Source of the DNA: a virus
DNA length: 64,000 bases
Strand: one strand, 5' to 3'
Virus record (IMG/VR): IMGVR_UViG_3300034060_001466
Coordinates: 186,001-250,000 of that record
Of the stretch, positions 1 to 64,000 are shown one piece after another. How positions within the stretch are numbered: the first letter of the stretch is position 1; each line of letters begins with the position of its first letter. The notes below the pieces were generated by a model that worked only from the letters and a program-made list of their open reading frames with translations, was not told where the DNA came from and searched no databases. The position numbers and the translations under genes were made by a program.

Positions 1-638
1 ATAATTCCGTACTTAACTGCCTCTTCAGCATTTAACCAGAAATCTCTGGTTGCATCCTTCTTTACTTGGTCAGCTTTCTTACCACAGTATTTACCAAGTA
101 GAACGAAAAGTTCATGATTGACTTTTTGCCATTCAGCCCAGTCAACTTCAGCATCCTGAATATTGCCGCTAAAACCGCCAGACGATTGGTGCAGCATTGT
201 GGTTGAGTGTCTTAGGGAACTACGTTTGCCTTTTGTTCCTGCGCCCAATAGCACTGATCCCATCGATGCGGCCATGCCAGTATTTACGGTTCGGATATCG
301 GCTTTGATATAGTCCATTACGTCGACCATTGATAGACCAGACTTAACCGATCCTCCTGGAGAGTCAACGTGCATTGTGATATCTGAATTATCAACAGAAT
401 CTAGGAACATTAACTGAGCCTGTACAATAGTTGACATGTAGTCGTTTACTGGTCCAGCGACCCATAGAATACGATCCCTCATTAATCTGGAGAAAATATC
501 CATTTGAGTAACTCGCATTTCACGTTCCTCTAAAATATAAGGAGTCATCGATGACTCAACTTGTTTACCGTAATAATCTAATTTCAATGAGGACACCCCG
601 TGCTCGCTCATTGCGTACTTTTGAAATTCATTCATCAT
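1..638 (-). CDS. clpP: ClpP-type serine protease, 3' end cut by the window edge
   Basis: The frame opens at the paired Met codons at 638 and runs off the left edge, so the C-terminus is missing. It reads as peptidase family S14: an SPGG motif, the nucleophile Ser in MAASMGS, the His in MLHQSSGG, and a late RDFWLNAEEA block where ClpP carries its conserved RD..M.A.EA region. ClpP forms barrel-shaped degradation chambers with Clp ATPases; ClpP folds also serve some phages as head-maturation proteases. Which role applies cannot be settled here, but this window encodes at least 15 proteins with a putative cleavable head tag. A GGTATATTAA box lies just upstream. The family is clear; the role is open. 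Confidence 0.85.
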   Translation of the reverse strand, partial: MMNEFQKYAMSEHGVSSLKLDYYGKQVESSMTPYILEEREMRVTQMDIFSRLMRDRILWVAGPVNDYMSTIVQAQLMFLDSVDNSDITMHVDSPGGSVKSGLSMVDVMDYIKADIRTVNTGMAASMGSVLLGAGTKGKRSSLRHSTTMLHQSSGGFSGNIQDAEVDWAEWQKVNHELFVLLGKYCGKKADQVKKDATRDFWLNAEEAVKYGI

Positions 639-667
639 GGTATTAATATACCAATATGAATAGACAA

Positions 668-1537
668 TTAGAAGTTATTAGTAGATGAATTATAGAAAAC
701 TAATCCGGTTACATTAGTCGTTTTAGTGATAGTCGGAGTTGAGTAGTTAAATGTTAGTACATCACCTCCACCGCGTTCGCCAAATTGAATTCGGACCGGA
801 TAATACGCGCCGGCCGTTAATGATGCTGTACCTGATGCTTCTACCGGCCCATGTAATCCACCATTATTAACCGTTGCATTTGTTGTAGTGAAACCGGTCT
901 GAGCATTTGCACCTATCCACATATACGATGCATCATCACTTGATGTGTAAAATGTATAAGTTTCAGTAGTAGCTGGTTTGAAATAACCTAACCATTGGCA
1001 ACTAAAATCTGATCCATCGTCTGTTCCCGGTTCAGTAATTACAGTAGTTTGTACTGAAGTAGCTGGATTTGCTCCGAATGTTTGAGGCGTTGCGGTTGCA
1101 AAGAAACTGACATTATCTGCAAAATACCCAGAGTATGTAGTTTTATATAAACCTGCAACGTAAGGCTGAACCCATGAAGTCCAAAATCCATTTGAATTTA
1201 ACCAAGTAAGAGCAGCCGATGCGCTAGCTAAATTAGGAGATCCTCCCAAGTCCCTCTTTAAATAATTCGCCAGGTCTAGAAAAGATTGATCGGTTTTAGC
1301 TGCACTTCTGGCAAATCGAACTGTTCCGATTGCGCCTAATTGAGTTGGCTGATTACCTGCAGGTACAGGTCTACAAATTAAGTAACCGGTTGTATCTTCA
1401 GGTCCCATCCACCAAGTAACTCCGCCTGGCTGAGCTGAATAGTCTTGAGCAGACTCGCCTATTGCAAGATTTACTAAATTAGTAGCTCCTGAGATTGTAG
1501 CTTGCGATGGGTTGTATGCAAATGGAGTAGTCGCCAT
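668..1537 (-). CDS. PA14/GLEYA-like carbohydrate-binding structural protein
   Basis: 289 residues with no signal peptide. The second half (about 165-285) resembles a PA14/GLEYA lectin-like domain: LGYFKPATTETYTFYTSSDD, then an SLTAGAYYPVRIQFGE strand pair and a GGGDVLTFNY end. The first half has no recognised domain and is rich in Asn, Ser, Thr and aromatic residues, as in tail-fibre or head-decoration proteins. A late-type ATAAATAA box sits at 1559-1567 before the start, so a virion role is likely. Receptor or glycan binding is inferred from the fold only. Confidence 0.6.
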   Translation of the reverse strand: MATTPFAYNPSQATISGATNLVNLAIGESAQDYSAQPGGVTWWMGPEDTTGYLICRPVPAGNQPTQLGAIGTVRFARSAAKTDQSFLDLANYLKRDLGGSPNLASASAALTWLNSNGFWTSWVQPYVAGLYKTTYSGYFADNVSFFATATPQTFGANPATSVQTTVITEPGTDDGSDFSCQWLGYFKPATTETYTFYTSSDDASYMWIGANAQTGFTTTNATVNNGGLHGPVEASGTASLTAGAYYPVRIQFGERGGGDVLTFNYSTPTITKTTNVTGLVFYNSSTNNF

Positions 1538-1558
1538 CCAATTAATTATTTTGTGTTA

Positions 1559-1567
1559 TTATTTATC
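1559..1567 (-). promoter_or_regulatory. Late promoter (ATAAATAA type)
   Basis: Reads GATAAATAA on the minus strand, about 20 bases upstream of the adhesin-like gene start. It matches the T4 late consensus TATAAATA. Confidence 0.6.
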
Positions 1568-1573
1568 TCACAT

Positions 1574-1599
1574 AAAAAAACCGGCTGACGCCGGTTTTA
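1574..1599. terminator. Bidirectional intrinsic terminator
   Basis: ACCGGC/GCCGGT stem with a four-base loop, flanked by an A run on one side and a T run on the other. On the minus strand it ends the frame-broken gene at 1625-2049. Confidence 0.75.
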
Positions 1600-1624
1600 A
1601 TTATTAATGAATGGTGGTTTAAAA

Positions 1625-2049
1625 TCAAAAGAGTGCTGTGTCATCGCTGCTCTGTTCAGCTACACTCTTTTTATCTCCTCTTCCGGCAATTAAGTACCTT
1701 TCAATTCGATGTTTATATAGTCAGAGTCTATAGTATCCCTTTGCCATATCCGCAAGACACGTTGCAGCGTAGTAACCATCCCGGCAAGGTTTATTGTACT
1801 GGGTAAAACATTTCCAATCAAGTAGTCATGGCTGCCTTTACTGTTCCTCACGCCTTTGTCCCAAACTCTACCCGCATAGTTACATGCTTTGGTCTTGCTG
1901 GTTGGGGTCAGCAACCACTACTTCATAAAGACGCTAAATGAAATAGCTTGTATCGTTATTGGATGATTTGCCTCTGCAGGTAGTGTCACCCTTTACAACA
2001 TAAACGTTACAAATGTTGGCCTTTTTGGAGTTTCGCGAAAAGTACTCAT
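1625..2049 (-). pseudogene. Frame-broken gene with an SSB-like acidic C-terminal tail
   Basis: No single frame is open, but protein-like sequence passes between two frames: MSTFRET (start 2049), then KKANICNVYVVKGD, then PAEANHPITIQAISFS, then RLYEVVVADPNQQDQSM, then NYAGRVWDKGVRNS and onward to DSDYINIE, and finally ERYLIAGRGDKKS ending in SSDDTALF and a stop at 1625-1627. Five alternating one-base changes (three missing, two extra) would restore an unbroken gene of about 141 codons; the length, 425 nt, is 426 minus one as that requires. The acidic tail with a final Phe recalls single-stranded-DNA-binding proteins, but no OB-fold motif is recognised. Sequencing indels, true decay or an intron-like insert are possible explanations. 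The 74-codon stretch at 1690-1914 is one of the fragments. Confidence 0.5.
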
Positions 2050-2087
2050 CGAAACTTTATTAACTAAAGTGCTAAAAGTTAATGTCT

Positions 2088-2477
2088 TTAAACTGTCTCG
2101 TTTTCTCCTGCAAAAAAGTTCAGGATTGAACGGCTATTGCGTTGCTCATTTGATAAGCACTCAACTTGAATTTTCTTCTCTTGAATTTCTCTCTGTAAAG
2201 CGTCATGCTCTGATCGAAGGCCTGCTAATTCAGAATTGAACTTTGTACGCTCAATGAATTCAGCATCTCTTGCCTCTGCATTAGAGAAAGTTTTCTTTCC
2301 GTTTGCATCAACTTCAGAGTTAATTTCAACCTTGATTTTTGACTGGATATTGGAGATTAATTCGGTACTCTTGTTAGACTCAGTGTTTAGGTCTAAAATT
2401 TCCATTTGCAATTCTTGGATTGCTTGAGGCAATTCCATTAATCGTTCTACTGTGTTAGTTAAATTTGTATTTGTCAT
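2088..2477 (-). CDS. Coiled-coil protein of unknown function
   Basis: The Met at 2477 (MTNTNLTNTVERL) is preferred over an upstream GTG because an AT-rich leader ending AAAACAA precedes it. The roughly 129 residues are almost wholly helical and charged, with heptad-like Leu/Ile spacing (MEILDLNTESNKSTELI; LAGLRSEHDALQREIQEKKI), so an extended coiled coil is likely. It ends FFAGENETV. A TATAGT-type promoter box lies at about 2500-2512. The frame-broken gene follows 39 bases downstream, so the two may be cotranscribed. Not recognised. Confidence 0.7.
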   Translation of the reverse strand: MTNTNLTNTVERLMELPQAIQELQMEILDLNTESNKSTELISNIQSKIKVEINSEVDANGKKTFSNAEARDAEFIERTKFNSELAGLRSEHDALQREIQEKKIQVECLSNEQRNSRSILNFFAGENETV

Positions 2478-2499
2478 TTGTTTTAAATTAAGATACACT

Positions 2500-2513
2500 A
2501 TTACTATACTATT
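2500..2513 (-). promoter_or_regulatory. AGTATAGT-type promoter
   Basis: Minus strand reads TTAATAGTATAGTAATAG just before the 2477 start. It is one of many AGTATAAT-like boxes in the window. Confidence 0.5.
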
Positions 2514-2561
2514 AAAAATCGATTTAGGTTTAATCGGATGATAAAAAATCTAAAAAATTTG

Positions 2562-2635
2562 TGGACCATTCAGGGCTCGAACCTGAGACCTTCGCATTAT
2601 GAGTGCGCTGCTCTAACCAACTGAGCTAAAGGTCC
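2562..2635 (-). tRNA. tRNA-CAT (elongator Met or Ile2)
   Basis: Full cloverleaf. Acceptor GGACCTT, anticodon loop CTCATAA, T loop TTCGAGC. CAT could be elongator Met or, with lysidine, Ile. No encoded CCA. The initiator tRNA is a separate gene at 4801-4872. Confidence 0.9.
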
Positions 2636-2686
2636 TGGTGGAGGGATTATTTTTTTAGAGTAGAATTCGCCCACCTCAAAACTACT

Positions 2687-2774
2687 TGGTGCCGCAGGTA
2701 GGATTCGAACCTACTCAGCCTTACGACAACAGATTTACAGTCTGTCCTGACTCTCCAACTTCAGCGCTACGGCA
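2687..2774 (-). tRNA. tRNA-Tyr(GTA)
   Basis: Class II cloverleaf with a long variable arm and anticodon loop CTGTAAA. Acceptor TGCCGTA/TGCGGCA, followed by discriminator A and an encoded CCA. Confidence 0.9.
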
Positions 2775-2911
2775 GGTAAGGAAATGAGAAGATGGTTCAG
2801 TGGACATCTCATTTTACGATTAGCATTACTCTGGTGAATGCCTGCAAACTCCGATTATGTCAGTCAGCATTCACTCTCGAACTATTGACACAATCATTCC
2901 CTAATCAACCT

Positions 2912-2986
2912 TGGCTGGGTGTCCAGGATTCGAACCTGGGACCACTCGATTAACAGTCGAGAGCTCTACCGCTGAGCTAACACCCA
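2912..2986 (-). tRNA. tRNA-Asn(GTT)
   Basis: Cloverleaf with perfect acceptor TGGGTGT/ACACCCA, anticodon loop CTGTTAA, discriminator G and encoded CCA. Confidence 0.92.
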
Positions 2987-2993
2987 ATAAAAT

Positions 2994-3093
2994 AAAAGAA
3001 CCTCGACCACCATTTCAGCGCAAGCGCGTGCTTTCAGCTAGGCTTGAACGTTACGTCCTAGCTGGTGGAGTCAGCCTCTACTAAGGTTCTTTT
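2994..3093 (-). ncRNA. Structured tRNA spacer bracketed by a 10-bp inverted repeat
   Basis: AAAAGAACCT (2994-3003) is perfectly complementary to AGGTTCTTTT (3084-3093), so the whole spacer between tRNA-Asn and tRNA-Pro can fold as one domain. Inside are a CCACCA/TGGTGG stem and an AGCTAGG/CCTAGCT hairpin. It may be a processing signal or a small RNA; no coding frame is apparent. Confidence 0.5.
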
Positions 3094-3094
3094 G

Positions 3095-3171
3095 TCGAGA
3101 TGGCAGGATTCGAACCTGCGAGTTCTCCTGCTCCCAAAGCAGGCGGGGTAACCGGACTCCCCAACATCTCG
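3095..3171 (-). tRNA. tRNA-Pro(TGG)
   Basis: Cloverleaf with acceptor CGAGATG/CATCTCG, anticodon loop TTTGGGA and T loop TTCGAAT. CCA is not encoded. Confidence 0.9.
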
Positions 3172-3460
3172 ATAATTTGCTCCATACTGAGACTTGTACG
3201 AAGACTGGATTTTAACGGGTTTCTCTGACTGTTTCGAGAACCATATCCCTTATTGACGTCTTAGACTATACGGTCCTCCCCCAATAAGTCTTTTTCATTA
3301 GTGTCTTACCACATAAAAACCTGTCAACTCTCTACGTCGGCGCGGCAGAGTCTTGCTCACGTTTACCCGAATCGATCCCCCATTAAGGTCGAGGACTTTT
3401 TCACTACCATCGCTTTTTTAAAGAATGCGACCAATCTTACTGAGTATCTCTTGCTCATAG
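3172..3460 (-). other. 289-base tRNA-cluster spacer with hairpins
   Basis: No convincing gene. It contains a CTTATTG/CAATAAG hairpin around 3249-3287 and other short stems, in keeping with the structured spacers elsewhere in the cluster. The short open frames across it read through tRNA sequence. Confidence 0.4.
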
Positions 3461-3533
3461 TAGTCCCTGTAGGATTCGAACCTACGACCCTCTGCATGTA
3501 AAACAGATGCTCTACCAACTGAGCTAAAGGACT
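3461..3533 (-). tRNA. tRNA-Val(TAC)
   Basis: Acceptor AGTCCTT/AGGGACT with G-U pairs, anticodon loop TTTACAT, T loop TTCGAAT. CCA is not encoded. Confidence 0.9.
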
Positions 3534-3614
3534 GTTTGATACGCTTTCGCCCCCTGTATGACGTATCACCGATGTTTGAGGTCGGCCTCGAACCATTAAG
3601 GGAGCCACCGGTCG

Positions 3615-3687
3615 AGCGGATGGCGAGAATCGAACTCGCATCTCCAGCTTGGAAGGCTGGAGTAATAAGCCATTATACGACATCCGC
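3615..3687 (-). tRNA. tRNA-Gly(TCC)
   Basis: Perfect acceptor GCGGATG/CATCCGC, anticodon loop CTTCCAA, discriminator T. One of two Gly tRNAs in the array. Confidence 0.92.
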
Positions 3688-3690
3688 TTA

Positions 3691-3766
3691 TGGAGCGGGA
3701 GGCCGGGTTCGAACCGGCGACCTCAACCTTGGCAAGGTTGCGCTCTACCAACTGAGCTACTCCCGC
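3691..3766 (-). tRNA. tRNA-Gly(GCC)
   Basis: Acceptor GCGGGAG/CTCCCGC, anticodon loop TTGCCAA, discriminator T and encoded CCA. Only three bases separate it from tRNA-Gly(TCC). Confidence 0.92.
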
Positions 3767-3945
3767 AAGTGGGTGGGATCAGACGCGTTCTGCCCACCGG
3801 GACCTCGTCGTTAGAAAGTCTTGCGACTAACCAGAGCGTACCGAGACACTATCTAACTTCGACTTGAGGTAGTCACGGCCGCCTCTGATCCTCTCAAGTC
3901 TATTTCGTATCGTGGCAAAATGCGGCACGACCCTAATACGATGTG
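3767..3945 (-). other. Structured spacer between tRNA-Gly and tRNA-Thr
   Basis: 179 bases without a gene. Hairpins are visible: GGTGGG/CCCACC with an inner AGA/TCT extension next to tRNA-Gly, and an eight-base GACTTGAG/CTCAAGTC stem around 3860-3900. Confidence 0.4.
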
Positions 3946-4019
3946 AGCCTCCTGACGGATTCGAACCGCCGACATCCTCATTACAAGTGAGGCGCTCTGG
4001 CCAACTGAGCTAAGGAGGC
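3946..4019 (-). tRNA. tRNA-Thr(TGT)
   Basis: Acceptor GCCTCCT/AGGAGGC, anticodon loop CTTGTAA, T loop TTCGAAT, discriminator T. Confidence 0.92.
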
Positions 4020-4024
4020 AATGT

Positions 4025-4101
4025 TGGTGGACCGTGAGAGACTCGAACTCTCGACCCCCGCAGTGCAAGTGCGGTGCTCTAGCCAACTGAGCTAACAGCC
4101 C
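4025..4101 (-). tRNA. tRNA-Ala(TGC)
   Basis: Acceptor GGGCTGT/ACGGTCC keeps the G3-U70 wobble pair that marks alanine tRNAs. Anticodon loop CTTGCAC, encoded CCA. Confidence 0.93.
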
Positions 4102-4104
4102 ATT

Positions 4105-4246
4105 TAAGAACAACGTTGGAGTACCCGTCTCGCTCCAATCTTAACAGCTTCATCAGAGTTTTCTCTGGGCCCAGGCTGAGGGTGGTGAACTCTTGATCCG
4201 ACCGTGATTGTCGACATCACATTGGCCGGAGAGACCGTTGTTCTTA
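4105..4246 (-). ncRNA. Structured tRNA spacer bracketed by an 11-bp inverted repeat
   Basis: TAAGAACAACG (4105-4115) pairs perfectly with CGTTGTTCTTA (4236-4246), enclosing the spacer between tRNA-Ala and tRNA-Glu. A TTGGAG/CTCCAA hairpin sits inside. Confidence 0.5.
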
Positions 4247-4247
4247 G

Positions 4248-4319
4248 TAGCCCGTACGAGAATCGAACTCGTCTCTCACCCGTGAAAGGGGCGTGTCCTA
4301 ACCGATAGACTAACGGGCC
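4248..4319 (-). tRNA. tRNA-Glu(TTC)
   Basis: Acceptor GGCCCGT/ACGGGCT with a G1-U72 pair, anticodon loop CTTTCAC, T arm ACGAG/CTCGT. Confidence 0.9.
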
Positions 4320-4324
4320 AAATA

Positions 4325-4506
4325 AAAGTATACCGTGCTCCGGTTTTTACTTATGGTTTGTTCCCCATAACCTGATACTGTGCACAGTAGAGCAGGGACC
4401 TGAACAGAGTACCTTGGGTCATTTATATCTCTCCGGTTGGGTAGCTAATCCCATGGAGCCAAGGTTCCTTTCATCCGTGCAAGTCGGACTTCTGTTGATA
4501 TACTTT
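4325..4506 (-). ncRNA. Structured tRNA spacer bracketed by an 8-bp inverted repeat
   Basis: AAAGTATA (4325-4332) pairs with TATACTTT (4499-4506), so the 182-base spacer between tRNA-Glu and tRNA-Asp can close on itself. No gene is seen inside. Confidence 0.4.
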
Positions 4507-4508
4507 CG

Positions 4509-4580
4509 CGGTCCCACCGGGAATCGAACCCGGCATACCGCCGTGACAGGGCGGCGTTATAGCCGATTAACTACAGGACC
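4509..4580 (-). tRNA. tRNA-Asp(GTC)
   Basis: Acceptor GGTCCTG/TGGGACC, anticodon loop CTGTCAC with stem CCGCC/GGCGG, discriminator G. Confidence 0.92.
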
Positions 4581-4631
4581 ATTTCTCTCCAGTTCACTCC
4601 TACCCTGTGGGTATACCGTGACGGGTTGTTT

Positions 4632-4684
4632 ATCCATGCAAATCTACCTGAAGAGCGATTGGTTTGCGCTCGACGTGCATGGAT
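4632..4684 (-). ncRNA. Spacer hairpin between tRNA-Asp and the tRNA-like RNA
   Basis: ATCCATGCA (4632-4640) pairs perfectly with TGCATGGAT (4676-4684). It is a shorter version of the bracketed spacers in the same array. Confidence 0.4.
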
Positions 4685-4689
4685 CCGGG

Positions 4690-4795
4690 TGATTAGAGCC
4701 GGACTCGAACCGGATACCGTGCAAGACGGAGTAGACAACCTTACCTCTTTCGAGTTCGGGACTTGGGTACCATCCCGCATTACGCCCATCTAATC
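4690..4795 (-). ncRNA. tRNA-like RNA without a readable anticodon arm (a)
   Basis: Seven-pair acceptor GATTAGA/TCTAATC, discriminator A, and a T arm built on CCGG-TTCGAGT-CCGG. The interior is about 30 bases longer than in a normal tRNA: a GGGA/TCCC hairpin, a CTC-GAAA-GAG tetraloop hairpin and a CCGT/ACGG stem beside the T arm, with no 5-7-5 anticodon stem-loop having U33. It could be a class II tRNA with an insertion or a dedicated tRNA mimic. Confidence 0.5.
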
Positions 4796-4800
4796 ATTAG

Positions 4801-4872
<72 letters not shown>

Positions 4873-4877
4873 ATATG

Positions 4878-4948
4878 TTGTCCCGCAAGGATTCGAACCT
4901 CGATCTTCTGGACCAAAACCAGACGTGCTGCCATTACACCACAGGACA
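4878..4948 (-). tRNA. tRNA-Gln(TTG)
   Basis: Acceptor TGTCCTG/CGGGACA, anticodon loop TTTTGGT, T loop TTCGAAT, discriminator A. Confidence 0.92.
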
Positions 4949-4989
4949 ATTTTCAATCTCCAATAAGTCAAAGAACTCTTGTTAAACTT

Positions 4990-5006
4990 ATATGATTACT
5001 ATACCA
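4990..5006 (-). promoter_or_regulatory. GGTATAGT promoter inside the tRNA cluster
   Basis: Minus strand reads TGTGGTATAGTAATC in the 97-base gap upstream of tRNA-Gln. It is placed to start a second transcript for the downstream part of the tRNA array. Confidence 0.45.
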
Positions 5007-5045
5007 CATTAGGTTTAATTTAGTCACTTTCTTTCGAAAGATTTG

Positions 5046-5116
5046 CACGGTCGGAGAGATTCGAACTCCCATCTAGGGTTTTGGAGACCCGCATGCTACC
5101 ATTGCACCACATCCGT
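5046..5116 (-). tRNA. tRNA-Trp(CCA)
   Basis: Anticodon loop CTCCAAA with stem GGGT/ACCC. Acceptor ACGGATG/CGACCGT has one A-A mismatch. Discriminator G. Confidence 0.85.
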
Positions 5117-5125
5117 GTATTCTTT

Positions 5126-5203
5126 TGGTTGCGGGACCCGGACTCGAACCGGGAACTTCAGCTTATGAGACTGACGAGATAACCGCTTTCTACGCATCCC
5201 GCA
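5126..5203 (-). tRNA. tRNA-CAT (Met or Ile2)
   Basis: Perfect acceptor TGCGGGA/TCCCGCA, anticodon loop CTCATAA on stem TCAGT/GCTGA, encoded CCA. This is the third CAT tRNA; with the initiator at 4801 and another at 2562, one of the pair is probably Ile2. Confidence 0.88.
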
Positions 5204-5208
5204 ATGTT

Positions 5209-5285
5209 TGGTTGGAATAATAGGAATCGAACCTATAACCTTTCGCGTATCAGGCGAATGCTCTAACCAATTGAGCTATATTCCA
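5209..5285 (-). tRNA. tRNA-Ile(GAT)
   Basis: Acceptor TGGAATA/TATTCCA, anticodon loop CTGATAC, encoded CCA. Confidence 0.92.
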
Positions 5286-5291
5286 GTTTAG

Positions 5292-5365
5292 TGTCCCCGA
5301 CAGGACTCGAACCTGTGACTCCCTCATTAAAAGTGAGGTGCTCTAACCAACTGAGCTACGAAGAC
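5292..5365 (-). tRNA. tRNA-Lys(TTT)
   Basis: Acceptor GTCTTCG/CGGGGAC with G-U pairs, anticodon loop CTTTTAA, T loop TTCGAGT. Confidence 0.92.
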
Positions 5366-5443
5366 CTGTGTATTTAGACCTGTAACTCTGGGAGTCACTG
5401 GGCCTTTAGCGTTTACGTTTCATATTCTTATTCATTTTTTTGT

Positions 5444-5519
5444 TGGTGGTGAGGGGCGGGATCGAACCGCCGACACCAGGATTTTCAGTCCTGTGCTCTA
5501 CCATCTGAGCTACCTCACC
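5444..5519 (-). tRNA. tRNA-Phe(GAA)
   Basis: Perfect acceptor GGTGAGG/CCTCACC, anticodon loop CTGAAAA, encoded CCA. First tRNA of the array in transcription order. Confidence 0.93.
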
Positions 5520-5528
5520 ATGCTAAAA

Positions 5529-5560
5529 CAAAAAACCTCGAATTTTTTAGGTTCGAGGTT
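5529..5560 (-). terminator. Intrinsic terminator between a small gene and the tRNA array
   Basis: Nine-base AACCTCGAA/TTCGAGGTT stem followed on the minus strand by a T run. It lies directly between the 43-codon gene and tRNA-Phe, so the tRNA array needs its own promoter or read-through. Confidence 0.75.
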
Positions 5561-5584
5561 CGTTGTTGTTAGTTATGTAATTTC

Positions 5585-5716
5585 TTAACTTATACCACTA
5601 GAACCTCGCAATACCCCAAAATCTTTAATCGTCTCCATTGCAATCACATTAACTGTGCCTGCCGGATACTGATTCCAGTTTTGAGTATTTTTTGATATGT
5701 TCGTAGTTATTTGCAC
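5585..5716 (-). CDS. Small late protein, unknown function
   Basis: A 43-codon frame with a GTG start: MQITTNISKNTQNWNQYPAG and on to a GSSGIS end. Support is the late box GATAAATAA 20 bases upstream, an A-rich leader and a terminator after the stop. The composition (WNQYPAGTVNVIAM) recalls a beta-rich structural fragment. Too short to assign. Confidence 0.55.
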   Translation of the reverse strand: MQITTNISKNTQNWNQYPAGTVNVIAMETIKDFGVLRGSSGIS

Positions 5717-5736
5717 GAGTTTAATTTTTTTGTCTA

Positions 5737-5746
5737 GTTATTTATC
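5737..5746 (-). promoter_or_regulatory. Late promoter (ATAAATAA type)
   Basis: Minus strand GATAAATAAC before the 43-codon gene. A GGTATAATAA box overlaps just upstream (5750-5760), giving tandem late and middle-type signals. Confidence 0.6.
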
Positions 5747-5792
5747 TAGTTATTATACCAACTTTTTAAAAAAGGTTTCCCTTTACTAAAAA

Positions 5793-6356
5793 TTACTTTA
5801 TCATTGCTGCAAGTTTTTCGTTTGCTTGATCGATCTTAGAGAATTTAGACTCAAAGAAAGACTTTAACTTGGCAACGATTGCTGTGATTTTACCAGACAA
5901 CCTAGCAACGATCGCTTTAGCTTTATCAGTTAATTTAGATTCATCTAGTTTTTCAATATCGTATGAGTGTTTTACGTTTGATATTGCTGTGTTTTGTCTA
6001 ACACATTCGTTGATAATTGCTTGAGCAGCAGCATCGACTAACCCTAGTGCCTGCTCTACAGCTTTAGCATAAGATGGGTTTTCAGAAGATCCGCCGTATC
6101 TTGAAATCTTGATAACGTATTTTTCAGTTGTTGCAAGCTTATCATTTAGGACTTTCATTGCATCAAAGATCGGCTTCATTGTTGCATCAAATGCACCAAG
6201 CTCAGTATTGATAGCTTTTGTTTCAGCTGTCAATTCTTTTAATCGAGTTTTGATTTCGTGAATTCTATCAAGCTTAGCAACGATAGTTTTATCTTTGATT
6301 TGAGCTTCGTTAATCTTTGCTTCGTTAACAAATTGTGTGAATCTTTTAAGTTTCAT
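5793..6356 (-). CDS. Head-tagged coiled-coil protein (putative internal head protein)
   Basis: 187 residues beginning MKLKRFTQFVNEAKINEA. This start resembles the capsid-targeting sequence of T4 internal proteins (MKTYQEFIAEA), which carries those proteins into the prohead and is cut after Glu by the head protease. The same kind of N-terminus recurs on at least 14 other proteins here. The body is Lys/Ala-rich helix with coiled-coil spacing (IHEIKTRLKELTAETKAI), like T4 IP proteins. A late box lies upstream. Targeting and cleavage are inferred from sequence likeness and genomic pattern. Confidence 0.6.
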   Translation of the reverse strand: MKLKRFTQFVNEAKINEAQIKDKTIVAKLDRIHEIKTRLKELTAETKAINTELGAFDATMKPIFDAMKVLNDKLATTEKYVIKISRYGGSSENPSYAKAVEQALGLVDAAAQAIINECVRQNTAISNVKHSYDIEKLDESKLTDKAKAIVARLSGKITAIVAKLKSFFESKFSKIDQANEKLAAMIK

Positions 6357-6373
6357 TTTAAAAAGTAATTTTT

Positions 6374-6384
6374 GTTTATTTATT
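6374..6384 (-). promoter_or_regulatory. Late promoter (AATAAATAA type)
   Basis: Minus strand TTAATAAATAAAC about 20 bases before the 6356 start, overlapping the stop region of the gene at 6383-6934. Confidence 0.5.
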
Positions 6385-6934
6385 AATAACGATCATCGTC
6401 GTAATCATCGTAGTCAGGCTCATCAGGTTCAAAATCCTCAACCGCTCTATCGAGAGCAGAGTCAGTTCTTTTTTTGAAAGTACCAGTTAAATCGACTAGA
6501 GTATTTGAATCGTAAAGAGCTTTGAATTTATTAATGAAGTCCTTGAGCTCTTCTCCTGTAATTTCTTCTTGCTCTGCATCGTATATTAAATCGCCAATTG
6601 CTGCATATTCATCAGCTCCTTCAAATCCCATGCTTTTTAACTCTTCAGCTTCAGGGGAATCTAGCATGGCTTTAACCTGCGAAATTACTGAAGGATCAGT
6701 TACTTTATACACTCCGTCTACTCCATCAAAGTCAACATCATCAACTGAATAGCCGCCAACGAATCCGACACTGCTATCGTCAGGCTCATAATCGAAAGAT
6801 ACGTCTAGTGTAACAAGCCAAATTATGTAGATTATTTCGTCTATTAAGAATATATTTTCTTCAACTTCAATAACTGACGAAGATTCTGTTATCAAGCTCT
6901 CTTTTACAAATTGTGAAAATCTCTTAAGTTTCAT
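6383..6934 (-). CDS. Head-tagged acidic protein
   Basis: 183 residues starting MKLKRFSQFVKESLITES, nearly the same tag as its downstream neighbour. The rest is strongly acidic (many Asp/Glu; C-terminus DEPDYDDYDDDR) and carries EELKSMGF, a motif shared with the tagged proteins at 37949 and, more loosely, 40316. A late box overlaps the stop of the gene upstream. No enzyme motif; an acidic internal head protein is the simplest reading. Confidence 0.55.
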   Translation of the reverse strand: MKLKRFSQFVKESLITESSSVIEVEENIFLIDEIIYIIWLVTLDVSFDYEPDDSSVGFVGGYSVDDVDFDGVDGVYKVTDPSVISQVKAMLDSPEAEELKSMGFEGADEYAAIGDLIYDAEQEEITGEELKDFINKFKALYDSNTLVDLTGTFKKRTDSALDRAVEDFEPDEPDYDDYDDDRY

Positions 6935-6951
6935 TAGGGATCTTATTTTTA

Positions 6952-6961
6952 TTATTTATCC
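6952..6961 (-). promoter_or_regulatory. Late promoter (GATAAATAA)
   Basis: The box overlaps the stop codon of the 6956-7213 gene and lies about 20 bases before the 6934 start. Confidence 0.55.
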
Positions 6962-7213
6962 CTTAGTTCTGCCCAAAACTTCTACTGATACAGATACTCC
7001 ATCTGGATTCTTTCTAACTCTGATAGTCGCTTCATCGAATCCCCTAATCCACAGTAGATCTTCAAGTACTTCCTGAACATCGTCCGGATAGACTTCCGGA
7101 TGAACTAGCCCCGGTTGGTACGGGTCATGTTCTAATTTCTCAGTAAACTCAAGAACGAGACGTTTCATGTCCGCCTCGTTCTTTAGTGCATTTAATATAG
7201 AGCCTTTTGCCAT
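6956..7213 (-). CDS. Conserved-looking small protein, unknown
   Basis: 85 residues with no signal peptide or membrane segment. Alternating helix and strand pattern; the C-terminal DEATIRVRKNPDGVSVSVEV looks like a beta hairpin. Its ATG overlaps the stop of the upstream gene (TAATG), suggesting translational coupling with the 232-residue protein. Function not recognised. Confidence 0.65.
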   Translation of the reverse strand: MAKGSILNALKNEADMKRLVLEFTEKLEHDPYQPGLVHPEVYPDDVQEVLEDLLWIRGFDEATIRVRKNPDGVSVSVEVLGRTKG

Positions 7214-7911
7214 TACGATACGTATTTTGCAAAGTTAACTGCTGCCTTGTAAGCATCTTCATACGAATGAATTGTCTTAGCACCACGTAGTCTAAAAGGA
7301 ATATGATCTACTGCCCAACCAGCAAGGGTCATTTCTTCTTCTGACGCTTTATGGTCAGAGGTACTCTTTGCCCATTCTTCGCACTCTTTATAATACGAGT
7401 CCAGGTGCTTGCCGTAGAACTTTTCGTATTGAGGAAGGTCTTGTTCAGCAGGTTTCCATTTAGCATCAAATAGTTTATCGCCTTTTCCGAATGCACAAGA
7501 AGCACGGTGAGAATAACCAATCCACTGCTTTGCCTTCTTACTCCATGCAGTATGAGGATGAGATCCCTTTGTTGCTCTGAGGCCATTGTTGTAGTACCAC
7601 CAACCTTCTTCAATTGATCCAACGTAAACTCCGTCTGGATTCATGCATGAATTGGGTAATGAGTACTCATCGTCTGGTCCGAACTTATGAACTCCTACCT
7701 TTAGCCCAGTAGTTGCTTCAATTTGTTTAATACATTCAGGATTTACAGCCCAACCTTCCAAATCTCTTTCAGGTCGGATTCGGCTTACTAACTTAGTAAA
7801 TCCCAGATCCAAGTGGATCTTATTTAATTTAGTTTTGCCAGTGTAGTGAGGAAATCTCTCGAACTTCAACTGAATTTTGCCAAGGTATGGCGTTTGATTT
7901 TTAATTAACAT
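7213..7911 (-). CDS. Unknown 232-residue protein
   Basis: Soluble, rich in Trp, Tyr and His, with possible metal or ligand residues (GSHPHTAW, SYYKECEEW, AVDHIPF). No family recognised. It opens MLIKNQTPYLGKIQLKFERF and is coupled to the small gene that follows. It lies between tagged head proteins and the 62-residue peptide, so a late or virion-associated role is possible but unsupported. Confidence 0.65.
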   Translation of the reverse strand: MLIKNQTPYLGKIQLKFERFPHYTGKTKLNKIHLDLGFTKLVSRIRPERDLEGWAVNPECIKQIEATTGLKVGVHKFGPDDEYSLPNSCMNPDGVYVGSIEEGWWYYNNGLRATKGSHPHTAWSKKAKQWIGYSHRASCAFGKGDKLFDAKWKPAEQDLPQYEKFYGKHLDSYYKECEEWAKSTSDHKASEEEMTLAGWAVDHIPFRLRGAKTIHSYEDAYKAAVNFAKYVS

Positions 7912-7925
7912 ATACTGTTATTTTT

Positions 7926-8114
7926 TTAATAAGGATCAACTACCTCATCGACTGCGTCAGATAAGTCTTCGCCGACCGAGTTTATTAAATCCTTTGTTGC
8001 GGTAGCTTCGCCACCGGTTGCCACGTCAACTGCATCCTTTACGACTGCGATTGGTGACAATGCTGTTTTTACTGTTGCGCTTGCTATATTAGCGATTGCT
8101 CCGAATAGTCCCAT
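7926..8114 (-). CDS. Small amphipathic peptide, unknown
   Basis: 62 residues: an Ala/Ile/Val-rich N-terminal half (MGLFGAIANIASATVKTALS) and an acidic C-terminal half ending DEVVDPY. The N-terminus could be an amphipathic membrane-binding helix. It sits just after tRNA-Ser in transcription order. No family recognised. Confidence 0.55.
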   Translation of the reverse strand: MGLFGAIANIASATVKTALSPIAVVKDAVDVATGGEATATKDLINSVGEDLSDAVDEVVDPY

Positions 8115-8130
8115 TGTTTATTGATTTTTT

Positions 8131-8218
8131 TGGCGGAGGATGTAGGATTCGAACCTACGGTACCTTGCGGTACAACAGTTTTCAAGACTGCCGCGATCGA
8201 CCACTCTGCCAATCCTCC
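8131..8218 (-). tRNA. tRNA-Ser(TGA)
   Basis: Class II cloverleaf apart from the main array: acceptor GGAGGAT/ATCCTCC, anticodon loop CTTGAAA, long variable arm TACCGCAAGGTA, discriminator G and encoded CCA. Confidence 0.92.
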
Positions 8219-8224
8219 TTTGAG

Positions 8225-8488
8225 TTACTTAGACTCGATTATATTATACGTACCTTCCATTACGCCATAACTCGATTCTTCATGGAACTGATAGGTTTGA
8301 GCAACATCACTTGAATCCATCGGCCGAGTCAAATACCAGATTTGAGTCTCTTTCCACGTTACAGTTACCAATTTTCTGCCCTTTGGTAAATTGATAGTGC
8401 CTTCACCGCCGAAGTTTTTAACTCGCGAGTTTTCAGTACATGAAGCGAATGAGAATAGGATCGCTGTTAAAATTACTAATTTTTTCAT
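8225..8488 (-). CDS. Predicted lipoprotein, DUF7352-like
   Basis: 87 residues with a lipoprotein signal (MKKLVILTAILFSFASC, Cys17). The mature part (GTINLPKGRKLVTVTW) matches the start pattern of the untagged small protein at 43080-43340 (TVRLPKGAKLLTLKL), which looks like DUF7352. It may be an exported paralogue of that protein. Cotranscribed with a small membrane protein upstream. Confidence 0.65.
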   Translation of the reverse strand: MKKLVILTAILFSFASCTENSRVKNFGGEGTINLPKGRKLVTVTWKETQIWYLTRPMDSSDVAQTYQFHEESSYGVMEGTYNIIESK

Positions 8489-8496
8489 ATTGATTT

Positions 8497-8715
8497 TTAT
8501 TTTAGAAAAAAGGAAAACGTTTCCTTAATGATTGTGATATTTACTTCATGCATGATTAACCATTTAATCCAAGCGAATGGCATGAAAAAGAAGTCCATGA
8601 TCGCCCAAAAAATGCTATTGTGAATCTGATAACCGATCATCGCAGTTAGCAGTGCAAAGATTGAATAAATTCCAGGATTCCAAACAACTCGTGGTTTATT
8701 AGTTTCTATTTCCAT
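8497..8715 (-). CDS. Small membrane protein
   Basis: 72 residues with hydrophobic stretches at about 15-32 and 36-55 and an aromatic-rich segment (FWAIMDFFFMPFAWIKWLIM). No family recognised. An AGTATAAT box sits before the start at about 8706-8717. Confidence 0.6.
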   Translation of the reverse strand: MEIETNKPRVVWNPGIYSIFALLTAMIGYQIHNSIFWAIMDFFFMPFAWIKWLIMHEVNITIIKETFSFFLK

Positions 8716-8718
8716 AGA
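8706..8718 (-). promoter_or_regulatory. AGTATAAT promoter
   Basis: Minus strand TTTAGTATAATAAC a few bases from the start of the 72-residue membrane protein. Confidence 0.5.
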
Positions 8719-8722
8719 GTTA

Positions 8723-9406
8723 TTATACTAAATTTTCTGATCTTGGTTCAACGTTAATAACTGGCGGGCGATTATGCCATAGTCGATATCGTTCATCGAC
8801 CACTGACGCATTAATAAATGTAGTACCGCCTATTTCTACTTGGCCCATCTCTTCGTGTATGTGGCCGAATACATGAACTTGGGGTTTAATTTGATCAACC
8901 TTAGCCTTTAGACTTTTACAACCAACGCTCCAACCTTCTCTGATAGTTTTATCCAAGATTCCATGAGGAGGCCCGTGCGTTATCAGAACATCAATTCCTT
9001 CCGGAATAAGATCCCAATGTGGACCTATTTCATTTTCATATCGATTAAATGCCCAATTATGAAAGAATGGAGTTACTGGACTTCCCCAGAATTTAATACC
9101 CTCAATCGTTACGCCACTATCATTTAAGTAGGTAATTCCAGGATACTCAGCAAGCAGAGCCTGAACCTCCTCTGGTTTTGCTACCTCAAAAAAGAAGTCG
9201 TGGTTTCCAGCAATTAGGATCTTATGCATATAGGGTTGTGAACTAAACCATTTAAGGAATACTCTAATTTCACGCTCAGTTCCACGCCCAGATACATCAC
9301 CTGCGTGGACCAAGATAGGACCTCCAGGCAGAAGATCATTTAGGTCTTCTGTATTAACTGGATCAGATACAATCCAATGTGTATCACTTATAAATGTAAT
9401 TTCCAT
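8723..9406 (-). CDS. Calcineurin-like metallophosphoesterase
   Basis: 227 residues with the full metal-binding set in order: SDTH near the start (DxH), HAGDVS, AGNHDFFFE, THGPPHG and FGHIHEE. This is the double-metal phosphoesterase fold that cleaves phosphomono- or diesters. The substrate is not evident; phage relatives include NinI-like phosphatases and 2',3'-cyclic phosphodiesterases. It overlaps the upstream thioredoxin by one base (ATGA-type coupling). Confidence 0.85.
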   Translation of the reverse strand: MEITFISDTHWIVSDPVNTEDLNDLLPGGPILVHAGDVSGRGTEREIRVFLKWFSSQPYMHKILIAGNHDFFFEVAKPEEVQALLAEYPGITYLNDSGVTIEGIKFWGSPVTPFFHNWAFNRYENEIGPHWDLIPEGIDVLITHGPPHGILDKTIREGWSVGCKSLKAKVDQIKPQVHVFGHIHEEMGQVEIGGTTFINASVVDERYRLWHNRPPVINVEPRSENLV

Positions 9407-9684
9407 TATGAATTTTGTATTGTTTCGATTTCTTCAAGTATCTGATTCTTTGTTCTAAGACCACTAAGTCTCTTTACTTCTTGATCGTCTTTAACAAAAA
9501 TAAGAGTAGGGATTCCCCTGATTCCAAATTTACTGGCAAGTTCAGGATTTTCGTCAACGTTTACCTTTCTAATCTCAATTTGAGAATCAGGTACATTAAA
9601 TCGTTCCGATAATTCTGAAATAGCTGGCATCATTACTTTACAAGGACCGCACCATGGAGCCCAATAGTCTGTTATAATTAACAT
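9406..9684 (-). CDS. trxA: Thioredoxin
   Basis: 92 residues, slightly shorter than bacterial thioredoxins. Active site YWAPWCGPCK near the N-terminus, conserved cis-Pro in RGIPTLIFV and the closing Gly-rich turn. It would reduce disulfides in the cytoplasm; T4-like phages also use thioredoxin or glutaredoxin with ribonucleotide reductase. No signal peptide. It lies between a zinc-ribbon protein and a phosphoesterase. Confidence 0.9.
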   Translation of the reverse strand: MLIITDYWAPWCGPCKVMMPAISELSERFNVPDSQIEIRKVNVDENPELASKFGIRGIPTLIFVKDDQEVKRLSGLRTKNQILEEIETIQNS

Positions 9685-9687
9685 AAG

Positions 9688-9933
9688 TTAAGAGATAATT
9701 TTAGGTTTGTCAGTTGATTGAGGTTTAGCGTCCTTTACTTGAAACTGTTCATTTACGTGAGAGCACTTTGAGCAGGTAAAAGTAGGAACTGGGACAATCA
9801 TATCCTCAGCTGATCCTGTTAATAATTTAGAAACTCTACGTAAGTAGCTCGCTTCTTTAAACGTATCGTTCCCGCAAGATTCGCAAACGATTGGGCTTGA
9901 ATTTTCAAGACCGACTCTGACATTTTGATCCAT
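9688..9933 (-). CDS. Two-CxxC zinc-ribbon protein
   Basis: 81 residues with one CxxC near the start (CESCGND) and a second after about 35 residues (CSKCSHV), the layout of a single zinc ribbon. Between them is a basic SYLRRVSKLL segment. Possibly nucleic-acid binding. Same operon as thioredoxin and the phosphoesterase. Confidence 0.65.
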   Translation of the reverse strand: MDQNVRVGLENSSPIVCESCGNDTFKEASYLRRVSKLLTGSAEDMIVPVPTFTCSKCSHVNEQFQVKDAKPQSTDKPKIIS

Positions 9934-9987
9934 ATTTCAGTTTAATTTATTCTACTATAAAAGTCGAAAGGGTTTAACAAGTTAAAC

Positions 9988-10011
9988 AAAAAATGCCTAG
10001 AAATCTAGGCA
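9988..10011 (-). terminator. Intrinsic terminator after the repeat lipoprotein
   Basis: Eight-base TGCCTAGA/TCTAGGCA stem with a two-base loop, followed on the minus strand by six T. Confidence 0.8.
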
Positions 10012-10035
10012 CTTAGAGTCGAGAGGTTTCTCTGA

Positions 10036-10209
10036 TTACTTTACAGTAACTGTGTCAACTAGAGTTGAGTCAGTGGTTACTGAAGTTGAGTCAACTAGAG
10101 TTGAGTCAGCAACAGTAACAGTAGAGTCAGCTGGAGCAGAGTTAGAACAGCTAGTGATAGCGATCATTGCAACTAGTGCAAAAGCGAAAAGCAAAATTGA
10201 TTTCTTCAT
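10036..10209 (-). CDS. Small lipoprotein with Asp-Ser-Thr repeats
   Basis: 57 residues: signal peptide MKKSILLFAFALVAMIAITSC with a lipobox Cys21, then a low-complexity tail with DST repeated every seven to nine residues (DSTVTVADSTLVDSTSVTTD). The minus strand is favoured over the overlapping plus frame because of the signal peptide and the terminator after it. Possibly a surface lipoprotein involved in exclusion or lysis; function unknown. Confidence 0.65.
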   Translation of the reverse strand: MKKSILLFAFALVAMIAITSCSNSAPADSTVTVADSTLVDSTSVTTDSTLVDTVTVK

Positions 10210-10243
10210 GTTTCTGGTTATTTTTGTTTTTAATTTAGAGAAT

Positions 10244-10256
10244 TATTATACTAAGA
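10244..10256 (-). promoter_or_regulatory. AGTATAAT promoter
   Basis: Minus strand TTAGTATAATAATTC upstream of the repeat lipoprotein, overlapping the end of the metallopeptidase gene. Confidence 0.5.
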
Positions 10257-10652
10257 ATTTGTGCAGAGTTTCCGAATAAGCCATCTTCTGGCCTCAAGTT
10301 GATCGCGATATCCTCTCTTATTACACGTTATCTCGTATGGATGTTTTTCGTAACTTGTTCGGTATTCTCCGTATTTTTCCATGTCCTGTTTGAAATGGGT
10401 GTATTCATGGATTACTGTGCTGCACCAAGAAAGTAACGACCTGTGTCTTTTTGGATTTAAAATGATTGTGTTTTGACAAGGTTCATACATTCCGAAATGT
10501 ATATGGTTCGGATCAATCTGAATCTTCAACGTTTTGAGATTGTTGTACTTACTTGGGCCATACTTTTCAATACACCATCCCAAAAGAAGATTCGCACTCT
10601 TCTTATTAATGTATTCTCTCACGGTAAGGTTATTTATCATAGTTTTAAGCAT
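10251..10652 (-). CDS. Small HExxH zinc metallopeptidase-like protein
   Basis: 133 residues (start may be the Met at 10640). Metal motif VIHEYTHFKQD at about 92-102, then HPYEITCN with a Glu that could be the third ligand, as in small minigluzincin or SprT-like proteases. No signal peptide, so probably cytoplasmic or virion-borne. One of three HExxH-type proteins in the window (others at 19285 and 44882). Confidence 0.6.
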   Translation of the reverse strand: MLKTMINNLTVREYINKKSANLLLGWCIEKYGPSKYNNLKTLKIQIDPNHIHFGMYEPCQNTIILNPKRHRSLLSWCSTVIHEYTHFKQDMEKYGEYRTSYEKHPYEITCNKRGYRDQLEARRWLIRKLCTNS

Positions 10653-10693
10653 AGCCTGTTAGTTAAATAATAAAAAGTACAAAGGAAAATATT

Positions 10694-11296
10694 ATGAATT
10701 ACACAAAAGAAATGATCGAGGCTGCAGTTAAGGCAAAGGGTTATGCTTGGTTCGAAGGGGCCAAAGACTATGACCTAAATCTAGTTGGGGTTAGAAATAA
10801 CTCAGCGGCAATCGCAGATAAAGTTACTAATCTATTTGACGATTGGATGACTGCTTCTTATAAAGTTAACGGCGTATGGCAATTTAACTGCTGGCCAATA
10901 ACTACTGATCCGGGTAAGAAAGCTATGCTTGAATATCACAATCCAAATGGAGTTGCTCGAGTAGTTCCAGGACAATATCGTGGAATGTGGGCGATTGGAT
11001 TACACCAGGGCAAATACGAAGCACTAAGACAGGTTAAGCCAGTTAAAGTTTATCGTGATAAAAACAAAGACATGAAGTATGACGAAACAACAATTCAAGA
11101 AGGAATCTTTGGAATTAACGGTCACCGCTCTAACCCAAAAACTCAATCTGAATACGTTGAAAACTGGTCCGAAGGTTGTCAAGTATTTAAAAAGGTTGCA
11201 GACTTTAATGCCTTAATGAAACTTGCAAATCTAGCTAAAGCAATCCACGGAAATTCATTCACTTACACTCTATTGGAATCAACTGATATTGTTTAA
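10694..11296 (+). CDS. L,D-transpeptidase-like peptidoglycan enzyme (putative endolysin)
   Basis: 200 residues, no signal peptide. The region around 140-165 (FGINGHRSNP then VENWSEGCQVF) resembles the His...SxGC catalytic pattern of YkuD-type L,D-transpeptidases and related phage cell-wall hydrolases, with Cys as nucleophile. It opens the plus-strand lysis and envelope module and has its own strong terminator. The class is inferred from the motif; the bond it acts on is unknown. Confidence 0.55.
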   Translation: MNYTKEMIEAAVKAKGYAWFEGAKDYDLNLVGVRNNSAAIADKVTNLFDDWMTASYKVNGVWQFNCWPITTDPGKKAMLEYHNPNGVARVVPGQYRGMWAIGLHQGKYEALRQVKPVKVYRDKNKDMKYDETTIQEGIFGINGHRSNPKTQSEYVENWSEGCQVFKKVADFNALMKLANLAKAIHGNSFTYTLLESTDIV

Positions 11297-11316
11297 GAAT
11301 TTACGAGTTTACTAGT

Positions 11317-11344
11317 AACCCCCAGCTTAAACTGGGGGTTTTTT
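11317..11344 (+). terminator. Intrinsic terminator
   Basis: CCCCCAG/CTGGGGG stem with loop CTTAAA-like bases and a T run, right after the L,D-transpeptidase-like gene. Confidence 0.85.
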
Positions 11345-11370
11345 AATGACTCTTTTTTAGGTCAGTAATT

Positions 11371-11380
11371 GATAAATAAC
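11371..11380 (+). promoter_or_regulatory. Late promoter (GATAAATAAC)
   Basis: Seventeen bases before the ATG of the GH19 endolysin. Probably the main promoter of the downstream envelope module. Confidence 0.65.
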
Positions 11381-11396
11381 AAAAAACCCTTTTCAA

Positions 11397-12221
11397 ATGC
11401 TATTAAAGAATGGATCTAATGGCCCAGAGGTTGCCAAAATGCAAGCACTCCTAGGAGTAGGCGCAGATGGAAGCTTCGGACCTGGAACAGAAACCGCTGT
11501 CAAAGCATGGCAGCAAGCAAACGGGCTTACTCCTGACGGTATCGTCGGAGATGCTACTTGGGCTAAGATGTTTGGTGCAGCTCCAGTTGCAGCTCCAGCA
11601 GCTACGCCAATCCCACCATCAAGTTTTAAACTTGAAAAACTAGCTGGACATGTACCAGCAGCAGTAATCGCTCAAATTCCTGACACAGCTGCAAAATTCG
11701 GAATCACTAATCCTTTAAGATTAGCTCACTTCCTTGCGCAATGTGGACACGAAAGTGGAGGATTCAAAGCAGTTAACGAGAATCTAAACTATTCAGCTGA
11801 CGGTCTTAAAAAGATCTTCGGAAAGTATTTTCCTGGTAACTTAAACGAGTCTTATGCTCGTCAACCTGAAAAAATCGCTGCTAGAGTGTATGCTTCTAGA
11901 ATGGGTAATGGAGATGAAGCTTCGAAAGAAGGTTTTAAATTCAGAGGTCGCGGTTACATTCAATTGACTGGTAAATCGAATTACACAAACTTTGCAAAAT
12001 TTATCGGCGAGGATACTGTTGCTAATCCGGATCTAGTCGCTACAAAATACCCACTCGCATCGGCTGCTTTCTTTTTTCAGTCTAATGGCTTATGGGCGAT
12101 TTGTGATAAAGGAGCAGACACTGCTGCTGTAACTGCGGTAACTAAGAGAGTTAATGGTGGAACGATTGGTTTGGCTGACCGTATTAAACACTTTAACGAG
12201 TATTACGCTTTATTAAAATAA
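11397..12221 (+). CDS. Modular endolysin: peptidoglycan-binding domain plus GH19 lysozyme
   Basis: 274 residues. Residues 1-60 form a PG_binding_1 repeat (GPEVAKMQALLGVGADGSFG ... DGIVGDATW). An Ala/Pro linker follows, then a GH19 chitinase-class domain with the catalytic Glu in AQCGHESGGF, the FRGRGYIQLTGKSNY signature and ADRIKHFNEY at the end. It cuts the glycan strand of peptidoglycan. No signal peptide, so release would depend on a holin; candidates follow in the same module. Confidence 0.9.
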   Translation: MLLKNGSNGPEVAKMQALLGVGADGSFGPGTETAVKAWQQANGLTPDGIVGDATWAKMFGAAPVAAPAATPIPPSSFKLEKLAGHVPAAVIAQIPDTAAKFGITNPLRLAHFLAQCGHESGGFKAVNENLNYSADGLKKIFGKYFPGNLNESYARQPEKIAARVYASRMGNGDEASKEGFKFRGRGYIQLTGKSNYTNFAKFIGEDTVANPDLVATKYPLASAAFFFQSNGLWAICDKGADTAAVTAVTKRVNGGTIGLADRIKHFNEYYALLK

Positions 12222-12239
12222 AAAAACAAATGTTCTTCG

Positions 12240-14162
12240 ATGAAAAAAATAATCTTTATTCTATTCGCACTAGTCACGTGCGCACTCTCTACTGGAGTTT
12301 ATGCTCAAAGTGGACCTCCTGCCCCAGGCGCAGGAATTTGGACAATCATTGATACGACATATCAAGTTGGTACAAGTACGCTAGGTCAGTCCAAAGCCAG
12401 AATCACGCTAAAGAATGCAACTATCTCAAAATACACAGGTATTCAAACTCGAATATTTTACGATAAGGATGCATTTGCTAGTGCATCAGTTGCGCTAGTT
12501 GGATCGCCTACTAACTTATATTTACAGTCAGTAGATAGTAATGCTACCGGTTACGTAACCCTTTCATTAGTGTATACTGGAAACAGCAGTACTTATACTC
12601 TAGCGGACGGTGAAACCTTTGAAATAACCTTTACTCACGTTGCAGCTGCATCGTTTTATGCGTTACCCTCAATCAGTGCTCTTACGTTTAGTGGCGCAGC
12701 TTCTTTTACTACACTCGCTGCATCTCAGACAGGTTTAGATACTACTCTAAGCAAGCATAGCTACGGCGGTGTATGGGAACAGCCTACTTTAGACTTCCAT
12801 GGTAAATTTACAAACGTTACTGGAACTGGAGCAAAGAACTTAACTTTAGCTCTTGAGAAAAAGGTAAAAGCTGGAGGTACTTGGGGAACTCATGATACGT
12901 ACGTAACTGACCTAAGTGGAAATTTTGCATTTAGCGAAATTATTGATACTACTTATTATGATGTACGCCTTGCAATTAAAGGTGATACGATGACGGTAGG
13001 AAACGTTATATCAACAGCAGATGCTCAATTAATTAATCAATGGGTGTTAGGGTCAGCGACTCCTTCCGGATTCGACTTCTATACAGCAGATGTTAACGGT
13101 TCAACTAACGTAACAATAACTGATGCATACGGAGTATTTGGTAGAATTGCTGGAAGATTCACTGAATGGCCTAATGCCGTTGAGGATGTTAAGTTCTTTA
13201 CTGCTGCCCAATACACAACAATCACAGGATCTCCATCGACTAACTATACTTCAACTTATGCTGGAGTAACAAACTTCTACTACGACATTTTACCAGGACA
13301 ACCTGATTCAGTTCAATATTACGTACTTGTTCCAGGAGATGCAAACGGTACGGGTTACAACATGGCTCGTTTAACGCCAATTGAAGTAATGATCAATCCA
13401 CCGGCTGGAACCCCAGCTCAAACTGAAAACGTAATTGATATGACAGTTGAATACGATTTTCCAACGAGCTCAATTGAAGTTAATCTTCCTAATCTTTCTG
13501 TAAATTCAGGAAATCTAGTAGAAATACCGGTTACTGTTAAAACTGGAGGAAAGGATATTTCGTCTCTTCAATTAGCAATGTTATACGATCAGACCTTATT
13601 GGAATTTAAAGACATTACTAACTCTGCTAAATCAATGCAGTGGATGTCTTCATTCAATCCAACTGGCGGAATTATCGAATGGGCCGGTTACGATCCATCA
13701 GCTAACAAAAGCTACATGATTCCAGATAATTATGAAGTTTTTAAATTGAGATTTATCGCACTTAAACCTCAAATTGATTGGGAGGCATCGCCTTTGTATA
13801 CTTCTAGAAAATTCTCAGGAGACAATCAATCTAGGGATTTATCAATCACCGCAGCAAACGGCATCTTAATCGTTGCTAAAATGGCTGGACCTTCTGGTCA
13901 ATTGGATAACTTTGAAATTACCGCATTTCCCAATCCAACTACTGGAGAGATAAGCTTTGACTTCTCAGTTAAGAATAGCGGAATGGTTAAGTTAGTAATC
14001 GTTGACCTAAACGGATCAGAACAATTTGTTATACTTGATCAAGACATGCCAGCTGGAAAATACGTATACTCTTCCAATATTAATCAGTTAACTAGCGGAT
14101 TATACGTTGCTTCTTTACAGGCAGTTGATCAAATTAACTCTACTAAAATCATAAAAAAATAA
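12240..14162 (+). CDS. Exported cohesin/dockerin-like protein with a T9SS C-terminal sorting domain
   Basis: 640 residues. Signal peptide to about residue 23 (TGVYAQ). An Ig/cohesin-like domain (about 30-180), a second beta domain, a dockerin-like segment (STADAQLINQWVLG ... YTADVNGSTNVTITDAYG), a cohesin-like domain (about 415-535, EIPVTVKTGGKDISSLQLA) and a C-terminal 80 residues of Por-secretion type (ITAFPNPTTGEISFDFSV ... LTSGLYVASLQ). Such sorting domains direct proteins to the Bacteroidetes type IX secretion system, which anchors or releases them at the cell surface. A T9SS cargo in a phage-like genome is unusual. The dockerin-like part is repeated in the protein at 17339. Confidence 0.75.
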   Translation: MKKIIFILFALVTCALSTGVYAQSGPPAPGAGIWTIIDTTYQVGTSTLGQSKARITLKNATISKYTGIQTRIFYDKDAFASASVALVGSPTNLYLQSVDSNATGYVTLSLVYTGNSSTYTLADGETFEITFTHVAAASFYALPSISALTFSGAASFTTLAASQTGLDTTLSKHSYGGVWEQPTLDFHGKFTNVTGTGAKNLTLALEKKVKAGGTWGTHDTYVTDLSGNFAFSEIIDTTYYDVRLAIKGDTMTVGNVISTADAQLINQWVLGSATPSGFDFYTADVNGSTNVTITDAYGVFGRIAGRFTEWPNAVEDVKFFTAAQYTTITGSPSTNYTSTYAGVTNFYYDILPGQPDSVQYYVLVPGDANGTGYNMARLTPIEVMINPPAGTPAQTENVIDMTVEYDFPTSSIEVNLPNLSVNSGNLVEIPVTVKTGGKDISSLQLAMLYDQTLLEFKDITNSAKSMQWMSSFNPTGGIIEWAGYDPSANKSYMIPDNYEVFKLRFIALKPQIDWEASPLYTSRKFSGDNQSRDLSITAANGILIVAKMAGPSGQLDNFEITAFPNPTTGEISFDFSVKNSGMVKLVIVDLNGSEQFVILDQDMPAGKYVYSSNINQLTSGLYVASLQAVDQINSTKIIKK

Positions 14163-14169
14163 ACAAACA

Positions 14170-14511
14170 ATGTCTGAGGAAACAAACGCAGCAGAAACAA
14201 ATGATGGAACATGGTCAGGTCTTAAGAAGACCCTGATCGGTACGATCTCTACGGCAGTTTTAGCTGGAGGTACATGGCTTACAACTACTCTATTTAACGG
14301 AGGTGACCATGAAAAAGAAGAAACGAAAACTGAACAGGTTGCACCAGCAGCTCAACCAGTTATCAACGTTAATCTTGAAAACAATAATACAAATCAACAA
14401 AAACAATCAGGCGGAACTAACACAGTAATCCGTGAGAGAGTTGTTGAGAAAGCTCCAGCTGAAAAACCAGCGGAAAAGAAGAAGAGCGAGTCTGAAGACG
14501 CTCCTTGGTAA
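14170..14511 (+). CDS. Single-span membrane protein with a disordered charged tail
   Basis: 113 residues: N-terminal cytoplasmic MSEETNAAETNDGTW, one hydrophobic segment at about 22-42, then a Glu/Lys/Pro/Asn-rich tail (PAEKPAEKKKSE) ending DAPW. The shape fits an inner-membrane spanin-like or holin-associated protein. The N-terminus resembles that of the protein at 18538 (MAEETN). It ends at a terminator. Confidence 0.6.
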   Translation: MSEETNAAETNDGTWSGLKKTLIGTISTAVLAGGTWLTTTLFNGGDHEKEETKTEQVAPAAQPVINVNLENNNTNQQKQSGGTNTVIRERVVEKAPAEKPAEKKKSESEDAPW

Positions 14512-14515
14512 TCAG

Positions 14516-14540
14516 AAGGCGGATTAACGTCCGCCTTTTT
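14516..14540 (+). terminator. Intrinsic terminator within the envelope module
   Basis: AAGGCGGA/TCCGCCTT stem with a short TTAACG loop and a T run, a few bases after the stop of the 113-residue protein. Confidence 0.75.
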
Positions 14541-14572
14541 ATTTTCAGAACTAAAAATAAACTACTACTACA

Positions 14573-14935
14573 ATGTCTAATTTGAAAAAATTATTAATCG
14601 GTGAATCTGCATACGTAAAGGTTGAAGACAAGAATCGCTTCTACTACATGCTACAACAAATGCAGTCAAACCGTTGGAAAATTACAGGAATCGTTCTATT
14701 TCTTTTCTTCTTTATTATTGCTGGAATTAATTCAGCTGTATTTTTTGGAGTAACAATCGCAGAAGATTGGAAAGAATTACTACTTCTTTTATTGGGAGCC
14801 TTTGTTGGTAACCTAAATAAAGTAGTTGACTACTGGTTCAATTCAGAAGATCGTGATAAAATGTTAATTCAAAAGGTTGACGAAGAAGATGGAGTATCTC
14901 TTTCTAATACTACTTCAAATAACGTAACCGAATAA
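14573..14935 (+). CDS. Holin-like two-span membrane protein
   Basis: 120 residues with two strongly hydrophobic segments (about 36-58, ITGIVLFLFFFIIAG; about 68-88, LLLLLLGAFVGNL) and polar ends. Size and topology fit a class II holin that would open the inner membrane for the GH19 endolysin. The family is not recognised; the call rests on topology and neighbours. Confidence 0.5.
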   Translation: MSNLKKLLIGESAYVKVEDKNRFYYMLQQMQSNRWKITGIVLFLFFFIIAGINSAVFFGVTIAEDWKELLLLLLGAFVGNLNKVVDYWFNSEDRDKMLIQKVDEEDGVSLSNTTSNNVTE

Positions 14936-14937
14936 TC

Positions 14938-15657
14938 ATGAAGAGATTAGCACTTATCTTAATAATGCTTTTCTCAGTAAGCTTATGTATTGCTCAGCCT
15001 GGTTCAATCAAGACTGAGCAGTACCGAGCTTCTTTTGAAAAGAAGATGTCAATTGACTCTGTTCCGGAATATACTGACACAATTAAAATTCCTATTCAAT
15101 TATTAAAGATTGGAATTAATGAGGAGCTTTACGAAATGTATCCTGAGTTAAAGGATAAACGGGTTGGTCTTGGTGTAACAAATATTGTATTGGAATATTT
15201 GGAATACACAAACCGTTTTGTATTTACTGAAGACAAACTTGAAATTAAAGAGAGAATGATTAGTCAATTTAAAGCGTCTGATAAAGGATTCACTGAGAAT
15301 AAACTAGACGGCCGTGGTAAAATCAAGTTAGCAAAATACTTTGTCTATATTGAAGTTTACGATTTCTCTGTATCAGAAGATGAAGTCGTTAGAATAAACG
15401 GCGAGTCTAAAACAACTCAAACAACTCGACTGGGTTTACAGGTAAAATTCGTTGATGCTGAGACTGGAGAAGTTCTAGTTGGTTCAGGATTAGGCGAAGC
15501 TTCCACTATTAAAACCGTTTCTATTTTAGATGGAGTGGACGATAGTGAAATTAAATTTAACCAATCTACCATTGGTATTACAACTAAAAAGGCGTTAGAG
15601 ACAGCATCGTCTAGGATAGTGGTGAGAATGATTAAGAAGAATATCTTCAAAAATTAA
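14938..15657 (+). CDS. CsgG-like secretion-channel family protein
   Basis: 239 residues with a signal peptide ending near IAQPG. The body follows the CsgG/curli-assembly pattern: GLGVTNIVLEYLEYTNRFVF with a following ERMISQF helix, a KYFVYIEVYDF strand, LGLQVKFVDAETGEVLVGSG and a late TTKKALETASSRIVVRMI helix. CsgG forms the outer-membrane pore for curli export. A canonical lipobox is not seen (C17 is preceded by Leu), so anchoring differs or is absent. It might form an outer-membrane pore for export or for lysis. Confidence 0.6.
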   Translation: MKRLALILIMLFSVSLCIAQPGSIKTEQYRASFEKKMSIDSVPEYTDTIKIPIQLLKIGINEELYEMYPELKDKRVGLGVTNIVLEYLEYTNRFVFTEDKLEIKERMISQFKASDKGFTENKLDGRGKIKLAKYFVYIEVYDFSVSEDEVVRINGESKTTQTTRLGLQVKFVDAETGEVLVGSGLGEASTIKTVSILDGVDDSEIKFNQSTIGITTKKALETASSRIVVRMIKKNIFKN

Positions 15658-15671
15658 AATATGAAACGCAA

Positions 15672-17342
15672 ATGTATGTTAAAAAAATTATACTGCTTAT
15701 TGCGTGGATCTTAGTATCGTCATTGGGAATGGCTCAAACCTTTTCCTACAATTACACTGATCCATGTACTGGAATAAACAAAACAATACAAGTTCCATCA
15801 AACGGAATAACAGTAACCTATTACGGTCAAGTAAATACATTTCAACCAACGGATTTTTACAATGGAGGTTTTGAGACATGGGCTCAAGGCGTTTATTCTT
15901 CCTTTGGTAATAACAACCCATGTGCAAGTTTAGTAGGAATGCCTACTTCAGTTAATATAGCACAAAATACAGCAATTAGTTTTCTAGGAATAGTAAACTC
16001 ATTATCGGCTCTATCTGATATGGCTGGCGGATCAAGTAATATGATTGGCGGAACTGTCTCTAGTGTACAAAATTCCTCCAAGTCAAAGGGTAACTCCAAA
16101 AATAAAGGCGGGGCGGATAAACCTGCAGAAAATAGTACTTCAACAAATGCACAATCTAATGGAAGTACTGGTGGTAGCTCTAACTCTGGGACCACTAGTA
16201 ACAATGGGAGCTCTACTAGCAGTAGTGGATCTTCTACGACACAGGGCTCACAGACTCAAGGTTCGAACGAAACTGGCTCGACAAGCAGCGGAGGATCTGG
16301 AGAACCAGGATCAACTGCCGGTAACGGAACAGCTGGGTCTCAAGCTGGCAATGGAACCTCTGGGTCTCAAGCAGGTGGATCAACCACTGGAAGCGGTTCA
16401 ACGACCGGCTCAACTACCGGAAGCGGTTCAACGACCGGCTCAACTACCGGAAGCGGATCAACAACCGGCAACGGAACTACCGGATCTCAAGCTAGCGGAT
16501 CAACTTCAAATAGCGGCAATGTTAATGGAGGCGGGTCTGGAACGACCGCTGGCTCTGGAACAAGCGGCTCAAATAATCAGTCAACGCCAACTTCTGAAAC
16601 AGAAGCAGGTGGAAAAACTAACTTAATTGGCGGATCAGTTGGTTCAGTACAGGAATCAACTTCCGCAGGTGGAGGAGCAGCCGGTGCCTCTAATAAAAAT
16701 GGGAATCGACCTAGTATTTTAGCAAGCAGCGATTTCGTTGGATTCAATTTTAAAAATTCAGATGTTACAGTTGGAGGAAAGGTCACTGGAGGTTACTCAT
16801 CAATGAGATGGGACGGAAAGAGATCTCACGGAATTAGTGCAGACTATACGACTGCTATAAAGGGTCCAAATATTACAGGCTTTTATGCATTCATGAATAA
16901 GCGAAGAATAGATTTAATCTCTACATCGCTTACTATTGGTTTTGAAAGACAAATGACTGTCTATGGAACATTAGCAGTAGGTCAAATGTGGACTCTAAAT
17001 AAGCCGAAAAACCTAAAAGCTCTTTATATGCTAACCGGTTCAGTCGGCCAAGTATCAGGGACTGCTTTTATAGGAACTGCTGCTATTGCTGGAGGAATGT
17101 ATGACTGGAAAATCTCTAAGAGAATTTCAGTAAAAATGTTATGTTTGTACGTGTATGCCCCATACGTTAGTTACTATAATGATGTTCTATTAAAATCACC
17201 ACATGTGGTTTTACCTATTATGGGAACTAATATCGGGATAACTAAACGATTTAAGCTTAACATAAACGCCGGTGGAGCTTGGGCGATTAATGAATCCACA
17301 TTAAACTATACCATCATGCTGGGAACTCGCATGCTATTATGA
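15672..17342 (+). CDS. Exported protein: long Gly/Ser/Thr linker and beta-barrel-like C-terminus
   Basis: 556 residues with a signal peptide (IAWILVSSLGMAQ). Residues 25-130 are a compact N-terminal domain with two Cys. About 135-325 is a low-complexity Ser/Gly/Thr/Asn linker with a perfect in-frame DNA repeat (TTGSGSTTGS units at about 16378-16458). About 340-556 has alternating amphipathic strands (VTGGYSSMRWDG, ISADYTTAIKGP) ending in aromatic/Leu residues, as in outer-membrane barrels. The phrase NMIGGTVSSVQ/NLIGGSVGSVQ flanks the linker on both sides. Unknown role at the host surface. Confidence 0.6.
   Translation: MYVKKIILLIAWILVSSLGMAQTFSYNYTDPCTGINKTIQVPSNGITVTYYGQVNTFQPTDFYNGGFETWAQGVYSSFGNNNPCASLVGMPTSVNIAQNTAISFLGIVNSLSALSDMAGGSSNMIGGTVSSVQNSSKSKGNSKNKGGADKPAENSTSTNAQSNGSTGGSSNSGTTSNNGSSTSSSGSSTTQGSQTQGSNETGSTSSGGSGEPGSTAGNGTAGSQAGNGTSGSQAGGSTTGSGSTTGSTTGSGSTTGSTTGSGSTTGNGTTGSQASGSTSNSGNVNGGGSGTTAGSGTSGSNNQSTPTSETEAGGKTNLIGGSVGSVQESTSAGGGAAGASNKNGNRPSILASSDFVGFNFKNSDVTVGGKVTGGYSSMRWDGKRSHGISADYTTAIKGPNITGFYAFMNKRRIDLISTSLTIGFERQMTVYGTLAVGQMWTLNKPKNLKALYMLTGSVGQVSGTAFIGTAAIAGGMYDWKISKRISVKMLCLYVYAPYVSYYNDVLLKSPHVVLPIMGTNIGITKRFKLNINAGGAWAINESTLNYTIMLGTRMLL
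16378..16470 (+). repeat. In-frame tandem repeat coding for TTGSGS units
   Basis: Copies of a unit of about 30 bases (ACCGGAAGCGGTTCAACGAC type) lie head to tail within the 15672 gene. Such repeats change length easily by slippage, so linker length may vary between isolates. Confidence 0.7.
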
Positions 17343-18517
17343 GAAAGTTTATCATCACACTAATTGCTACATTGATTATAGGGTCGGTGTATGCTCAACC
17401 ATTTACTTATTCAGGATATGTTTATGGAGCTAATGGTCAAGGCTTACAAAATATACCAGTCTTGCTATACGGCAAAAGGATTGTTCAATATGAAGTAACT
17501 TTTCCTACTTATCCGACTTCTCCTAGTTATACAACCGGTACCGTAATTCCATCATCGGACGATGCTACACATGGACCATTTAATATAGGATTTAGTTTTA
17601 CCTACTTTGGAAATACGTATACTCAATTTTACGTTGGATCAAATGGATGGATCGGGTTTAGCTCGGGCCAAACAACTGGATATACTGCAGCCTTTATTCC
17701 AAATGCAGGGTCTCCATTAAACGCAATTTTAGCGGATTGGGAGGACTTATTTCCTGGATCAGCTAACATCAGATACGTAACATCAGGAACATCGCCCAAT
17801 AGATCGTTGACTGTCTCTTTTAATGCAGTTCCGCATTATGGGTGTAGAACAAATCTACACACATTTCAGTTCATTCTATATGAAACGTCGAATTTAATAG
17901 ATATAAATTATGCCTCAAAACCTTTATGTGGTAGTAATAACGCGACCGCCGGTCTAATATCAACTTCTTCGTCAACGGTTGTTCCAGTCGGTGGAAAGAA
18001 TGCATCTCAATGGAGCGCAACTAATTATTCAGTTAGATTTACACCAGCTTCACCGGAAACTACATTCAGCATAAAGGGAACATATTACACTAATTCGTTG
18101 GGTCTATATTCAATGGTACCTAATTTAGATGACGCGTCCCATGATTTCCAAATTAGATTAGAAAATCTGACTATTAGTAATCCAATATCAACTGCTGCTC
18201 AATACCCTATTCAAATGTTATTATACTCGGTGATGCCAAGCTCTAAATTGTATTATACAATGGACGTTAATCAAGATACTCGGTTTAATGTAACGGATTC
18301 CTATTGCATATTCGGTAAAATTTCAGGTAGATTTCCAAATTGGATAAATGCATATCCGTCGTATCGGATATTTACGCCAGCTCAATGGACAACTATTAAT
18401 TCCGGGACAAGTGATCTACGCTCCAGTATACCAGGAGTTCAATCAATGATTATTTCAACACCAACTAATGGAGGAACTACTAGCTTTTATCTGTTACGGA
18501 CTGGCTATACACAATAA
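17339..18517 (+). CDS. Exported dockerin-like protein, partner candidate of the T9SS cargo
   Basis: 392 residues; the start overlaps the previous stop (ATGA). Signal peptide to about residue 19 (GSVYAQ). A central beta-sandwich (FTYFGNTYTQFYVGSNGWIG) resembles nidogen-like or Bacteroidetes surface-protein domains. The C-terminal 90 residues (MDVNQDTRFNVTDSYCIFGK, RFPNWINA, FTPAQWTTI) match the dockerin-like part of the 12240 protein. It lacks a T9SS sorting domain, so it could be retained by binding the cohesin-like domain of its neighbour. Confidence 0.65.
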   Translation: MRKFIITLIATLIIGSVYAQPFTYSGYVYGANGQGLQNIPVLLYGKRIVQYEVTFPTYPTSPSYTTGTVIPSSDDATHGPFNIGFSFTYFGNTYTQFYVGSNGWIGFSSGQTTGYTAAFIPNAGSPLNAILADWEDLFPGSANIRYVTSGTSPNRSLTVSFNAVPHYGCRTNLHTFQFILYETSNLIDINYASKPLCGSNNATAGLISTSSSTVVPVGGKNASQWSATNYSVRFTPASPETTFSIKGTYYTNSLGLYSMVPNLDDASHDFQIRLENLTISNPISTAAQYPIQMLLYSVMPSSKLYYTMDVNQDTRFNVTDSYCIFGKISGRFPNWINAYPSYRIFTPAQWTTINSGTSDLRSSIPGVQSMIISTPTNGGTTSFYLLRTGYTQ

Positions 18518-18537
18518 ATAAAAAAAACAAATTAAAT

Positions 18538-18819
18538 ATGGCAGAAGAAACAAACCCTACTTCAGGATTTACGGATACCTTCTTTTCTAAACTAAAAGAA
18601 CAATCATTTACCATCGTACTTATGATAGCGGTTATTTGGTATCAAGGCGTGATGATGGAAGAGCGTGTAGCGTATTGGCAAAAACTATATGAAGCACAAA
18701 AAGCCTATACTGAGCAAACAGTAAAGGATGATAAACAAATTATGCTCGATCGAATACAATACTTACAAGACCAACGTGATAAATACGTTGAGGATGCAAT
18801 AATTGAACTAAAAAAATAA
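18538..18819 (+). CDS. i-spanin-like membrane protein with periplasmic coiled coil
   Basis: 93 residues: short cytoplasmic start, one membrane span at about 23-41 (FTIVLMIAVIWYQGVMM), then a charged coiled coil (QIMLDRIQYLQDQRDKYVED) to the end. This N-in layout is that of phage inner-membrane spanins, which help disrupt the outer membrane at lysis. No o-spanin lipoprotein is identified next to it; the exported neighbours may take that role. Confidence 0.5.
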   Translation: MAEETNPTSGFTDTFFSKLKEQSFTIVLMIAVIWYQGVMMEERVAYWQKLYEAQKAYTEQTVKDDKQIMLDRIQYLQDQRDKYVEDAIIELKK

Positions 18820-18832
18820 TAAATTTTATAAG

Positions 18833-19306
18833 ATGAAGAAGTTTATTTTATTGCTTGCAGTTTTACTATTGGTACAGCTGCTGGCTTTTTCGCAAACTAG
18901 CCCAATTCACATGTGTATTAAAATAGACACAGTATATTCTACCGCAAAGGTTAGGGAATTAGGAAACCGTGATATTCGGTTTGGTGTAAAGCAAATAGCA
19001 GAAGACCTACTTTCTTCTAAATACTGTCTATCTGATGCAGGATCCCCAATTAAGATTGAGATCTATTATTTCGGTATTCCTAAAAGTACCATACGTATTG
19101 CTGGAATAGAAAAGACTGAGCAGGTTACACAAGTCGCTGTTCGAATTTATTATAACGGGCAAAAGTACGAAGGGACTGGCGAGTCTGAGACTGAGGTGAG
19201 AGCCGTAATGATTGAATTGGAAGAGGGTGCTATGCCGTTTTCTAAAATGACAGTATCTAATTCTATCAAAAAAGCACTTGAACAATGTATTTTAAAAATG
19301 CCTTAA
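18833..19306 (+). CDS. Exported small protein with CsgG-like tail pattern
   Basis: 157 residues with a signal peptide (LLVQLLAFSQ). The body contains RELGNRDIRFGVKQIAEDLL, a KIEIYYFGIPK strand, a YYNGQKYEGTGESETEVRAV strand pair and a C-terminal TVSNSIKKALEQCIL helix, echoing the strand-and-helix order of the CsgG-like protein at 14938. It could be a shorter paralogue or accessory. It overlaps the next gene by 22 bases. Confidence 0.55.
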   Translation: MKKFILLLAVLLLVQLLAFSQTSPIHMCIKIDTVYSTAKVRELGNRDIRFGVKQIAEDLLSSKYCLSDAGSPIKIEIYYFGIPKSTIRIAGIEKTEQVTQVAVRIYYNGQKYEGTGESETEVRAVMIELEEGAMPFSKMTVSNSIKKALEQCILKMP

Positions 19307-19752
19307 TTGTATTAATATTAACGATTCCAGTATTTGGATTTTCTCAAATAGTAATAGACGATGTCGGAGACGGCTGGAAGGCTAGAGTCGAGAGGGCTAT
19401 TTTACTTGTAAAAGATACTGACTCAGTTAGTTACCAAACTCTGATTACGAATTGTAAACGAATTGAGTTTATAATGGGCGATAGATCTACTAACCTTCCA
19501 CCCAATACTATTGTGATTAATACAAAGGACGTAACTAGTCCGTCTATTAATAATTTAGCGGCCGTATTGGTGCATGAGTCGTATCACCTGTACTTATGGA
19601 ATAACTTGATTAAGTTTACAGCAAGAGAAGAGGAGCTCATGTGTTACATGCATGAATATAATTTTTTATGTAAGTTAACTGATGTCGAGGACTGGTTATT
19701 CCTAAATGCAGTTAACCAAATAATACAGTTAAAAAATACACGTAACAAATAA
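19285..19752 (+). CDS. Exported HExxH-type putative metallopeptidase
   Basis: 155 residues with a signal peptide (TIPVFGFSQ). Motif LVHESYHLYLW (HESYH) at about 95, followed by REEELMCYMHEY, whose Glu residues could supply a third ligand. That pattern suggests a zinc-dependent peptidase in the periplasm or outside. It is placed between CsgG-like and beta-barrel genes, so it may trim the exported proteins or host envelope. Activity is not proven by the motif alone. Confidence 0.55.
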   Translation: MYFKNALIVLILTIPVFGFSQIVIDDVGDGWKARVERAILLVKDTDSVSYQTLITNCKRIEFIMGDRSTNLPPNTIVINTKDVTSPSINNLAAVLVHESYHLYLWNNLIKFTAREEELMCYMHEYNFLCKLTDVEDWLFLNAVNQIIQLKNTRNK

Positions 19753-20495
19753 TGAAGTTTATATTAACGATACTATTACTGACAGTCTCATTACCTGTAT
19801 TTAGTCAAATTAAAAAATCAATATCGGTTGGAGGAGATGGAACTAGGGGAAACTTTAGTGCAATTGGTATTACAACGAAAGCTGAATTAAAAAGAGATAC
19901 TGGATCGTATCAATGGAATCTAAATACTACTTACCGTTGGAGCAAGCAATCCGCGTATGGAAAATCTGAAATGACTCAGTACGAAAATGAAGTCTACTTG
20001 ACTGGAAATATTTCAAAACAGATAGGTAAGTTTAAAGTTATTGGATTTACTGAAGATGAGAGATCATACATGAGAAAAATAGATCTTCGAAGCTCAGCTG
20101 GTTTGGGATTAGGCGTATCAATTATCAAGAATAAGAAGTTCGATATTGTTTTCTCTGAAGTAATTTTGCCAGAGTATTTTTGGTCCAGCATTAAGGTTTC
20201 AAATAATAACTTTACAGTAAGAGCATCATCTAGACTTAGAGCAAATTACGAAAGCGGATTGATTAAGATCTCGTCAGTTACTCTATTTCAGCCAGCAATT
20301 TATTCAAGCAGAGAAGTTTCTTTTCTAGATAATTTAAACATGCGAAGTACAAACACAATCGCACTTAAGATTAAAAAGAATTTAGAAATAGGATTAGTTT
20401 ATACGTATAGCTATCAAGGTTACCCTCATTACATAACAGACTCAGTTAATCCTTCTCAGGAAACTGCGTCAGTTCTTTTAAAGTATATCTTTTAA
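19752..20495 (+). CDS. Predicted outer-membrane beta-barrel protein
   Basis: 247 residues; its ATG shares bases with the previous stop (TAATG). Signal peptide (LTVSLPVFSQ), then regular amphipathic strands (GSYQWNLNTTYRWSKQ, VIGFTEDERSYM, LEIGLVYTYSYQG) ending in ASVLLKYIF, with the terminal Phe that targets barrels to the BAM complex. The pattern is like DUF481-type barrels. Last gene of the plus-strand module. Confidence 0.65.
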   Translation: MKFILTILLLTVSLPVFSQIKKSISVGGDGTRGNFSAIGITTKAELKRDTGSYQWNLNTTYRWSKQSAYGKSEMTQYENEVYLTGNISKQIGKFKVIGFTEDERSYMRKIDLRSSAGLGLGVSIIKNKKFDIVFSEVILPEYFWSSIKVSNNNFTVRASSRLRANYESGLIKISSVTLFQPAIYSSREVSFLDNLNMRSTNTIALKIKKNLEIGLVYTYSYQGYPHYITDSVNPSQETASVLLKYIF

Positions 20496-20672
20496 TTACT
20501 CGAAAGTAATTTCATTTACTTTAACGTATTCAATAAGAGCAGCTTCAGCTGCTTCTTTGGTTTTAAATGGGCCTGCCACTAGGACCTGATCAAATTCAGT
20601 AGGGTCAGTTACGTTCCACTCTCCGGAAAGCGTTTCATAAACGAATGAGTCTAAGATTTCTTGAGTTATCAT
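20496..20672 (-). CDS. Small unknown protein
   Basis: 58 residues from Met at 20672 (MITQEILDSFVYETLSGEWN), one base after the upstream stop. The motif GPFKTKEAAEAALIEYV resembles a SPOR-like or small beta-alpha unit in which GPF-x-T precedes a helix. It is convergent with the last envelope gene, whose stop it abuts. Confidence 0.6.
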   Translation of the reverse strand: MITQEILDSFVYETLSGEWNVTDPTEFDQVLVAGPFKTKEAAEAALIEYVKVNEITFE

Positions 20673-20673
20673 G

Positions 20674-21129
20674 TTATTTGTTTTTATTTTTACGAGTTGA
20701 CATTTCGTCTGGATCAAGTAGAGCTCTGCCGAATTCCTTAACTCGATCAGTGTATCTAACTTTGACTCCTTCGCTAATTGCTAGGGAATTACCCTCATCG
20801 TCAATCCGAACGAATTTTATATTTGTGTGAGTAACTACTGTTTGAACTCCAGTGTAAACATTATGCTTACGAACTTCAATGTATAGAGTAACTGAAGTTG
20901 TTCCAAACGCCTTTACTGATCCGTATATTTTTATAATATTACCGACCTTTACTGGCTTTGAAAAAACCAGCTCGTCAATTTTTAGGGTTACTACTCGTTG
21001 GGTGTCGCATATTTGAGATGCATAACTTGCAGCAGCATCGTCAATAATAGAAAGGATAATTCCACCAAACATATTATTGTGGACACCAATATCTCCTTGC
21101 TTGCAAATGTATGTACTAATTAATTCCAT
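20674..21129 (-). CDS. Hotdog-fold acyl-CoA thioesterase
   Basis: 151 residues matching YciA/acyl-CoA thioesterase proteins: the active-site region NNMFGGIILSIIDDAAASYA, then VTLKIDELVFSKPVKVGNII and VRKHNVYTGVQTVV strands. Hydrolyses acyl-CoA to free fatty acid and CoA in the cytoplasm. A phage copy could adjust host lipid metabolism. Overlaps the upstream 2H-phosphoesterase gene by 10 bases. Confidence 0.8.
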   Translation of the reverse strand: MELISTYICKQGDIGVHNNMFGGIILSIIDDAAASYASQICDTQRVVTLKIDELVFSKPVKVGNIIKIYGSVKAFGTTSVTLYIEVRKHNVYTGVQTVVTHTNIKFVRIDDEGNSLAISEGVKVRYTDRVKEFGRALLDPDEMSTRKNKNK

Positions 21130-21671
21130 TCTTCTTCGATTCGACTGTCGTCAGGTTTTGAATAAACTATTTTATGAGCAGCGACTTCATGCCGATTACC
21201 ATTAAATAAGTCAACGTATTTCTTGCCGGTTCCAGGCTTTAGGTACCCGATTGTTGCATGTGGATGGTAGTCTGGGAAATCAGTAGTGTGAGGTAACTTA
21301 CTAAGTTCTGCATTAATCTCAGCCAACACTGGATTTTCTACATCAAACTTAAGTACATCGTATTTAGCATTCTCAAATAGAGATGCATTATGTAGAGTCA
21401 GTTGACCGATTGGTTTAGATTTACATATCTCTAATACCTTAGCGTCATTAATATCTGCCGAATGAAGTCCATATAAAAGAGTTGTATGAGGTTCATCCTC
21501 AAGACCGTATGAACGATCGCCCTCTTCTGTGTAGATATCTGCTTCATCTATTTTTGAATGCAGTTCAGGCATTGTTGGAAAATTGAAATAGACCATTGCA
21601 CATCCATAACTATGAGCGTCTCCTTTCTTTTCAAATAATCCAGTTACGAATTGGCTAAATGATTTTAACAT
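21120..21671 (-). CDS. Head-tagged 2H phosphoesterase (2'-5' RNA ligase-like)
   Basis: 183 residues. N-terminus MLKSFSQFVTGLFEKK fits the tag family. Two HxT-type motifs, EPHTTLLYGLH at about 64 and HPHATIGYLKPG at about 145, define the 2H phosphoesterase fold, which opens cyclic phosphates or cleaves 2'-5' RNA. T4 and some viruses use 2H enzymes against 2-5A-like or tRNA-based defence signals. Tag plus enzyme suggests delivery into the host with the DNA; this is inference. Confidence 0.7.
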   Translation of the reverse strand: MLKSFSQFVTGLFEKKGDAHSYGCAMVYFNFPTMPELHSKIDEADIYTEEGDRSYGLEDEPHTTLLYGLHSADINDAKVLEICKSKPIGQLTLHNASLFENAKYDVLKFDVENPVLAEINAELSKLPHTTDFPDYHPHATIGYLKPGTGKKYVDLFNGNRHEVAAHKIVYSKPDDSRIEEEWN

Positions 21672-21693
21672 GGTTGATTACTTTATTTTTATT

Positions 21694-23055
21694 TTACTTT
21701 GAAGAATACTTTAGGTTTTTCTTTAGCTCAAATAAATCTTCTCGATACATCTCAGTTGGATCCTTCTTTTTAATATCGACTAATAGCGATTTAATATCAG
21801 CAACTTCTTTCAATAATTGCTCGTAAGTTTCTTTAGTCAGAGAGTGGATTGGCATGTTGAGTAAGTAGTTATACGATCCATTAACTTCGTCGAAGTCTGC
21901 CGTTTGCAGGTAGAGAATGATCTCTTTACGTGGAACGTTATTTACTTTAAGTTTACCATCAATAATAAGCTTAATGAATTTAGCTCGGTTCGATAAGTAA
22001 ATTAATTCTTCACCGTACTTCTTGATTAAGAATGCTTTGCGTTTATCATAGAAACTTAATCTAAAGTTTACAAAGTAATCTACCACTTGAGTAATGTCCT
22101 CAAAGATTGCAAGCTTGCCCTTTTCATTTAAGCAGGTTAAGTTCTCAGTTTCAGTCTCAATCATCTTAAGGGTTTGGTCGAGCCGGCCTTTTCCAATTAG
22201 GTCAGCTAGTGTAGCTCTTGCAAATTTAAGAGTGTAGTTGATTCCATTTGAAGAATTGTCATCGTACGAAACAATAATTCCTCTATCTTGTAGAGTATTC
22301 AAATGAACTTCGTATTTCTGAAAAGTCATTGATGGCGGAAGCTCTGTAATCTTGACAGTAGTAGTATTCAGAACTTCGTATACTCCACGCATAATGTACT
22401 GGTTAGTTCCAACGACTGACTCGACTGGGCCAATGTAGTCTCTCCACCATGGAAGCAGTTTGCCTATTTTCTTGCCATCTAATACTTTAAGACATGAGTC
22501 TACTAAGTCTAATGGATTACGATTTAATATGTTAGTGGCAAATCCTACTGCAATACCTGAGCTTCCGTTTAGTAGAACGGTTGGGATAATTGGCAAGAAG
22601 AATTTAGGTTCAATCGTATTTCCTTCTTCGACTTGATTCTCAAGCAATTCAAAATCCTTGTAAAGAAGTCTAAAATTTCCAGTAAGTTTAGTTGAAATAT
22701 AACGAGCCGCACCAGCTTCAGGAGATCTTAGAGATCCGAACTGGCCTATCTCGTCAAGAAGAGGTAATGAATTCTTAAATGACTGAGCCATCCCAATGAT
22801 TGCACCATTTAGAGACCCGTCACCGTGATGGTAGTGGGCATCTGCTGCGATCTTACCACCTAACTGGAATATCTTTAATGGCTTTTCATTGCCTGATTTC
22901 CAGACTTTATCTGAGATATAAATGATTTTACGCTGAGTAGGTTTGAAACCATCTATTACAGAAGGAATTGCCCGGTTTTCTAACGTGTACATTCCGTACA
23001 TCGCATAGTCCTGATCTAAGTATTCAGTTACTGTTTTATTCTTTACGTGTGTCAT
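21694..23055 (-). CDS. Type II DNA topoisomerase medium subunit (T4 gp52-like)
   Basis: 453 residues of GyrA/ParC breakage-reunion type. YHHGDGSLNGAIIGMAQSF is followed by the GSLRSPEAGAARYIS site with catalytic Tyr119 after Arg118. The end is a coiled-coil gate (ETYEQLLKEVADIKSLLVDI). It lacks the long C-terminal wrapping domain of gyrase, as does T4 gp52. Works with the large subunit at 25940-27775; about 2.9 kb of unrelated genes lie between them. Confidence 0.93.
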   Translation of the reverse strand: MTHVKNKTVTEYLDQDYAMYGMYTLENRAIPSVIDGFKPTQRKIIYISDKVWKSGNEKPLKIFQLGGKIAADAHYHHGDGSLNGAIIGMAQSFKNSLPLLDEIGQFGSLRSPEAGAARYISTKLTGNFRLLYKDFELLENQVEEGNTIEPKFFLPIIPTVLLNGSSGIAVGFATNILNRNPLDLVDSCLKVLDGKKIGKLLPWWRDYIGPVESVVGTNQYIMRGVYEVLNTTTVKITELPPSMTFQKYEVHLNTLQDRGIIVSYDDNSSNGINYTLKFARATLADLIGKGRLDQTLKMIETETENLTCLNEKGKLAIFEDITQVVDYFVNFRLSFYDKRKAFLIKKYGEELIYLSNRAKFIKLIIDGKLKVNNVPRKEIILYLQTADFDEVNGSYNYLLNMPIHSLTKETYEQLLKEVADIKSLLVDIKKKDPTEMYREDLFELKKNLKYSSK

Positions 23056-24178
23056 GCTTTAATATTAATTTACTAAAATAGAATACAATTGACCCGATGA
23101 TTACACCGATTGCTAAGTTATGAGTAGCTAACGAAATAATAACTGTCAATATAATACTCAATAAGTTAAGTTTATTTCCTGATTTTATGCTTTGCCAATC
23201 CCCAGTTTGATATACAACTACCAACATTACTCCAATTAATCCAACTAGCGGTAGTTGTTCAATCCATTTCCCAAACAATAGAATAATTAGAGAGAGCCCA
23301 ATCCCTGCAACTATTCCAGAGAGTCGATGCTTTGCTCCAGCATTTACGTTTAAATTAGTCTGTCCGACTAGGACGCAGCCTCCCATTGTTCCAAAGAATC
23401 CGCTAACTATATTACCAAGCCCTTGAGCAAATGTCTCTTTTGCTTTATCGCCGTGTTCATTTAATTTATGAGACACAGTATCGACAGTCAACAGAGATTC
23501 AGTTAAGCCAGACACAGCCATCCCGAATGAATACGGTAAGACTGTCAATAGCAGACTCCAACTAAAGGTTGGGATAGCTAGCGTTGGCAAGCTTGCGGTT
23601 ACTGGCGATAGATCGCCGACTGTCGCTAAGCCTAATGGAATTCCCATTAAGCAACCAACTGTAATCGACACTAACGCTGGAGGAAAACTAAATTTCCGTG
23701 AGGACCATATCATTGCAGCTGCGCATAATAATATAGTTGATATAGTTAATATTAGGCCAGTAGAAGATGGATTACCGATAGTTAAGTATTTAAACTGGCT
23801 TACTAAAATCATAATCGCTAGTGCAATTAAGAAACCTGAAATAGCAGAAGGCGGAATCTTTTTAAATATTTTCCATGCACCTGAAGCCCAAATTATCAAT
23901 TGAATAATTCCAGCAACTACTACTCCAAGGAAAAGCGATTCAATTCCAGCAATTGATACGAGGCCGGCCATAATTACGGCAGTTGCCCCAGTCGCTCCAC
24001 TAATTAAACCAGGTCTTCCGCCGAATATTGCAGTAGACAGAGCCATGAAGACTGCTGCCCATAATCCAATTTGAGGAGAAGCTCCGACTAATAAAGCAAA
24101 TGAAATTGCTTCAGGTACAAGAGCAATTGCAATAGTTAAACCTGAAAGAATTTCTGTTTTTATTTGGTTTACATTCAT
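23036..24178 (-). CDS. SulP-family anion transporter without STAS domain
   Basis: 380 residues, hydrophobic throughout, with about ten to twelve spans. The start (EILSGLTIAIALVPEAISFA) and the following GASPQIGLWAAVFMALSTAI and GGRPGLISGATGATAVIMAG are SulP signatures. SulP carriers move sulfate, bicarbonate or other anions. The usual cytoplasmic STAS domain is absent; the protein ends after the last spans. It overlaps the topoisomerase gene start by 20 bases, so it is part of the phage operon. An ion transporter in a phage is unusual. Confidence 0.88.
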   Translation of the reverse strand: MNVNQIKTEILSGLTIAIALVPEAISFALLVGASPQIGLWAAVFMALSTAIFGGRPGLISGATGATAVIMAGLVSIAGIESLFLGVVVAGIIQLIIWASGAWKIFKKIPPSAISGFLIALAIMILVSQFKYLTIGNPSSTGLILTISTILLCAAAMIWSSRKFSFPPALVSITVGCLMGIPLGLATVGDLSPVTASLPTLAIPTFSWSLLLTVLPYSFGMAVSGLTESLLTVDTVSHKLNEHGDKAKETFAQGLGNIVSGFFGTMGGCVLVGQTNLNVNAGAKHRLSGIVAGIGLSLIILLFGKWIEQLPLVGLIGVMLVVVYQTGDWQSIKSGNKLNLLSIILTVIISLATHNLAIGVIIGSIVFYFSKLILKHDTRKE

Positions 24179-24200
24179 TTAGTTATTGTACTTTAATTGA

Positions 24201-24905
24201 TCACCAATAGTTTATGTTTTTTCTAAAGTGGTCTAGGTTTTTACGATTAATGTAATTATTGAATATAAATTTAAACATTCCAAAGTAACCCATTTTTTTA
24301 AAACGCCTATCGTCTTGAGTAACTCCGTCTGGTAATATTAAAAACTTATCTTTTTTGATATTCCTAGATAATAAGTAGTCTTCTGAATGCTGCACGCTCT
24401 CGTCAAATTTACCAAATTGCAGGTATGTTGATTTTCTAATTAAGAAGAATACTCCTGGGCAAAATGATTCCGGTAAAATAGCTTGGGTCACTCTAAATAA
24501 CTTATGTGCAATCCATACTTTAGCATTAGGTTCAGCCGGTTTAACCGTGCACGTTATTATATCGTAAGTTCCAAAGATGGTATGGTAGACGCAATTAAAT
24601 AAGGTTTCATGATTTAGTAATTGAGTATCCGCATCTATGAAAAGTAGCCAATCAGTAGTTACTAAATCTGCTCCAGTGTTTCGGCCTACTGCAACTGGAC
24701 CTCCATCAATTATTTCAACACATAGTTTACTATCAGTTGCAAAGTCTTCGATTAAACTCCGAGTAGAGTCAGTTGAGTTTGCATCAGCTATTATAACTCG
24801 TAAGCCCTCTGAATATTTCTGTCTTTCAATTGATTCTAGTGTTTTAATTATGTAAGTCTCTTCGTTCTTACAGGGAATTATAATGGTTAAAATGTCCTTT
24901 ATCAT
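24201..24905 (-). CDS. Family 2 glycosyltransferase
   Basis: 234 residues of GT-A type: LTIIIPCKNEETYIIKTLES at the N-terminus, VIIADANSTDSTRSLI, VAVGRNTGAD and the DxD motif in LLFIDADTQL. The C-terminal half carries a YLLSRNIKKDKFLI stretch and a basic end. Transfers sugar from a nucleotide donor, perhaps to lipid, glycan or DNA. It overlaps the LpxH-like gene start by 38 bases. A second glycosyltransferase is at 29054. Confidence 0.85.
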   Translation of the reverse strand: MIKDILTIIIPCKNEETYIIKTLESIERQKYSEGLRVIIADANSTDSTRSLIEDFATDSKLCVEIIDGGPVAVGRNTGADLVTTDWLLFIDADTQLLNHETLFNCVYHTIFGTYDIITCTVKPAEPNAKVWIAHKLFRVTQAILPESFCPGVFFLIRKSTYLQFGKFDESVQHSEDYLLSRNIKKDKFLILPDGVTQDDRRFKKMGYFGMFKFIFNNYINRKNLDHFRKNINYW

Positions 24906-25560
24906 AAATGATGTAACTGTTATTTTCTATCCAATCTCCACAGTTAAGATAGTGGATTGAATCAATCGTTCGGTTTTCAGGTTTATGTATGTGTCCGCAT
25001 ATAACTCCTTTGCAACCTCGGCGTTTTGCTTGATAAACTAATTGATCTTCAAATGAAGTAATGAATTTAACTGCACCTTTCACTGAATCCTTTGCCCATT
25101 TCGACAGAGATTTTTTGTATCCTAATCGTTTCATGAATCGGTCAAGGGTAATTGCTAATTCATAACCGGCTGATCCTAAATGAGCTAGCCATTTTAAGCT
25201 AACGACTCCATCGTATAGGTCTCCATGAGTTATGTAATATCCCTTCCAAATAACTTCATCCACGATTTCGATATTACTACCGAAAGTCTGTGGAGAATAG
25301 TGTCTTAGAAACTCATCGTGATTTCCAGTAATGTAGGTTACAATCGTTCCCTTCTTTGAGTAGGACAAGATTTTTCTAATTACGTTAGTGTAGTCTTGAG
25401 TCCAATAGTGTCTCTTCTTCAAGAGCCAGCCGTCAATGAAGTCTCCCACAATGAATAACCTTTTAGGTTCGTACTTCTTTAGCGTTTCCAATAACGCAGC
25501 CGCGTTTGAGCCCTTACTTCCAAGGTGAACGTCTGATATGAATAGTGCTTCTATTTTCAT
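24868..25560 (-). CDS. LpxH-like UDP-2,3-diacylglucosamine hydrolase or related phosphoesterase
   Basis: About 230 residues from Met at 25560 (MKIEALFISDVHLGSKG), which overlaps the upstream stop (ATGA). Metal motifs in order: SDVHLG, GDFIDGW, TGNHDEFLR, THGD and CGHIHKPE, with a closing NCGDWIEN typical of LpxH and Bacteroidetes relatives. LpxH makes lipid X in lipid A synthesis. Beside a glycosyltransferase and an acyl thioesterase, an envelope-lipid role is plausible. Confidence 0.8.
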   Translation of the reverse strand: MKIEALFISDVHLGSKGSNAAALLETLKKYEPKRLFIVGDFIDGWLLKKRHYWTQDYTNVIRKILSYSKKGTIVTYITGNHDEFLRHYSPQTFGSNIEIVDEVIWKGYYITHGDLYDGVVSLKWLAHLGSAGYELAITLDRFMKRLGYKKSLSKWAKDSVKGAVKFITSFEDQLVYQAKRRGCKGVICGHIHKPENRTIDSIHYLNCGDWIENNSYIIYDKGHFNHYNSL

Positions 25561-25940
25561 GAGTTTAATTCTAGACAAACTTTCGTTAGGAACCTGTGAT
25601 CTTCGGGTAATTGCACAAGCTCAGCAATATGGTTTTGATTAAAGGCTTCAGCCTCTTCCGGATTTCTATTTCCCCAAACCGTTGCCTGATCGAAATGGTT
25701 TAGCTTAGCTAATCTAACTAACTCAGCATAATCTTTATCTCGTAAATGGCCTTTAAGTGGCATAAGACCTCCAACGCAAGTATTCCATTTGAGTTTTCGG
25801 CCATCGTATGTTATCCAGTAATAGTCCATCTCGTCTTCTCCGACTGCTACTAATCTTTCGATATCCCAGCTTGCATTGATTACAAATTGTCCTTTAAGTT
25901 TTTCAAACTCTGCAAGGATTAACGTTTTGTTGTCTGTCAT
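25557..25940 (-). CDS. Unknown 127-residue protein
   Basis: Soluble, with alternating helix and strand (ILAEFEKLKGQFVINASWDI, EDEMDYYWITYDGRKLKW) and no metal or nucleotide motif. It is tightly packed: its ATG shares a base with the stop of the topoisomerase large subunit, and its stop overlaps the LpxH-like start. Function not recognised. Confidence 0.65.
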   Translation of the reverse strand: MTDNKTLILAEFEKLKGQFVINASWDIERLVAVGEDEMDYYWITYDGRKLKWNTCVGGLMPLKGHLRDKDYAELVRLAKLNHFDQATVWGNRNPEEAEAFNQNHIAELVQLPEDHRFLTKVCLELNS

Positions 25941-27775
25941 TATATTGAAAGTTTAAGTAGTTTCTCTTTACGTGGTTCTGAATCTGACCCGAACCAGTTT
26001 GATAAACTGTCCTTGTACAGCTTGTCATTCTGTATATTAACTAGAACTGGGCTGTGAATAATGTCTCTGTACTCTACATCCTCTAGTGCAGCAAGACCCT
26101 TTTTGTATTCAACATCCCAGCCCCTTGCGCCGGTTTTCTTTTCCCATGCAGAGTACTCGTCATTTGAATAGAATGGCTTTACCTCTTTTCCTTTCTTAGC
26201 TACAACTAATGGGGTCATTACCTTAAAGATTCTGCCCTGATTAAATAGTTCCGGCCAGTACTTATTAAAGAAGTTGATTAGTAGACTTGCAATAGAGTCT
26301 CCGTCTGGATCTGCATCAGTATAGATGTATACTTTTCCATATCTCAGATCACCCGGTTCCTCTCCTAATTTGATTCCTAATGATGCCATAAGCTGGACGA
26401 CCTCATCATTCTGGATGACTCCAGAGTTTGTCATCTCACTGACGTTTAAGAACTTACCTTTTAATGGAAAGGCCCCAAAATTTTGAGGATCTCTGAATTT
26501 ACGAACGGCAGATAGTGCTGACATACCTTCAAATATTCCCAAGACACATTTGCTACGATCCTTACCTTTTGCATCAATTAATTTTAAAACTTTTGTATTC
26601 GCCAAGGACTTGTTTAGTTTACGAAGCTCTGCTCGTTCCTCGGCATTTTTCTTTTGTTCAATCCAATCAAGTAGAGACTGGATTACTTCTGATGTAAAGA
26701 CTGCTTTTGCGAACTTTTCAGTTACGTCATGCTTGGTTCCAAATTCTTTTGCTTCAGTAATAAGCTTCTCTTTAGTTTGCGAAGAGAATGCTGGATTAAT
26801 TACTGTACAATTTATAAAAAGGAATATGTGATTCTTGATTTCAGAAGGTTTAACATCAACTTTATGCTTCTTCTTTATCATAACTCTGAGATGCTCAATA
26901 ACCTGATTCAAGATATAGTTCTCATGAGTTCCACCGTCTTTTGTTTGAATTGAGTTAACGAACGATATTGATTGGTATCCATCCTTTGAAACTCCCATTG
27001 CAAACTCCCAGTCCTTTGACTTTTCCCAAATGGAATCCTTTACGTAAAGATCAACGTACTCCTTAAATGTTTTAAACTTGTATTTCTCTCCACAGAATTC
27101 TAATTTAAGTCCAGGATTTGCAGCAGCAATATCGATTACTCGCTTACGCATCATTTTCCAATGAGCCGAGTCAATCTCTTCCATTTCAAAACGAGCAAGA
27201 TCAGGTACGTAAGTTATTTCAGTAAAGCCTTGAGCCGTTTTTGAAATCTTAGCAGAGGTTCTCTTTGACATGTTATCTGTAAAGATTTGTAAAAGTCTAT
27301 TCTTGCCGTCTGCTGTATCAATAATAAACTTCTTTGAAAAGATATTTACTAGCGATGCACCAACTCCATTTGTTCCAGCGACAGTACGACCTTCATCGTC
27401 ATTGAAATTAGAACCGGCTCTAAGATTAGAGAAGATTAATTCAGGAATCCAAACTTTATGGTCAGGGTGTTGTACTACTGGAATTCCGCCGTTATCCCAT
27501 ACCGTAATTGTATCGAGAGTAACGTTTACTTTAATTGTATTGATTTTACCAGTTCTCTTGTGTTCGTCCACTGAGTTTGAAATGATTTCATCGAATAACT
27601 TCAAAAATCCTGGATTGTAGCTTAGCTCGTATTTTTCGTAAACATCATCTTCAAGGATCCATTCGTTTCCTGTGTGAGGTTTAGTCGAGCCAATGTACAT
27701 ACCCGGTCTTTTCAGAACGTGTTCGATCTCGTCAAGTAACTGGTACTTTTTACTGATTTCTTTGTTTGATGCCAT
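25940..27775 (-). CDS. Type II DNA topoisomerase large subunit (T4 gp39-like)
   Basis: 611 residues of GyrB/ParE type. GHKL ATPase motifs: EIISNSVDEHKR, VWDNGGIPVV and AGTNGVGASLVN. TOPRIM motifs: CVLGIFEGMSA with the acidic EG, and YIYTDADPDGDSIASLL (DxDxD). The TOPRIM part is in one polypeptide, whereas in T4 it is split between genes 39 and 60. Pairs with the medium subunit at 21694. An AGTATAAT promoter lies about 85 bases upstream. Confidence 0.93.
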   Translation of the reverse strand: MASNKEISKKYQLLDEIEHVLKRPGMYIGSTKPHTGNEWILEDDVYEKYELSYNPGFLKLFDEIISNSVDEHKRTGKINTIKVNVTLDTITVWDNGGIPVVQHPDHKVWIPELIFSNLRAGSNFNDDEGRTVAGTNGVGASLVNIFSKKFIIDTADGKNRLLQIFTDNMSKRTSAKISKTAQGFTEITYVPDLARFEMEEIDSAHWKMMRKRVIDIAAANPGLKLEFCGEKYKFKTFKEYVDLYVKDSIWEKSKDWEFAMGVSKDGYQSISFVNSIQTKDGGTHENYILNQVIEHLRVMIKKKHKVDVKPSEIKNHIFLFINCTVINPAFSSQTKEKLITEAKEFGTKHDVTEKFAKAVFTSEVIQSLLDWIEQKKNAEERAELRKLNKSLANTKVLKLIDAKGKDRSKCVLGIFEGMSALSAVRKFRDPQNFGAFPLKGKFLNVSEMTNSGVIQNDEVVQLMASLGIKLGEEPGDLRYGKVYIYTDADPDGDSIASLLINFFNKYWPELFNQGRIFKVMTPLVVAKKGKEVKPFYSNDEYSAWEKKTGARGWDVEYKKGLAALEDVEYRDIIHSPVLVNIQNDKLYKDSLSNWFGSDSEPRKEKLLKLSI

Positions 27776-27883
27776 ATTGTCTATTGTATTTGTAAAAGTC
27801 CTAAAAGTTTTAAGACATAGATATTTCTGTCAAGCCCAATAGTATTTACGCTTGTTGTTATTATACTACAGTAAGTGATAAGA
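27776..27883 (-). promoter_or_regulatory. Topoisomerase promoter region
   Basis: A 108-base gap with TGTAGTATAATAAC (minus strand, about 27860-27873). This leaves a leader of some 80 bases before the topoisomerase start, longer than most leaders here. No hairpin is obvious. Confidence 0.5.
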
Positions 27884-29029
27884 TTAGTCGAAAGAAACTC
27901 CGGGAATTGACATTAATGTACGACCCATGTCGTTTAGTAGAGTTTGATGATTCGTGTACTTAACGGTTTGGTGCCAGTATGGGGTCTTGGTTTTTGAATT
28001 TAAGACTACTGTATTGCTGGAAAGACCTGCGAACTTCTTTAGATTAGCAGCATTCATGTTAACCTGCTTTGCAACAAGTCTACCGTCTTGATTAACAACC
28101 AGACTTGGAGCGCCAAGTCCAACCATTTTTACTTGCCAACCGTTTCGTTCAACTTCATTAATGTATTCTGCATGAAACGCGAATAGTCTCTTTTGACCCT
28201 GAACTTCAGGACCAAGTACTAGAACGCAACTGCCTTTTCCCATTGAGATATTTTCGTTTACATCAGATGGCTTATCGTCTAGTGAATCGTTTGGTTCAGA
28301 ATAGATATGGGAATATGCATCAGCGCCTAAGTCAATCAATCTCTCAAGGTAACCTTGATTACGCAACTGTTTAAATACTAGATTCTCGATAGAGAACTCA
28401 CCGTTTGCAGCAAGACCCTCTTTACGAGCCTTCATGATTTTCTGTTTAAGAGCAGAGATTCTGTCCTGTACTTCTCTAGCCTGATCTGAATCTGACTTAA
28501 CTACTTCCTTTTCAAGTTCCTCAATTTCAGTAATGAATGCCTCTACTTTACGGTAAACATCCTTTTCGTCAATCTGTGGATTACTTGGTTCAGGAACCGT
28601 GATCCATTCGTCTTTCATTAGGGAATATAAACCTGATGCAACGTGTGGTTCGTCCTTGTCTTGTGCATACAATTCAACATCAAAACCTTGGATCTTTACT
28701 GGGTGTCTAAGATTCCAGATAAAACGTAATCCATCAACTGCTTTCTTTACAAGCTCAACGTCATCTCCGATAATAGTAAAGTCTAGAATAACATGGACGT
28801 CCAAGTCAGAGTGTTCTGTCCAGTTAAAGTTAGCTAGAGATCCAGTCAAATGAATGTCTATGATTGGTGCTTCAACTTTTAGGTCAGTATAGAAATCAGT
28901 TGCAATCTGCAAAAGTTTCGTACGAACCTCTGGGTTAAACTTCTGGTCCTGCCAGAATATAGAGTTCAATTCTCCTTTGTAGAATTCTCCCTCATTAAGG
29001 AACTGGTTGTATGGTTTTAAGTGTTTCAT
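27884..29029 (-). CDS. Head-tagged nucleotidyltransferase-fold protein
   Basis: 381 residues. Tag MKHLKPYNQFLNEGE. At about 60-85, IHLTGSLANFNWTEHSDLDVHVILDF is the Pol-beta nucleotidyltransferase signature (GS...DxD), as in MNT/HEPN or kanamycin nucleotidyltransferase-like enzymes. A coiled coil (about 160-200) and an unassigned C-terminal half follow. Could add nucleotides to a host RNA or protein after injection. A late box is at 29034-29043. Confidence 0.65.
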   Translation of the reverse strand: MKHLKPYNQFLNEGEFYKGELNSIFWQDQKFNPEVRTKLLQIATDFYTDLKVEAPIIDIHLTGSLANFNWTEHSDLDVHVILDFTIIGDDVELVKKAVDGLRFIWNLRHPVKIQGFDVELYAQDKDEPHVASGLYSLMKDEWITVPEPSNPQIDEKDVYRKVEAFITEIEELEKEVVKSDSDQAREVQDRISALKQKIMKARKEGLAANGEFSIENLVFKQLRNQGYLERLIDLGADAYSHIYSEPNDSLDDKPSDVNENISMGKGSCVLVLGPEVQGQKRLFAFHAEYINEVERNGWQVKMVGLGAPSLVVNQDGRLVAKQVNMNAANLKKFAGLSSNTVVLNSKTKTPYWHQTVKYTNHQTLLNDMGRTLMSIPGVSFD

Positions 29030-29033
29030 CTAA

Positions 29034-29043
29034 GTTATTTATT
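29034..29043 (-). promoter_or_regulatory. Late promoter (AATAAATAAC)
   Basis: Minus strand AATAAATAAC just before the tagged nucleotidyltransferase. Confidence 0.6.
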
Positions 29044-29053
29044 AGACAAATTC

Positions 29054-29860
29054 TTAACCGATATACGTTTTTGCGTACCTGCCCCAAAGATCTTGACTGA
29101 ACTTATCTTGATTTGCTCGTAAGAAATCAAAGTACTTTTGATAGAACTTAGTAATCTCTAGAGAGCCGCAGCGATCTAGTGGCTTATCTGAAATATCTCT
29201 TGAACTTAACTTATGGTTCTCAAAGTTATTTGGATTGTTGATATCGCCGCTCTGTTTATGGCCAGCCAATTCAGCTGGATCTGACCAGTTAAAGCAGTAA
29301 GAAGGAATATATCGTGGGTTGTGCTCGTCCAATTGACCCTCATCTCTAAGCTTGGTGTACCAGCTTAAACCTTCATACCCGGTTGCATCAGTTCGGAAAC
29401 CAATCTCTCTGATTCTGTGCATCTTTACAATAACGGATGCCTCCATTGTATTACGAACAAGCTCTAGCTTATTAGGAGCCGCAAACATACTCATCTCAGG
29501 TTTCCATGAATCGTGCCCGATTTCAATTATACCTTCAACTGCTTGTCTAAAATGCCAAGGCAAGTAAACATCATCGTCATCAGCTAACATGAAGTAGTCG
29601 CCAGTTGCATGGGAGACTGCATCTCTACAAATGGCTCCACGATTAGTATACGGTAATCCAGTAACGTAATCAATTGAATTATTAATTACTGTAATATTTG
29701 CATACAGCAATCCATCAGATAACCGAAATGGATTGTCAGTATCAGTATTTAAGATAATTAGCTCAGCATTTCGATAGTCTTGTTGTAAGTACTGTTCGAT
29801 TATTCGTTCAACGCAACGGTACCTACGATAGGACGTGCAAACGAAACTTAATTTATGCAT
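29054..29860 (-). CDS. GT-A fold glycosyltransferase
   Basis: 268 residues: MHKLSFVCTSYRRYRCVERI start, LIILNTDTDNPF, NRGAICRDAVSHATGDYFML and the acidic metal site ADDDDVYLPWHF. It differs from the 24201 enzyme and resembles glycosyltransferases of capsule clusters. A late box (29872-29881) precedes it, so it acts late, perhaps on virion proteins or the host surface. Confidence 0.8.
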   Translation of the reverse strand: MHKLSFVCTSYRRYRCVERIIEQYLQQDYRNAELIILNTDTDNPFRLSDGLLYANITVINNSIDYVTGLPYTNRGAICRDAVSHATGDYFMLADDDDVYLPWHFRQAVEGIIEIGHDSWKPEMSMFAAPNKLELVRNTMEASVIVKMHRIREIGFRTDATGYEGLSWYTKLRDEGQLDEHNPRYIPSYCFNWSDPAELAGHKQSGDINNPNNFENHKLSSRDISDKPLDRCGSLEITKFYQKYFDFLRANQDKFSQDLWGRYAKTYIG

Positions 29861-29871
29861 AGTGCTTTCTA

Positions 29872-29881
29872 GTTATTTATC
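29872..29881 (-). promoter_or_regulatory. Late promoter (GATAAATAAC)
   Basis: Eleven bases before the glycosyltransferase start, overlapping the stop of the 69-residue gene. Confidence 0.6.
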
Positions 29882-30086
29882 GAGACCAATAAAGTTCTCC
29901 GTCAACTAGGGCTTGAGAAACATCTTGTGCTTTCGATATTGATCCAATGTAGGCTTTGGGATTCTTTACGTTATTATAAACTCGCTTGTCGCCGTTTGAA
30001 TATACTACGGTAACTGTGTACCCACCTGGGTTTAGGCTTAGTTCGTTTGTTCTGAACTGTTCTTTTACTACTACGGTTTTTGCCAT
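29877..30086 (-). CDS. Small beta-rich protein, unknown
   Basis: 69 residues from Met at 30086 (MAKTVVVKEQFRTNELSLNP); a longer frame exists but this start sits two bases after the upstream stop. GGYTVTVVYSNGDKRVYNNV forms an obvious beta hairpin with a KTMR-like turn, as in small phage proteins that bind a partner. No family recognised. Confidence 0.6.
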   Translation of the reverse strand: MAKTVVVKEQFRTNELSLNPGGYTVTVVYSNGDKRVYNNVKNPKAYIGSISKAQDVSQALVDGELYWSR

Positions 30087-30088
30087 TG

Positions 30089-30286
30089 TTAATTGTTTAA
30101 TGATTTTCGAATTAGGGTTAGGATCCCAATGAATGCGGCTAGCGGCCACGTTACGATAATTACTATTCTAGCAATTACAGTTAACTGTTTCTCAGGTTGT
30201 TTGGAGTCGATGTACTCAACGAGTATCATCCAACAAATACCGAATAAGAAATAAAGACATACGTCTTGAATGATTTGATTTTGCAT
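30089..30286 (-). CDS. Two-span small membrane protein
   Basis: 65 residues with spans at about 8-25 (VCLYFLFGICWMILVEY) and 38-58 (IARIVIIVTWPLAAFIGIL) and a basic C-terminus. Tightly packed between neighbours. Function unknown. Confidence 0.6.
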   Translation of the reverse strand: MQNQIIQDVCLYFLFGICWMILVEYIDSKQPEKQLTVIARIVIIVTWPLAAFIGILTLIRKSLNN

Positions 30287-30288
30287 AA

Positions 30289-30903
30289 TTAATCTAAACT
30301 ATTTGGATAATATAATAAAGTAGGGTTCTTCTTTTGAATATCTGGAACATCTCCTTGAAGTTTCATGTATTTTGTAAACTCCAATACATCAAAACGCTTG
30401 GTGATCAGGTGATAACCGTTCTTGGTTGGAATACATGTAATAATCTTTGAGCCCTCAGGCTTTATATTTGAATCGATTATATGAACGATCCTATGAACTG
30501 TGATCTCATCTTTAGTATCGATATCAACAATCCATCTCTTTTCTTGAGTTTTGATTTGACCGACGACTGAGTCGAACAGACCCTTTTGATTGGTGTTGCC
30601 GTCTTGAATTCTTTGAGCAAGAGCAACCATCATGTTTAAGCTAACGTCAAAATGATTCTGTTTTTGTACATGAATGTATGCACGAGCCTTAAACATCTCA
30701 CATAACTGCAAGATCTCTTCCCATCTTCTATCTAAATGGTCAAGGCTTTCAATACAATAGGTTTTGATTGTTCTAACTGACTGGTGATTGTCTCTCTCTC
30801 CCTCCGGCTGATCCTTCTTACGTTTAAACACGTACAGCATATAGAAGTCTCCCTTCTCTGAAAAGTTTAAAAGGGGTTTAATAAGTTGTAAATTGTCTAT
30901 CAT
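30289..30903 (-). CDS. Unknown protein with a weak primase-like pattern
   Basis: 204 residues. RWIVDIDTKDE (DxD) followed about 45 residues later by IPTKNGYHLITKRFD recalls the DxD and xxH motifs of archaeo-eukaryotic primase-polymerases, but the match is short and the protein is small. The rest is mainly helical. An AGTATAAT promoter lies immediately before the start. Treat the primase link as a lead only. Confidence 0.5.
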   Translation of the reverse strand: MIDNLQLIKPLLNFSEKGDFYMLYVFKRKKDQPEGERDNHQSVRTIKTYCIESLDHLDRRWEEILQLCEMFKARAYIHVQKQNHFDVSLNMMVALAQRIQDGNTNQKGLFDSVVGQIKTQEKRWIVDIDTKDEITVHRIVHIIDSNIKPEGSKIITCIPTKNGYHLITKRFDVLEFTKYMKLQGDVPDIQKKNPTLLYYPNSLD

Positions 30904-30905
30904 TA

Positions 30906-30917
30906 AGACTATTATAC
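30906..30917 (-). promoter_or_regulatory. AGTATAAT promoter
   Basis: Minus strand TTTAGTATAATAGTC, ending a few bases before the ATG at 30903, so the leader would be very short. Confidence 0.55.
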
Positions 30918-30927
30918 TAAATAAGTC

Positions 30928-32364
30928 TTAGACAGTTCTTGCTAAATTCAGAATTTGATCTTTCGCGGCAAGCACGGCAGTAATCTTTGCCTTAATCTTT
31001 GGATCAGGCCAGTTGTTTACATTTCTGGTTAAGAGTTCAAAGCCTCTTTCTGTCTTAGCAAAGATTGCATCAACATCTTCTTGAGAGATTTTACCTACTA
31101 GAAGTTTATGGTATAGCTTAGCAGCGAACATTGAAAGTATTCCATGTTTCTTGAATCCTTCCAACATTGCTTCAGTTGAGAAATTCTCTGATTCAAATTC
31201 GTTATCAATAATAATTAGCAAATCTCTTTCAACCTGTTCTCTAGCGACTGGATCAGTTAGGGTTTCTAGATCATGACCTGCAACCGCAAGTGATTGGATC
31301 TTTGCATCAACTCCTGCTTTAGACATAATATTTGCAAGAACAGTCTTCACCACTATCTCAGACGGAAGTAGTGCAATTACTTGATTAACAAGATCTTCCG
31401 GATAGCCGTTCATTTGTAAATGAGTAGCTGGATCAGAATCTTTCTTTATATTGCGGTCGTTTGCATCGTGTGACGCTTTAACACTTGAGTCTGAGGCAAG
31501 GACTGTTGTTCCAGTTACAAACATTGGATCACTATTCGGAACATTAAAGTTAAGGATATTTAATTGAACTCCACGACTTACATAAGAGTCCCAACTTCCA
31601 GTGTTTAGACACCAGTTAGCCATACGGAATATTGCTTTCTGTGCAGCTTCAGTCCTAACTGAAAAGACCACGTAATTATTATCATCGTACATTACCTGAA
31701 TTTCAGGAGAAAGACTTTCAGCTTGAGCTACTAATTTTTGAGAACCTTCATCTGAGCTTGAAATATCTAATGCATACTTCATGAAATCTTGAATAGTTCG
31801 GTAGCGAGCAACTTTGGACATTACTCTCTTTTGAATAGCTTCGCCCTGATCAGCGATTGTCCAACCAATACGAATAAGTTCCTTTTGTTTTTCCGGATCA
31901 AGAGCACGAGCCTGATCTCTAAGTTCTCTAGGAAGAGCATCAATTATCCATTTACCTTTGGAATTAAATTCAAATGTTCTGAACTGGTCCATTAGCGCTT
32001 CAAAACCTGAAACTGTAGATCCAGGTTCAGGATTTCCGTTTGAATAGGCATCTAGTGTATATGGAAGAGTGCTAACTAGTTGACGGTACTTAATCATTTG
32101 GTCCAATAGTTGTTTCAATTGGTCTACTGAAATTCTCTGTTCGAAATGGAATTTAACGAAAGTTCCTAAGTAACCATTGTATTTTTGACCAAGTAATTCA
32201 AGTACTTCTAGGTATTGACGATTGTTTAGAGCACGAGTCTGTTCCTCAGGAGTAAGTTCACTTACTTCTTTTCCTAGAGACTGTGCTGCTCTCTTAAGCA
32301 TGTATGCTTTTGCTGCTTGGACATTCTCAAATATCCAGCTTTCGTATAGCTGTATGTGTTTCAT
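30928..32364 (-). CDS. Head-tagged protein of 478 residues
   Basis: Tag MKHIQLYESWIFENVQ. Mostly helical, with a QTRALNNRQYLEVLELLGQK segment near the N-terminus and a beta section at about 220-300 (VMYDDNNYVVFSVRT). No enzyme motif seen. It overlaps the neighbouring tagged gene by four bases (ATGA), so the two are coupled. Probably a major internal head or injected protein. Confidence 0.6.
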   Translation of the reverse strand: MKHIQLYESWIFENVQAAKAYMLKRAAQSLGKEVSELTPEEQTRALNNRQYLEVLELLGQKYNGYLGTFVKFHFEQRISVDQLKQLLDQMIKYRQLVSTLPYTLDAYSNGNPEPGSTVSGFEALMDQFRTFEFNSKGKWIIDALPRELRDQARALDPEKQKELIRIGWTIADQGEAIQKRVMSKVARYRTIQDFMKYALDISSSDEGSQKLVAQAESLSPEIQVMYDDNNYVVFSVRTEAAQKAIFRMANWCLNTGSWDSYVSRGVQLNILNFNVPNSDPMFVTGTTVLASDSSVKASHDANDRNIKKDSDPATHLQMNGYPEDLVNQVIALLPSEIVVKTVLANIMSKAGVDAKIQSLAVAGHDLETLTDPVAREQVERDLLIIIDNEFESENFSTEAMLEGFKKHGILSMFAAKLYHKLLVGKISQEDVDAIFAKTERGFELLTRNVNNWPDPKIKAKITAVLAAKDQILNLARTV

Positions 32365-33500
32365 CGACGTTGGTCTCTGATATTTTTGATTTCATTAACT
32401 TGAATAGTTGGGTACATGTCCAAGTCAATCTCTTCAGTTGGACACTCAAGCTTCTGTATGAATTGCAGTCCAGCTTGAGATAATTTAGTTAATAACTGAT
32501 TCGTAACCTGAGTACTAGCAGCCGATACGTAATCAAGAATAGTCGTAGACTCAAGCTTGATATTTAATCTGCTAATATCGGTTGGGATATTGTTGTCGTA
32601 AGGGTAGCCTAACCCAAATCGGAGCTGGCCGTTTGCTGAAACGGTCCATACTAAATTAGGATTAGACATTGCATCTATTTCTGACTGAGTGTATTTACTC
32701 CACTCGTTTAACGGCAGCTCAAGAGGTTTTGACTGATCGGTTTGCTTTTGTAGCAGCTTTATTAATTTTGCCATCTCAACTGACCCGTGATACAGACCTC
32801 GAATTGGAAGAGCTTTAATTTGTGTTCTATCTAAATTAACGCCGCGCTCTGCAAATTTAGTCTCAAGAGTTGAATACATTAATTCGACTTGATTCTCTTT
32901 CTTTACATCACTTGCATAAGCTCTTTTACTTGGAAGGTAGTCTACTTCTAGAACTAAATTCTCCTGAACCCATAGACTTGCCTGCTTCATGAACTCTACT
33001 GGAGAAAGACCTCCATCTAGTTCTTTAAGCTTTTGATCCATGTAAGTCATCTTAGGATTAGGCTTCTGCACGATTCGACGTACTACATTAATTGAAGAAA
33101 AGAATCCAATTGCTGTATCAGTTAATGGAGAATAGTTAGGATTTTTAGATAGCATTAAGGTACGGTTTCCCAGTTGAATATTACTTGAACATGGATAAAA
33201 TCCTTTTGCCAATAGTGACTGTAATTCAGGCGAAGCTAGCGAATCAGTTAACCAAGTAAGAGAAGGGTACTCAGAAATTTCAGCTAACCACTCAGCTGAC
33301 CATCGAGGATGAGTCGCATCAGCGTCTTTAAGAAGTTTACGATTAATTCCAGCGATCTTGCTCAGAAGAGCCTTTCCTTGTTGAGCGTAATCGTCTGCTG
33401 ATATAATTGCGAAATCGCGCAGAGCATCGAGCTCAGCCAATTGAGATTGGCTTGTAGATAATTCGTCTTTCCAGTTTTCAAACAGTTGTAAGTGCTTCAT
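32361..33500 (-). CDS. Head-tagged protein of about 379 residues
   Basis: The start at 33500 gives MKHLQLFENWKDELSTSQSQ; a Met two codons upstream is less like the tag family. An N-terminal coiled coil precedes a helical body; near the end is the stretch SNPNLVWTVSANGQLRFGLG. No catalytic motif. Part of the run of tagged genes from 30.9 to 38.9 kb. Confidence 0.6.
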   Translation of the reverse strand: MKHLQLFENWKDELSTSQSQLAELDALRDFAIISADDYAQQGKALLSKIAGINRKLLKDADATHPRWSAEWLAEISEYPSLTWLTDSLASPELQSLLAKGFYPCSSNIQLGNRTLMLSKNPNYSPLTDTAIGFFSSINVVRRIVQKPNPKMTYMDQKLKELDGGLSPVEFMKQASLWVQENLVLEVDYLPSKRAYASDVKKENQVELMYSTLETKFAERGVNLDRTQIKALPIRGLYHGSVEMAKLIKLLQKQTDQSKPLELPLNEWSKYTQSEIDAMSNPNLVWTVSANGQLRFGLGYPYDNNIPTDISRLNIKLESTTILDYVSAASTQVTNQLLTKLSQAGLQFIQKLECPTEEIDLDMYPTIQVNEIKNIRDQRR

Positions 33501-33510
33501 TAACAATTAA

Positions 33511-34344
33511 TTAGATTTTACCTGCGGTACCAGCCGTACCTGATGTACCGGTAGAACCAGCATTCATTAACTGACTTTTAATTACTTCAGTTCTAGCTGC
33601 AACCTTTTTTCTTATTTCAAGATATTTTGCATCGATCTTTCCATCCTTCGTTTTTCCAGTAGTAAAGTCAACAACGTTTGTTAACTTAGCTTGCTCTTCA
33701 ACCTCTTTCATTAACTTTAAAAATTCAGCATCCGAATTAAGTCTCTTGTTTAGTTCCTTGTTTTGAAGAGATGCTTGATACGCTGGAATACTGGTTGCTG
33801 CTTGATATGCAACTCCAGTAACATCGGCGACATGCGATCTAAAAGCTGTCATAATATCTTTTCCAAAGAAACCTTCTGCGTAATCTCCCTTGCTTCCAGC
33901 AGTTCCAGCTGTACCGCTTGTTCCAGTTGAACCAGTCGGTGCTGTGTTAATAGCAGCTGCAATTTTACCAAGAATTTGATCTCCTGCAACTGGATCAGTT
34001 AAATTAAATATGTAGGATGCTTGATACTTGTAGACTCCACCTCCAGCTGCAGGCGGTTCGTTAATTTCGCTAGCTTGAAGAGCCGCAGCCACTCCACCAA
34101 GATCAGTAAGTTTTTTCTCAACGTCCTTGTTCTTAGCCGTTAAAAGGACTAATACGTTTCCTGGTGCTTTTTTGGTGGATTCATTATCTTCAGTCGCAAT
34201 ATAGATTCGACCTAGTGTAAATTTAGCGTATGATGTTCCAGCACTGTATACTGCAGCTCCAGTTAAGACTGATTTAGTTGGATCGAACTTATATGCTTGG
34301 GCTTCGTTTTGGAAAGCTTCAAATAATTTAATGTACTTTGGCAT
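33511..34344 (-). CDS. Head-tagged protein with Gly-Thr-Ser repeats
   Basis: 277 residues. Tag MPKYIKLFEAFQNEAQ. Two copies of a collagen-like TGTSGTAGTAG stretch (about 140-152 and at the C-terminus) flank a helical segment. The N-terminal half has YSAGTSYAKFTLGRIYIATE strands. The repeated linker could expose the C-terminus or join subunits. Function unknown. Confidence 0.6.
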   Translation of the reverse strand: MPKYIKLFEAFQNEAQAYKFDPTKSVLTGAAVYSAGTSYAKFTLGRIYIATEDNESTKKAPGNVLVLLTAKNKDVEKKLTDLGGVAAALQASEINEPPAAGGGVYKYQASYIFNLTDPVAGDQILGKIAAAINTAPTGSTGTSGTAGTAGSKGDYAEGFFGKDIMTAFRSHVADVTGVAYQAATSIPAYQASLQNKELNKRLNSDAEFLKLMKEVEEQAKLTNVVDFTTGKTKDGKIDAKYLEIRKKVAARTEVIKSQLMNAGSTGTSGTAGTAGKI

Positions 34345-34363
34345 TTAATGTAATTATTTCAGG

Positions 34364-34373
34364 GTTATTTATT
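34364..34373 (-). promoter_or_regulatory. Late promoter (AATAAATAAC)
   Basis: Lies between smpB and the Gly-Thr-Ser tagged gene, about 20 bases before the latter's start. Confidence 0.55.
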
Positions 34374-34796
34374 CTAGTATTCAGAGGTTAAAGCTCGGCT
34401 GAGATCTCGTTCTTTAATAACATGTCGCTTATCCCAATCCTTCTTTCCTTTGGCTAGAGCAATCGCAATCTTAATTAAACCTGACGAGTTAACGAAGATC
34501 TTTACTGGAACGATTGTGAGGCCCCTGTCCATCAGTTTATTTAGTTTCTTTAGTTCCTTTTTAGTTAAGAGTAGCTTCCTCTCTCGTTTACCTTGGTGAC
34601 TGTATGCTGAGGTTGATTCTTTTATGTACAGTTCTCGACAGAAGCATTCACCTGACCGAAGTTCGCACCAGGATCCAGTAAAGTCAAGGTTACCCGCCTT
34701 AATTGACTTGACCTCTGATCCAGTTAAGGAGATCCCAGCGGTCCATGTCTCTAAAAATGTGTATTCGTGTCGGGCTTTTCGGTTTTCTGCTATCAT
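34374..34796 (-). CDS. smpB: SsrA-binding protein SmpB
   Basis: 140 residues, slightly short for SmpB. Family signatures: NRKARHEYTFLETWTAGISL, LTGSEVKSIKAGNLDF, REROKLLL-type segment (RERKLLLTKKELKKL), GLTIVPVKIF and IALAKGKKDWDKRHVIKERD near the end. SmpB binds the tRNA-like domain of tmRNA, replaces its anticodon arm and brings it to stalled ribosomes. No ordinary tmRNA is evident in this window, but five tRNA-like RNAs lacking a normal anticodon arm are. An AGTATA box precedes the gene. Confidence 0.9.
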   Translation of the reverse strand: MIAENRKARHEYTFLETWTAGISLTGSEVKSIKAGNLDFTGSWCELRSGECFCRELYIKESTSAYSHQGKRERKLLLTKKELKKLNKLMDRGLTIVPVKIFVNSSGLIKIAIALAKGKKDWDKRHVIKERDLSRALTSEY

Positions 34797-34802
34797 CTTA
34801 GT

Positions 34803-34814
34803 AATAATATACTA
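34803..34814 (-). promoter_or_regulatory. AGTATATT promoter
   Basis: Minus strand TTTAGTATATTATTAC just before smpB. It gives smpB a middle-type promoter inside a late gene run. Confidence 0.5.
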
Positions 34815-34817
34815 AAG

Positions 34818-35663
34818 TTATGCAGATTTAACAATGTTAGATAGAGTTATTGCTCGATTACCGACCTGTTTTGCCCATGAAGAATTTAACATCTCTTTGG
34901 ATGCAGCCTTGAAATTCTTTGAAGCTATGTGAAGTAGAAACGTGTTAAACTCAGATAGGCCTTTAGCTCCTAAATTAAATACCATTTCAATTAAGACTCC
35001 TTGTACTGATTGTGGCAAGCTTGGCCAAACTTTAGCTATGCTGACTTTCCCATTATCTGATACTAAAGTTTTAGCTAAAGACTTTGCGGCTTGAAGATCA
35101 GTATGCAGAAGAGCTTTAATCTGCTGATCGGTTAATGCAGACTGGCCTGACTTTATCTTTATTGGATTTGCACCAACTGACCTAAGCATTGACGTTGAGT
35201 CAGAGCGGTTTAGATTGAATCCTACACCGACTGTTGGATTTCCTTTAGAGTCTATGTACTTCTTTGGTTTGTAGCCTTCATGTTGGATTACCCTAGGCTC
35301 AATAACCTTTAATACTGTATCTTCAGGTGGAGGAGGAGCAACGAAAGATCCTAAGTACTTCTCAGCTCTAATATTCTTTATGTGAGTGTTGATTTGATCC
35401 AAGTAATCTTGATCAAAGGATCCAAGTTCTCCGGTAATTGCATCGCCAACACTTGCGTAATCCCAGCTCTTTGTATCGAACCCGGTTTTAAGTGCTTTGT
35501 TTACACGAACCATGGATGCAGCATCGGGAATAGACTTGATTGCTGATACTAAATCACCCTCTGCAGTTCCTGAACCAGCAACGGCTATTTGAATTTTATC
35601 AGCGATTTGATCAGCAGTAAGGGATTCGTTGACCCAACTTTCAAATATCTTAAGATGCTTCAT
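34818..35663 (-). CDS. Head-tagged T4-type lysozyme (GH24)
   Basis: 281 residues. Tag MKHLKIFESWVNESLT, a helical spacer of about 120 residues, then a T4 lysozyme domain: VIQHEGYKPKKYIDSKGNPT with the catalytic Glu in QHEG and Asp in the YIDSKG turn, VGVGFNL, and a C-terminal SNIVKSA end. A lysozyme made with a head tag would be carried in the virion, unlike the free endolysin at 11397. It may help DNA entry through peptidoglycan. Confidence 0.75.
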   Translation of the reverse strand: MKHLKIFESWVNESLTADQIADKIQIAVAGSGTAEGDLVSAIKSIPDAASMVRVNKALKTGFDTKSWDYASVGDAITGELGSFDQDYLDQINTHIKNIRAEKYLGSFVAPPPPEDTVLKVIEPRVIQHEGYKPKKYIDSKGNPTVGVGFNLNRSDSTSMLRSVGANPIKIKSGQSALTDQQIKALLHTDLQAAKSLAKTLVSDNGKVSIAKVWPSLPQSVQGVLIEMVFNLGAKGLSEFNTFLLHIASKNFKAASKEMLNSSWAKQVGNRAITLSNIVKSA

Positions 35664-35666
35664 TAC

Positions 35667-37025
35667 TTATTTAAGTAAGTTACTTAACCTTTCAACTTCA
35701 GCGAAGTCTCTATTATCTAGAGCTGCATCAATCATGTTCTGAATATCAACTTGATCAAGTTCTCTATCGTTGGCTGGCATAGTAAAGTCAGGCTCATCGT
35801 AGCTAGAATCAGATTGAGAGTCTTCCCAATCAGCAAGTTCCTGTTTAATTAGACGGATCAAGTTATTTACTATGGCTTTGGCTTTAGGAAAAGATTCTTT
35901 AGCAGCAGCGATTTCAGACTCTGTGTATTGAGGTTCCTGTTCGCCAACTGTTCTGTATAACGGAGCTGCTGTGAATATTAATTTCATTAGGTCCAAGAAG
36001 TCAGAATCAGATACGACTGTTGAGTCAATCATTTTACCCCATACGTATTCTCTACCGTTTTCAATATCAAATACTTCTTCGAAAGATTGGATAAAATCTC
36101 TAAGATCAGCTGCAGTTAATTTAGCACGTTTAAGATCCTGTACTTCGTCAGCGGCAGTATCAGTATTCATGAACACTTTTCGGATAGTCTCATCGTCTAG
36201 ATTAGCAAGACCTCCTTGATTAATCAGTCCCCAAATTGCTTTAATAGATTCATGGAATAACATTGCTTGGTCCATTCCTCTAATAACTAAGGTAGGAACA
36301 GTCGTTTCGTCAACTGTCTCTTCTTCAGACTCTCCGTCTTCTTGACCTTGATCATCATCGTTATCCTTTTTAGATTTAGGTTTCCATTCAATTTTTGAAA
36401 TACCGGCAAGGGAATCTCCTTGCTCAATCATTTTTGCTCCAACCTCTTCAGGTATTCTCCAGTCTCTAGCATTACAAATATCAGTAATCGTAACTAGCAG
36501 CTCTACCATTTTACGGGCATTAGCCTCTCCAAATAATTGAGTTAGACCTTCCATGTTCTCATCGCCCATTAACATCTTCTTTGAATTAATGGCTTCGCCT
36601 TGAGCGATCATGTTTAGGATCTTACGTTTATTGATTGCTGTTTTAGTATCCTCATCCTCAATCTCTTTGAAATTGGGTTTGTCCTGATCTTCTTGATCGT
36701 CGTCATCAGTCTCCTTCATCTTCGCTTTCATTTCACGAGGATCGTTTGGAATCTTAATGTCTAACTCAGTTTCTCCAAGAATTGAACCGTACTGGCTTAG
36801 GATTACTGAAGTAGTTAACTCTTCAAGCTGGCGTTCTTTACCGCGTTGTAACATCTGTACTTCACGGACAGCTCTCATTAGGCTACCCATATCTCGACCG
36901 TGTCTCTGTTCAACTTCACGAGCGCTCTGTTCTGCTCGTTTATCAAGAGATCCTAAGTATTCTGGAGTTATTGCTGGGTTCTGACGAATGTCAGCTTCAT
37001 TTAAGAATGTTTTAAAGCTCTTCAT
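35667..37025 (-). CDS. Head-tagged acidic coiled-coil protein
   Basis: 452 residues. Tag MKSFKTFLNEADIRQ, close to T4 MKTYQEFIAEA. Highly charged, with acid-rich stretches (KETDDDDQEDQDKP, DDDQGQEDGESEEET) and long helices, much like scaffold or internal core proteins. Could be the prohead core. It overlaps the small Pro-rich tagged gene by 14 bases. Confidence 0.6.
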   Translation of the reverse strand: MKSFKTFLNEADIRQNPAITPEYLGSLDKRAEQSAREVEQRHGRDMGSLMRAVREVQMLQRGKERQLEELTTSVILSQYGSILGETELDIKIPNDPREMKAKMKETDDDDQEDQDKPNFKEIEDEDTKTAINKRKILNMIAQGEAINSKKMLMGDENMEGLTQLFGEANARKMVELLVTITDICNARDWRIPEEVGAKMIEQGDSLAGISKIEWKPKSKKDNDDDQGQEDGESEEETVDETTVPTLVIRGMDQAMLFHESIKAIWGLINQGGLANLDDETIRKVFMNTDTAADEVQDLKRAKLTAADLRDFIQSFEEVFDIENGREYVWGKMIDSTVVSDSDFLDLMKLIFTAAPLYRTVGEQEPQYTESEIAAAKESFPKAKAIVNNLIRLIKQELADWEDSQSDSSYDEPDFTMPANDRELDQVDIQNMIDAALDNRDFAEVERLSNLLK

Positions 37026-37236
37026 TTGATTCTAGACTTTTTAGGCGAGCAATTACATCCTCAGCTTGAGCCTTAGCTGGCTCAGGTTGTTTAAACGGTT
37101 GTTTGCTAGGAATTGGACTAGGTTTGGGTCTAGTTGCAGGTCGAGTGCTAGGCTCTTTAACTGGCGCAGGTTTAACAATCGGCTCAGTCATTGTGAATTC
37201 TGCTATAAATTGTTCGAATAATTTAATATGTTGCAT
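37012..37236 (-). CDS. Small head-tagged Pro-rich protein
   Basis: 74 residues: tag MQHIKLFEQFIAEFTMTEP, then a Pro/Lys/Arg repeat region (VKPAPVKEPSTRPATRPKPS) and a short C-terminal helix (AEDVIARLKSLESNEEL). Resembles a linker or DNA-condensing peptide after tag removal. A late box is at 37254-37263. Confidence 0.6.
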   Translation of the reverse strand: MQHIKLFEQFIAEFTMTEPIVKPAPVKEPSTRPATRPKPSPIPSKQPFKQPEPAKAQAEDVIARLKSLESNEEL

Positions 37237-37253
37237 TAAAGATTAATTCTTTT

Positions 37254-37263
37254 GGTTATTTAT
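37254..37263 (-). promoter_or_regulatory. Late promoter (GATAAATAAC)
   Basis: Before the Pro-rich tagged gene, next to the stop of the 30-residue membrane peptide. Confidence 0.6.
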
Positions 37264-37270
37264 CCGTGGG

Positions 37271-37363
37271 CTATCCGAACTTGATAGCAATCCAAGCGAT
37301 AAAGACGAACCATCCTGCAACAAGCAAGAATCCGAGCCAATCATTTGATTTCCAATTTTTCAT
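37271..37363 (-). CDS. 30-residue single-span membrane peptide
   Basis: MKNWKSNDWLGFLLVAGWFV and on to IAWIAIKFG. One membrane span with a charged start. Its ATG overlaps the stop of the sigma factor gene (ATGA), which supports real translation. It could be a regulator partner, a common role for small peptides encoded next to ECF sigma factors, but it is not recognised. Confidence 0.55.
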   Translation of the reverse strand: MKNWKSNDWLGFLLVAGWFVFIAWIAIKFG

Positions 37364-37884
37364 GTATTTGGGTTTATTCGTTTTTGTAAAAAATCCTTTG
37401 CCTTAAATAGCTGTGATCTACTTGAGGCTTCTTGTATGTTAAGTTCCTTTGCAATTTCCCTATGGGAAAATCCGTCAATTACGTACATGTTAAAAACGGT
37501 ACGATATCCAATCGGAAGAGTGCTAATCAGAGACATTAACTCTTCGGCTGATGCTGTTTCATAGTAAGTTGGATCTATACTGACTGCCTCCGCTGTTACT
37601 AAGTTACACTCATTAAACTCGTGCTTGTTCTGCTTGAGTTTAGTAAGCGCAGTATTCACGATGATTCGTCTCATCCACCCTTCAAAGGAACCTTCTCCTT
37701 TGAATTTCCCAAGATTCTTGTATATTTTATAAAATCCTTCCATCAATACGTCTTCGGCTAACATAGGGTCTTTCATGTACCTCTTTGCGATAGTCATGAA
37801 TTTACCAGCAAACTTATCGAACAGGGTCTTTTGGTATTCTCTATTGTTTTCAATACAGCCTTGAATGAGTTGTTCGTATTCCAT
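37360..37884 (-). CDS. ECF-type sigma factor
   Basis: 174 residues from Met at 37884 (MEYEQLIQGCIENNREYQKT). Region 2 is FDKFAGKFMTIAKRYMKDPM and AEDVLMEGFYKIYKNLGKF with FEGWMRRIIVNTAL; region 4 is LISTLPIGYRTVFNMYVIDG and SHREIAKELNIQEASSRSQL. This is the RpoE-like ECF pattern common in Bacteroidetes. It would direct host RNA polymerase to a phage promoter class. It is read from a GGTATAGT box fused to a terminator hairpin. Confidence 0.85.
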   Translation of the reverse strand: MEYEQLIQGCIENNREYQKTLFDKFAGKFMTIAKRYMKDPMLAEDVLMEGFYKIYKNLGKFKGEGSFEGWMRRIIVNTALTKLKQNKHEFNECNLVTAEAVSIDPTYYETASAEELMSLISTLPIGYRTVFNMYVIDGFSHREIAKELNIQEASSRSQLFKAKDFLQKRINPNT

Positions 37885-37886
37885 TA

Positions 37887-37926
37887 TTCTACTATACCAA
37901 CAAAGGCTTCCATGTGGAAGCCTTTG
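37887..37926 (-). promoter_or_regulatory. Terminator hairpin fused to GGTATAGT promoter
   Basis: A 12-base CAAAGGCTTCCA/TGGAAGCCTTTG hairpin (37901-37926) is followed directly by TTGGTATAGTAG (about 37889-37900) and the sigma gene start. One transcript ends where the next begins. Confidence 0.6.
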
Positions 37927-37948
37927 CTTTAATTTTATATAGTAGTAA

Positions 37949-38263
37949 TTAATTATCAAGCATTGTTACGAATTCAAACCAGCCTACGTCATCAACTCCA
38001 TTGTCGTATACCCATGATACTCGTTGGTCAAATTCAGTTTCATCCTCATCGTCTGAAAAATCTATCCATTTTTCAAGGATTTCAGTTGATTTTCTTTTAA
38101 GAAGAGCGATTGCTGCAGTTACTTCAGGATCTTGATACCACTCTGATACAGCTTCGTCGAATCTTTCGTCAGGTGAACCGTCTGGCTTGCTACGGAAGCC
38201 CATGGATTTTAATTCTTCTTGGTCGTTATCGAATTCTTCGAATAGGTTTACGTGCTGCTTCAT
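37949..38263 (-). CDS. Head-tagged acidic protein (GF-motif paralogue)
   Basis: 104 residues: tag MKQHVNLFEEFDNDQ followed by EELKSMGFRSKPDG, the motif shared with 6383 (EELKSMGF) and 40316 (DELSALGF). Strongly acidic C-terminal part. The three look like paralogues of an internal head protein. A late box is at 38267-38276. Confidence 0.6.
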   Translation of the reverse strand: MKQHVNLFEEFDNDQEELKSMGFRSKPDGSPDERFDEAVSEWYQDPEVTAAIALLKRKSTEILEKWIDFSDDEDETEFDQRVSWVYDNGVDDVGWFEFVTMLDN

Positions 38264-38266
38264 AGA

Positions 38267-38276
38267 GTTATTTATT
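38267..38276 (-). promoter_or_regulatory. Late promoter (AATAAATAAC)
   Basis: Between two tagged genes, overlapping the stop of the upstream one. Confidence 0.55.
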
Positions 38277-38853
38277 TGCTAAAAGCTGCAACGATTTGAC
38301 CTGATAAGATCTCGTCCTGCTCCTTCATTCGTCGCTTGTTTGAAGCAATTGCATCCTTTATCAAGGCTGGAACACCTGCACCTATTTTAATTACAACAGA
38401 CTCCCATTCTCTAGGAATGTATTCACGGCCCTCTTTGTAGAATTGTCGAGCAAGATCGCCGGCTGGATTATCAGCTAACTGAATTACTTTTTTATCAAGC
38501 ATATAACTTACGGAAAGGAACGGATAGTCTCGCATATCGATTTCCCATTGAATGGATACTCCATTTGACAAGCGAACCCAACCATTTGAATTGTCTGTAC
38601 CTTCTTCAGCTTCAACAACTTCGCTTACGCCAGCTTGGGTCTTTAACCAACCGGAATATGTCTCTGGCTCAGTAGGCTCTTCTGCTTTAGGTTCTTCCTG
38701 AGTATCGGGCTTCTCCTCTTCAGGTTCAGCCGGGTCTTCTTCAGTCTCAGCAGGTTTAGTCTCTTCAGGTTCTAGCTCAGGCGCAAATCTCTTACGATCA
38801 ACGTTATCTTCTACGTCCTGAAACCAGTTCTCAAAAAGTTTAATATGCTTCAT
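38272..38853 (-). CDS. Head-tagged acidic-linker protein
   Basis: 193 residues from Met at 38853 (MKHIKLFENWFQDVEDNVDR). Residues 30-75 are a Glu/Pro-rich disordered linker (EETKPAETEEDPAEPEEEKP). The C-terminal 110 residues look folded (NGWVRLSNGVSIQWEIDMRD). No enzyme motif. The late box GATAAATAA at 38856-38865 sits directly before the start. Confidence 0.6.
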   Translation of the reverse strand: MKHIKLFENWFQDVEDNVDRKRFAPELEPEETKPAETEEDPAEPEEEKPDTQEEPKAEEPTEPETYSGWLKTQAGVSEVVEAEEGTDNSNGWVRLSNGVSIQWEIDMRDYPFLSVSYMLDKKVIQLADNPAGDLARQFYKEGREYIPREWESVVIKIGAGVPALIKDAIASNKRRMKEQDEILSGQIVAAFSK

Positions 38854-38855
38854 AG

Positions 38856-38865
38856 GATTATTTAT
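38856..38865 (-). promoter_or_regulatory. Late promoter (GATAAATAA)
   Basis: Overlaps the stop codon of the 33-residue membrane peptide; three bases before the tagged gene's ATG. Confidence 0.55.
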
Positions 38866-38963
38866 CCTACGTACCAATCTAATACTCTGATCAAGATTTG
38901 AGAGAAGCCTATTCCTGCAAAGAAATAGATTAGGTTATTCAACCATTTTGGGTAATTTTCCAT
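38862..38963 (-). CDS. 33-residue single-span membrane peptide
   Basis: MENYPKWLNNLIYFFAGIGF and on to LDWYVG. One hydrophobic span between polar ends, 12 bases after the RNase H gene. Similar in form to the peptides at 37271 and 39407. Unknown. Confidence 0.5.
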   Translation of the reverse strand: MENYPKWLNNLIYFFAGIGFSQILIRVLDWYVG

Positions 38964-38975
38964 ATCTAACATAAT

Positions 38976-39407
38976 TTAAAGTTTCTGATTTTTTGCTGCG
39001 GTCGTTGCTAAGTAATCGCAACGCTCGTTTTCAGGATGGCCGTTATGACCCTTAACCCAACTGATAGTCAAGTCGAAGTTAGGAGCAACCATCAAGTATC
39101 TTCTCCAAAGATCCTCGTTCTTTTTACCTGCGAAATCAGGCTTCCTTGCCCAATTGTCAACCCAACCCTTAGAGATTGAGTCAACCACGTATTTAGAGTC
39201 TGACTCGATCTTGACTGGATACTTTGTCTTGGGAATTGTTTCAAGAGCCTCAACCACGGCAGTGAGTTCCATTCGATTGTTTGTCGTGGCCGGTGTAGAT
39301 CCAGATAATTCCATGGTCTTGCCTCGGAATTTCATGACTACGCCCCAACCGCCTGGGCCAGGATTTCCTAACGAACTACCGTCCGTCCATATTTGAAGTG
39401 TTTCCAT
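38976..39407 (-). CDS. rnhA: Ribonuclease HI
   Basis: 143 residues from Met at 39407 (METLQIWTDGSSLGNPGPGG). Catalytic acids: Asp in WTDGSS, Glu in NNRMELTAVVEAL, Asp in ESDSKYVVDS and Asp in NERCDYLA; the WVKGHNGHPENE handle is present. Degrades RNA in RNA-DNA hybrids, such as lagging-strand primers. The start overlaps the previous stop (TAATG). Confidence 0.93.
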   Translation of the reverse strand: METLQIWTDGSSLGNPGPGGWGVVMKFRGKTMELSGSTPATTNNRMELTAVVEALETIPKTKYPVKIESDSKYVVDSISKGWVDNWARKPDFAGKKNEDLWRRYLMVAPNFDLTISWVKGHNGHPENERCDYLATTAAKNQKL

Positions 39408-39505
39408 TATTGTACAGCAATTAAGAGCTGAGCGATTGCCCATACGGATATAGTAACGCTAGCTAAAATAATAATAAGCTTTGCTATTGCCTGTCTACGA
39501 TTCAT
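39407..39505 (-). CDS. 32-residue single-span membrane peptide
   Basis: MNRRQAIAKLIIILASVTIS and on to QLLIAVQ. Basic start, one span. It is coupled to RNase HI through a shared TAATG. Encoded just downstream of the tRNA-like RNA at 39526. Unknown. Confidence 0.5.
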   Translation of the reverse strand: MNRRQAIAKLIIILASVTISVWAIAQLLIAVQ

Positions 39506-39525
39506 ACTCTACTTTTTAATTTTAG

Positions 39526-39627
39526 AAGTCAGGACAGGATTCGAACCTGTTACCGCTTTGCCATAAAGAGTCGGCCTTACCGCTACTCAACCTTGGGGAG
39601 GTGCTTCCAACCAATGGACTCCTGACT
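39526..39627 (-). ncRNA. tRNA-like RNA without a readable anticodon arm (b)
   Basis: Acceptor AGTCAGG/CCTGACT, T arm ACAGG-TTCGAAT-CCTGT and a D-like TCC-ATTGGTT-GGA hairpin are intact. Between them lie about 55 bases with an ACCT/AGGT hairpin and a GCC/GGC hairpin but no canonical U33 anticodon loop. It forms the 3' end of the longer RNA at 39633-39799. The same acceptor and T arm occur at 43475 and 43675. Confidence 0.55.
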
Positions 39628-39800
39628 AAAAATGTACGTTTTTGTATTACCCCCAGAACGTACAAACTGTGCCGACACACGATTCGGTGGGCGTAGTGCG
39701 CATTGACTAAAGAGTACCGAAGTACTCTAACCTAACGGTCAAGAGGCTATCCCCGTCTTCGATCCTTACTCAGCGCTAAGCAGAGGGCTTGCTGTTAGGA
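39628..39800 (-). ncRNA. Structured RNA upstream of a tRNA-like element
   Basis: From the promoter at about 39800 the minus strand folds as a CCTAAC/GTTAGG-closed domain (39731-39799), a perfect AGAGTAC-TTCG-GTACTCT hairpin (39711-39728, a UUCG tetraloop) and a TGTACGTT/AACGTACA stem (39633-39664), then enters the tRNA-like element. No coding frame. Likely one noncoding transcript of about 270 bases. Confidence 0.55.
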
Positions 39801-39841
39801 TTATTATACTAAAAAATGGGCTACAGTTTCCTGAGGCCCAT
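39799..39841 (-). promoter_or_regulatory. Terminator fused to AGTATAAT promoter of the noncoding RNA
   Basis: ATGGGC/GCCCAT hairpin (39816-39841) with a T run that runs directly into TTTAGTATAATAATCC (39799-39813). It ends the transcript from 40295 and starts the structured RNA. Confidence 0.6.
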
Positions 39842-39899
39842 TAGCAATACGAATGAAATCGTAAAGGTTGCTGTTGATTTAATCGATCACAAACGCTTG

Positions 39900-40295
39900 T
39901 TAGTTCTGATAGTCTTGGTAAGATTTTTCTTCAACTAATTTAGAACCGGTTAACGCATTAATCTGTTTCTTTACCTCAGCTCTGTCATCGTTTGTGTAGT
40001 ACACAGACCTTGCAAGTTCAATAAAATCAGACCCGAAACTTTCATCTCGTTCGCATTCTCTGATTTGATCTTCGATGTTCCATAGTGTTTTATTAATATT
40101 TAGTAAATCTAAATAAAGAACCCTAAGCTCTTCTGTTTCAAGAGTTGCATCATATATTTCTTCGGCGGCTGCTACCAGTATTACATATTCCTGTAACACG
40201 TTATTTCGTTTAACTGGGTCTAAGATATGCTCAAGCTTAATTTCTAGGATAGAAAGTTTATCTAAGATCTCGCCAGTAGATACTTCAATTTTCAT
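39900..40295 (-). CDS. DUF6165-like protein
   Basis: 131 residues. The start MKIEVSTGEILDKLSILEIK with LEHILDPVKRNNVLQEY follows the DUF6165 pattern, a family often seen near glycosyltransferase and surface-polysaccharide genes. All-helical. The biochemical role of the family is unknown. It follows a tagged protein gene by 20 bases. Confidence 0.6.
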   Translation of the reverse strand: MKIEVSTGEILDKLSILEIKLEHILDPVKRNNVLQEYVILVAAAEEIYDATLETEELRVLYLDLLNINKTLWNIEDQIRECERDESFGSDFIELARSVYYTNDDRAEVKKQINALTGSKLVEEKSYQDYQN

Positions 40296-40315
40296 TAGTT
40301 GTTAAATTATAAGGT

Positions 40316-40618
40316 TTATATGTTTCCAAGCCCAAGTTCCCAAGTAATCGAGCGCCATTCAAAGTCAGCAATTACTTCGTCTGCTGTGATATCGTTGTCT
40401 GAACAAAGTTCCTTTACGTACTTGTACATTTCTTCGGGGGAATATTCTCTAGCAGATATTCGGCCTGAGTCTACCGCATAATCGTATTCGTCAAGGATCT
40501 CGTCCGAAACTTGTTGAGCAAATCGTCTAAGTTTAAGGTCGTCTGTGTCAAAGCCCAATGCAGATAATTCGTCTTCGTCTTCTCGGTTAATCTCTTCAAA
40601 TAGTTTAATGTGCTTCAT
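40316..40618 (-). CDS. Head-tagged acidic protein (GF-motif paralogue)
   Basis: 100 residues: MKHIKLFEEINREDEDELSA then LGFDTDDLKLRRFAQQ. Same arrangement as 37949 and 6383 (tag, acidic stretch, GF motif). Probably an internal head protein paralogue. Confidence 0.6.
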   Translation of the reverse strand: MKHIKLFEEINREDEDELSALGFDTDDLKLRRFAQQVSDEILDEYDYAVDSGRISAREYSPEEMYKYVKELCSDNDITADEVIADFEWRSITWELGLGNI

Positions 40619-40631
40619 TGCTCTAGTTATA

Positions 40632-41084
40632 TTAGCTTCTAGATGGAAATACTCCTTCTACGCAAATAATGTAGTTTATACCTAGGTAAGGTTGGCGATT
40701 ATTAATTGGTGCCCATTCTTCTGAAGCAGTTACGCTTGTTACAACACTAGGAACTCCATCTCTACCAGTTTCTTTGATATCGAAATTTTTAGTTAAGGTA
40801 TTAATGTTAACATGGTGTTGAGTTAGAACATTTGCTTCAGTTCCACCCTTTTCGCCAGTATTAACTGGAGTCAGCCCGTTACCTGAACCTGCACCAACTG
40901 CAACTCGACCTCTAAGGTCAGGCAAACAGAAGGTATTGACACCGTCTCCGCCGAAATTTGTTCCGATTACTGCATACAGAGCAGTGTAGTTTCTAATTGA
41001 TAACGCTCGACCATCGCAGTACATCCAGCCGATTGGCTCGTATCCGCCTGCAAATAATTTAATCATTGCTAAAAATTCATCCAT
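40632..41084 (-). CDS. Tail-collar domain protein
   Basis: 150 residues matching the phage tail collar (MdpB/TailC) domain: IKLFAGGYEPIGWMYCDGRA, NYTALYAVIGTNFGGDG, and the hallmark FCLPDLRGRVAVGAGSGNG. Ends INYIICVEG as in the family. Usually part of short tail fibres or receptor-binding tips. A late box AATAAATAA is at 41108-41117. Confidence 0.85.
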   Translation of the reverse strand: MDEFLAMIKLFAGGYEPIGWMYCDGRALSIRNYTALYAVIGTNFGGDGVNTFCLPDLRGRVAVGAGSGNGLTPVNTGEKGGTEANVLTQHHVNINTLTKNFDIKETGRDGVPSVVTSVTASEEWAPINNRQPYLGINYIICVEGVFPSRS

Positions 41085-41107
41085 TGTAATTTAGTATTTT
41101 TTTACAG

Positions 41108-41117
41108 GATTATTTAT
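41108..41117 (-). promoter_or_regulatory. Late promoter (AATAAATAA)
   Basis: About 25 bases before the tail-collar gene, after the stop of the upstream gene. Confidence 0.55.
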
Positions 41118-41126
41118 TAGCAAGAG

Positions 41127-41630
41127 TTACTGTTTTTCGATTGTCTTTTGAAGCTTGGTCTTTAGCTGCTTAAGTTTGATTAGGGTCTCTTTGCCATCCG
41201 GTACCTGGACTTGTATAGGTTCAGGCTCTACTGAATAGGCCATCCTTGGCTCGTTTGGGTCCTGTGCGATTTCTTCGTGCATGATTCGTCTTTCATGCAC
41301 CTTTTTAGAATTGATATTACGCTGAGTCTCATCAATCATTTGGTTAACGATACTCATGATCTCTTGCTGCTTTTGAATCAGGTTGGCCGTACACTCGGTC
41401 TGGCCGGAAATTAGATTTGAGTTGAGCTGCTCGACCTGTGAGGTAAGAGCAATGATTTGTTTCTCCTGACTTGCGATTCTAATATTAAGTTCATCGCACG
41501 TGTTCGTGTGGCGGTCAATAGTGGAAGGTCCAAGCGTCACGATCACAATCGTAAACACCAGGATAAGTAGGGCAGTTATACGCTGCGCTGGAGTAAAGCT
41601 CTTTAATATTTCGGCAATGTACTTAAACAT
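41127..41630 (-). CDS. Single-span membrane protein with coiled coil (spanin-like)
   Basis: 167 residues: one span at about 17-37 (ITALLILVFTIVIVTLG), then a long coiled coil (IRIASQEKQIIALTSQVEQL) and a Pro/Glu segment. N-in, C-out as in an i-spanin, or a tail-associated membrane anchor. It has its own late box (TATAAATAATTCC at 41632-41641). Confidence 0.55.
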   Translation of the reverse strand: MFKYIAEILKSFTPAQRITALLILVFTIVIVTLGPSTIDRHTNTCDELNIRIASQEKQIIALTSQVEQLNSNLISGQTECTANLIQKQQEIMSIVNQMIDETQRNINSKKVHERRIMHEEIAQDPNEPRMAYSVEPEPIQVQVPDGKETLIKLKQLKTKLQKTIEKQ

Positions 41631-41631
41631 G

Positions 41632-41641
41632 GAATTATTTA
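41632..41641 (-). promoter_or_regulatory. Late promoter (TATAAATAA)
   Basis: The best match in the window to the T4 late consensus TATAAATA; two bases before the ATG of the spanin-like gene. Confidence 0.65.
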
Positions 41642-41658
41642 TACAAGAGCTGGGCCTG

Positions 41659-41823
41659 CTACTTTCGCTTCTTAAAAATGTTGTGTTGATAGCTCAGGTC
41701 CCAGATAAATCGGGTTCTACAGGTCCATACCCACAACTTGACTCTCCACCAACGTTTGAGCTTGACTGGCCATGGATCGTTCTCCATTTCCTTAAGCAGT
41801 CTCTCTACTACTTTACTTCTCAT
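41659..41823 (-). CDS. Small basic Trp-rich protein
   Basis: 54 residues: MRSKVVERLLKEMENDPWPV then LKRWWRVKLWVW and a basic end. Its start overlaps the upstream stop by 11 bases. Strongly basic and aromatic; perhaps an RNA- or membrane-binding peptide. The overlapping plus-strand frame has no leader and is rejected. Confidence 0.55.
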   Translation of the reverse strand: MRSKVVERLLKEMENDPWPVKLKRWWRVKLWVWTCRTRFIWDLSYQHNIFKKRK

Positions 41824-42268
41824 CTGACTCAGGTTTAGTAGTTATGTCAAAGGTTGCATAGATCTTTCGTGCCGCAATCTCGTGCCAGTCAGGAATGTTG
41901 CGTTCGTGTTTCTTCTGTTCCTCCTTGATTCGTTGAGTAATTGCCTTTATGATCTGTTCTTTATCAGCAGACTCTTCCGATCCCGGCCAGTCCGTGTACT
42001 TAAGACCCCATTGTAAATTGACCCACATCATTTCCTTCTCGGCCTGAGGCTTGCGCATTTTCAGGTGCTTACGCAGGTAGGCGACGCCCCATGCCTTCCA
42101 TTCCTCTGCCTGTGCAAAGGTCATGGTCCATTCCTGGTACCAGGCATCCTTGCGGTCCTTGATCTCGTCATAGGTTACTGAATGACCGGCAATGGTAAAC
42201 ATCTGGTTAATTAAGTCAGCCACAGCATGCTGCAGCTTCTGTTCTCGGGTTAATCTTTTCTGTGTCAT
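41813..42268 (-). CDS. Unknown 151-residue protein
   Basis: Helical and charged, with many Trp and Lys (TFAQAEEWKAWGVAYLRKHL). Residues 1-30 (MTQKRLTREQKLQHAVADLI) are basic. It lies in a run of densely overlapping genes (41659-42459), a layout of early or middle accessory genes. Not recognised. Confidence 0.6.
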   Translation of the reverse strand: MTQKRLTREQKLQHAVADLINQMFTIAGHSVTYDEIKDRKDAWYQEWTMTFAQAEEWKAWGVAYLRKHLKMRKPQAEKEMMWVNLQWGLKYTDWPGSEESADKEQIIKAITQRIKEEQKKHERNIPDWHEIAARKIYATFDITTKPESDEK

Positions 42269-42459
42269 AATTTTACTTCGTGTGACCTGCTTTTTTTATT
42301 ATAAAATACGTTTGCTGTGTCTATAATTTTTACTGCGCTAACTAGAATTTTACACGGTTCGTCTAGGTACCAAATGTAGTTAGGATCCGTTTCTGAAATC
42401 ATACCCACTTCGCAGTATTTAGGGTTGATTCCTTTTGGTTGAAAATATATCGGTGTCAT
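42265..42459 (-). CDS. Small unknown protein
   Basis: 64 residues, beta-rich (MTPIYFQPKGINPKYCEVGM). Overlaps the next gene by four bases (ATGA). Function unknown. Confidence 0.5.
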   Translation of the reverse strand: MTPIYFQPKGINPKYCEVGMISETDPNYIWYLDEPCKILVSAVKIIDTANVFYNKKSRSHEVKL

Positions 42460-42500
42460 AATTTATTGGGTTCTTTGGGGTCCTCTTCCTCCGGGCTCTA

Positions 42501-42851
42501 TCATTTCCAAAATAATTGTATTAATAGGATTGTCATTGCGAGAGTCAGGCAGACCCAGGTCTTTGGGGTTACTGGCTCGCTAAAGATGGCCCAACTTAAC
42601 CACGTAAACACAATAGCTCCTATCGAGAAGCCTATTAGTCTGGACGGCCACAACTGCCCGTTGAATGCGATCACCATGTTCTTTACTGAGTACATGAACA
42701 GCATCGAGACCGGAATCCCCATGAGGACCGTTAACCAGTAATGATTCTTGAACCACTCAAACTTCAGCGAGCCTTGCAACTGAAAGAAGGTTAGGGACTG
42801 GGCAAGGAATCCAAATATGATGCCAGTAAGTAGTGCGCTAATATTTACCAT
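42501..42851 (-). CDS. Four-span membrane protein
   Basis: 116 residues with four hydrophobic segments (LLTGIIFGFLAQSLTFF; TVLMGIPVSMLFMY; IGFSIGAIVFTWLSWAIF; TLAMTILLIQLFW). Looks like a small transporter-like or DMT-type half-unit protein seen in phages. No firm family. Confidence 0.6.
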   Translation of the reverse strand: MVNISALLTGIIFGFLAQSLTFFQLQGSLKFEWFKNHYWLTVLMGIPVSMLFMYSVKNMVIAFNGQLWPSRLIGFSIGAIVFTWLSWAIFSEPVTPKTWVCLTLAMTILLIQLFWK

Positions 42852-42865
42852 AGTTTATTCTTTTA

Positions 42866-43069
42866 TTAATTATAGAGCCAGTAATTTGCCTGATAGCCAA
42901 GGCACAGTAGAAATAGGATCACGTCAATCCACTGAAAGACTGGAGGTAGCTTACGCCAGTACAGGGTATCGAGCAGTCCGCCAAGAGTAGTATCAAATAG
43001 CTTGGTACGGGTCAAGAGACTCAAGACTCCAAATACAAAGGTTGCTGAGAATAGGATTTGTTCTAACAT
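42866..43069 (-). CDS. Two-span small membrane protein
   Basis: 67 residues: span at about 4-20 (QILFSATFVFGVLSLL) and span at about 48-64 (IDVILFLLCLGYQANYW). Same group of membrane genes. Unknown. Confidence 0.55.
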   Translation of the reverse strand: MLEQILFSATFVFGVLSLLTRTKLFDTTLGGLLDTLYWRKLPPVFQWIDVILFLLCLGYQANYWLYN

Positions 43070-43079
43070 GGTTTAAAGT

Positions 43080-43340
43080 TTATTCTTTTATTAATTCAAA
43101 AGCGTGCCACACGAAATACTCGTCAAAGTAGGTCGTGATGTAGCGCATGGTGTCTTCAACATCCCAGCCGGTACCAACAATAAGGATATGGCGATCTTCC
43201 AATTCAGCACAGGCTGGATCGACCAGAGCCCAAAGGTTTAGGGTACCCCTCTGTAATTTTAGGGTTAGGAGCTTTGCACCTTTAGGTAATCTTACGGTAC
43301 AGTCCATTGAAGGTACCTCGTATTTATAGACAGTTTTCAT
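43080..43340 (-). CDS. DUF7352-like small protein
   Basis: 86 residues: VYKYEVPSMDCTVRLPKGAK, TLNLWALVDPACAELEDRHI and VGTGWDVED. This fits DUF7352, a family of phage proteins of unknown role. Its exported relative appears at 8225-8488. Read from an AGTATAAT box at about 43379-43390. Confidence 0.6.
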   Translation of the reverse strand: MKTVYKYEVPSMDCTVRLPKGAKLLTLKLQRGTLNLWALVDPACAELEDRHILIVGTGWDVEDTMRYITTYFDEYFVWHAFELIKE

Positions 43341-43378
43341 TGTTCCTGTTTTTAAAAGTTATATTTTTATGATGCACA

Positions 43379-43391
43379 ATTATTATACTTT
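43379..43391 (-). promoter_or_regulatory. AGTATAAT promoter
   Basis: Minus strand AAAAGTATAATAATTG with a leader of about 40 bases before the 43340 start. Confidence 0.5.
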
Positions 43392-43474
43392 TATGTTTTT
43401 CTATTATACCTAAAAAAGACTTGTAAAACCCGGCCTTTGCAGGGTAGGGAAACTCCGTCTACCTGTTTTTTGCG

Positions 43475-43600
43475 TAGTCAGGACAGGATTCGAACCTGTA
43501 TGATAACTTATGAGCAGTCTTAACGGGTCTTTCGAGGTTACTCACGTTATCCTTACTATTAACCTTTATTCATGCGTCTAACCAATTCCGCCACCTGACT
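43475..43600 (-). ncRNA. tRNA-Leu-like RNA with expanded variable region (c)
   Basis: Acceptor AGTCAGG/CCTGACT, a normal leucine-type D arm (GCGGAATTGGTTAGACGC) and T arm ACAGG-TTCGAAT-CCTGT. The region between is about 38 bases longer than in tRNA-Leu and folds into a long arm (GATAAC/GTTATC, GTGAG/CTCAT, TAAC/GTTA). The expected anticodon arm (ATGAATAAAGGTTAATAG region) has no 5-bp stem. Either a tRNA-Leu with an insertion or a tRNA-like mimic. Confidence 0.5.
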
Positions 43601-43604
43601 AAAT

Positions 43605-43669
43605 GAATGAGGTGCATTAACCTATTGTGAATCCATAATGGAGTGCATCGGTAAATTGTGAACTCATTC
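43605..43669 (-). ncRNA. Structured spacer between two tRNA-like RNAs
   Basis: Closed by GAATGAG (43605-43611) and CTCATTC (43663-43669), with an inner TCCAT-T-ATGGA hairpin. Same design as the spacers in the main tRNA array. Confidence 0.45.
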
Positions 43670-43674
43670 TTTTG

Positions 43675-43765
43675 TAGTCAGGACAGGATTCGAACCTGTA
43701 AGTTTCCGATCGCAACGATACCATATCCTATTTTTGGAGTCGAACCAACTTTAAGCCACCTGACT
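43675..43765 (-). ncRNA. tRNA-like RNA without a readable anticodon arm (d)
   Basis: Same acceptor AGTCAGG/CCTGACT and T arm as (b) and (c). The 5' part has GTTGGTTCGACTCC, which recalls the D-loop of tmRNA (TGG-TTCGAC) as well as a leucine D loop. The interior has TCC/GGA and ATCG/CGAT stems but no anticodon loop with U33. A GGGTATAATAG promoter lies a few bases upstream. Confidence 0.5.
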
Positions 43766-43767
43766 AT

Positions 43768-43781
43768 AGAGTCTATTATAC
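43768..43781 (-). promoter_or_regulatory. GGTATAAT promoter for tRNA-like RNAs
   Basis: Minus strand TTGGGTATAATAGAC, ending less than ten bases before the 5' end of tRNA-like RNA (d). Confidence 0.55.
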
Positions 43782-43803
43782 CCAATGGGTCCAGGCCCGG
43801 GCC

Positions 43804-43992
43804 ATGGGTACGTTTGCGTCCCAAAGCTTAGAGGCGCGCCCTACTACTCTAAGAAATTATACTACTCTAAGAAGAAACTCTATAGGCAAGACTCTGTCTA
43901 CTTATATACATAAAAAGAAAAATAACGGGTATACCAGACCCTATACCCAACCCTATTCAGAACCCTATCCTATAGACCCAGACCTAGACTAG
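43804..43992 (+). CDS. Possible small Pro/Tyr-rich protein
   Basis: 62 residues: a basic first half (RNYTTLRRNSIGKTLSTYIH) and a repeated Tyr-Pro tail (YTRPYTQPYSEPYPIDPDLD). It sits in a GC-rich stretch with no clear promoter on the plus strand. The repetitive tail may come from repetitive DNA rather than from coding; low confidence. Confidence 0.25.
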   Translation: MGTFASQSLEARPTTLRNYTTLRRNSIGKTLSTYIHKKKNNGYTRPYTQPYSEPYPIDPDLD

Positions 43993-44269
43993 CCAAGACC
44001 AAGGTACCGGACTCTTACCTAGGCCAGGACCCGGACCCCAGCCTGCCCAGCCAACCACCGGCCTACTCGGGACTAGGGAGTACAGGCAGCTGGCAGCGCC
44101 CAAAGGATACAGACTGTGCATTTATGGGGACTAGGGAGTAACCCCTGCCTCGGCTCCGCGGCCCGACCGGAAGCCCCAGAGTCTAGAGGGGCCCGAGTAG
44201 GCGGGGTCTAGCCGGAAACCGCGGGAACCCGGGCCCGTGGACTTCTCGACCAGCAGCTGGGTACCCGGA
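43993..44269 (+). other. GC-rich intergenic stretch with CTAG/CCGG words
   Basis: 277 bases without a gene. Far richer in GC than the neighbours, with many CTAG, CCGG, GGCC and GGGCCC words and two copies of the 10-mer ACTAGGGAGT (44072, 44130). It may hold regulatory or recombination sites for the recombinase that follows. Confidence 0.5.
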
Positions 44270-44279
44270 TAAATAACCC
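44270..44279 (+). promoter_or_regulatory. Late promoter (GATAAATAAC)
   Basis: Stands directly before the recombinase ATG, embedded in GC-rich sequence, so the late box has been kept or acquired there. Confidence 0.6.
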
Positions 44280-44280
44280 C

Positions 44281-44919
44281 ATGGAACAGGAACAAACACA
44301 AGAACTAAGACCCTTCCCTAGCGGGGAACTCATGTACAAGAAGCAGGCCGCGGAATTCCTAGGGGTTTCGTTGAAGACTCTAGAAGGTTACGTAGCCCAG
44401 GGCCGGGTGGATAAGTGGAAGAACTCTATAAACGGGCGGACCTACTACGACAAGCAGCAGCTACTCTACCTACTAGGGAGTAGACTACCTCAAACTCGAG
44501 AGGTGATAGTATACTGCCGGGCGGCTGGAATCCCGGACCAGGGCAAGGCCGGTGTCTCTAGCCAGAAGCGGCTGCAGGCTCAGCAGGACAGGGTCCTAGA
44601 GTACTGTACCCGGGCCGGGATCAGGGTAGACCAGGTTATAGGGGATATCGGTAAGGCCGGTAGCCTAGAAGGTAGGGGCGGATTCGACAAGATTATGGAG
44701 TCTGTCCTGCGCAAGCGGGTCTCGATGGTTGTTATGGAAACCCCGGACCGGATGGCTCGTTTTGCTGGTGCAGATCTATTCGAGAGATTCCTAACCTGGC
44801 ACGGTGTTGAATTACATGTTATACAAAAAACCCTGCACAGACAAGAGTACAGGGACGAGATTAAAGACGACCTTACTAACCTTATACTTGAGGCCAGGAA
44901 TCTGATGGGGGAATTGTAA
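44281..44919 (+). CDS. IS607-like serine recombinase with altered catalytic region
   Basis: 212 residues. N-terminal MerR-type helix-turn-helix (LMYKKQAAEFLGVSLKTLEG, then GRTYYDKQQLLYLL), then a small resolvase domain: VIVYCR, DRVLEYCTRAGIRV, VIGDIGKAGSLEGRGGFDKI and the DRMARF motif. In IS607 enzymes the segment after YxR reads VS with the catalytic Ser; here YCRAAGIPDQGKAGVSSQ has either lost that Ser or has an 11-residue insertion before VSS. No TnpB follows. It may be a domesticated DNA-binding protein. Codon use is GC-rich compared with other genes. Confidence 0.75.
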   Translation: MEQEQTQELRPFPSGELMYKKQAAEFLGVSLKTLEGYVAQGRVDKWKNSINGRTYYDKQQLLYLLGSRLPQTREVIVYCRAAGIPDQGKAGVSSQKRLQAQQDRVLEYCTRAGIRVDQVIGDIGKAGSLEGRGGFDKIMESVLRKRVSMVVMETPDRMARFAGADLFERFLTWHGVELHVIQKTLHRQEYRDEIKDDLTNLILEARNLMGEL

Positions 44920-45391
44920 TCCGGACCTCTTCGCCTACAGTAGAGAGACTGAAGCCTGATGGGCTAAGGTTACCATAGTACTCCAGGTAGTATTGCGTCC
45001 GTGGACTACTCATTTCATCCTGAGTCTCCACCACTGGTTCGCTATAGATTGCTTCATCCCTTCTGCCCCATTCACGTAGTAGGACTGCAGCTTTAGAATT
45101 AGCTTCATTCTCCAGGTCTGACCCATCCGAACCATCCATCTGCTGGCCCAACTCGCGCTGGCGCCAATGTACCAATTCATGGGCTAGGGTCCGGTACCAG
45201 TCAGCTGCTACCCGGAGTCCGCGTAGTACCCAGATCTGGTTATCCACTGGTGTATAGTAACCCATAGCTCGGACCTGCTTGGCCTTGTTATGGTCGTCGC
45301 CTATGCTGATATTGGGGCTGGTCTCGATCTCCAGTTCTTCTATACAGAATCTGATAAAATCAAGATCCTCTGCTGCTAATTCCTTTTTCAT
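44882..45391 (-). CDS. HExxH zinc metallopeptidase-like protein
   Basis: 169 residues. TLAHELVHWRQRELGQQ gives HELVH, and the later DLENEANSKAA supplies a Glu two turns away, a gluzincin-like set. No signal peptide. It is convergent with and overlaps the recombinase 3' end by 38 bases. A late box (AATAAATAACC, about 45383-45392) precedes it. GC-rich codon use like its neighbour. Confidence 0.65.
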   Translation of the reverse strand: MKKELAAEDLDFIRFCIEELEIETSPNISIGDDHNKAKQVRAMGYYTPVDNQIWVLRGLRVAADWYRTLAHELVHWRQRELGQQMDGSDGSDLENEANSKAAVLLREWGRRDEAIYSEPVVETQDEMSSPRTQYYLEYYGNLSPSGFSLSTVGEEVRITIPPSDSWPQV

Positions 45392-45393
45392 AA
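45383..45393 (-). promoter_or_regulatory. Late promoter (AATAAATAAC)
   Basis: Minus strand GGAAATAAATAACC directly before the metallopeptidase start. Confidence 0.55.
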
Positions 45394-45520
45394 GGTTATT
45401 TATTTCCGGCGGTTGAAGGTTACTGTGCGCGAAAACCCCTCGAGCTGGGGTAGGGTCCAGAACCCATGCCGGGACTGCACGGATTTTGGGATTAAATAAT
45501 AAGAAAATATAATATCACTG

Positions 45521-45664
45521 ATGGCTAAAGCAAAAGCGGGAGCTACCGGTTCTGTACACAGACCGAGCTCTAAACGTAAACGTCCGGGCGTGCATGCAAA
45601 GAGCAAGAGCTCTCGCAGCAAGGCGGCTAAGAACTACCTTAAGAGATCAGTTGGTCAGGGGTAA
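45521..45664 (+). CDS. Small, very basic Ser/Lys/Arg-rich protein
   Basis: 47 residues: MAKAKAGATGSVHRPSSKRK, RPGVHAKSKSSRSKAAKNYL and a KRSVGQG end. Highly basic with no acidic residue. Resembles short basic Bacteroidetes proteins with an SKRKRPGVHAK-type core, possibly ribosome- or nucleic-acid-associated. It lies on the plus strand with a bidirectional terminator after it; the minus-strand frame across it has no comparable features. Confidence 0.6.
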   Translation: MAKAKAGATGSVHRPSSKRKRPGVHAKSKSSRSKAAKNYLKRSVGQG

Positions 45665-45693
45665 TGGGACTAGGGAGTGATCCCTATTCACAC

Positions 45694-45724
45694 AAAAAAG
45701 GGGTCCCTTCTGAGGACCCCTTTT
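45694..45724. terminator. Bidirectional terminator
   Basis: AAAAGGGGTCC/GGACCCCTTTT stem with loop CTTCTGA. The same loop and layout recur at 59346-59374. Confidence 0.85.
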
Positions 45725-45750
45725 AGGGTAGTCATAGTTGTATTTAGTGT

Positions 45751-46869
45751 TTAGATTTGAGCTAATCCTGCGTGCTCAAGGTCCCATGTTTTAGTGAAGA
45801 GGCTTCCACCCGCTACCTTGAAGTTTTTATTGTTCTTCAGGTCGAAGATTGTATCGTGACTTCCAATCCATGTCAACTCGTTAACAACGTCCCAGATAGT
45901 TGCATCAGTCTTGATGAACTTCTTTTGAGCATCGGTCAACTGCATAGAGTTAAAGCCTGCACGGAAGATTCGTTTGGTTGCCGCATCGTACTCTGGAAAG
46001 AATTGTTCCTCAGCTCCACGTACTAATTTAGCGTGCATATCGAAATTTTTATTATCGATAGCTCCAGTTACCGAGTGTAGAGCTCGCTCAACTTCGGCGT
46101 AGCTTGCTTTGGTTACCATTGCTCGCTCCAATCTGTCTTGGAAAGTTTTAGGTACGAACCCGGTCTTGGCCCAACCATTCATTTGGTCTAGCAACTTGCG
46201 GAAAGCATCGTCGCCGTTTCCAAACTCGAACGCAGTGTTTAGGTTTCTAGCGACTGCACCGTTTGCGCATGACAGACGGTAGAAGAAATCGTCCACTCGA
46301 CTTGCGGTTCCGGTATTTACCAAGGATACTCCGAATCTGAAGACCTCGTCCTTACCGATTCTCTCGTAGCCAACTTGGCTGCCGTGGATAAGGTTTATAC
46401 TTACTCCGCCTGGCCCGTTGTTGTCGATTGACTCGATATGCATGTCCGGGATTTCATTCATCATGGTCTCGGCTGTCGCGAATAGAGTCTCATTAGACAA
46501 TCTATTGTACTTATCAGCTCGGACAATATTGGTTACCTGATGGCTTCCAGCGTCTCCGATAAGAAGGAACTCTTTTGCTCCGTCTCTGGTTTCTGAATAA
46601 GACTTTATAGTCTGCAACAACTTGGTCTCAATATCCTTGTCCTCGTTCTTGTTCATCTTATTGATTAGGCCGGCGTTAAGGTTAACCATTTGACCTAGTC
46701 TATTAAAGAACTTGTTGGACACAGGGACACGTGAACCCTCTATCTCGATAGAGTTGTGTTTGATTGAATTGTCGTTAAGGACAATATCAGATAATTTTAC
46801 GCGTTTCACTAGTGGATTGTTTCCTGCTAGGTCCGCTTTGGCTTGATCGAATTGCGATTGACTTATCAT
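45751..46869 (-). CDS. DUF932-like protein
   Basis: 372 residues. The central block (RFGVSLVNTGTASRVDDFFY with RLSCANGAV) fits the DUF932/phage-plasmid-like family, found in many phages and mobile elements. No catalytic motif is known for it. It is read from an AGTATAA box at about 46893-46903. It may act early in takeover, judging by position. Confidence 0.65.
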   Translation of the reverse strand: MISQSQFDQAKADLAGNNPLVKRVKLSDIVLNDNSIKHNSIEIEGSRVPVSNKFFNRLGQMVNLNAGLINKMNKNEDKDIETKLLQTIKSYSETRDGAKEFLLIGDAGSHQVTNIVRADKYNRLSNETLFATAETMMNEIPDMHIESIDNNGPGGVSINLIHGSQVGYERIGKDEVFRFGVSLVNTGTASRVDDFFYRLSCANGAVARNLNTAFEFGNGDDAFRKLLDQMNGWAKTGFVPKTFQDRLERAMVTKASYAEVERALHSVTGAIDNKNFDMHAKLVRGAEEQFFPEYDAATKRIFRAGFNSMQLTDAQKKFIKTDATIWDVVNELTWIGSHDTIFDLKNNKNFKVAGGSLFTKTWDLEHAGLAQI

Positions 46870-46892
46870 TTTCTATTTGTTTTTTATAAGAT

Positions 46893-46905
46893 TAATATAC
46901 TAAAT
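46893..46905 (-). promoter_or_regulatory. AGTATATT promoter
   Basis: Minus strand TTTAGTATATTAATC before the DUF932-like gene. Confidence 0.45.
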
Positions 46906-46924
46906 TTTCTTCAACAGTTTCCGA

Positions 46925-48058
46925 CTATTCTACTTCAGTTGCGGTCGGGGTCTCGTCAGTTGCTGGGCGTTTTACGCTTAGGAAAAGATTGTTGAACTCT
47001 CCTTCCAATCGTTGACGGCGGTCAGACTCTTGTTCCGCAAGATCTGCTACAACATTCTCCTGTCTCCATGCGTTCTCGTCCCATTTAACCTCTCCGTCTA
47101 CTAGGGAGTAGTACAATCGCTTGCCGACTAGGCTACCTCCACGGCGGTTCTTTGTAAATTCAGCGTAGCGGCGGCCGGCTTCGTCCTTGCGGATTTCCAT
47201 CATGCTTGTGGTTGCGTGTTTGAGGTAGGTCGAGCCTACGTACTGTCCGCCTTTAGTCATGTGTTGGATTGCAAAGATTGCTTTTCCTTTCTTGTCCGCA
47301 GCTTCGATGATGAGGTTAGTTAACCATGTCTCGGCTTTGGTACTCTTCCAGCCTAGAACATCTTTCAGCTTTACAATAATGTCTTGGTGCGAGTCGATTA
47401 GGATTACGTCGTAGTCTCCGTTGATTGCCTTCTCCAAGGTCTTGTCGAAACGACCCATTAGATAATCCATAATCAAGAGGGTTGGGATTGTCTCGATGAT
47501 CGGCATCTTTCTGTAATAGAAGTAAAGATCGTTACGTGTCATTTCACTTGAGATGTAGAGGACCTTCGCATCCGGTTGCTTCTGTTTAATCTTAGCTAAG
47601 AGGTCTAATGTAATAGTTGACTTACCAACTCCCGACTCTCCGATAACAATATTGGCAGTACCAGCGAATACTCCTCCTTCTTCGTCATGGTCAGACATTA
47701 ACTTGTCGAACACAGATCCAGTTAAGAACTTCTTGAAGTCTGGAAAATCCATTGCTCCAATCTCGAAGATCTCTGGCTCGTCGCTGATCTCAACGTCTGC
47801 GTCTGCTTGGGCTTCGGCGGTTGGACGTGCGACAGTGCTTTGGCCTGGACCGGGGACTAGGGAGTCTCCCGTCTCGAAGCGTAGTTTCTTAATTACGCCG
47901 TTAAATAATCCGTATGATATTCCTGTGCAGTCAGCTTCTTGCGTCATGAACTGCGTGTACAGTTGCTGTACGGTTAGGTTAGGAACTCGGCCGTTGTGGT
48001 GGCGCTCGAAGAAGTTTCTAACAGTTAACTCTTTTTTTCCGATTTTAAGTTCTTGCAT
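46925..48058 (-). CDS. RecA-fold ATPase (RepA/RadA/helicase-like)
   Basis: 377 residues. A helical N-terminal region of about 120 residues, then Walker A GESGVGKST, SSEMTRNDLYFYYRKMP, Walker B DVILIDSHQD, a sensor-like IFAIQHMTKGGQYVGST and a C-terminal acidic tail. Typical of AAA_25/RepA-type hexameric ATPases that load or move on DNA. It could be the replicative helicase or a recombination protein. ACTAGGGAGT copies at 47100 and 47856 lie within it. Confidence 0.75.
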   Translation of the reverse strand: MQELKIGKKELTVRNFFERHHNGRVPNLTVQQLYTQFMTQEADCTGISYGLFNGVIKKLRFETGDSLVPGPGQSTVARPTAEAQADADVEISDEPEIFEIGAMDFPDFKKFLTGSVFDKLMSDHDEEGGVFAGTANIVIGESGVGKSTITLDLLAKIKQKQPDAKVLYISSEMTRNDLYFYYRKMPIIETIPTLLIMDYLMGRFDKTLEKAINGDYDVILIDSHQDIIVKLKDVLGWKSTKAETWLTNLIIEAADKKGKAIFAIQHMTKGGQYVGSTYLKHATTSMMEIRKDEAGRRYAEFTKNRRGGSLVGKRLYYSLVDGEVKWDENAWRQENVVADLAEQESDRRQRLEGEFNNLFLSVKRPATDETPTATEVE

Positions 48059-48124
48059 AATTATTTTGGTTTGATTGTTTATACTAATGTACTACAGTTT
48101 TATCTATTTGGGCTACAGTTTTCT

Positions 48125-48292
48125 CTAAAAATAGAGGAACTCTACAGCCTCAGCGAATTCAAACATTCCTTGATCTTCGAACATTGTGTAGGCTCCGTCT
48201 GCGTCAGACATTGCGACTACCTCCATTACTTGGAATACGACGTCCTCGCCGAATAATTCCTTTGCTTCGTCTATTGCTTCTTGTGTTGCCAT
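48125..48292 (-). CDS. Small acidic protein, unknown
   Basis: 55 residues: MATQEAIDEAKELFGEDVVF then QVMEVVAMSDADGAYTMFED. Acidic, one compact alpha/beta unit. Preceded by an A/T-rich leader. Not recognised. Confidence 0.55.
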   Translation of the reverse strand: MATQEAIDEAKELFGEDVVFQVMEVVAMSDADGAYTMFEDQGMFEFAEAVEFLYF

Positions 48293-48305
48293 GATCCTTT
48301 TGGTT

Positions 48306-48563
48306 TTAGTGGTTAATAAAGAATTGAGTTTCTACTTTAGCGCTTCTCCAATCTCCCGCTAAGAGATCCCAGAACACGATTACAGATGGTGGCGTTTCTC
48401 GTACGCCCTGTGGGTGTTTATCCGCGGGGATGTGGTTCAAATTAGTGGTTCCCATTACTTCTCTTAGGGATCCATCTTTCTTTACGAAGAAGAACTTCGT
48501 GATTGCTACGTGGAGTCTTTGTTTTAAAACTTCCGGTGTGATTGGCTGAAATGATGTCTGCAT
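48306..48563 (-). CDS. DUF2693-like small protein
   Basis: 85 residues. FVKKDGSLREVMGTTNLNHI, the P.G spacer and VIVFWDLLAGDWRSAKVE fit DUF2693, which has an SH3-like barrel and is common in Bacteroidetes phages and mobile elements. Role unknown. It is read from a repeated TATATTTG cassette. Confidence 0.65.
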   Translation of the reverse strand: MQTSFQPITPEVLKQRLHVAITKFFFVKKDGSLREVMGTTNLNHIPADKHPQGVRETPPSVIVFWDLLAGDWRSAKVETQFFINH

Positions 48564-48594
48564 ATTGGTTTGTTTTTAATTGATTAATATAGTA

Positions 48595-48626
48595 CAAATA
48601 TAAGCAGAAACTTTGACACTAAAAAA
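48595..48626 (-). promoter_or_regulatory. Early-type TATATTTG promoter cassette copy 1
   Basis: Minus strand TTTTTTAGTGTCAAAG, then TATATTTG 17-18 bases on from the TTTAG. This matches the Bacteroidetes -33/-7 layout. A TTGTTAATAAC box lies just upstream (48650-48664). Confidence 0.6.
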
Positions 48627-48691
48627 TTATTTGTGAATTATTTTTAAAAAAAGTTATTAACAATTGAGTGTTCATAACTTCTGGGTACCAC

Positions 48692-48741
48692 GTAGGTCGG
48701 AGTCTACCCTCTGCGCTTGTTAGGCGAACCGTTTAATTATA
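48692..48741 (-). ncRNA. Duplicated 50-base element, copy 1 (candidate small RNA)
   Basis: Fifty bases nearly identical (one mismatch) to 52853-52902 and placed just after a TATATTTA promoter-like box. A CGC-CTAACAA-GCG hairpin is inside. No coding frame. The position in each copy suggests a short transcript or leader. Confidence 0.55.
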
Positions 48742-48756
48742 GAGTAAATATACAAA

Positions 48757-48787
48757 AAAAACCCCGAATCTAAAAAATCCGGGGTTA
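48757..48787 (-). terminator. Terminator joined to a promoter
   Basis: AACCCCG/CGGGGTT stem followed by a T run on the minus strand; TATATTTAC follows within a few bases and leads into the 50-base element. Confidence 0.65.
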
Positions 48788-48813
48788 ATTATTTTCGGGA
48801 AAGTTATTAACAA

Positions 48814-49026
48814 TTAGTGGGCTGGTATTTCAAGTTCGTGGTCTCCGACCTTTACTGTTTGGCCTATGAACTCTCGACTTGAACCCATCTTTACACGACC
48901 GCCGTACTCGAAGTCTAGGTCTATGTCTGCTTTGGATTTGGAAAGAATCTTTATCATTTCCTTTGGGTCTTTAACGCAGGTCTCTTGACCTTTTGTTTCG
49001 ATGTATAACCTTAGAATCTCTTTCAT
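48814..49026 (-). CDS. Small unknown protein
   Basis: 70 residues: MKEILRLYIETKGQETCVKD and a DIDLDFEYGGRVKMG strand pair. No domain recognised. Its stop is followed directly by the TTGTTAATAAC element. Confidence 0.55.
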   Translation of the reverse strand: MKEILRLYIETKGQETCVKDPKEMIKILSKSKADIDLDFEYGGRVKMGSSREFIGQTVKVGDHELEIPAH

Positions 49027-49068
49027 AAGAATTAATTATTTGATTATATTTAACCGAGAAAAGAACCC

Positions 49069-49458
49069 CTATCCGAGGTTCTCTAATTGTTGACGTTGAT
49101 CTTGGGTTAAAGAATCAATTCCGTTTTTCGAGATGAGGTCTAACAACTCGTCCATTGTATAGACTCTTTCGGTCTCGTGAGGAGTTGGAGTTGAGGTCCC
49201 CATTGCTTTGTGGATTACTTGTATAAGTTCTTCCGGTAACTCGATATTGATATCGTTGAATCGAGCTAAGATGAAGAACGCTCCGGTCTCCTTGATGTCA
49301 TCGCATACCCGATCCAAATTAGAATCTGTATTGAATACTGAAAGGATCGCGCCTGGGACAGGAACGGCAACTGCTTGACCAACGATGTGTGGTGCTAATG
49401 CTCTTGATACTACTGGACTTGGTGCTTGTCCGAATCTAACTAAAACTAATTTTTCCAT
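49069..49458 (-). CDS. Unknown 129-residue protein
   Basis: Beta-rich first half (VGQAVAVPVPGAILSVFNTD) with IKETGAFFILARFNDINIEL, then an acidic helix (YTMDELLDLISKNGIDSL). No motif. Early-region gene with the repeated promoter cassette at 49488-49519. Confidence 0.55.
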   Translation of the reverse strand: MEKLVLVRFGQAPSPVVSRALAPHIVGQAVAVPVPGAILSVFNTDSNLDRVCDDIKETGAFFILARFNDINIELPEELIQVIHKAMGTSTPTPHETERVYTMDELLDLISKNGIDSLTQDQRQQLENLG

Positions 49459-49487
49459 GGTTTGTTTTTTAATTGATTAATATAGAG

Positions 49488-49519
49488 TAAATATAAAAAG
49501 AATCTTTGAGACTAAAAAA
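49488..49519 (-). promoter_or_regulatory. Early-type TATATTTA promoter cassette copy 2
   Basis: Same layout as copy 1, upstream of the 129-residue protein, followed by an AATTAAAAAACAAACC leader. Confidence 0.6.
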
Positions 49520-49563
49520 CTTTTTCACAATTATTTTCAACTAAAGTTATTAACAATTTGAAG

Positions 49564-49872
49564 TTAAGCGGACGGTCCGCCAGGAGAAGAGGTCGTAGTA
49601 GGAGGAGCAGCGGTCGTAGTTGTTGTCGTAGCCGCCGTGTTGAGATCGTTGATAGACGCAATACCGGTTCCACTGTTCATAGCTGTCTCGAGCAAGGTCA
49701 GCTTGGCCAACGCGTCGGCCGGGCTGGGCGTTACGAAGTCTATTGTGTATCCGCCGACAAGAGCAATACGGATATTGTTTTCTCCAGAATTATATTCAAT
49801 TACCTGAACCTGGGCTGGGGTAAACTCTAGAATTCGGGTACCCATTGTAAGTTTAATTAATGCAACTGCCAT
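49564..49872 (-). CDS. Small protein with a Thr-rich tail
   Basis: 102 residues: a folded first 70 (MAVALIKLTMGTRILEFTPA) and a Thr/Pro tail (TAATTTTTTAAPPTTTSSPG). Thr-rich C-termini are common on structural or surface-exposed phage proteins. The AGTATAAG box upstream is joined to a GGGTTC/GAGCCC-like hairpin. Confidence 0.55.
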   Translation of the reverse strand: MAVALIKLTMGTRILEFTPAQVQVIEYNSGENNIRIALVGGYTIDFVTPSPADALAKLTLLETAMNSGTGIASINDLNTAATTTTTTAAPPTTTSSPGGPSA

Positions 49873-49973
49873 TTGTAATAAGTATTATCTTTTATATCTT
49901 ATACTAAGAAACCAGAAAAGGGCTCCTTTCGAGAACCCTTTCTTTATCAACTGATCAAACCAATAATCAATTA

Positions 49974-50048
49974 TTAATATTCTTCTTTCTTGAAATTGTA
50001 CAGGATAGCTACTATAACTAGGATTCCTGCTAGGATACACATTGGCAT
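49974..50048 (-). CDS. 24-residue membrane peptide
   Basis: MPMCILAGILVIVAILYNFK and a KEEY end. One hydrophobic span and a charged tail. The start lies four bases after the upstream stop, giving some support. Confidence 0.45.
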   Translation of the reverse strand: MPMCILAGILVIVAILYNFKKEEY

Positions 50049-50051
50049 AGG

Positions 50052-50321
50052 TTAGTGGTTTACGGGTTTATAGGTTGGATCTAATTCGTCAGCTAACTTC
50101 TTCAAGTCAGCGCATTTCTCGAACTCTTCGTTCTTCTCAAAATGTTTTATCATAGTCCATATTGCTTGAGTCTTATCTTCAACTGGACTCTTATCATGTA
50201 TTACATCTTTAAATTCTCCAGTCAAGGCTTCGTACAAGCGATTCATAAAGGCCGAGTAATCCGTCTGTCTTAGATGGATGAGGTCCAATAGAATCTTTGT
50301 ATAATTATTTAAGTCTGACAT
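50052..50321 (-). CDS. Helical small protein, unknown
   Basis: 89 residues: MSDLNNYTKILLDLIHLRQT then QAIWTMIKHFEKNEEFEKCA. The second half resembles UvrB/UvrC-type or clamp-binding helices (HFEKNEEFEKCADLKK), as in proteins that pack as helical hairpins. Role not assigned. Read from a terminator-fused AGTATAAT box (50350-50397). Confidence 0.55.
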   Translation of the reverse strand: MSDLNNYTKILLDLIHLRQTDYSAFMNRLYEALTGEFKDVIHDKSPVEDKTQAIWTMIKHFEKNEEFEKCADLKKLADELDPTYKPVNH

Positions 50322-50349
50322 AACCTTTTTATTTATTTTGGCTATATCT

Positions 50350-50397
50350 ATTATACTAAAAAAGGGGTCAAAGATTCTCGCCTTGACCCCTTTAGTT
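50350..50397 (-). promoter_or_regulatory. Terminator fused to AGTATAAT promoter
   Basis: AGGGGTCAA/TTGACCCCT hairpin whose T run flows into TTTTTTAGTATAATAG, just upstream of the 50321 start. Confidence 0.6.
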
Positions 50398-50410
50398 AAA
50401 AGATGGATTA

Positions 50411-50671
50411 TTATTGTTCAGTTAAACACTCTTTGCATAGACTCGAGAACTCGTTAATACTCTGTGTAAAGTACGGTCCGTCGAATCCGTTTCGCTTGGC
50501 AATGATTGCGTTCCAAAGCGGTTCGGATTCCGTATGGTAATTGACATCTTCAAAAGAATCGTGCAATTTTTCCAAGTCTTCTAGAGAAGTATCCACTGTT
50601 ACTTCCGAGCCAGCCTTTAGCATTCCGTCGTAGTCGAAGTTGTGCGACCATTTGTTTCCTAATTTATACAT
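50411..50671 (-). CDS. Unknown 86-residue protein
   Basis: MYKLGNKWSHNFDYDGMLKA start and ELCKEC-like Cys pair near the end (SSLCKECLTEQ). Acidic with many Asn/His. The closing CxxC could bind metal with a partner. Not recognised. Confidence 0.5.
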   Translation of the reverse strand: MYKLGNKWSHNFDYDGMLKAGSEVTVDTSLEDLEKLHDSFEDVNYHTESEPLWNAIIAKRNGFDGPYFTQSINEFSSLCKECLTEQ

Positions 50672-50689
50672 GGTTTTAGATTTTAAATA

Positions 50690-50905
50690 TTAGTTACTGT
50701 TTTTCTTGGCATTTTCCAGACAGGCTTGGAACTCTTCTTCGGTTAAGAAGTCTGAATCTTCTATAACCAGCTTCTTTAAGGTTGCTGCCTGGATCTCTTT
50801 TACTAGGGAGTCCTTATCTACCTTACCTTTAAATAGATCTCCTTCTGCAAAGAGTATATCTACCGCCATCTCGGCCATGGTACTTGCGTGTTCCATTGTT
50901 AGCAT
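50690..50905 (-). CDS. Small helical protein, unknown
   Basis: 71 residues (start at M1 or M4): MEHASTMAEMAVDILFAEGD then KDSLVKEIQAATLKKLV. Overlaps the sigma factor stop by seven bases, so coupled to it. ACTAGGGAGT at 50802 encodes its SLV residues. Confidence 0.55.
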   Translation of the reverse strand: MLTMEHASTMAEMAVDILFAEGDLFKGKVDKDSLVKEIQAATLKKLVIEDSDFLTEEEFQACLENAKKNSN

Positions 50906-51627
50906 GATACTACCTCCTTTCTCATTTGCGCTCTAGCAACTTTAAGAGAACGATTTACTTCTGATGGAGTCTTACCAATTAACTCTGCAATTTCTTTTGT
51001 TGATAATCCATCGCCAACCAATCCATAAAATAACTCTACGATTTGGCGATCGCTTGCTTTTAATTTGCCAAGTAATCGGGCAAGAATCATGTCTCTCTCT
51101 TGGTTCTCGAATGGATCAGCGAAATCGGTCTTAAGAATCAAGTCGCCGATTGTTGTTGCACTGTCCTCGTCCCCGACTGGTTTGTCAATCGCAACGTTAG
51201 TAAGATTGATTTCTTCGCCTTTCATTTTACGTTTGTAAAGATCGTATTCCTGATTTACTGGAATTCTAACGGTTCTTCCCAAGTCGCAAAGAGCAAGGTT
51301 AAGACGCTTGCGAATCCAGAACTGAGCGTAAGTAATAAACTTAACATCTTTGTCTGACGTAAACTTGCGAGCGGCTTCGATTAGACCAGCGTTTCCTTCT
51401 TGGATGAGGTCATCGATTGGCAGACCCATACCAATAAACTTGTTGGCTAAGGTTACAACGAACTTAAGGTTCGCGGTGACTAGGGAGTTAAGCGCTTCGT
51501 CATCTCCTAACTGGATTCTGTCAGCTAACGCTCCTTCTTCGCATTTACTTAACGGTCTAGCCAATCCGTCCAGGCTTTTAAAGTATTGGGGTAGTCCCGC
51601 ACTTGTTTCGAATCTTGTATTTTTCAT
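50899..51627 (-). CDS. Sigma-70-family factor (phage)
   Basis: 242 residues from Met at 51627 (MKNTRFETSAGLPQYFKSLD). Region 1.2/2 is ADRIQLGDDEALNSLVTANL, KFVVTLANKFIGMGLPIDDL, IQEGNAGLIEAARKF and FITYAQFWIRKRLN; region 4 is ASDRQIVELFYGLVGDGLST with KEIAELIGKTPSEVNRSLKV. It has regions 2-4 but no long N-terminal domain. Would redirect host RNA polymerase. It lies in the early region and has the TATATTTG promoter. Confidence 0.9.
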   Translation of the reverse strand: MKNTRFETSAGLPQYFKSLDGLARPLSKCEEGALADRIQLGDDEALNSLVTANLKFVVTLANKFIGMGLPIDDLIQEGNAGLIEAARKFTSDKDVKFITYAQFWIRKRLNLALCDLGRTVRIPVNQEYDLYKRKMKGEEINLTNVAIDKPVGDEDSATTIGDLILKTDFADPFENQERDMILARLLGKLKASDRQIVELFYGLVGDGLSTKEIAELIGKTPSEVNRSLKVARAQMRKEVVSC

Positions 51628-51657
51628 GGTTTGATTTTTTAATTGATTAATATGATA

Positions 51658-51689
51658 CAAATATAAAAAGAATAATTGATATAAAAAAA
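51658..51689 (-). promoter_or_regulatory. Early-type TATATTTG promoter cassette copy 3
   Basis: Drives the sigma factor at 50899. TATATTTG box at 51658-51665 on the minus strand. Confidence 0.6.
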
Positions 51690-51727
51690 TATTTTATGAC
51701 TTATTTTTAAAAAGTTTTACTAGGGAG

Positions 51728-52168
51728 TTAAGCAGCTACTTCCTCTTGGCTGTTTCGGACGAACGCTTTGTCTGCCCAAGTCTTAGCGTTACACAGTCTG
51801 TAATTAGTTTGACTGTATAGATTACTATTAGACCAGTCCTGATTGATATCGCCTACCTCCATTTCAAGAAACATTGCAGTATCCATTAGGATTATCGTGT
51901 TACCTTTGCGGGCGAAGACAGTTAACCATGTATTAAAGCCTTCCGCTCTGAACTCGATGGTTTGTAAAGCTCCCTTCTTGAATCCGCGGAAAACATCCAT
52001 TGCTGTCTTCCAGCTTGCGCCGCTAGACCATTTAGACTGGATTCCATGGTCGTTTACTACCGTCATGAATCCGGCCTGAACTTTAACGATTGCGCGGTAT
52101 TCGCCTGCTTGACCTGTTATAAAGTCTACTTGGCCGATTCTTTCTGAGTTAATGATTTGATTTTTCAT
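51728..52168 (-). CDS. Unknown 146-residue protein
   Basis: MKNQIINSERIGQVDFITGQ start; beta-rich with Trp and Asn (IQSKWSSGASWKTAMDVFRG). No motif. Its stop overlaps the ACTAGGGAGT copy at 51719. Early promoter cassette at 52200-52231. Confidence 0.6.
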   Translation of the reverse strand: MKNQIINSERIGQVDFITGQAGEYRAIVKVQAGFMTVVNDHGIQSKWSSGASWKTAMDVFRGFKKGALQTIEFRAEGFNTWLTVFARKGNTIILMDTAMFLEMEVGDINQDWSNSNLYSQTNYRLCNAKTWADKAFVRNSQEEVAA

Positions 52169-52199
52169 GTTGGTTTGATTTAAGAGTTAATTGATATAG

Positions 52200-52231
52200 C
52201 AAATATAAAAAGAATAATTGACACTAAAAAA
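52200..52231 (-). promoter_or_regulatory. Early-type TATATTTG promoter cassette copy 4
   Basis: Upstream of the 146-residue protein. The ACTAGGGAGT copy at 52250 sits about 20 bases further up. Confidence 0.6.
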
Positions 52232-52301
52232 TTTATTATGACTTATTTTACTAGGGAGTCCGACTATGCGGTAGGCAGGAATCCGAATTGGGATAGAACT
52301 C

Positions 52302-52745
52302 TTAGACCCAAAAGTTCCAGGTCCGTAAGTCGATTGAAAACATTCCGGTCCAATCCAAAACCAGACTCGATACTTCCGGGTGGGTTAACTTGCGGCCGCA
52401 CTTGCAACAGGCACCAGCATGCTGGATTTCTGTGTTGCGTAGGCTAGCTGGATTCGATAGCACTCTCACCAACCAGTCCGTGATTTGGATTTCTCTATCC
52501 GAAATATTCGCTGCTCGCTTGAAGCGACGAGTATCCGAGAAGAAGGCTCCAACGTAGCGGTAGCCGATTTCGCCGTCGCCCAATAGAGCAAGACTCATGA
52601 AGTAACAGTTGCTTAGCTGGCCAGTTGTACGGTCCTTGCGGCGTTTCATCTTGATTTTTATCCATTGGCCTGTAGTTGGATTAGTAATAGTCAACTGTGC
52701 TTTTCCAGCAAGGGCAGCGATAGCGAAGTGATTAGGATTTATCAT
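52302..52745 (-). pseudogene. DUF6011-like gene with apparent frameshifts
   Basis: Frame from 52745 (MINPNHFAIAALAGKAQLTI) reads a normal domain ending in the metal motif CCKCGRKLTHPE, as in DUF6011. DUF6011 proteins then continue SIExGxGxGPEC. Here that continuation is split: SIESGFGL is in the second frame and GPECF in the third. Restoring one A after the Glu codon and one G in TTGGACCG would rejoin both parts. Both sites are short homopolymers. In the primary frame the protein instead ends with an unrelated VSSLVLDWTGM tail. Sequencing error or genuine decay. Confidence 0.6.
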
Positions 52746-52769
52746 ATTGGTAATAATTAATTGATTAAG

Positions 52770-52801
52770 TAAATATAACAAGAACTTTTGACAATAAAAA
52801 A
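52770..52801 (-). promoter_or_regulatory. Early-type TATATTTA promoter cassette copy 5
   Basis: Upstream of the DUF6011-like gene, with the TTGTTAATAAC box at 52826-52839. Confidence 0.6.
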
Positions 52802-52852
52802 TTTTTGGCTAATTATTTTCAGAAAAGTTATTAACAATCTAAAAAGTTTATT

Positions 52853-52902
52853 GTAGGTCGGAGTATACCCTCTGCGCTTGTTAGGCGAACCGTTTAATTA
52901 TA
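52853..52902 (-). ncRNA. Duplicated 50-base element, copy 2 (candidate small RNA)
   Basis: One-mismatch copy of 48692-48741, again set between an upstream TATATTA box (52906) and a downstream TTGTTAATAAC element. No coding frame. Confidence 0.55.
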
Positions 52903-52905
52903 AAG

Positions 52906-52938
52906 CTAATATAAGCAGAATACTTGACAGTAAAAAAC
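52906..52938 (-). promoter_or_regulatory. Early-type promoter cassette copy 6
   Basis: TTTTTTACTGTCAAG then TATATTAGC; placed to read the 50-base element at 52853. Confidence 0.5.
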
Positions 52939-52954
52939 TTTTTGTGAATTATTT

Positions 52955-53191
52955 TTAAACTCGTTGGATGGATGGATCGACAACTCTCCACGGTCTCGAG
53001 GGATCGATCACGGATATAATGTTAGGAATCAAATTATTCTCTATCCATCGGGAAAATGTTTGACCACCGAACTGCATGTCTCGATTTAAGCTCTCATGAA
53101 GCTCCATTGGAATATCAACACTTGCGGAAATTCTACCGGTTTGAGATCGTGAATCCGTGTATTCAACTGTAAATGTTATGTTAGACGCCAT
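52955..53191 (-). CDS. Unknown 78-residue beta-rich protein
   Basis: MASNITFTVEYTDSRSQTGR start, GRISASVDIPMELHESLNRD, then IDPSRPWRVVDPSIQRV at the end. Mixed beta and helix; no motif. Early region. Confidence 0.55.
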   Translation of the reverse strand: MASNITFTVEYTDSRSQTGRISASVDIPMELHESLNRDMQFGGQTFSRWIENNLIPNIISVIDPSRPWRVVDPSIQRV

Positions 53192-53218
53192 AGTTTCTAG
53201 ATTTTAAAAGATTAATAA

Positions 53219-53341
53219 TTATCCGCAGTATACTGATTTACCGCAGTCTCTGCATTTTACGAGCTTCATTCCTGAAGCATGACGAACCGCAACGTAGGTA
53301 TTTACGTGTTGGCAAGCTGGTTTCTGTTCTTGATTTTTCAT
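53219..53341 (-). CDS. 40-residue zinc-binding peptide
   Basis: From Met at 53341 (MKNQEQKPACQHVNTYVAVR) with CQH, CRDCGKSVYCG near the end, so Cys and His residues could hold one zinc. A longer frame crosses a terminator-promoter element and is unlikely. Unknown. Confidence 0.55.
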   Translation of the reverse strand: MKNQEQKPACQHVNTYVAVRHASGMKLVKCRDCGKSVYCG

Positions 53342-53345
53342 AATA

Positions 53346-53388
53346 CAAATATAACTAAAAAAGCCGAGACTAAAAAATCCCGGCTCAT
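53346..53388 (-). promoter_or_regulatory. Terminator overlapping TATATTTG promoter, copy 7
   Basis: A GCCGGGA/TCTCGGC-type hairpin replaces the cassette middle, and its loop supplies TTTTTTAG. TATATTTG follows at 53346-53353. The stop of one unit and the start of the next share bases. Confidence 0.6.
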
Positions 53389-53405
53389 TTATTTTTAAAA
53401 TAATT

Positions 53406-53567
53406 TTAGGCTTCGTCGCCGATGAGGTCCCATGCGGTTTCGCCGGTTCCGCGGCCGTCGCAGGTAATTTCATAGTTTGGGTCCATGCCGCTCGAGAGCA
53501 CGTCGTCCAGTAATTCGGAGATTGAGCGAAATTCTTTGGTGTAGTAATTACATTTTAAACTGTACAT
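53406..53567 (-). CDS. Small unknown protein
   Basis: 53 residues from Met at 53567 (MYSLKCNYYTKEFRSISELL), then DVLSSGMDPNYEITCDGRGT. Contains a possible Cys pair 38 residues apart. Preceded by an AAAACAAGAAAAT leader. Confidence 0.55.
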   Translation of the reverse strand: MYSLKCNYYTKEFRSISELLDDVLSSGMDPNYEITCDGRGTGETAWDLIGDEA

Positions 53568-53592
53568 ATTTTCTTGTTTTAATTGGTTAATA

Positions 53593-53635
53593 CAAATATA
53601 ACAAAAAAAGCCGAGACTAAAAAATCTCGGCTCAT
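53593..53635 (-). promoter_or_regulatory. Terminator overlapping TATATTTG promoter, copy 8
   Basis: GCCGAGA-TTTTTTAG-TCTCGGC hairpin and T run flowing into TTATATTTG. Same composite as at 53346. Confidence 0.6.
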
Positions 53636-53652
53636 TTATTTTCAAAAAAGTT

Positions 53653-54030
53653 TTATCCAAAGATAATGTCTTCGTAAAATACGGTTTGAATAATTACGTC
53701 CGCCGTTTCCGCATCGTCGTTTTCTTCAACCATTTGCAACAAGAATCTCAATGGAGTTTTATCCACTCGAGCATGGACATCAGCTAACGTAATCGTTCGC
53801 GTATATTCTCCTTCGCATTCTTCGTCTACCATAGTTAGACCTTTTCCGTCTCGTAAAATCTGTAACAAGACATCTTCGTAACAAGGAGATTCCAATTTCT
53901 TGCGCGCTTCTTCGTAATCCGCCTTCTCGAAAGTAAGATCTAATCCATAGCCTGACATATAGCCTAGCCCGTTGCAAAGAGCAGTATGAAAAAATTCTTC
54001 TGCTTCTTTTTGATTTAATTTAATTTCCAT
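53653..54030 (-). CDS. Unknown acidic 125-residue protein
   Basis: From Met at 54030 (MEIKLNQKEAEEFFHTALCN). Acidic alpha/beta (DYEEARKKLESPCYEDVLLQ; LLQMVEENDDAETADVIIQT). No motif recognised. Early promoter cassette at 54073-54104. Confidence 0.6.
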   Translation of the reverse strand: MEIKLNQKEAEEFFHTALCNGLGYMSGYGLDLTFEKADYEEARKKLESPCYEDVLLQILRDGKGLTMVDEECEGEYTRTITLADVHARVDKTPLRFLLQMVEENDDAETADVIIQTVFYEDIIFG

Positions 54031-54072
54031 TTCTTTTTTGGTTTTAAAGTTAATTAATATTATTATACAGTA

Positions 54073-54104
54073 CAAATATAAAAAGAATACTTGACACTAA
54101 AAAA
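54073..54104 (-). promoter_or_regulatory. Early-type TATATTTG promoter cassette copy 9
   Basis: TTTTTTAGTGTCAAG then TATATTTG, followed by a TGTATAATAATA box, so two overlapping promoter types. Confidence 0.6.
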
Positions 54105-54194
54105 TTTATTTTTAAATATTTTCTCTTTAACCCACAAAGGAATCTTATCTTAAGATTCCAATGAGGTATCAATCAACCAAACCAATAGTTGTTG

Positions 54195-54302
54195 TGGAGA
54201 GATCCGGATTCGAACCGGATGGACGAACTCAAGCAACTGTTTGACGTACAGCGTTTCGTCCTCACTTTTGTCAAATACCTCGTTCCAACGAGGATTCTCT
54301 CC
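54195..54302 (-). ncRNA. tRNA-like RNA with pseudoknot (e)
   Basis: Acceptor GGAGAGA/TCTCTCC with discriminator A and T arm TCCGG-TTCGAAT-CCGGA, as in tRNA-Ser. A CCTC/GAGG D-like hairpin follows. In place of an anticodon arm, GGACGAA pairs with TTCGTCC and encloses a GCTGT-ACGTCAA-ACAGT hairpin whose loop (GTCAA) is complementary to TTGAC upstream, giving a pseudoknot. No U33 anticodon loop. Confidence 0.5.
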
Positions 54303-54307
54303 TTGTC

Positions 54308-54586
54308 TTAGTTAAGACTTATTCCAAGACCAGCAAGCATTGAGCTTAACGAGTCTTCTTCTTTCTTCTGCACCGGCTCGTTTGCTCGAGCAGAATATTC
54401 TTTAATCATAGATTCCAAAAGCTGAATTCCTTCTTCCGTTTCTACTGCACCAATTGCTGCGAGTAGAGTCTTGCCGATTACCAATAATTCAGGTTCTTGT
54501 TTTTTTAGACCGCCGATAATCAAGCTCTGTGCTAGATCGGTTAAATCCAATAAGATCTTTGTTTTATCTGAGCTTATATTTTGCAT
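54308..54586 (-). CDS. Helical small protein, unknown
   Basis: 92 residues: MQNISSDKTKILLDLTDLAQ, GTLLAA-like LVIGKTLLAAIGAVET, and an acidic SLSSMLAGLGI end. Helical bundle-like. Read from a terminator-fused AGTATAAT promoter (54616-54653). Confidence 0.55.
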   Translation of the reverse strand: MQNISSDKTKILLDLTDLAQSLIIGGLKKQEPELLVIGKTLLAAIGAVETEEGIQLLESMIKEYSARANEPVQKKEEDSLSSMLAGLGISLN

Positions 54587-54615
54587 GGTCTGTTTCTCCT
54601 TCCGTTTGTTATATA

Positions 54616-54653
54616 ATTATTATACTAAAAAGCCGGACCCATTGGACCCGGCT
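54616..54653 (-). promoter_or_regulatory. Terminator fused to AGTATAAT promoter
   Basis: AGCCGGGTCCAA/TGGGTCCGGCT hairpin whose T run continues into TTTAGTATAATAATT. Confidence 0.6.
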
Positions 54654-54677
54654 TCTAGAGAAAGAGATTCGGATAGC

Positions 54678-54848
54678 TTAGTATCCGTTTAATCTTTTGT
54701 TTTCCGCATAGACGCTGGTCCAAAACTCGTTGAATCCTAATTTCTCGTCCGGCTCGACTGTGCGCGCAACGCGTAGAGTTCCGTACGTTAAATCAATTGT
54801 TTCTCCTTGTGGTTCTCCAAAGAATAATTTAGCTAAGAATTTTTGCAT
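54678..54848 (-). CDS. Small unknown protein
   Basis: 56 residues: MQKFLAKLFFGEPQGETIDL, YGTLRVARTVEPDEKLG and ENKRLNGY at the end. Early promoter cassette at 54875-54906 supports it. Not recognised. Confidence 0.55.
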   Translation of the reverse strand: MQKFLAKLFFGEPQGETIDLTYGTLRVARTVEPDEKLGFNEFWTSVYAENKRLNGY

Positions 54849-54874
54849 GGTTTCTGGTTTTAGTTGTTATAATA

Positions 54875-54906
54875 CAAATATAATAATAATCTTTGATACT
54901 AGAAAA
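54875..54906 (-). promoter_or_regulatory. Early-type TATATTTG promoter cassette copy 10
   Basis: TTTTCTAGTATCAAAG then TATATTTG, with TTGTTAATAAC at 54911-54923 right after the sigma factor stop. Confidence 0.6.
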
Positions 54907-54932
54907 TATTTTATCCTAGAGTTATTAACAAT

Positions 54933-55880
54933 TTACCAACCGCTGCCAAACGGGGTATATGCAATGGCTGACTCTCGGAAATTAGGATTAAAATATCTTA
55001 ACTTATCTTTTTGATTCTTCTTTAATAATTTAAAAGATAATTTAATCCGTTGTCTAACCGTCTCGACACTGCAATCGAATTCTTCCGCTATTGTCTTTAT
55101 TGGAGTCGGTTGGTATCCATCGAGACCGTAATGCTTTACTATAAACAAGCGATTATCTCCTTTCAAGGTTTTGAGCATTGCTTCAACCACAGACTCTTTC
55201 TCGAGACCAAGCAGATCTGAATCAGTTGATATACTTGAAGCAAGGCTGTCTATAAATTCTTCGTTCGAGTCCGGGTCTATCTTTTGATTAAGACTCTTTT
55301 CCCAACTTGTTGCGGTTAAGACCTCAGCTATTCTAGACGCAGTTACCTTGGTATCTGACATTGCTGGATCCGCCGCTACGATATCTGCTATTTCTTCAAA
55401 CGTTGCGCTACGCTCGGTCTTGTGCTCAACCTGCTCCGCCGCTTTTAGAGCCCGAGTTACAATTAGTTGGGCAGAGTTTGGAACACGAACCGTCTTGACA
55501 TTATGTTGAAGACAATCTAGTATTGCTTGTTTAATCCAAAAAACCGCGTATGATATAAACTTAAACCCACGGTCCGGCTCGAACCTGTGAACCGCCTTGA
55601 CCAGACCAAGATTACCTTCAGAAACCAGATCTTCCAGTGTTAGGCTGGTCTTGTTGACTAGGCTTGAATACTGTTTGGCAACCGTAATTACAAAAAGCAG
55701 ATTCGCTTTTATAATCCGCTGTTCCGCGGTCGGGTCTCCAGCTTTAAACCGCCTAAACAATGCTATCTCTTCCTCGCTCGAGAGAACCGGAGTCCGGCGG
55801 ATTTCCTGCAAATACCGGTTAAAGCTTTCGCGGTTATCAGCAACTGTTCTAACTATATTCTTTGAATCTATCTTCTTCAT
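54933..55880 (-). CDS. RpoD-like sigma factor (phage)
   Basis: 315 residues from Met at 55880 (MKKIDSKNIVRTVADNRESF). Region 1.2 (RYLQEIRRTPVLSSEEEIAL), region 2 (NLLFVITVAKQY, LTLEDLVSEGNLGLVKAVHR, FISYAVFWIKQAILD), region 3 (EQVEHKTERSATFEEIADIV) and region 4 (LKGDNRLFIVKHYGLDGYQP, KTIAEEFDCSVETVRQRIKL) are all present. This is the longest sigma in the window and of primary-sigma type. The end runs AYTPFGSGW. It could replace the host sigma. Confidence 0.9.
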   Translation of the reverse strand: MKKIDSKNIVRTVADNRESFNRYLQEIRRTPVLSSEEEIALFRRFKAGDPTAEQRIIKANLLFVITVAKQYSSLVNKTSLTLEDLVSEGNLGLVKAVHRFEPDRGFKFISYAVFWIKQAILDCLQHNVKTVRVPNSAQLIVTRALKAAEQVEHKTERSATFEEIADIVAADPAMSDTKVTASRIAEVLTATSWEKSLNQKIDPDSNEEFIDSLASSISTDSDLLGLEKESVVEAMLKTLKGDNRLFIVKHYGLDGYQPTPIKTIAEEFDCSVETVRQRIKLSFKLLKKNQKDKLRYFNPNFRESAIAYTPFGSGW

Positions 55881-55894
55881 AAAGTATATCTTAC

Positions 55895-55924
55895 CAAAAA
55901 AAGAAAGGGCCGATCTCTCGGCCC
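55895..55924 (-). terminator. Intrinsic terminator
   Basis: GGGCCGA-GAGA-TCGGCCC hairpin then a T-rich run, between the 58-residue gene and the RpoD-like sigma start. Confidence 0.8.
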
Positions 55925-55948
55925 AGTACATCAGTTCTTCAGTAATGG

Positions 55949-56125
55949 TTAATCTTCTTCGAATCCAGTAAATGGAAGTAACTCTAACTCTGCTGCTACT
56001 AACGTGGCTCTTGCTTCTGAACCGGTTAGGTAATCGTTAATAATGAAATCGAGTATCGCTGATTCTTGAATTCCTTGTGCTCTAAGATTTTCAAGGCTGG
56101 CTACTGCTTTTTGTCTGTCTGTCAT
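55949..56125 (-). CDS. Small protein, unknown
   Basis: 58 residues: MTDRQKAVASLENLRAQGIQ then FIINDYLTGSEARATLVAAE. Helical and acidic. Follows the 46-residue membrane peptide by 18 bases. Not recognised. Confidence 0.55.
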   Translation of the reverse strand: MTDRQKAVASLENLRAQGIQESAILDFIINDYLTGSEARATLVAAELELLPFTGFEED

Positions 56126-56143
56126 GTCGCTAGATTTTACGGG

Positions 56144-56284
56144 TTAAAATTCAAAACTTGCAGTTCCGTGTACGTTTCCAGTTAAGACATTAAATGCTGC
56201 GTATCCAATTCCTACTACGACCATTGCCATTAGCGTGAACGCCCATACCATCATAACTCCTTCTAAGATAATTCCCTTTTTCAT
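56144..56284 (-). CDS. 46-residue membrane peptide
   Basis: MKKGIILEGVMMVWAFTLMA and a following hydrophobic stretch to GYAAFNV. One long span. Early promoter cassette (56319-56350) directly upstream supports expression. Confidence 0.55.
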   Translation of the reverse strand: MKKGIILEGVMMVWAFTLMAMVVVGIGYAAFNVLTGNVHGTASFEF

Positions 56285-56318
56285 AATGTTTTGTTTTTAA
56301 TTGGTTTGATTTATAAAG

Positions 56319-56350
56319 TAAATATAACAAGAACTTTTGAGACTAAAAAA
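56319..56350 (-). promoter_or_regulatory. Early-type TATATTTA promoter cassette copy 11
   Basis: Typical cassette. The TTGTTAATAAC box follows the stop of the 75-residue gene. Confidence 0.6.
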
Positions 56351-56385
56351 CTTTTTGTGATTTATTTTTCAGAAGTTATTAACAA

Positions 56386-56613
56386 TTACCAAGAGTCTTC
56401 TTCATCTTCATCATGGTCCGAAAGGGATACATCCCAATCTCCGTATCTGTCTCTAAACGCAATACCTCCGTGGATCTTCGGACCCACCTCGCCTATCCAA
56501 TCTTGAATACTTAGGTTATCTTCATTGTGGTTTTTTAGATTCCACTGGGCTAGATCCTGTCTTACAAGTCTCCACCAGTCCTGCTTGTCTTTTGCGATTA
56601 CTTCATTGCCCAT
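56386..56613 (-). CDS. Small Asp/Trp-rich protein
   Basis: 75 residues: MGNEVIAKDKQDWWRLVRQD, SIQDWIGEVGPKIHGGIAFR, then DHDEDEEDSW at the end. Acidic. No family. Early promoter cassette at 56641-56672. Confidence 0.55.
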   Translation of the reverse strand: MGNEVIAKDKQDWWRLVRQDLAQWNLKNHNEDNLSIQDWIGEVGPKIHGGIAFRDRYGDWDVSLSDHDEDEEDSW

Positions 56614-56640
56614 AGTACTGTAGTTTAATTGGTTATACTG

Positions 56641-56672
56641 TAAATATAATACTAATCTTTGAGACCCAAAAA
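56641..56672 (-). promoter_or_regulatory. Early-type TATATTTA promoter cassette copy 12
   Basis: TTTTTGGGTCTCAAAG then TATATTTAC. A variant AGAGTTATTAAC box lies near 56694. The plus-strand gene at 56773 starts after it. Confidence 0.55.
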
Positions 56673-56772
56673 CTTTTTGTGAATTATTTTCAGTAGAGTT
56701 ATTAACCGGTAATATATAAAAGTATAACCGTTGTTGAAACGTCTAGCTCAAATTTAAAAAATAATAAAAACA

Positions 56773-57384
56773 ATGAGTATAGACAAAAAGACCCAAAGAT
56801 TACAAGAGTTAACTAGCATCGCGCCAACCGTCTCAATCAGACTAGACATGGAATGGTTAGCCTCAACTGAAAACACGGCAGACTTCCTGATTAGATTAAC
56901 AAATACCAATACGACAACCGTTAAATTTAACGCGTTGATTATTCGAGGAGTTCATTCCCCAAAGATAACAACTGGAACTATAACATGGAAAGCACTGAAT
57001 AATAATATTGACCGGTCCTGGTTGGGCTGGCCTAGAGTAACTGCTAACTTGCCCTATATTTCAGGCCAGCGAAAGTTAAATTTCTCTTCCGCAACTAATA
57101 TCTTTACCAACGAGACCGCGCCCACCATACCGGCTGGAGCTGGAGTAGAGGTTGGAATTTTTAGGATTTCAACCTCAACCGCATGGAACCCAAACTCTAA
57201 TTTTGGTTTTACTTGGGAAATGACTACCGGCGGAGTGATTGCTTATCTGGTTCCGGCCAAGCCGTCTTCGACTTCAGCGCTAGCGATTGGCATTATGCAC
57301 TACGGTCCAATAACATCTAATACATTGGGTAAATGCTTAACTGTGCAGGCTTCAAGCGAGCAGACCCTAAATAAAAAACCCTGA
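56773..57384 (+). CDS. Structural-like beta protein, unknown
   Basis: 203 residues on the plus strand, isolated among minus-strand genes. Thr/Asn-rich strands (DFLIRLTNTNTTTVKFNALI; GVEVGIFRISTSTAWNPNSN) recall fibre or baseplate proteins. No signal peptide. It ends at a terminator hairpin. Promoter not clear. Possibly an inserted late gene. Confidence 0.6.
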   Translation: MSIDKKTQRLQELTSIAPTVSIRLDMEWLASTENTADFLIRLTNTNTTTVKFNALIIRGVHSPKITTGTITWKALNNNIDRSWLGWPRVTANLPYISGQRKLNFSSATNIFTNETAPTIPAGAGVEVGIFRISTSTAWNPNSNFGFTWEMTTGGVIAYLVPAKPSSTSALAIGIMHYGPITSNTLGKCLTVQASSEQTLNKKP

Positions 57385-57402
57385 ATCTAAAAAATCCAGG
57401 GT
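57374..57402. terminator. Terminator after the plus-strand gene
   Basis: ACCCTG/CAGGGT-type stem with an A/T-rich loop and following T-rich sequence. The loop carries TTTTTTAGAT on the minus strand, like the composite elements. Confidence 0.6.
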
Positions 57403-57428
57403 CTATTATTTTTTAAAAAGATTTACTC

Positions 57429-57647
57429 TTATTTCTTAGACTCTAACTTGGTCTTTGGAAAAATAAGATGGGCAAGGAATACTAGACCCCAAGCCTGCAC
57501 TGCGCTAATTGGTTTAGCACCAAAAATTTCGGGTACCAACCAGTTCCACAACCATTTTACTGGAAAAGCAACAACGATAGAAGCCAGCAAGCCAATCGCT
57601 AGAGCTCCAAGTATAGTTGCAATCTGTTCTGTTCTTTTTGAATTCAT
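57429..57647 (-). CDS. Two-span membrane protein
   Basis: 72 residues: spans at about 9-28 (IATILGALAIGLLASIVVAF) and about 48-66 (AVQAWGLVFLAHLIFPK). Convergent with the structural-like gene. Function unknown. Confidence 0.6.
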   Translation of the reverse strand: MNSKRTEQIATILGALAIGLLASIVVAFPVKWLWNWLVPEIFGAKPISAVQAWGLVFLAHLIFPKTKLESKK

Positions 57648-57684
57648 AATCCTATGGGTTATTTTTGTTTAATAATATTATATC

Positions 57685-57882
57685 TTACTCTCTCCATAGC
57701 CAAGGTTCCCTGGCTCTAGAGCGTAACAGCTCTTTGCAACGTCTATGCAGAAGTCCGCGTTCTACATTTATCTTCTTGTCCAGGAGTCTGGCCTGTATTC
57801 CGGTCCAGTCAATTAGACCCGGCCCGTTAAGCTCGAGAATTATCTCTTGGTCTATAACATCCGGTCGGTTAGCATTGTACAT
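57685..57882 (-). CDS. Small helical protein, GC-rich
   Basis: 65 residues: MYNANRPDVIDQEIILELNG then RCKELLRSRAREPWLWRE. GC-rich codon use and CTAG words mark the second compositional island. Overlaps its neighbour by 14 bases. Not recognised. Confidence 0.5.
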   Translation of the reverse strand: MYNANRPDVIDQEIILELNGPGLIDWTGIQARLLDKKINVERGLLHRRCKELLRSRAREPWLWRE

Positions 57883-58180
57883 ATTCAGATTCGGTTTTTT
57901 TAGGTTCTATTCCAAGCTCTACCAGCCTGGCCGTTATTTCATGCGCCCATTCAAACTCCTCTAAGCCTATTGCCTCGGTTCTTGCGAGGACCAGGGCTTC
58001 CACGATTCTGGACTCTAAATACTCTTCTAACTCCTCGGACCAAGGATCGTCCTGGGCGATTGACGCCCGGACCTCTGCTTCCAATCCGCGTATTGCCCAT
58101 TGGATACGGTGCCAGTCCCGGCCGCTGCGGTCTAGAATTCTTAGGAATTCCGCAACTAAATACTCTGTAACTTGACTCAT
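57869..58180 (-). CDS. Helical acidic protein, GC-rich
   Basis: 103 residues from Met at 58180 (MSQVTEYLVAEFLRILDRSG). Strongly helical (GLEAEVRASIAQDDPWSEEL; AIGLEEFEWAHEITARLVEL). GC-rich composition unlike most of the window. No family recognised. Confidence 0.55.
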   Translation of the reverse strand: MSQVTEYLVAEFLRILDRSGRDWHRIQWAIRGLEAEVRASIAQDDPWSEELEEYLESRIVEALVLARTEAIGLEEFEWAHEITARLVELGIEPKKTESEYVQC

Positions 58181-58260
58181 CTCTAATCTGTAATTATATT
58201 TCTTATACACAGCGGTAGACCAAAGTTCTAAGCTCTAGAGCAGAAAGACGGGTAGTTGCT

Positions 58261-58325
58261 AATTTTCGGCGGGGCTTAACAACTTTCGGCGGGGTCTAAC
58301 AACTTTTGGCCGGGCGGAATAACGA
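58261..58325. repeat. Direct 20-bp repeats in a non-coding GC-rich stretch
   Basis: TTTCGGCGGGGCTTAACAAC (58264-58283) is followed at once by a near-identical copy with CT exchanged to TC (58284-58303), then by a diverged third copy (TTTTGGCCGGGCGGAATAAC). Confidence 0.75.
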
Positions 58326-58798
58326 CTAGCCTGCTCTAGACCCGGCCAGCTGGATCCGAACTAGCTAAGATCTGCCGGAGTCCGGACCAGATCAGTAGCC
58401 GGACCGGTCCAGTACCGGCTGAATAGTACCGGCCAGGACAGCCCCCAGGAGCCGGCCAGGGTCACCGGCCAGGTGACTCCAGGAGCAGTACCCAGGTGAC
58501 TCCAGGAGTGGTACCGGGCAGCTGAATAAGTGCTCCAGGAGTGACCTTGCTGACATAAAAAAAGTACTCCAGGAGGCGGTGTGCTGCACTTTACTTTCTT
58601 CTGATTTCTCCACGGCCTGGGAATAGCGCTCTGGCCAATGCAGCCGATTTCCGTCGAGGTCCTTGGTATCTGCGGATTCCCGGTCTAAACTACCCGAGGA
58701 AACCTCGTCTACCTAATAGCTTTTTAGAAATTCTCCCCGAGCTAGACTCTCTGCCTGGAGCAAATTCTCCCCCGGGTAGGGGCTGTATAAATAACCAC
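58326..58798. other. Gene-free region of 470 bases with CTCCAGGAG repeats
   Basis: No convincing gene. CTCCAGGAG occurs at 58477, 58500, 58533 and 58567, and CCGG words are very frequent (for example CCGGACCGGTCCAGTACCGG). Such dense direct and palindromic repeats suggest a replication origin, packaging site or recombination site. A 73-codon minus frame is the only sizable one and lacks a leader. Confidence 0.55.
58787..58796 (+). promoter_or_regulatory. Late promoter (TATAAATAAC)
   Basis: Four bases before the 58799 start. Same spacing as the recombinase gene's box at 44270. Confidence 0.6.
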
Positions 58799-59230
58799 AT
58801 GCAGAATTATATTACCGATTTCAATGGATTTGCGCTAACTGAGTCGGCTCAGAATTACACCGATCAGATGGAACTCCATAGGCTGGGGATTCCCATTCCT
58901 GGGTTTCGTGTGCTGATAGTCCGGGTAGACTGGGAAAAGATTGGTCGAAAGGATTTTTCCGGTAATCTAGAAACCTTTATGAAGTGTTGGTTCATGGAGG
59001 CCTATCCGGCTCCCAATGCTGACGGTGAGGACTCTTGGTACGAGTATCCACCGGCTGAACTTATTCGCATGGTCAAGGCCGACGAGCCTGGAGATGTTGA
59101 GTTTGTTGACGGGTTTATCATGAATCTAGCTAAAGAACACGATGTAGATCTTATTTGGGAATTGGGAGACAAGACCTGGCGGGAAGTACCCAGCGGGCGA
59201 TCTGTACCCCGACTGGATCTCTTAAGATAA
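58799..59230 (+). CDS. Late protein with a weak head-tag-like start
   Basis: 143 residues: MQNYITDFNGFALTESAQNY resembles the tag family only loosely. The body has RVLIVRVDWEKIGRKD and an acidic C-terminal half. No enzyme motif. A TATAAATAAC box directly upstream. Unknown. Confidence 0.5.
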   Translation: MQNYITDFNGFALTESAQNYTDQMELHRLGIPIPGFRVLIVRVDWEKIGRKDFSGNLETFMKCWFMEAYPAPNADGEDSWYEYPPAELIRMVKADEPGDVEFVDGFIMNLAKEHDVDLIWELGDKTWREVPSGRSVPRLDLLR

Positions 59231-59232
59231 CC

Positions 59233-59325
59233 TTAACCTCTACGTTCTATCCTCTTCAATCCGGAGTAGACTATAATAGCTAGGAACCACAGGGTAACCC
59301 CCAGCCACACATATACCGTTTTCAT
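59233..59325 (-). CDS. 30-residue membrane peptide
   Basis: MKTVYVWLGVTLWFLAIIVY then SGLKRIERRG. One span and a basic end. It is convergent with the 58799 gene, stop three bases apart. Low-information call from its form only. Confidence 0.4.
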   Translation of the reverse strand: MKTVYVWLGVTLWFLAIIVYSGLKRIERRG

Positions 59326-59345
59326 GAAGTTATCTATATACCCCA

Positions 59346-59374
59346 AAAAGGGATCCCTTCTGAGGATCCCCTTT
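59346..59374. terminator. Bidirectional terminator
   Basis: AAAGGGATCC/GGATCCCCTTT stem with loop CTTCTGA, the same loop as at 45694-45724. Confidence 0.8.
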
Positions 59375-59398
59375 CTTTGTTTTGGGCTAAGTGTTGTG

Positions 59399-59779
59399 TT
59401 ATGCAGTTACCTTACGGCCACGTACAGTATTGTATAGGGCATTCATAACTCGCATGTCTGACTTACGGCCAGTTACGACAGCGCTTACCAATTTAGAGTC
59501 TACCCCTAATTTCGTAGCTACCATTGAGTTATCTCCACGACGTTTGCGAGCAGAGATTACCTCTAACTTTTGAGCTGGAGTTAACTTTGCGTAACTCATA
59601 CCTTTACGGCCAGCATTACGACCCGTTGAAACGGTAGCTGTTACGGTTACCGCTGAAACAGTAGACCCAGTAGATTTTTTAGACTTCGCAGTTTTTGCGG
59701 TCTTTGTTGTTGAAGGAGTTGCGGCCTTTACCGCTGGTGCAGATACCTTGGTAGCTGCGGTTGCTTTTGATTTTCTCAT
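59399..59779 (-). CDS. Basic nucleoid-like protein with a helix-turn-helix end
   Basis: About 126 residues from Met at 59779 (MRKSKATAATKVSAPAVKAA). A Lys/Ala/Thr-rich, histone H1-like first half (KTAKTAKSKKSTGSTVSAVT), then a folded end (KLTPAQKLEVISARKRRGDN, MVATKLGVDSKLVSAVVTG) that looks like a helix-turn-helix. Probably binds phage or host DNA. Confidence 0.65.
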   Translation of the reverse strand: MRKSKATAATKVSAPAVKAATPSTTKTAKTAKSKKSTGSTVSAVTVTATVSTGRNAGRKGMSYAKLTPAQKLEVISARKRRGDNSMVATKLGVDSKLVSAVVTGRKSDMRVMNALYNTVRGRKVTA

Positions 59780-59799
59780 GTTAAACAAATTATTTTTGA

Positions 59800-60014
59800 T
59801 TTAAGGTTAAGGTACCAAAGAATCCCGGCAATTGGTCGCCCGGCCTGAAAAAGATTGGGCGTGCCTGCACCGCCGCAAAAACCCCCTAGGCGGGGCCGCG
59901 ACGTGGAGACCTCTGTGAAGCTGCGGAAGACCCGTGACTATTATGTACCGGTGAGACGGTCGCCTAATCAGTCGGAAAGCTGTTCAGGTAATAAAAAAAT
60001 GGGAACCTGCTCAA
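59800..60014. other. GC-rich gene-free stretch with hairpins
   Basis: 215 bases without a gene. It holds a CCCC...GGGG hairpin (CCCCCTAGGCGGGG) and a CAGGT/ACCTG stem near 59985-60008. It may be a noncoding RNA or regulatory region; nothing firmer can be said. Confidence 0.35.
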
Positions 60015-60024
60015 GATAAATAAC
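60015..60024 (+). promoter_or_regulatory. Late promoter (GATAAATAAC)
   Basis: Twenty bases before the 60045 tagged gene, followed closely by a TAGTATACT box (60035-60044). Confidence 0.65.
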
Positions 60025-60044
60025 TTAAAATATTTTAGTATACT

Positions 60045-61298
60045 ATGAACTTAATTAAAGGCTATAGCCAATGGTTAAACGAAAACCTAAACGCTATAAA
60101 CGAAAACTGGTCAATCGATTCAGTTACTCTCAGTACTGATGACTTTAGCATTGACGAGGCAAAATACGATCAGTACATCGCAAGTCAAGCTGGAGCACAA
60201 TTTAGACTATTCACGCAAGAGGTTGCAAAGTCTAACATCCAAAACATTAAAAAGAAAGAGGCTCATCAAGAAATTTTGGGAAGCCTTGCTAAACACGGCC
60301 AAACGGCTAAAAAAGGTTTCTTGGGAATCTTTGGCGGTAAGAGCCTAGACGAAGTAGTTACCGCTACTCTTGATAGTTTGATTGCAGGTCAATCAAAAAT
60401 TGCCTACAGCAAAACAACGGTGGACTACAATCCTGGAGCTGACGGTACAGGTAGAATCATGACTCAGGGTCGAATTGGGATTAATTCACTGGAAATTGAT
60501 ACTGATCCACGTTGGAGTAAAGCAACCTCTAGTACAGGTATGTTGTTGGGATTTGTTAACGCATATAACCAAAATGCATTTGAAATGGGTCAAGGTCAAT
60601 TCATCTTGAGCCAAAGAATGGGAGAAGACGGTTACCTAGATATTACAACTACTCCAGTAGTAGACGCTGACAATCTATATTTGTACACTCAACAATTACT
60701 TGGCGACCTTGCTGCAGGTAAGGATCTTAAAGTAGACGTTGCTCAAACTGGAGGTTCCGATGCAGTTACTGGCAAATTCGCTGCAGAATTCGCAGCTGGT
60801 TCTGACCAAGTTACTCCAGCTATTCAAGCTGAGGTTGCAAAAGCAGTAGAGTTATGTTTAGCTAAATTCCCAGCAGGATCACGCCCTGATAAATTTACTT
60901 TAACTTCTGGTGCAAGTACTGAATGGAACGGTAAACAAATGCCTAAGGCTGACGGAACTGGTGCAGTAACTCCAAAGGATGATGCAACTAAAAATCAAGA
61001 TCTTGCTTACCGTCGTGGTGTTGCTTTCATGAATGCTCTTAACTCTGGACTTAAAGCAAAAGGACATCCAGGTTTTGATGCATACGAAGTTGCATGGTCA
61101 ATCGGTGCAAGTGGTCAACCTGCAAATGCAGCTGACCGTTTCGTTGACCTAAACATTGAAAAAAATGCAGTTAAGCCTAAAGCTGTAGAAACTACTAAGA
61201 CTACTGCTGTTTCAACTGGAAATGCAACTACTAACGTTAGAGGAAAAGCTCAATTCTTTGAATTGAAACTTACTTTAACTGCAGCAGCCGCTAAATAA
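60045..61298 (+). CDS. Head-tagged OmpA-like protein
   Basis: 417 residues. Start MNLIKGYSQWLNENLNAINE fits the tag family. A central beta region and a C-terminal OmpA-like fold (KFTLTSGASTEWNGKQMPKA, NQDLAYRRGVAFMNALNSG, then FVDLNIEKN). OmpA-like domains bind peptidoglycan, so the protein could act as a virion or injected cell-wall-binding factor. A paralogue is at 61959. Confidence 0.65.
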   Translation: MNLIKGYSQWLNENLNAINENWSIDSVTLSTDDFSIDEAKYDQYIASQAGAQFRLFTQEVAKSNIQNIKKKEAHQEILGSLAKHGQTAKKGFLGIFGGKSLDEVVTATLDSLIAGQSKIAYSKTTVDYNPGADGTGRIMTQGRIGINSLEIDTDPRWSKATSSTGMLLGFVNAYNQNAFEMGQGQFILSQRMGEDGYLDITTTPVVDADNLYLYTQQLLGDLAAGKDLKVDVAQTGGSDAVTGKFAAEFAAGSDQVTPAIQAEVAKAVELCLAKFPAGSRPDKFTLTSGASTEWNGKQMPKADGTGAVTPKDDATKNQDLAYRRGVAFMNALNSGLKAKGHPGFDAYEVAWSIGASGQPANAADRFVDLNIEKNAVKPKAVETTKTTAVSTGNATTNVRGKAQFFELKLTLTAAAAK

Positions 61299-61317
61299 TA
61301 AGTTTAAACTTAATACA

Positions 61318-61352
61318 CAAAGGGACCGATAGAAATATCAGTCCCTTTTTTA
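61318..61352. terminator. Bidirectional terminator between convergent genes
   Basis: AAAGGGAC/GTCCCTTT stem with a CGATAGAAATATCA loop, between the tagged gene and the CAP-domain gene. Confidence 0.8.
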
Positions 61353-61369
61353 TTTGATTAGTGTTTTAC

Positions 61370-61873
61370 TTAATACTTTTTATCTAGTGCATGGTAAGAT
61401 GCAGTTACTCTAAATGAGTCTTTGCCAAATTCCATAACTGTGGTAATCGTTGACTCAGCTGCAAATTTACTTGCAATTCTAAAATTATGATTAGGCGAAT
61501 CGATCCAAGCCTGTACCACAATTTTTGCGATTTCCTGCAATACCTCATCAGTTAAAGCATTCACACTGTATTTTTTAGAAACAGTTGTCCCACTAGTCTT
61601 ATACATGTAGATACACTCAGTATTATATCCAACAAAAGTACTGTCTCCACGGGTATGATCAATTTCAGGTCTACCTGCATTAAGATTAGTTAACTGATAA
61701 CTTCTTTTACGTAAAGCACCATTATTGAATTTGGTTACTGGTGAACCACCCAAGCCCAAACGGTACACGTTAATTTCTTGCCAGATCAAAGAGTCTAATC
61801 TACTAGATCTAACTTGTTGCGCTTGGGCAGAGATTGAGATTAGGATTGCGAATAGGATTGCTAATTTTTTCAT
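61370..61873 (-). CDS. Secreted CAP-domain (SCP/PR1-like) protein
   Basis: 167 residues. Signal peptide MKKLAILFAILISISAQAQ. CAP features: NVYRLGLGGSPVTKF at the N-terminus, His in EIDHTRGD, and a VVQAWIDSPNHNFRI block near the C-terminus. CAP proteins are small secreted proteins of varied roles in bacteria. An AGTATAAT-like box is at about 61901-61912. A second CAP-like gene is at the right edge (63625). Confidence 0.65.
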   Translation of the reverse strand: MKKLAILFAILISISAQAQQVRSSRLDSLIWQEINVYRLGLGGSPVTKFNNGALRKRSYQLTNLNAGRPEIDHTRGDSTFVGYNTECIYMYKTSGTTVSKKYSVNALTDEVLQEIAKIVVQAWIDSPNHNFRIASKFAAESTITTVMEFGKDSFRVTASYHALDKKY

Positions 61874-61900
61874 GGCTTGTTTATTACTTGGTTATATAGT

Positions 61901-61913
61901 TATTATACCTAAA
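61901..61913 (-). promoter_or_regulatory. GGTATAAT promoter
   Basis: Minus strand TTAGGTATAATAAC upstream of the CAP gene; a late box for the plus-strand gene overlaps at 61920-61929. Confidence 0.5.
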
Positions 61914-61919
61914 AACTCG

Positions 61920-61929
61920 AATAAATAAC
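61920..61929 (+). promoter_or_regulatory. Late promoter (AATAAATAAC)
   Basis: Thirty bases before the 61959 tagged gene, divergent to the CAP promoter. Confidence 0.6.
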
Positions 61930-61958
61930 CTAGTACAAAATAAAAATAGACATAGTTA

Positions 61959-63578
61959 ATGAAACATTCAATTATTAAAGGCTACTCTAGCTGGTTAAAC
62001 GAAAACTTGTTAATCGCAGAAGCTGAAGGAACTGATATTGGTGCTCTTTACAAAGCTGGCGATCGTGCAGGTTTAGTAAATGCAGCAATGGCAGCAGACT
62101 CTGCTGAAATAAAAGCTCACCCAGCTTACGAATCTGTAATGCAATGGTGGAAAAACGGAGAGGGCGACCTCAACTTATTCAAATCGCTTCTTAAAAAGAG
62201 TTCATCTGCTAAAACTGACAGATTACGTTCCCTAAAATCGATATATTACTGGACAGGCGGCGGTACGGTTAAGGGTGCAGCTCCTAGAGCAGATATGTTT
62301 TATAAAGTAGCAGATTCAATTATTGCAAACGGTGCAAAGGCTGGGGTAACTCCAGAAAAGCTAGCTCAACTTAAACAAGCGGTTGACTTATTAAAGACTG
62401 CAAAGACTGAAGGTTTCGAATTAAGAACATCAGCTCTATTCGGTTCAATTATACCAGGTGCTCTAACTGATGGAGTATTCGATACTGGCGGTAAAAAAAT
62501 TGATGTGATTGCTGAACTAGCCAAGCCTCAGGTCATGGATACTCTTAAGAAAGCACTAACTGCTTACCGATTAAATACTAATGCAAGCAAGGAATTAATG
62601 GTAGATCCTTTAACTTCTGCTAAATTCCTGATTGCACAGAGAACCAATAAAGCAACAGTCAGTCAATACTGGATAGCCTCAATGTCGTTAAGCGATACTG
62701 AAAAGAAGTCTATGCTAGATAACTTTAAAGCAAAAGCTGAAGCGTATGCTGCTCGTAAAAAGGATCCTAATGTAACTTTCGATAAAGCAATTTTAGTTGC
62801 TACGAATTTATACATTGCACCAAAGAACGAAAAAATTACAGTTGTCGCTGGAACACCAGCTGCACCAGCTGCCCCAGTTGTTCAGGCTTTTTCATATCCT
62901 GAAAGTGCAAACGGTAACGCTAAGAGCCCAGCTTTCCAAAAGGGTTTACAGTTATTTCCAGATGATGGAGTGACTATTCAACCTACTGCTCAAGCTGAAT
63001 TAGCCGCAACTGTTAAATCTGCAGTAGATGCAGTTAAAGCAGCCGGCGGTACAATTACAGCTGTTTCAACTTGGGGTTATGCAAGTACTTCACAAGTAGG
63101 AACGACTTACAAGTCAGCTGATAAAACCTCAAAGAAGGAAAATAACGTTGCGTTAGCAAACGATAGACTTGCGTCTATTAATAGCGCGCTAGCTGCCGCT
63201 CTTACTGAAAACGGAATAACTATTGCACCAACCGTTGATGCTAAAAATTTAGCTGAACCGAATAGAGGTCCTGACTGGACTGATAAAGATAAAACTGATG
63301 CTAAGTGGGGTAAACCTGGAGCAAGAACTCCAGAGTACCAAGCAACTTACGGACCATGGAGATATGCAGTTGCGTTCTTCCAGTTAACGTATACAATCAC
63401 ATCAACCGAACCTACTCCAGTTAAGTCAACTGCAACTCCTAGTGGAGAATGGAACTCAGTAATTACATGGTCTGATGAATCATTCCAAATTGAGTTACCT
63501 AGAATTCAATTCGGAACCGCTTTACCTAAAGTACCAATGTATAAAGGTGGAAGCTCTACTGCATGCCCGATATTTTAA
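61959..63578 (+). CDS. Head-tagged OmpA-like protein, paralogue
   Basis: 539 residues. Tag MKHSIIKGYSSWLNENLLIA, matching the 60045 protein (IKGYSxWLNENL). A helical N-terminal half, an Ala/Pro linker (AGTPAAPAAPVVQ at about 290) and a C-terminal OmpA-like region (VSTWGYASTSQVGTTYK, NVALANDRLASINSALA, then GPWRYAVAFFQLTYTI). Ends with a Cys-containing tail (SSTACPIF). Likely acts with its paralogue. Confidence 0.65.
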   Translation: MKHSIIKGYSSWLNENLLIAEAEGTDIGALYKAGDRAGLVNAAMAADSAEIKAHPAYESVMQWWKNGEGDLNLFKSLLKKSSSAKTDRLRSLKSIYYWTGGGTVKGAAPRADMFYKVADSIIANGAKAGVTPEKLAQLKQAVDLLKTAKTEGFELRTSALFGSIIPGALTDGVFDTGGKKIDVIAELAKPQVMDTLKKALTAYRLNTNASKELMVDPLTSAKFLIAQRTNKATVSQYWIASMSLSDTEKKSMLDNFKAKAEAYAARKKDPNVTFDKAILVATNLYIAPKNEKITVVAGTPAAPAAPVVQAFSYPESANGNAKSPAFQKGLQLFPDDGVTIQPTAQAELAATVKSAVDAVKAAGGTITAVSTWGYASTSQVGTTYKSADKTSKKENNVALANDRLASINSALAAALTENGITIAPTVDAKNLAEPNRGPDWTDKDKTDAKWGKPGARTPEYQATYGPWRYAVAFFQLTYTITSTEPTPVKSTATPSGEWNSVITWSDESFQIELPRIQFGTALPKVPMYKGGSSTACPIF

Positions 63579-63593
63579 TACTAATTTACACCA

Positions 63594-63624
63594 GAAAAAA
63601 GCCGAACCTAGTTCGGCTTTTTTG
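63594..63624. terminator. Bidirectional terminator at the right end
   Basis: AAAAGCCGAAC/GTTCGGCTTTT stem with a CTA loop between convergent genes. Confidence 0.85.
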
Positions 63625-64000
63625 TTATAGCTTAACCGCAAACAGACAGTTTGCGTATGCTGAGAATCGGTTCTTTTGAGTATCATAGCCGCCGTTTATA
63701 TCGAATGCTGCTACTGTTACTTTTGGGTCGAGCAGCGCTGCATTATGACTAGCTGATTTAACCCATTCGTTGAATATTATAATAACGGTTGATTTATCAA
63801 CGTTAACCGATTTTAGTGAGTTATAATTACTGCTGATTTTATAATGAGCACCGACATTTTCTCTGAAACTATATCGTGAAAAGTGTTTCTTCCAGTCCTG
63901 ATCAAATTTTTCAATTCGGGTAAGAGGGCCGGTGTAGTAAATTCCATCTGGAGTTAATGGATATTCGTAGTGCTCCAATGTGTCAGCACGTATCATCCAA
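63625..64000 (-). CDS. CAP-domain-like protein, possibly continuing past the edge
   Basis: At least 123 residues; an ATG lies at 63996, but the frame may extend beyond the window. The FNEWVKSASHNAALLDPKVT block and the ANCLFAVKL end resemble the C-terminal part of CAP domains, as in 61370. The true start, and any signal peptide, is outside the window or unproven. Confidence 0.5.
   Translation of the reverse strand, partial: WMIRADTLEHYEYPLTPDGIYYTGPLTRIEKFDQDWKKHFSRYSFRENVGAHYKISSNYNSLKSVNVDKSTVIIIFNEWVKSASHNAALLDPKVTVAAFDINGGYDTQKNRFSAYANCLFAVKL

Follow-up and report, generated by a model that had tools for sequence, protein, structure and literature searches.

The window, i.e., the whole stretch of DNA analyzed here (64,000 nucleotides, positions 186,001 to 250,000 of the IMG/VR virus record IMGVR_UViG_3300034060_001466), contains at positions 10694-20495 an island of plus-strand genes encoding seven proteins whose N-termini resemble signal peptides, two cell-wall enzymes and three small proteins containing hydrophobic segments. 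All ORFs named in a preliminary description of this DNA were present on the plus strand, with their coordinates unchanged. Nine of the 11 gene junctions are overlaps or gaps of at most 20 bp; the remaining two measure 100 and 61 bp. The genes, designated below by their first position, are as follows.

10694..11296, plus strand: putative cell-wall enzyme, neighbour and not core (phrog_3000, function unknown; weaker match to endolysin phrog_33083)
11397..12221, plus strand: endolysin with PG_binding_1 and GH19 (phrog_181), neighbour of variable position and not core
12240..14162, plus strand: core; T9SS-type surface protein with a signal peptide, Cohesin and Por_Secre_tail
14170..14511, plus strand: core; small protein with one weak hydrophobic segment, a charged Pro/Gln/Asn-rich tail and a conserved terminal Trp
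14573..14935, plus strand: small membrane protein, holin-like (hydropathy 2.62 and 1.44)
14938..15657, plus strand: core; CsgG/PelC-fold envelope protein with a signal peptide
15672..17342, plus strand: core; signal peptide, small N-domain with two invariant Cys, helix, linker and barrel
17339..18517, plus strand: core; exported, conserved half-dockerin scaffold with a swappable insert
18538..18819, plus strand: small protein with one hydrophobic segment (hydropathy 1.53) and a coiled-coil-like tail (weak holin match phrog_9316)
18833..19306, plus strand: core; small exported protein related to 14938 (hhalign 97.4%, E 1.3e-11)
19285..19752, plus strand: frequent member; exported putative zinc metallopeptidase with HExxH and a downstream EE...Y..E
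19752..20495, plus strand: optional member; DUF481 outer-membrane barrel protein (DUF481 above the Pfam cut-off)

The preliminary description proposed the export of at least six proteins, and a hydrophobic N-terminal segment was indeed found in seven (12240, 14938, 15672, 17339, 18833, 19285 and 19752). The N-termini of distinct relatives of each protein were scored by a crude rule that cannot tell a signal peptide from any other hydrophobic N-terminal segment. Under this rule, positives were obtained for 59/60 relatives of 12240, 58/58 of 14938, 62/62 of 15672, 53/54 of 17339, 50/51 of 18833, 38/43 of 19285 and 11/11 of 19752, as well as for 14170 (46/59), 14573 (17/30) and 18538 (3/3), and no relative of the endolysins 10694 (0/20) and 11397 (0/37) was positive. 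The two cell-wall enzymes of the description were also recovered, 10694 as a putative one.

The island had been read as a lysis cassette joined to an export system. A conserved set of exported envelope or surface proteins is present and lysis-type genes often lie near it, but the set is not a lysis cassette with additions. Comparison of 82 loci, 59 of them distinct, gave no canonical cassette as a fixed unit: GH19 is present, holin-like proteins are weak, no evidence of a spanin was found and the arrangement is not fixed. The holin-like label of 14573 is consistent with one clear hydrophobic segment, its PHROG matches being weak, and no specific support was found for a spanin-like protein. Among the distinct loci, GH19 lies on the same strand within 1.5 kb in 17, on the opposite strand or farther away in 16, and went undetected in 26 (in nine of these, at least 4 kb flanks the module on each side; in 17, the flanks are shorter). 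In the isolated Flavobacterium phage immuto, the module occupies 10.5-16.4 kb and the chitinase and holin genes 43.7-44.8 kb, i.e., 27 kb away, and in record G122 about 41 kb separate the module from GH19 and the 18538 homologue. The lysis genes change side, strand and distance; they are frequent neighbours of the module and not its members. This applies also to 18538 (6/82 loci), a lysis-associated neighbour whose homologue directly follows GH19 in G122. Relatives of 10694 were found in 25/82 loci and in 27 phage records, largely from uncultured and Bacteroides phages.

An envelope breach related to lysis, in which the CsgG-like protein, the small membrane-type proteins and the barrels make openings in the outer membrane or set the timing of lysis once the endolysin has acted, appears unlikely. 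In its favour are GH19 within 1.5 kb of the module in 27/59 distinct loci (18 bp between 11397 and 12240 in the window) and the slot before 14938. This slot is filled in 59/77 loci by a 14573-type protein (38) or by a relative of immuto gene 79 (21), which adjoins chitinase and holin, so that the place of 14573 is taken in other phages by an unrelated small membrane-type protein. A pinholin-like role for phage CsgG is also proposed in the accessible part of one report (PMC9004378). Against a breach, the lysis genes are separable and occur on either strand, no evident lysis function can be assigned to a T9SS scaffold or to swapped lectins, and in immuto the module comes after the replication and nucleotide genes.

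The genes 12240-14170-(14573)-14938-15672-17339-18833-19285 form a separate module. Its surface genes occur in one order in 41/59 distinct loci, and the related isolate immuto carries it. The C-terminal Trp of 14170 was found in 59/59 distinct relatives; the best 19-residue hydropathy of this protein is 1.11, which makes a membrane segment only possible. Relatives of 14938 were detected in 357 viral stretches versus 2 loci among 84,980 species genomes, and the module looks phage-specific as far as it was searched. Among reciprocal best matches of the window phage and immuto, 14938 ranked first of 34 (61.9% identity; terminase, 27.7%), a narrow lead over five others at 60.5-61.9%, including the GH19 endolysin (61.6%). 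It ranked second of 99 between the window phage and G122 and second of 27 between G122 and immuto. The identity to immuto was low for other core proteins, namely, 12240 (31.6%), 18833 (27.9%) and 15672 (25.1%).

The assignment of 12240 as a T9SS cargo was borne out by its Por_Secre_tail and Cohesin domains. The protein comprises a dockerin-like region (about residues 183-373), a cohesin (412-511) and a T9SS sorting domain (563-638). In the alignment of 23 members, Por_Secre_tail was found in 23 and Cohesin in 21. The cohesin match (PF00963, 42.2 bits against a cut-off of 24.1) exceeds the cut-off in 10/10 phage records, each of which contains one sorting-domain match. A further, N-terminal cohesin-like region is possible, judging by reading and by one below-cut-off match in 1/10 records. 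Among the matches listed for 149 bacterial genomes, only one, from a phage-like contig, extends N-terminal of approximately residue 517 of the 12240 profile.

The scaffold of 17339 is homologous to residues 183-373 of 12240 (hhalign 99.7%, E 2.3e-26), and 17339 has no T9SS tail. The term "dockerin-like" held in part: in the window, the regions of both proteins are below the cut-off, and Dockerin_1 was matched by 6/23 and 3/19 members of the 12240 and 17339 families, respectively (E<=0.01). The dockerin-like region of 12240 may be used within 12240 itself. The 17339 scaffold is present in 47/59 distinct loci, and the insert of the window protein, an unclassified domain at about residues 45-234 that matched no Pfam family, in six, in one of which (L083) it lies within another gene. 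In the 17339 family (n=19, E<=0.01 for Lectin_C and Dockerin_1), Lectin_C was found in 14 members, Laminin_G_3 in five, Ig_7 in four, and GEVED and PA14 in one each. The C-type lectin family PF00059 (Lectin_C) gave no match in the window protein, and the word "lectin" applies to its relatives. RVT_1, as a sign of a diversity-generating retroelement, was found in 0/10 phage records, which may be incomplete.

Receptor-binding proteins show domain swapping, and the swapped inserts of 17339 resemble them in this respect. By this analogy, exported lectins might become attached to virions as these are released, and then take part in receptor binding. Such decoration is highly improbable, as the Sec signal peptides and the T9SS tail would take the proteins out of the cytoplasm, where virions assemble, and the immuto module lies outside the structural region.

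The label "CsgG-like" proved correct for fold and not for sequence. In the AF2 monomer model of 14938 (mean pLDDT 71.3; the other four models are lower, down to about 46 across 14938 and 15672), the best structural match is CsgG (Foldseek E 1e-6; VIA Z 12.0, rmsd 3.6 over 170), followed by PelC (Z 10.1). A lipobox-like Cys occurs in 31/58 relatives under a loose pattern. The CsgG family PF03783 was matched by 0/23 members of the 14938 family at E<=1, and the hhalign comparison with CsgG was not significant (probability 0.9%). The two membrane hairpins of CsgG are not evident, by reading, in the modelled strands of the monomer (pLDDT 71), and a CsgG-type pore is unsupported by these sequence comparisons and this modest model.

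A diverged curli-type (T8SS) amyloid secretion system would agree with this top structural match, with the sole BFVD match at E<=0.001, a phage protein named CsgG, and with the low-complexity linker and FapF-like barrel of 15672. We consider it scarcely credible, given that PF03783 was unmatched in 10/10 phage records and that CsgG, CsgF and CsgE profiles gave no significant match. For CsgF and CsgE, this covered 14938, the N-domain and barrel of 15672, and 18833; the best CsgF matches (14938, 24%; 18833, 45%) covered no more than approximately the first 20 residues, which form the signal peptide, and 25 members of the 15672 alignment did not match the CsgF family at E<=10.

Both proteins described as having beta-barrel-like ends retained this assignment, 19752 by its DUF481 match and 15672 by modelling (mean pLDDT 58.2). 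The 15672 model places a disordered, Ser/Gly-rich linker of about 220 residues before a 12-stranded outer-membrane barrel, and its best matches are autotransporter barrels (NalP, Z 25.5, rmsd 2.7 over 234; FapF, 19.9). The 234 residues aligned with NalP exceed the barrel region, and so the alignment takes in some N-terminal sequence, presumably that of the helix. Relatives of 19752 were found in 19/82 loci, many of them low-scoring. The predicted folds are compatible with export; with the module present in immuto, neither outcome that the preliminary description had named as refuting it was encountered.

The HExxH motif noticed in 19285 is kept in 43/43 relatives, and EE...Y..E is invariant in 15 aligned members; an acidic residue of this downstream motif may be a zincin ligand. 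A SprT-like Pfam match was below the cut-off, and the gene is on the other strand in 5/41 distinct loci. An EndoG-like exported nuclease is encoded between the 17339 and 18833 homologues in 14/59 distinct loci (12 found by script, two by reading coordinates) and, in immuto, immediately upstream of the module. Together with the lectin-type domains, these enzymes in or beside the module could hold and digest outside polymers to supply the infected cell with nutrients or nucleotides. Such scavenging is very unlikely; no transporter was recognised on reading the recurrent module genes.

We propose, giving it an even chance, that these genes encode a phage-specific envelope system, which remodels the infected Bacteroidota cell at its surface and presents an exchangeable binding protein there. 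Seven proteins would leave the cytoplasm via predicted Sec signal peptides. Judging by its domains, 12240 would cross the outer membrane via the host T9SS and be anchored on the surface through its sorting domain. The proteins 14938 and 18833 may form an outer-membrane-associated CsgG/PelC-type assembly beside the 15672 barrel, and this conserved platform, in which the folds of 14938 and 15672 are predicted, would serve for export or anchoring. There, 17339 with its lectin or other binding insert would be displayed, possibly via the cohesin of 12240, and the exported HExxH protease and, in some phages, the EndoG-like nuclease would work in the envelope.

The purpose of such remodelling that we rank first, though with reserve, is superinfection exclusion: masking or trimming of receptors and cutting of incoming DNA would alter what binds or enters the infected cell. 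The closest rival purpose, ranked second, is the capture of neighbouring cells, in which a displayed lectin would join the infected cell to other hosts nearby or to particles, giving progeny access to new cells ("sibling capture"). Binding-type inserts swapped on a conserved scaffold suit adhesion, which is proposed, in the accessible parts of the reports, for curli genes of pelagimyophages (PMC7029224) and of a marine Bacteroidetes T4-like virus genome (PMC7198788). We regard it as rather doubtful: neither the exported protease nor the nuclease is required for adhesion, and, according to the accessible text, clumping was not observed with the curli-bearing phage Melnitz (PMC9004378).

More tentatively, the module may be an undescribed phage-specific machine, in which a CsgG/PelC-fold pair and an autotransporter-like barrel seat or export a modular lectin on a T9SS-anchored cohesin scaffold; this cassette would pass between large Bacteroidota phages with only the lectin tip swapped, so that each phage has its own surface coat for the infected cell. 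If remodelling is correct, many large Bacteroidota phages re-dress the infected cell using the host T9SS together with a platform of their own, in which the machine is conserved and the binding tip swapped. The reason for phage CsgG-type outer-membrane genes, for which the accessible literature offers differing ideas (fibres and capture, uptake, lysis timing), would then become testable, and immuto with Flavobacterium sp. LMO8 is a cultured phage-host pair carrying the module.

Several known systems resemble parts of the module. Like Bacteroidota T9SS type A surface proteins, 12240 has both a signal peptide and a C-terminal sorting domain, but it is phage-encoded. As in the cohesin-dockerin pairs of cellulosomes, a cohesin is located on the protein with the anchoring tail (12240) and a dockerin-like module on the putative binding protein (17339); however, the latter module appears to lack the second motif seen in 12240, and the binding is putative. 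The fold of 14938, to which 18833 is homologous, resembles the CsgG/PelC/LptE superfamily, although the CsgG sequence match and evident membrane hairpins are missing. With type V autotransporters and FapF, 15672 shares a modelled 12-stranded C-terminal barrel and probably the helix, whereas approximately 220 disordered residues separate the helix from the first strand; unlike in type V autotransporters, its N-domain has only about 65 residues. Phage-borne curli genes are a published precedent for the module: according to the accessible parts of the reports, curli (T8SS) genes occur in SAR11 and OM43 phages and in one marine Bacteroidetes T4-like virus genome, whereas the SAR11 and OM43 hosts reportedly lack them (PMC7029224, PMC9599517, PMC9004378, PMC7198788). 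Both are phage gene clusters of conserved order with a CsgG-type outer-membrane protein, but the module described here, without Pfam CsgG and detectable CsgF/E, additionally contains a T9SS cargo, a cohesin/dockerin scaffold, swapped lectins, an autotransporter-like barrel and an HExxH protein.

Twelve plus-strand genes make up an island at window positions 10694-20495, flanked on both sides by minus-strand genes; the window itself covers bases 186001-250000 of a parent virus record of 270,136 bases. Signal-peptide-like N-termini were found in seven of the twelve proteins. In the IMG/VR scan, relatives of 14938 were encoded by 251 stretches with the single sequence as query and by 357 with its alignment (80 loci kept in each case). 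The 80 loci of the single-sequence scan, together with the isolate Flavobacterium phage immuto and a section of a 634-kb phage genome, formed a set of 82 loci, many of them near-duplicate or truncated, whose ORFs were compared with the 12 window proteins, named here by start position.

Island genes and their relatives in the 82 loci
10694, plus strand: lysis-type neighbour; 25/82
11397, plus strand: GH19 and peptidoglycan-binding domains (domain scan); 49/82
12240, plus strand: cohesin and T9SS sorting domain (domain scan); 78/82
14170, plus strand: core protein; 77/82
14573, plus strand: holin-like; 45/82
14938, plus strand: CsgG/PelC-type fold (predicted); 81/82
15672, plus strand: barrel (predicted); 80/82
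17339, plus strand: scaffold with swapped insert; 82/82, including matches to the domain common with 12240 and a different protein of the 634-kb phage
18538, plus strand: lysis-type neighbour; 6/82
18833, plus strand: small relative of 14938; 68/82
19285, plus strand: HExxH protein; 56/82
19752, plus strand: DUF481 (domain scan); 19/82

Removal of loci sharing an identical 14938 sequence left 59 distinct loci. The complete order 12240-14170-14938-15672-17339-18833 was detected in 41 of them, and the remaining 18 were incomplete or had another order as called. The module is conserved as a unit of its own.

The preliminary description had presented the island as a lysis cassette joined to a surface system. 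According to the locus comparison, lysis genes are neighbours of the module. GH19 lies less than 1.5 kb from it on the same strand in 17 of the 59 distinct loci, equally close on the opposite strand in 10 and farther away in 6; it was not found in 26, 17 of which have a flank shorter than 4 kb. In immuto, where genes 13, 15, 17 and 18 are the respective homologues of 17339, the C-terminal half of 12240, 14938 and 15672, 27 kb separate the module from the chitinase and holin. In the related IMG/VR record G122, the 18538 homologue directly follows GH19 at about 41 kb from the module, and 18538 was therefore taken as endolysin-associated. As for the slot 5' of 14938 (77 loci), it is occupied by 14573 in 38 and by a relative of immuto gene 79 in 21; the called 14938 ORF overlaps it in 14, and 4 are other cases. 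One lysis link thus remains, since immuto gene 79, a lysis neighbour, has relatives in this slot.

Terminator-like hairpins at 11317-11340 (3' of 10694) and 14514-14539 (3' of 14170) would, if terminators, divide the island into three transcription units; the number of such sites in the window (9 against 6.7 expected) is not above chance. The Bacteroidota-type promoter pattern occurs seven times in the window, where chance predicts 2.89 (seven is reached in 5 of 100 shuffles), and none of these sites is inside the module; a sigma-70 scan of the window revealed no excess. Outside the island, 19 tRNA genes are clustered at 2561-8218 on the minus strand. Another protein with an HExxH motif (HEYTH; 10251-10652, minus strand) and a weak DUF6782 match below the cut-off is encoded just upstream of the island. 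A 380-aa ORF matching the sulfate permease family (SulP; 23039-24178, minus strand) adjoins a topoisomerase IV/gyrase A-like gene (21697-23055). The G+C content reaches 0.52 at 44001-46000 and 0.49 at 58001-60000, compared with about 0.39 across most of the window.

An alignment search for 14938 in 84,980 species genomes found two loci, one on a 254-kb contig from a metagenome-assembled genome and the other on a 12.6-kb contig, the latter contig taken as phage-like because its ORFs include module genes and GH19. A bacterial origin of the module was considered and rejected: HMM searches, which scored at most seven candidates per genome and could miss a distant homologue, detected a CsgG-like protein in a single genome out of 395 at phylum level and out of 397 at family level, in both cases on the seed genome's own 12.6-kb contig. 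Matches to the 12240 profile occur in 129 of 149 bacterial genomes; among the matches listed, all except the seed contig start at about position 517, i.e., at the sorting-domain end. In a set of 50,697 phage records, matches to 12240, 14938, 15672 and 18833 are confined to four immuto records, of which two represent the genome of the same isolate; 17339 also matches one huge phage within the insert, and 19752 matches none. These named-phage protein searches covered 10694, 12240, 14938, 15672, 17339, 18833 and 19752, and a near-identity DNA search of phages gave no matches. The module looks phage-specific and constrained.

Comparison of the window phage with immuto yielded 34 reciprocal best hits (ORFs of at least 60 aa, a few being shadow ORFs). 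The first rank belonged to 14938 (61.9% identity; median 40.9%, terminase 27.7%), with a narrow lead over five others at 60.5-61.9%, including GH19 (61.6%). The core proteins 12240 (31.6%), 18833 (27.9%) and 15672 (25.1%) ranked far lower. Between the window phage and G122, 14938 was second of 99 (82.8%) after 18538, and between G122 and immuto it was second of 27. Either exchange between distant phages or unusual constraint would explain this pattern.

The top two of the VIA matches listed for the AF2 model of 14938 (23 sequences, pLDDT 71.3) were CsgG (Z 12.0) and PelC (Z 10.1), followed by several further folds, including LptE, at Z 8-10. True membership of the CsgG family was rejected, as sequence profiles fall short of CsgG; 14938 is read from the model as a CsgG/PelC-type envelope protein, of which 18833 is a small relative. 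The 15672 model was built from 24 sequences and has a pLDDT of 58.2, with 66-91 in most barrel blocks and 47 in one. It comprises an N-domain in which two cysteines are invariant, a helix, disorder at 120-343 and 12 strands at 348-555. Autotransporter barrels were its best matches among those listed by VIA (NalP, Z 25.5 over 234 residues; FapF, 19.9). The N-domain resembles CsgF in motifs by eye; this assignment was rejected, with hhalign not significant and no Pfam match. PDB sequence searches with A1, A2 and A3 gave only chance-level matches. In a variant module (locus L090, 6406-8572), by eye, a cohesin/dockerin-like ORF lacks the sorting domain, the lipoprotein-like ORF directly after it ends like one, and a 139-aa barrel-like protein replaces 15672.

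Judging by sequence, 17339 is a conserved scaffold carrying a swapped tip. Its family's C-terminal part aligns with 12240 residues 183-373; the scaffold occurs in 47 of the 59 distinct loci and the window insert type in six (one in another gene). Family members match Lectin_C (14 of 19), Laminin_G_3 (5), Ig_7 (4), GEVED (1) and PA14 (1), and the window member has no Pfam match. The 634-kb phage LR745206 encodes a 732-aa protein, one part of which resembles the insert of the window member; by eye, this insert appears nidogen-like. Two large proteins of that phage (locus L007; 1114-3612, minus strand, and 11767-13965, plus strand) have signal-peptide-like starts and, presumably, as judged by eye, gliding-motility/T9SS type B tails. 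That the lectins vary through a diversity-generating retroelement was considered and rejected, with RVT_1 found in none of 10 possibly incomplete records.

Export-type N-termini, a T9SS tail, cohesin, a shared scaffold, domain swapping, HExxH and conserved order are thus features of the sequences, and the folds are predicted by modeling. The cargo would be exported through T9SS, the components may assemble together, and cohesin-dockerin contacts could join them. An exported EndoG-like nuclease is encoded between the 17339 and 18833 homologues in 14 of the 59 distinct loci (e.g., L062, L016, L073 and L088); three further matches lie upstream, and in immuto it stands directly upstream of the module (L006, 9935-10513). 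We slightly favour superinfection exclusion over cell capture as the purpose, because of this nuclease, the exported HExxH protein and the position of the immuto module after the replication genes.

Curli genes of SAR11 phages (PMC9599517, PMC7029224), an OM43 phage (PMC9004378) and a marine Bacteroidetes T4-like virus genome (PMC7198788) are precedents, for which fibre formation, capture, uptake and lysis timing have been proposed as roles. In marine phages, csgG is also listed as one of the abundant virulence genes (PMC7003362). No phage module with T9SS cargo, cohesin and lectin appeared among the matches listed (titles and abstract beginnings of open-licence literature other than bioRxiv). 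In contrast to phage curli systems, the present module has no recognisable CsgG, CsgF or CsgE sequence and comprises T9SS, cohesin, lectin, barrel and HExxH parts.
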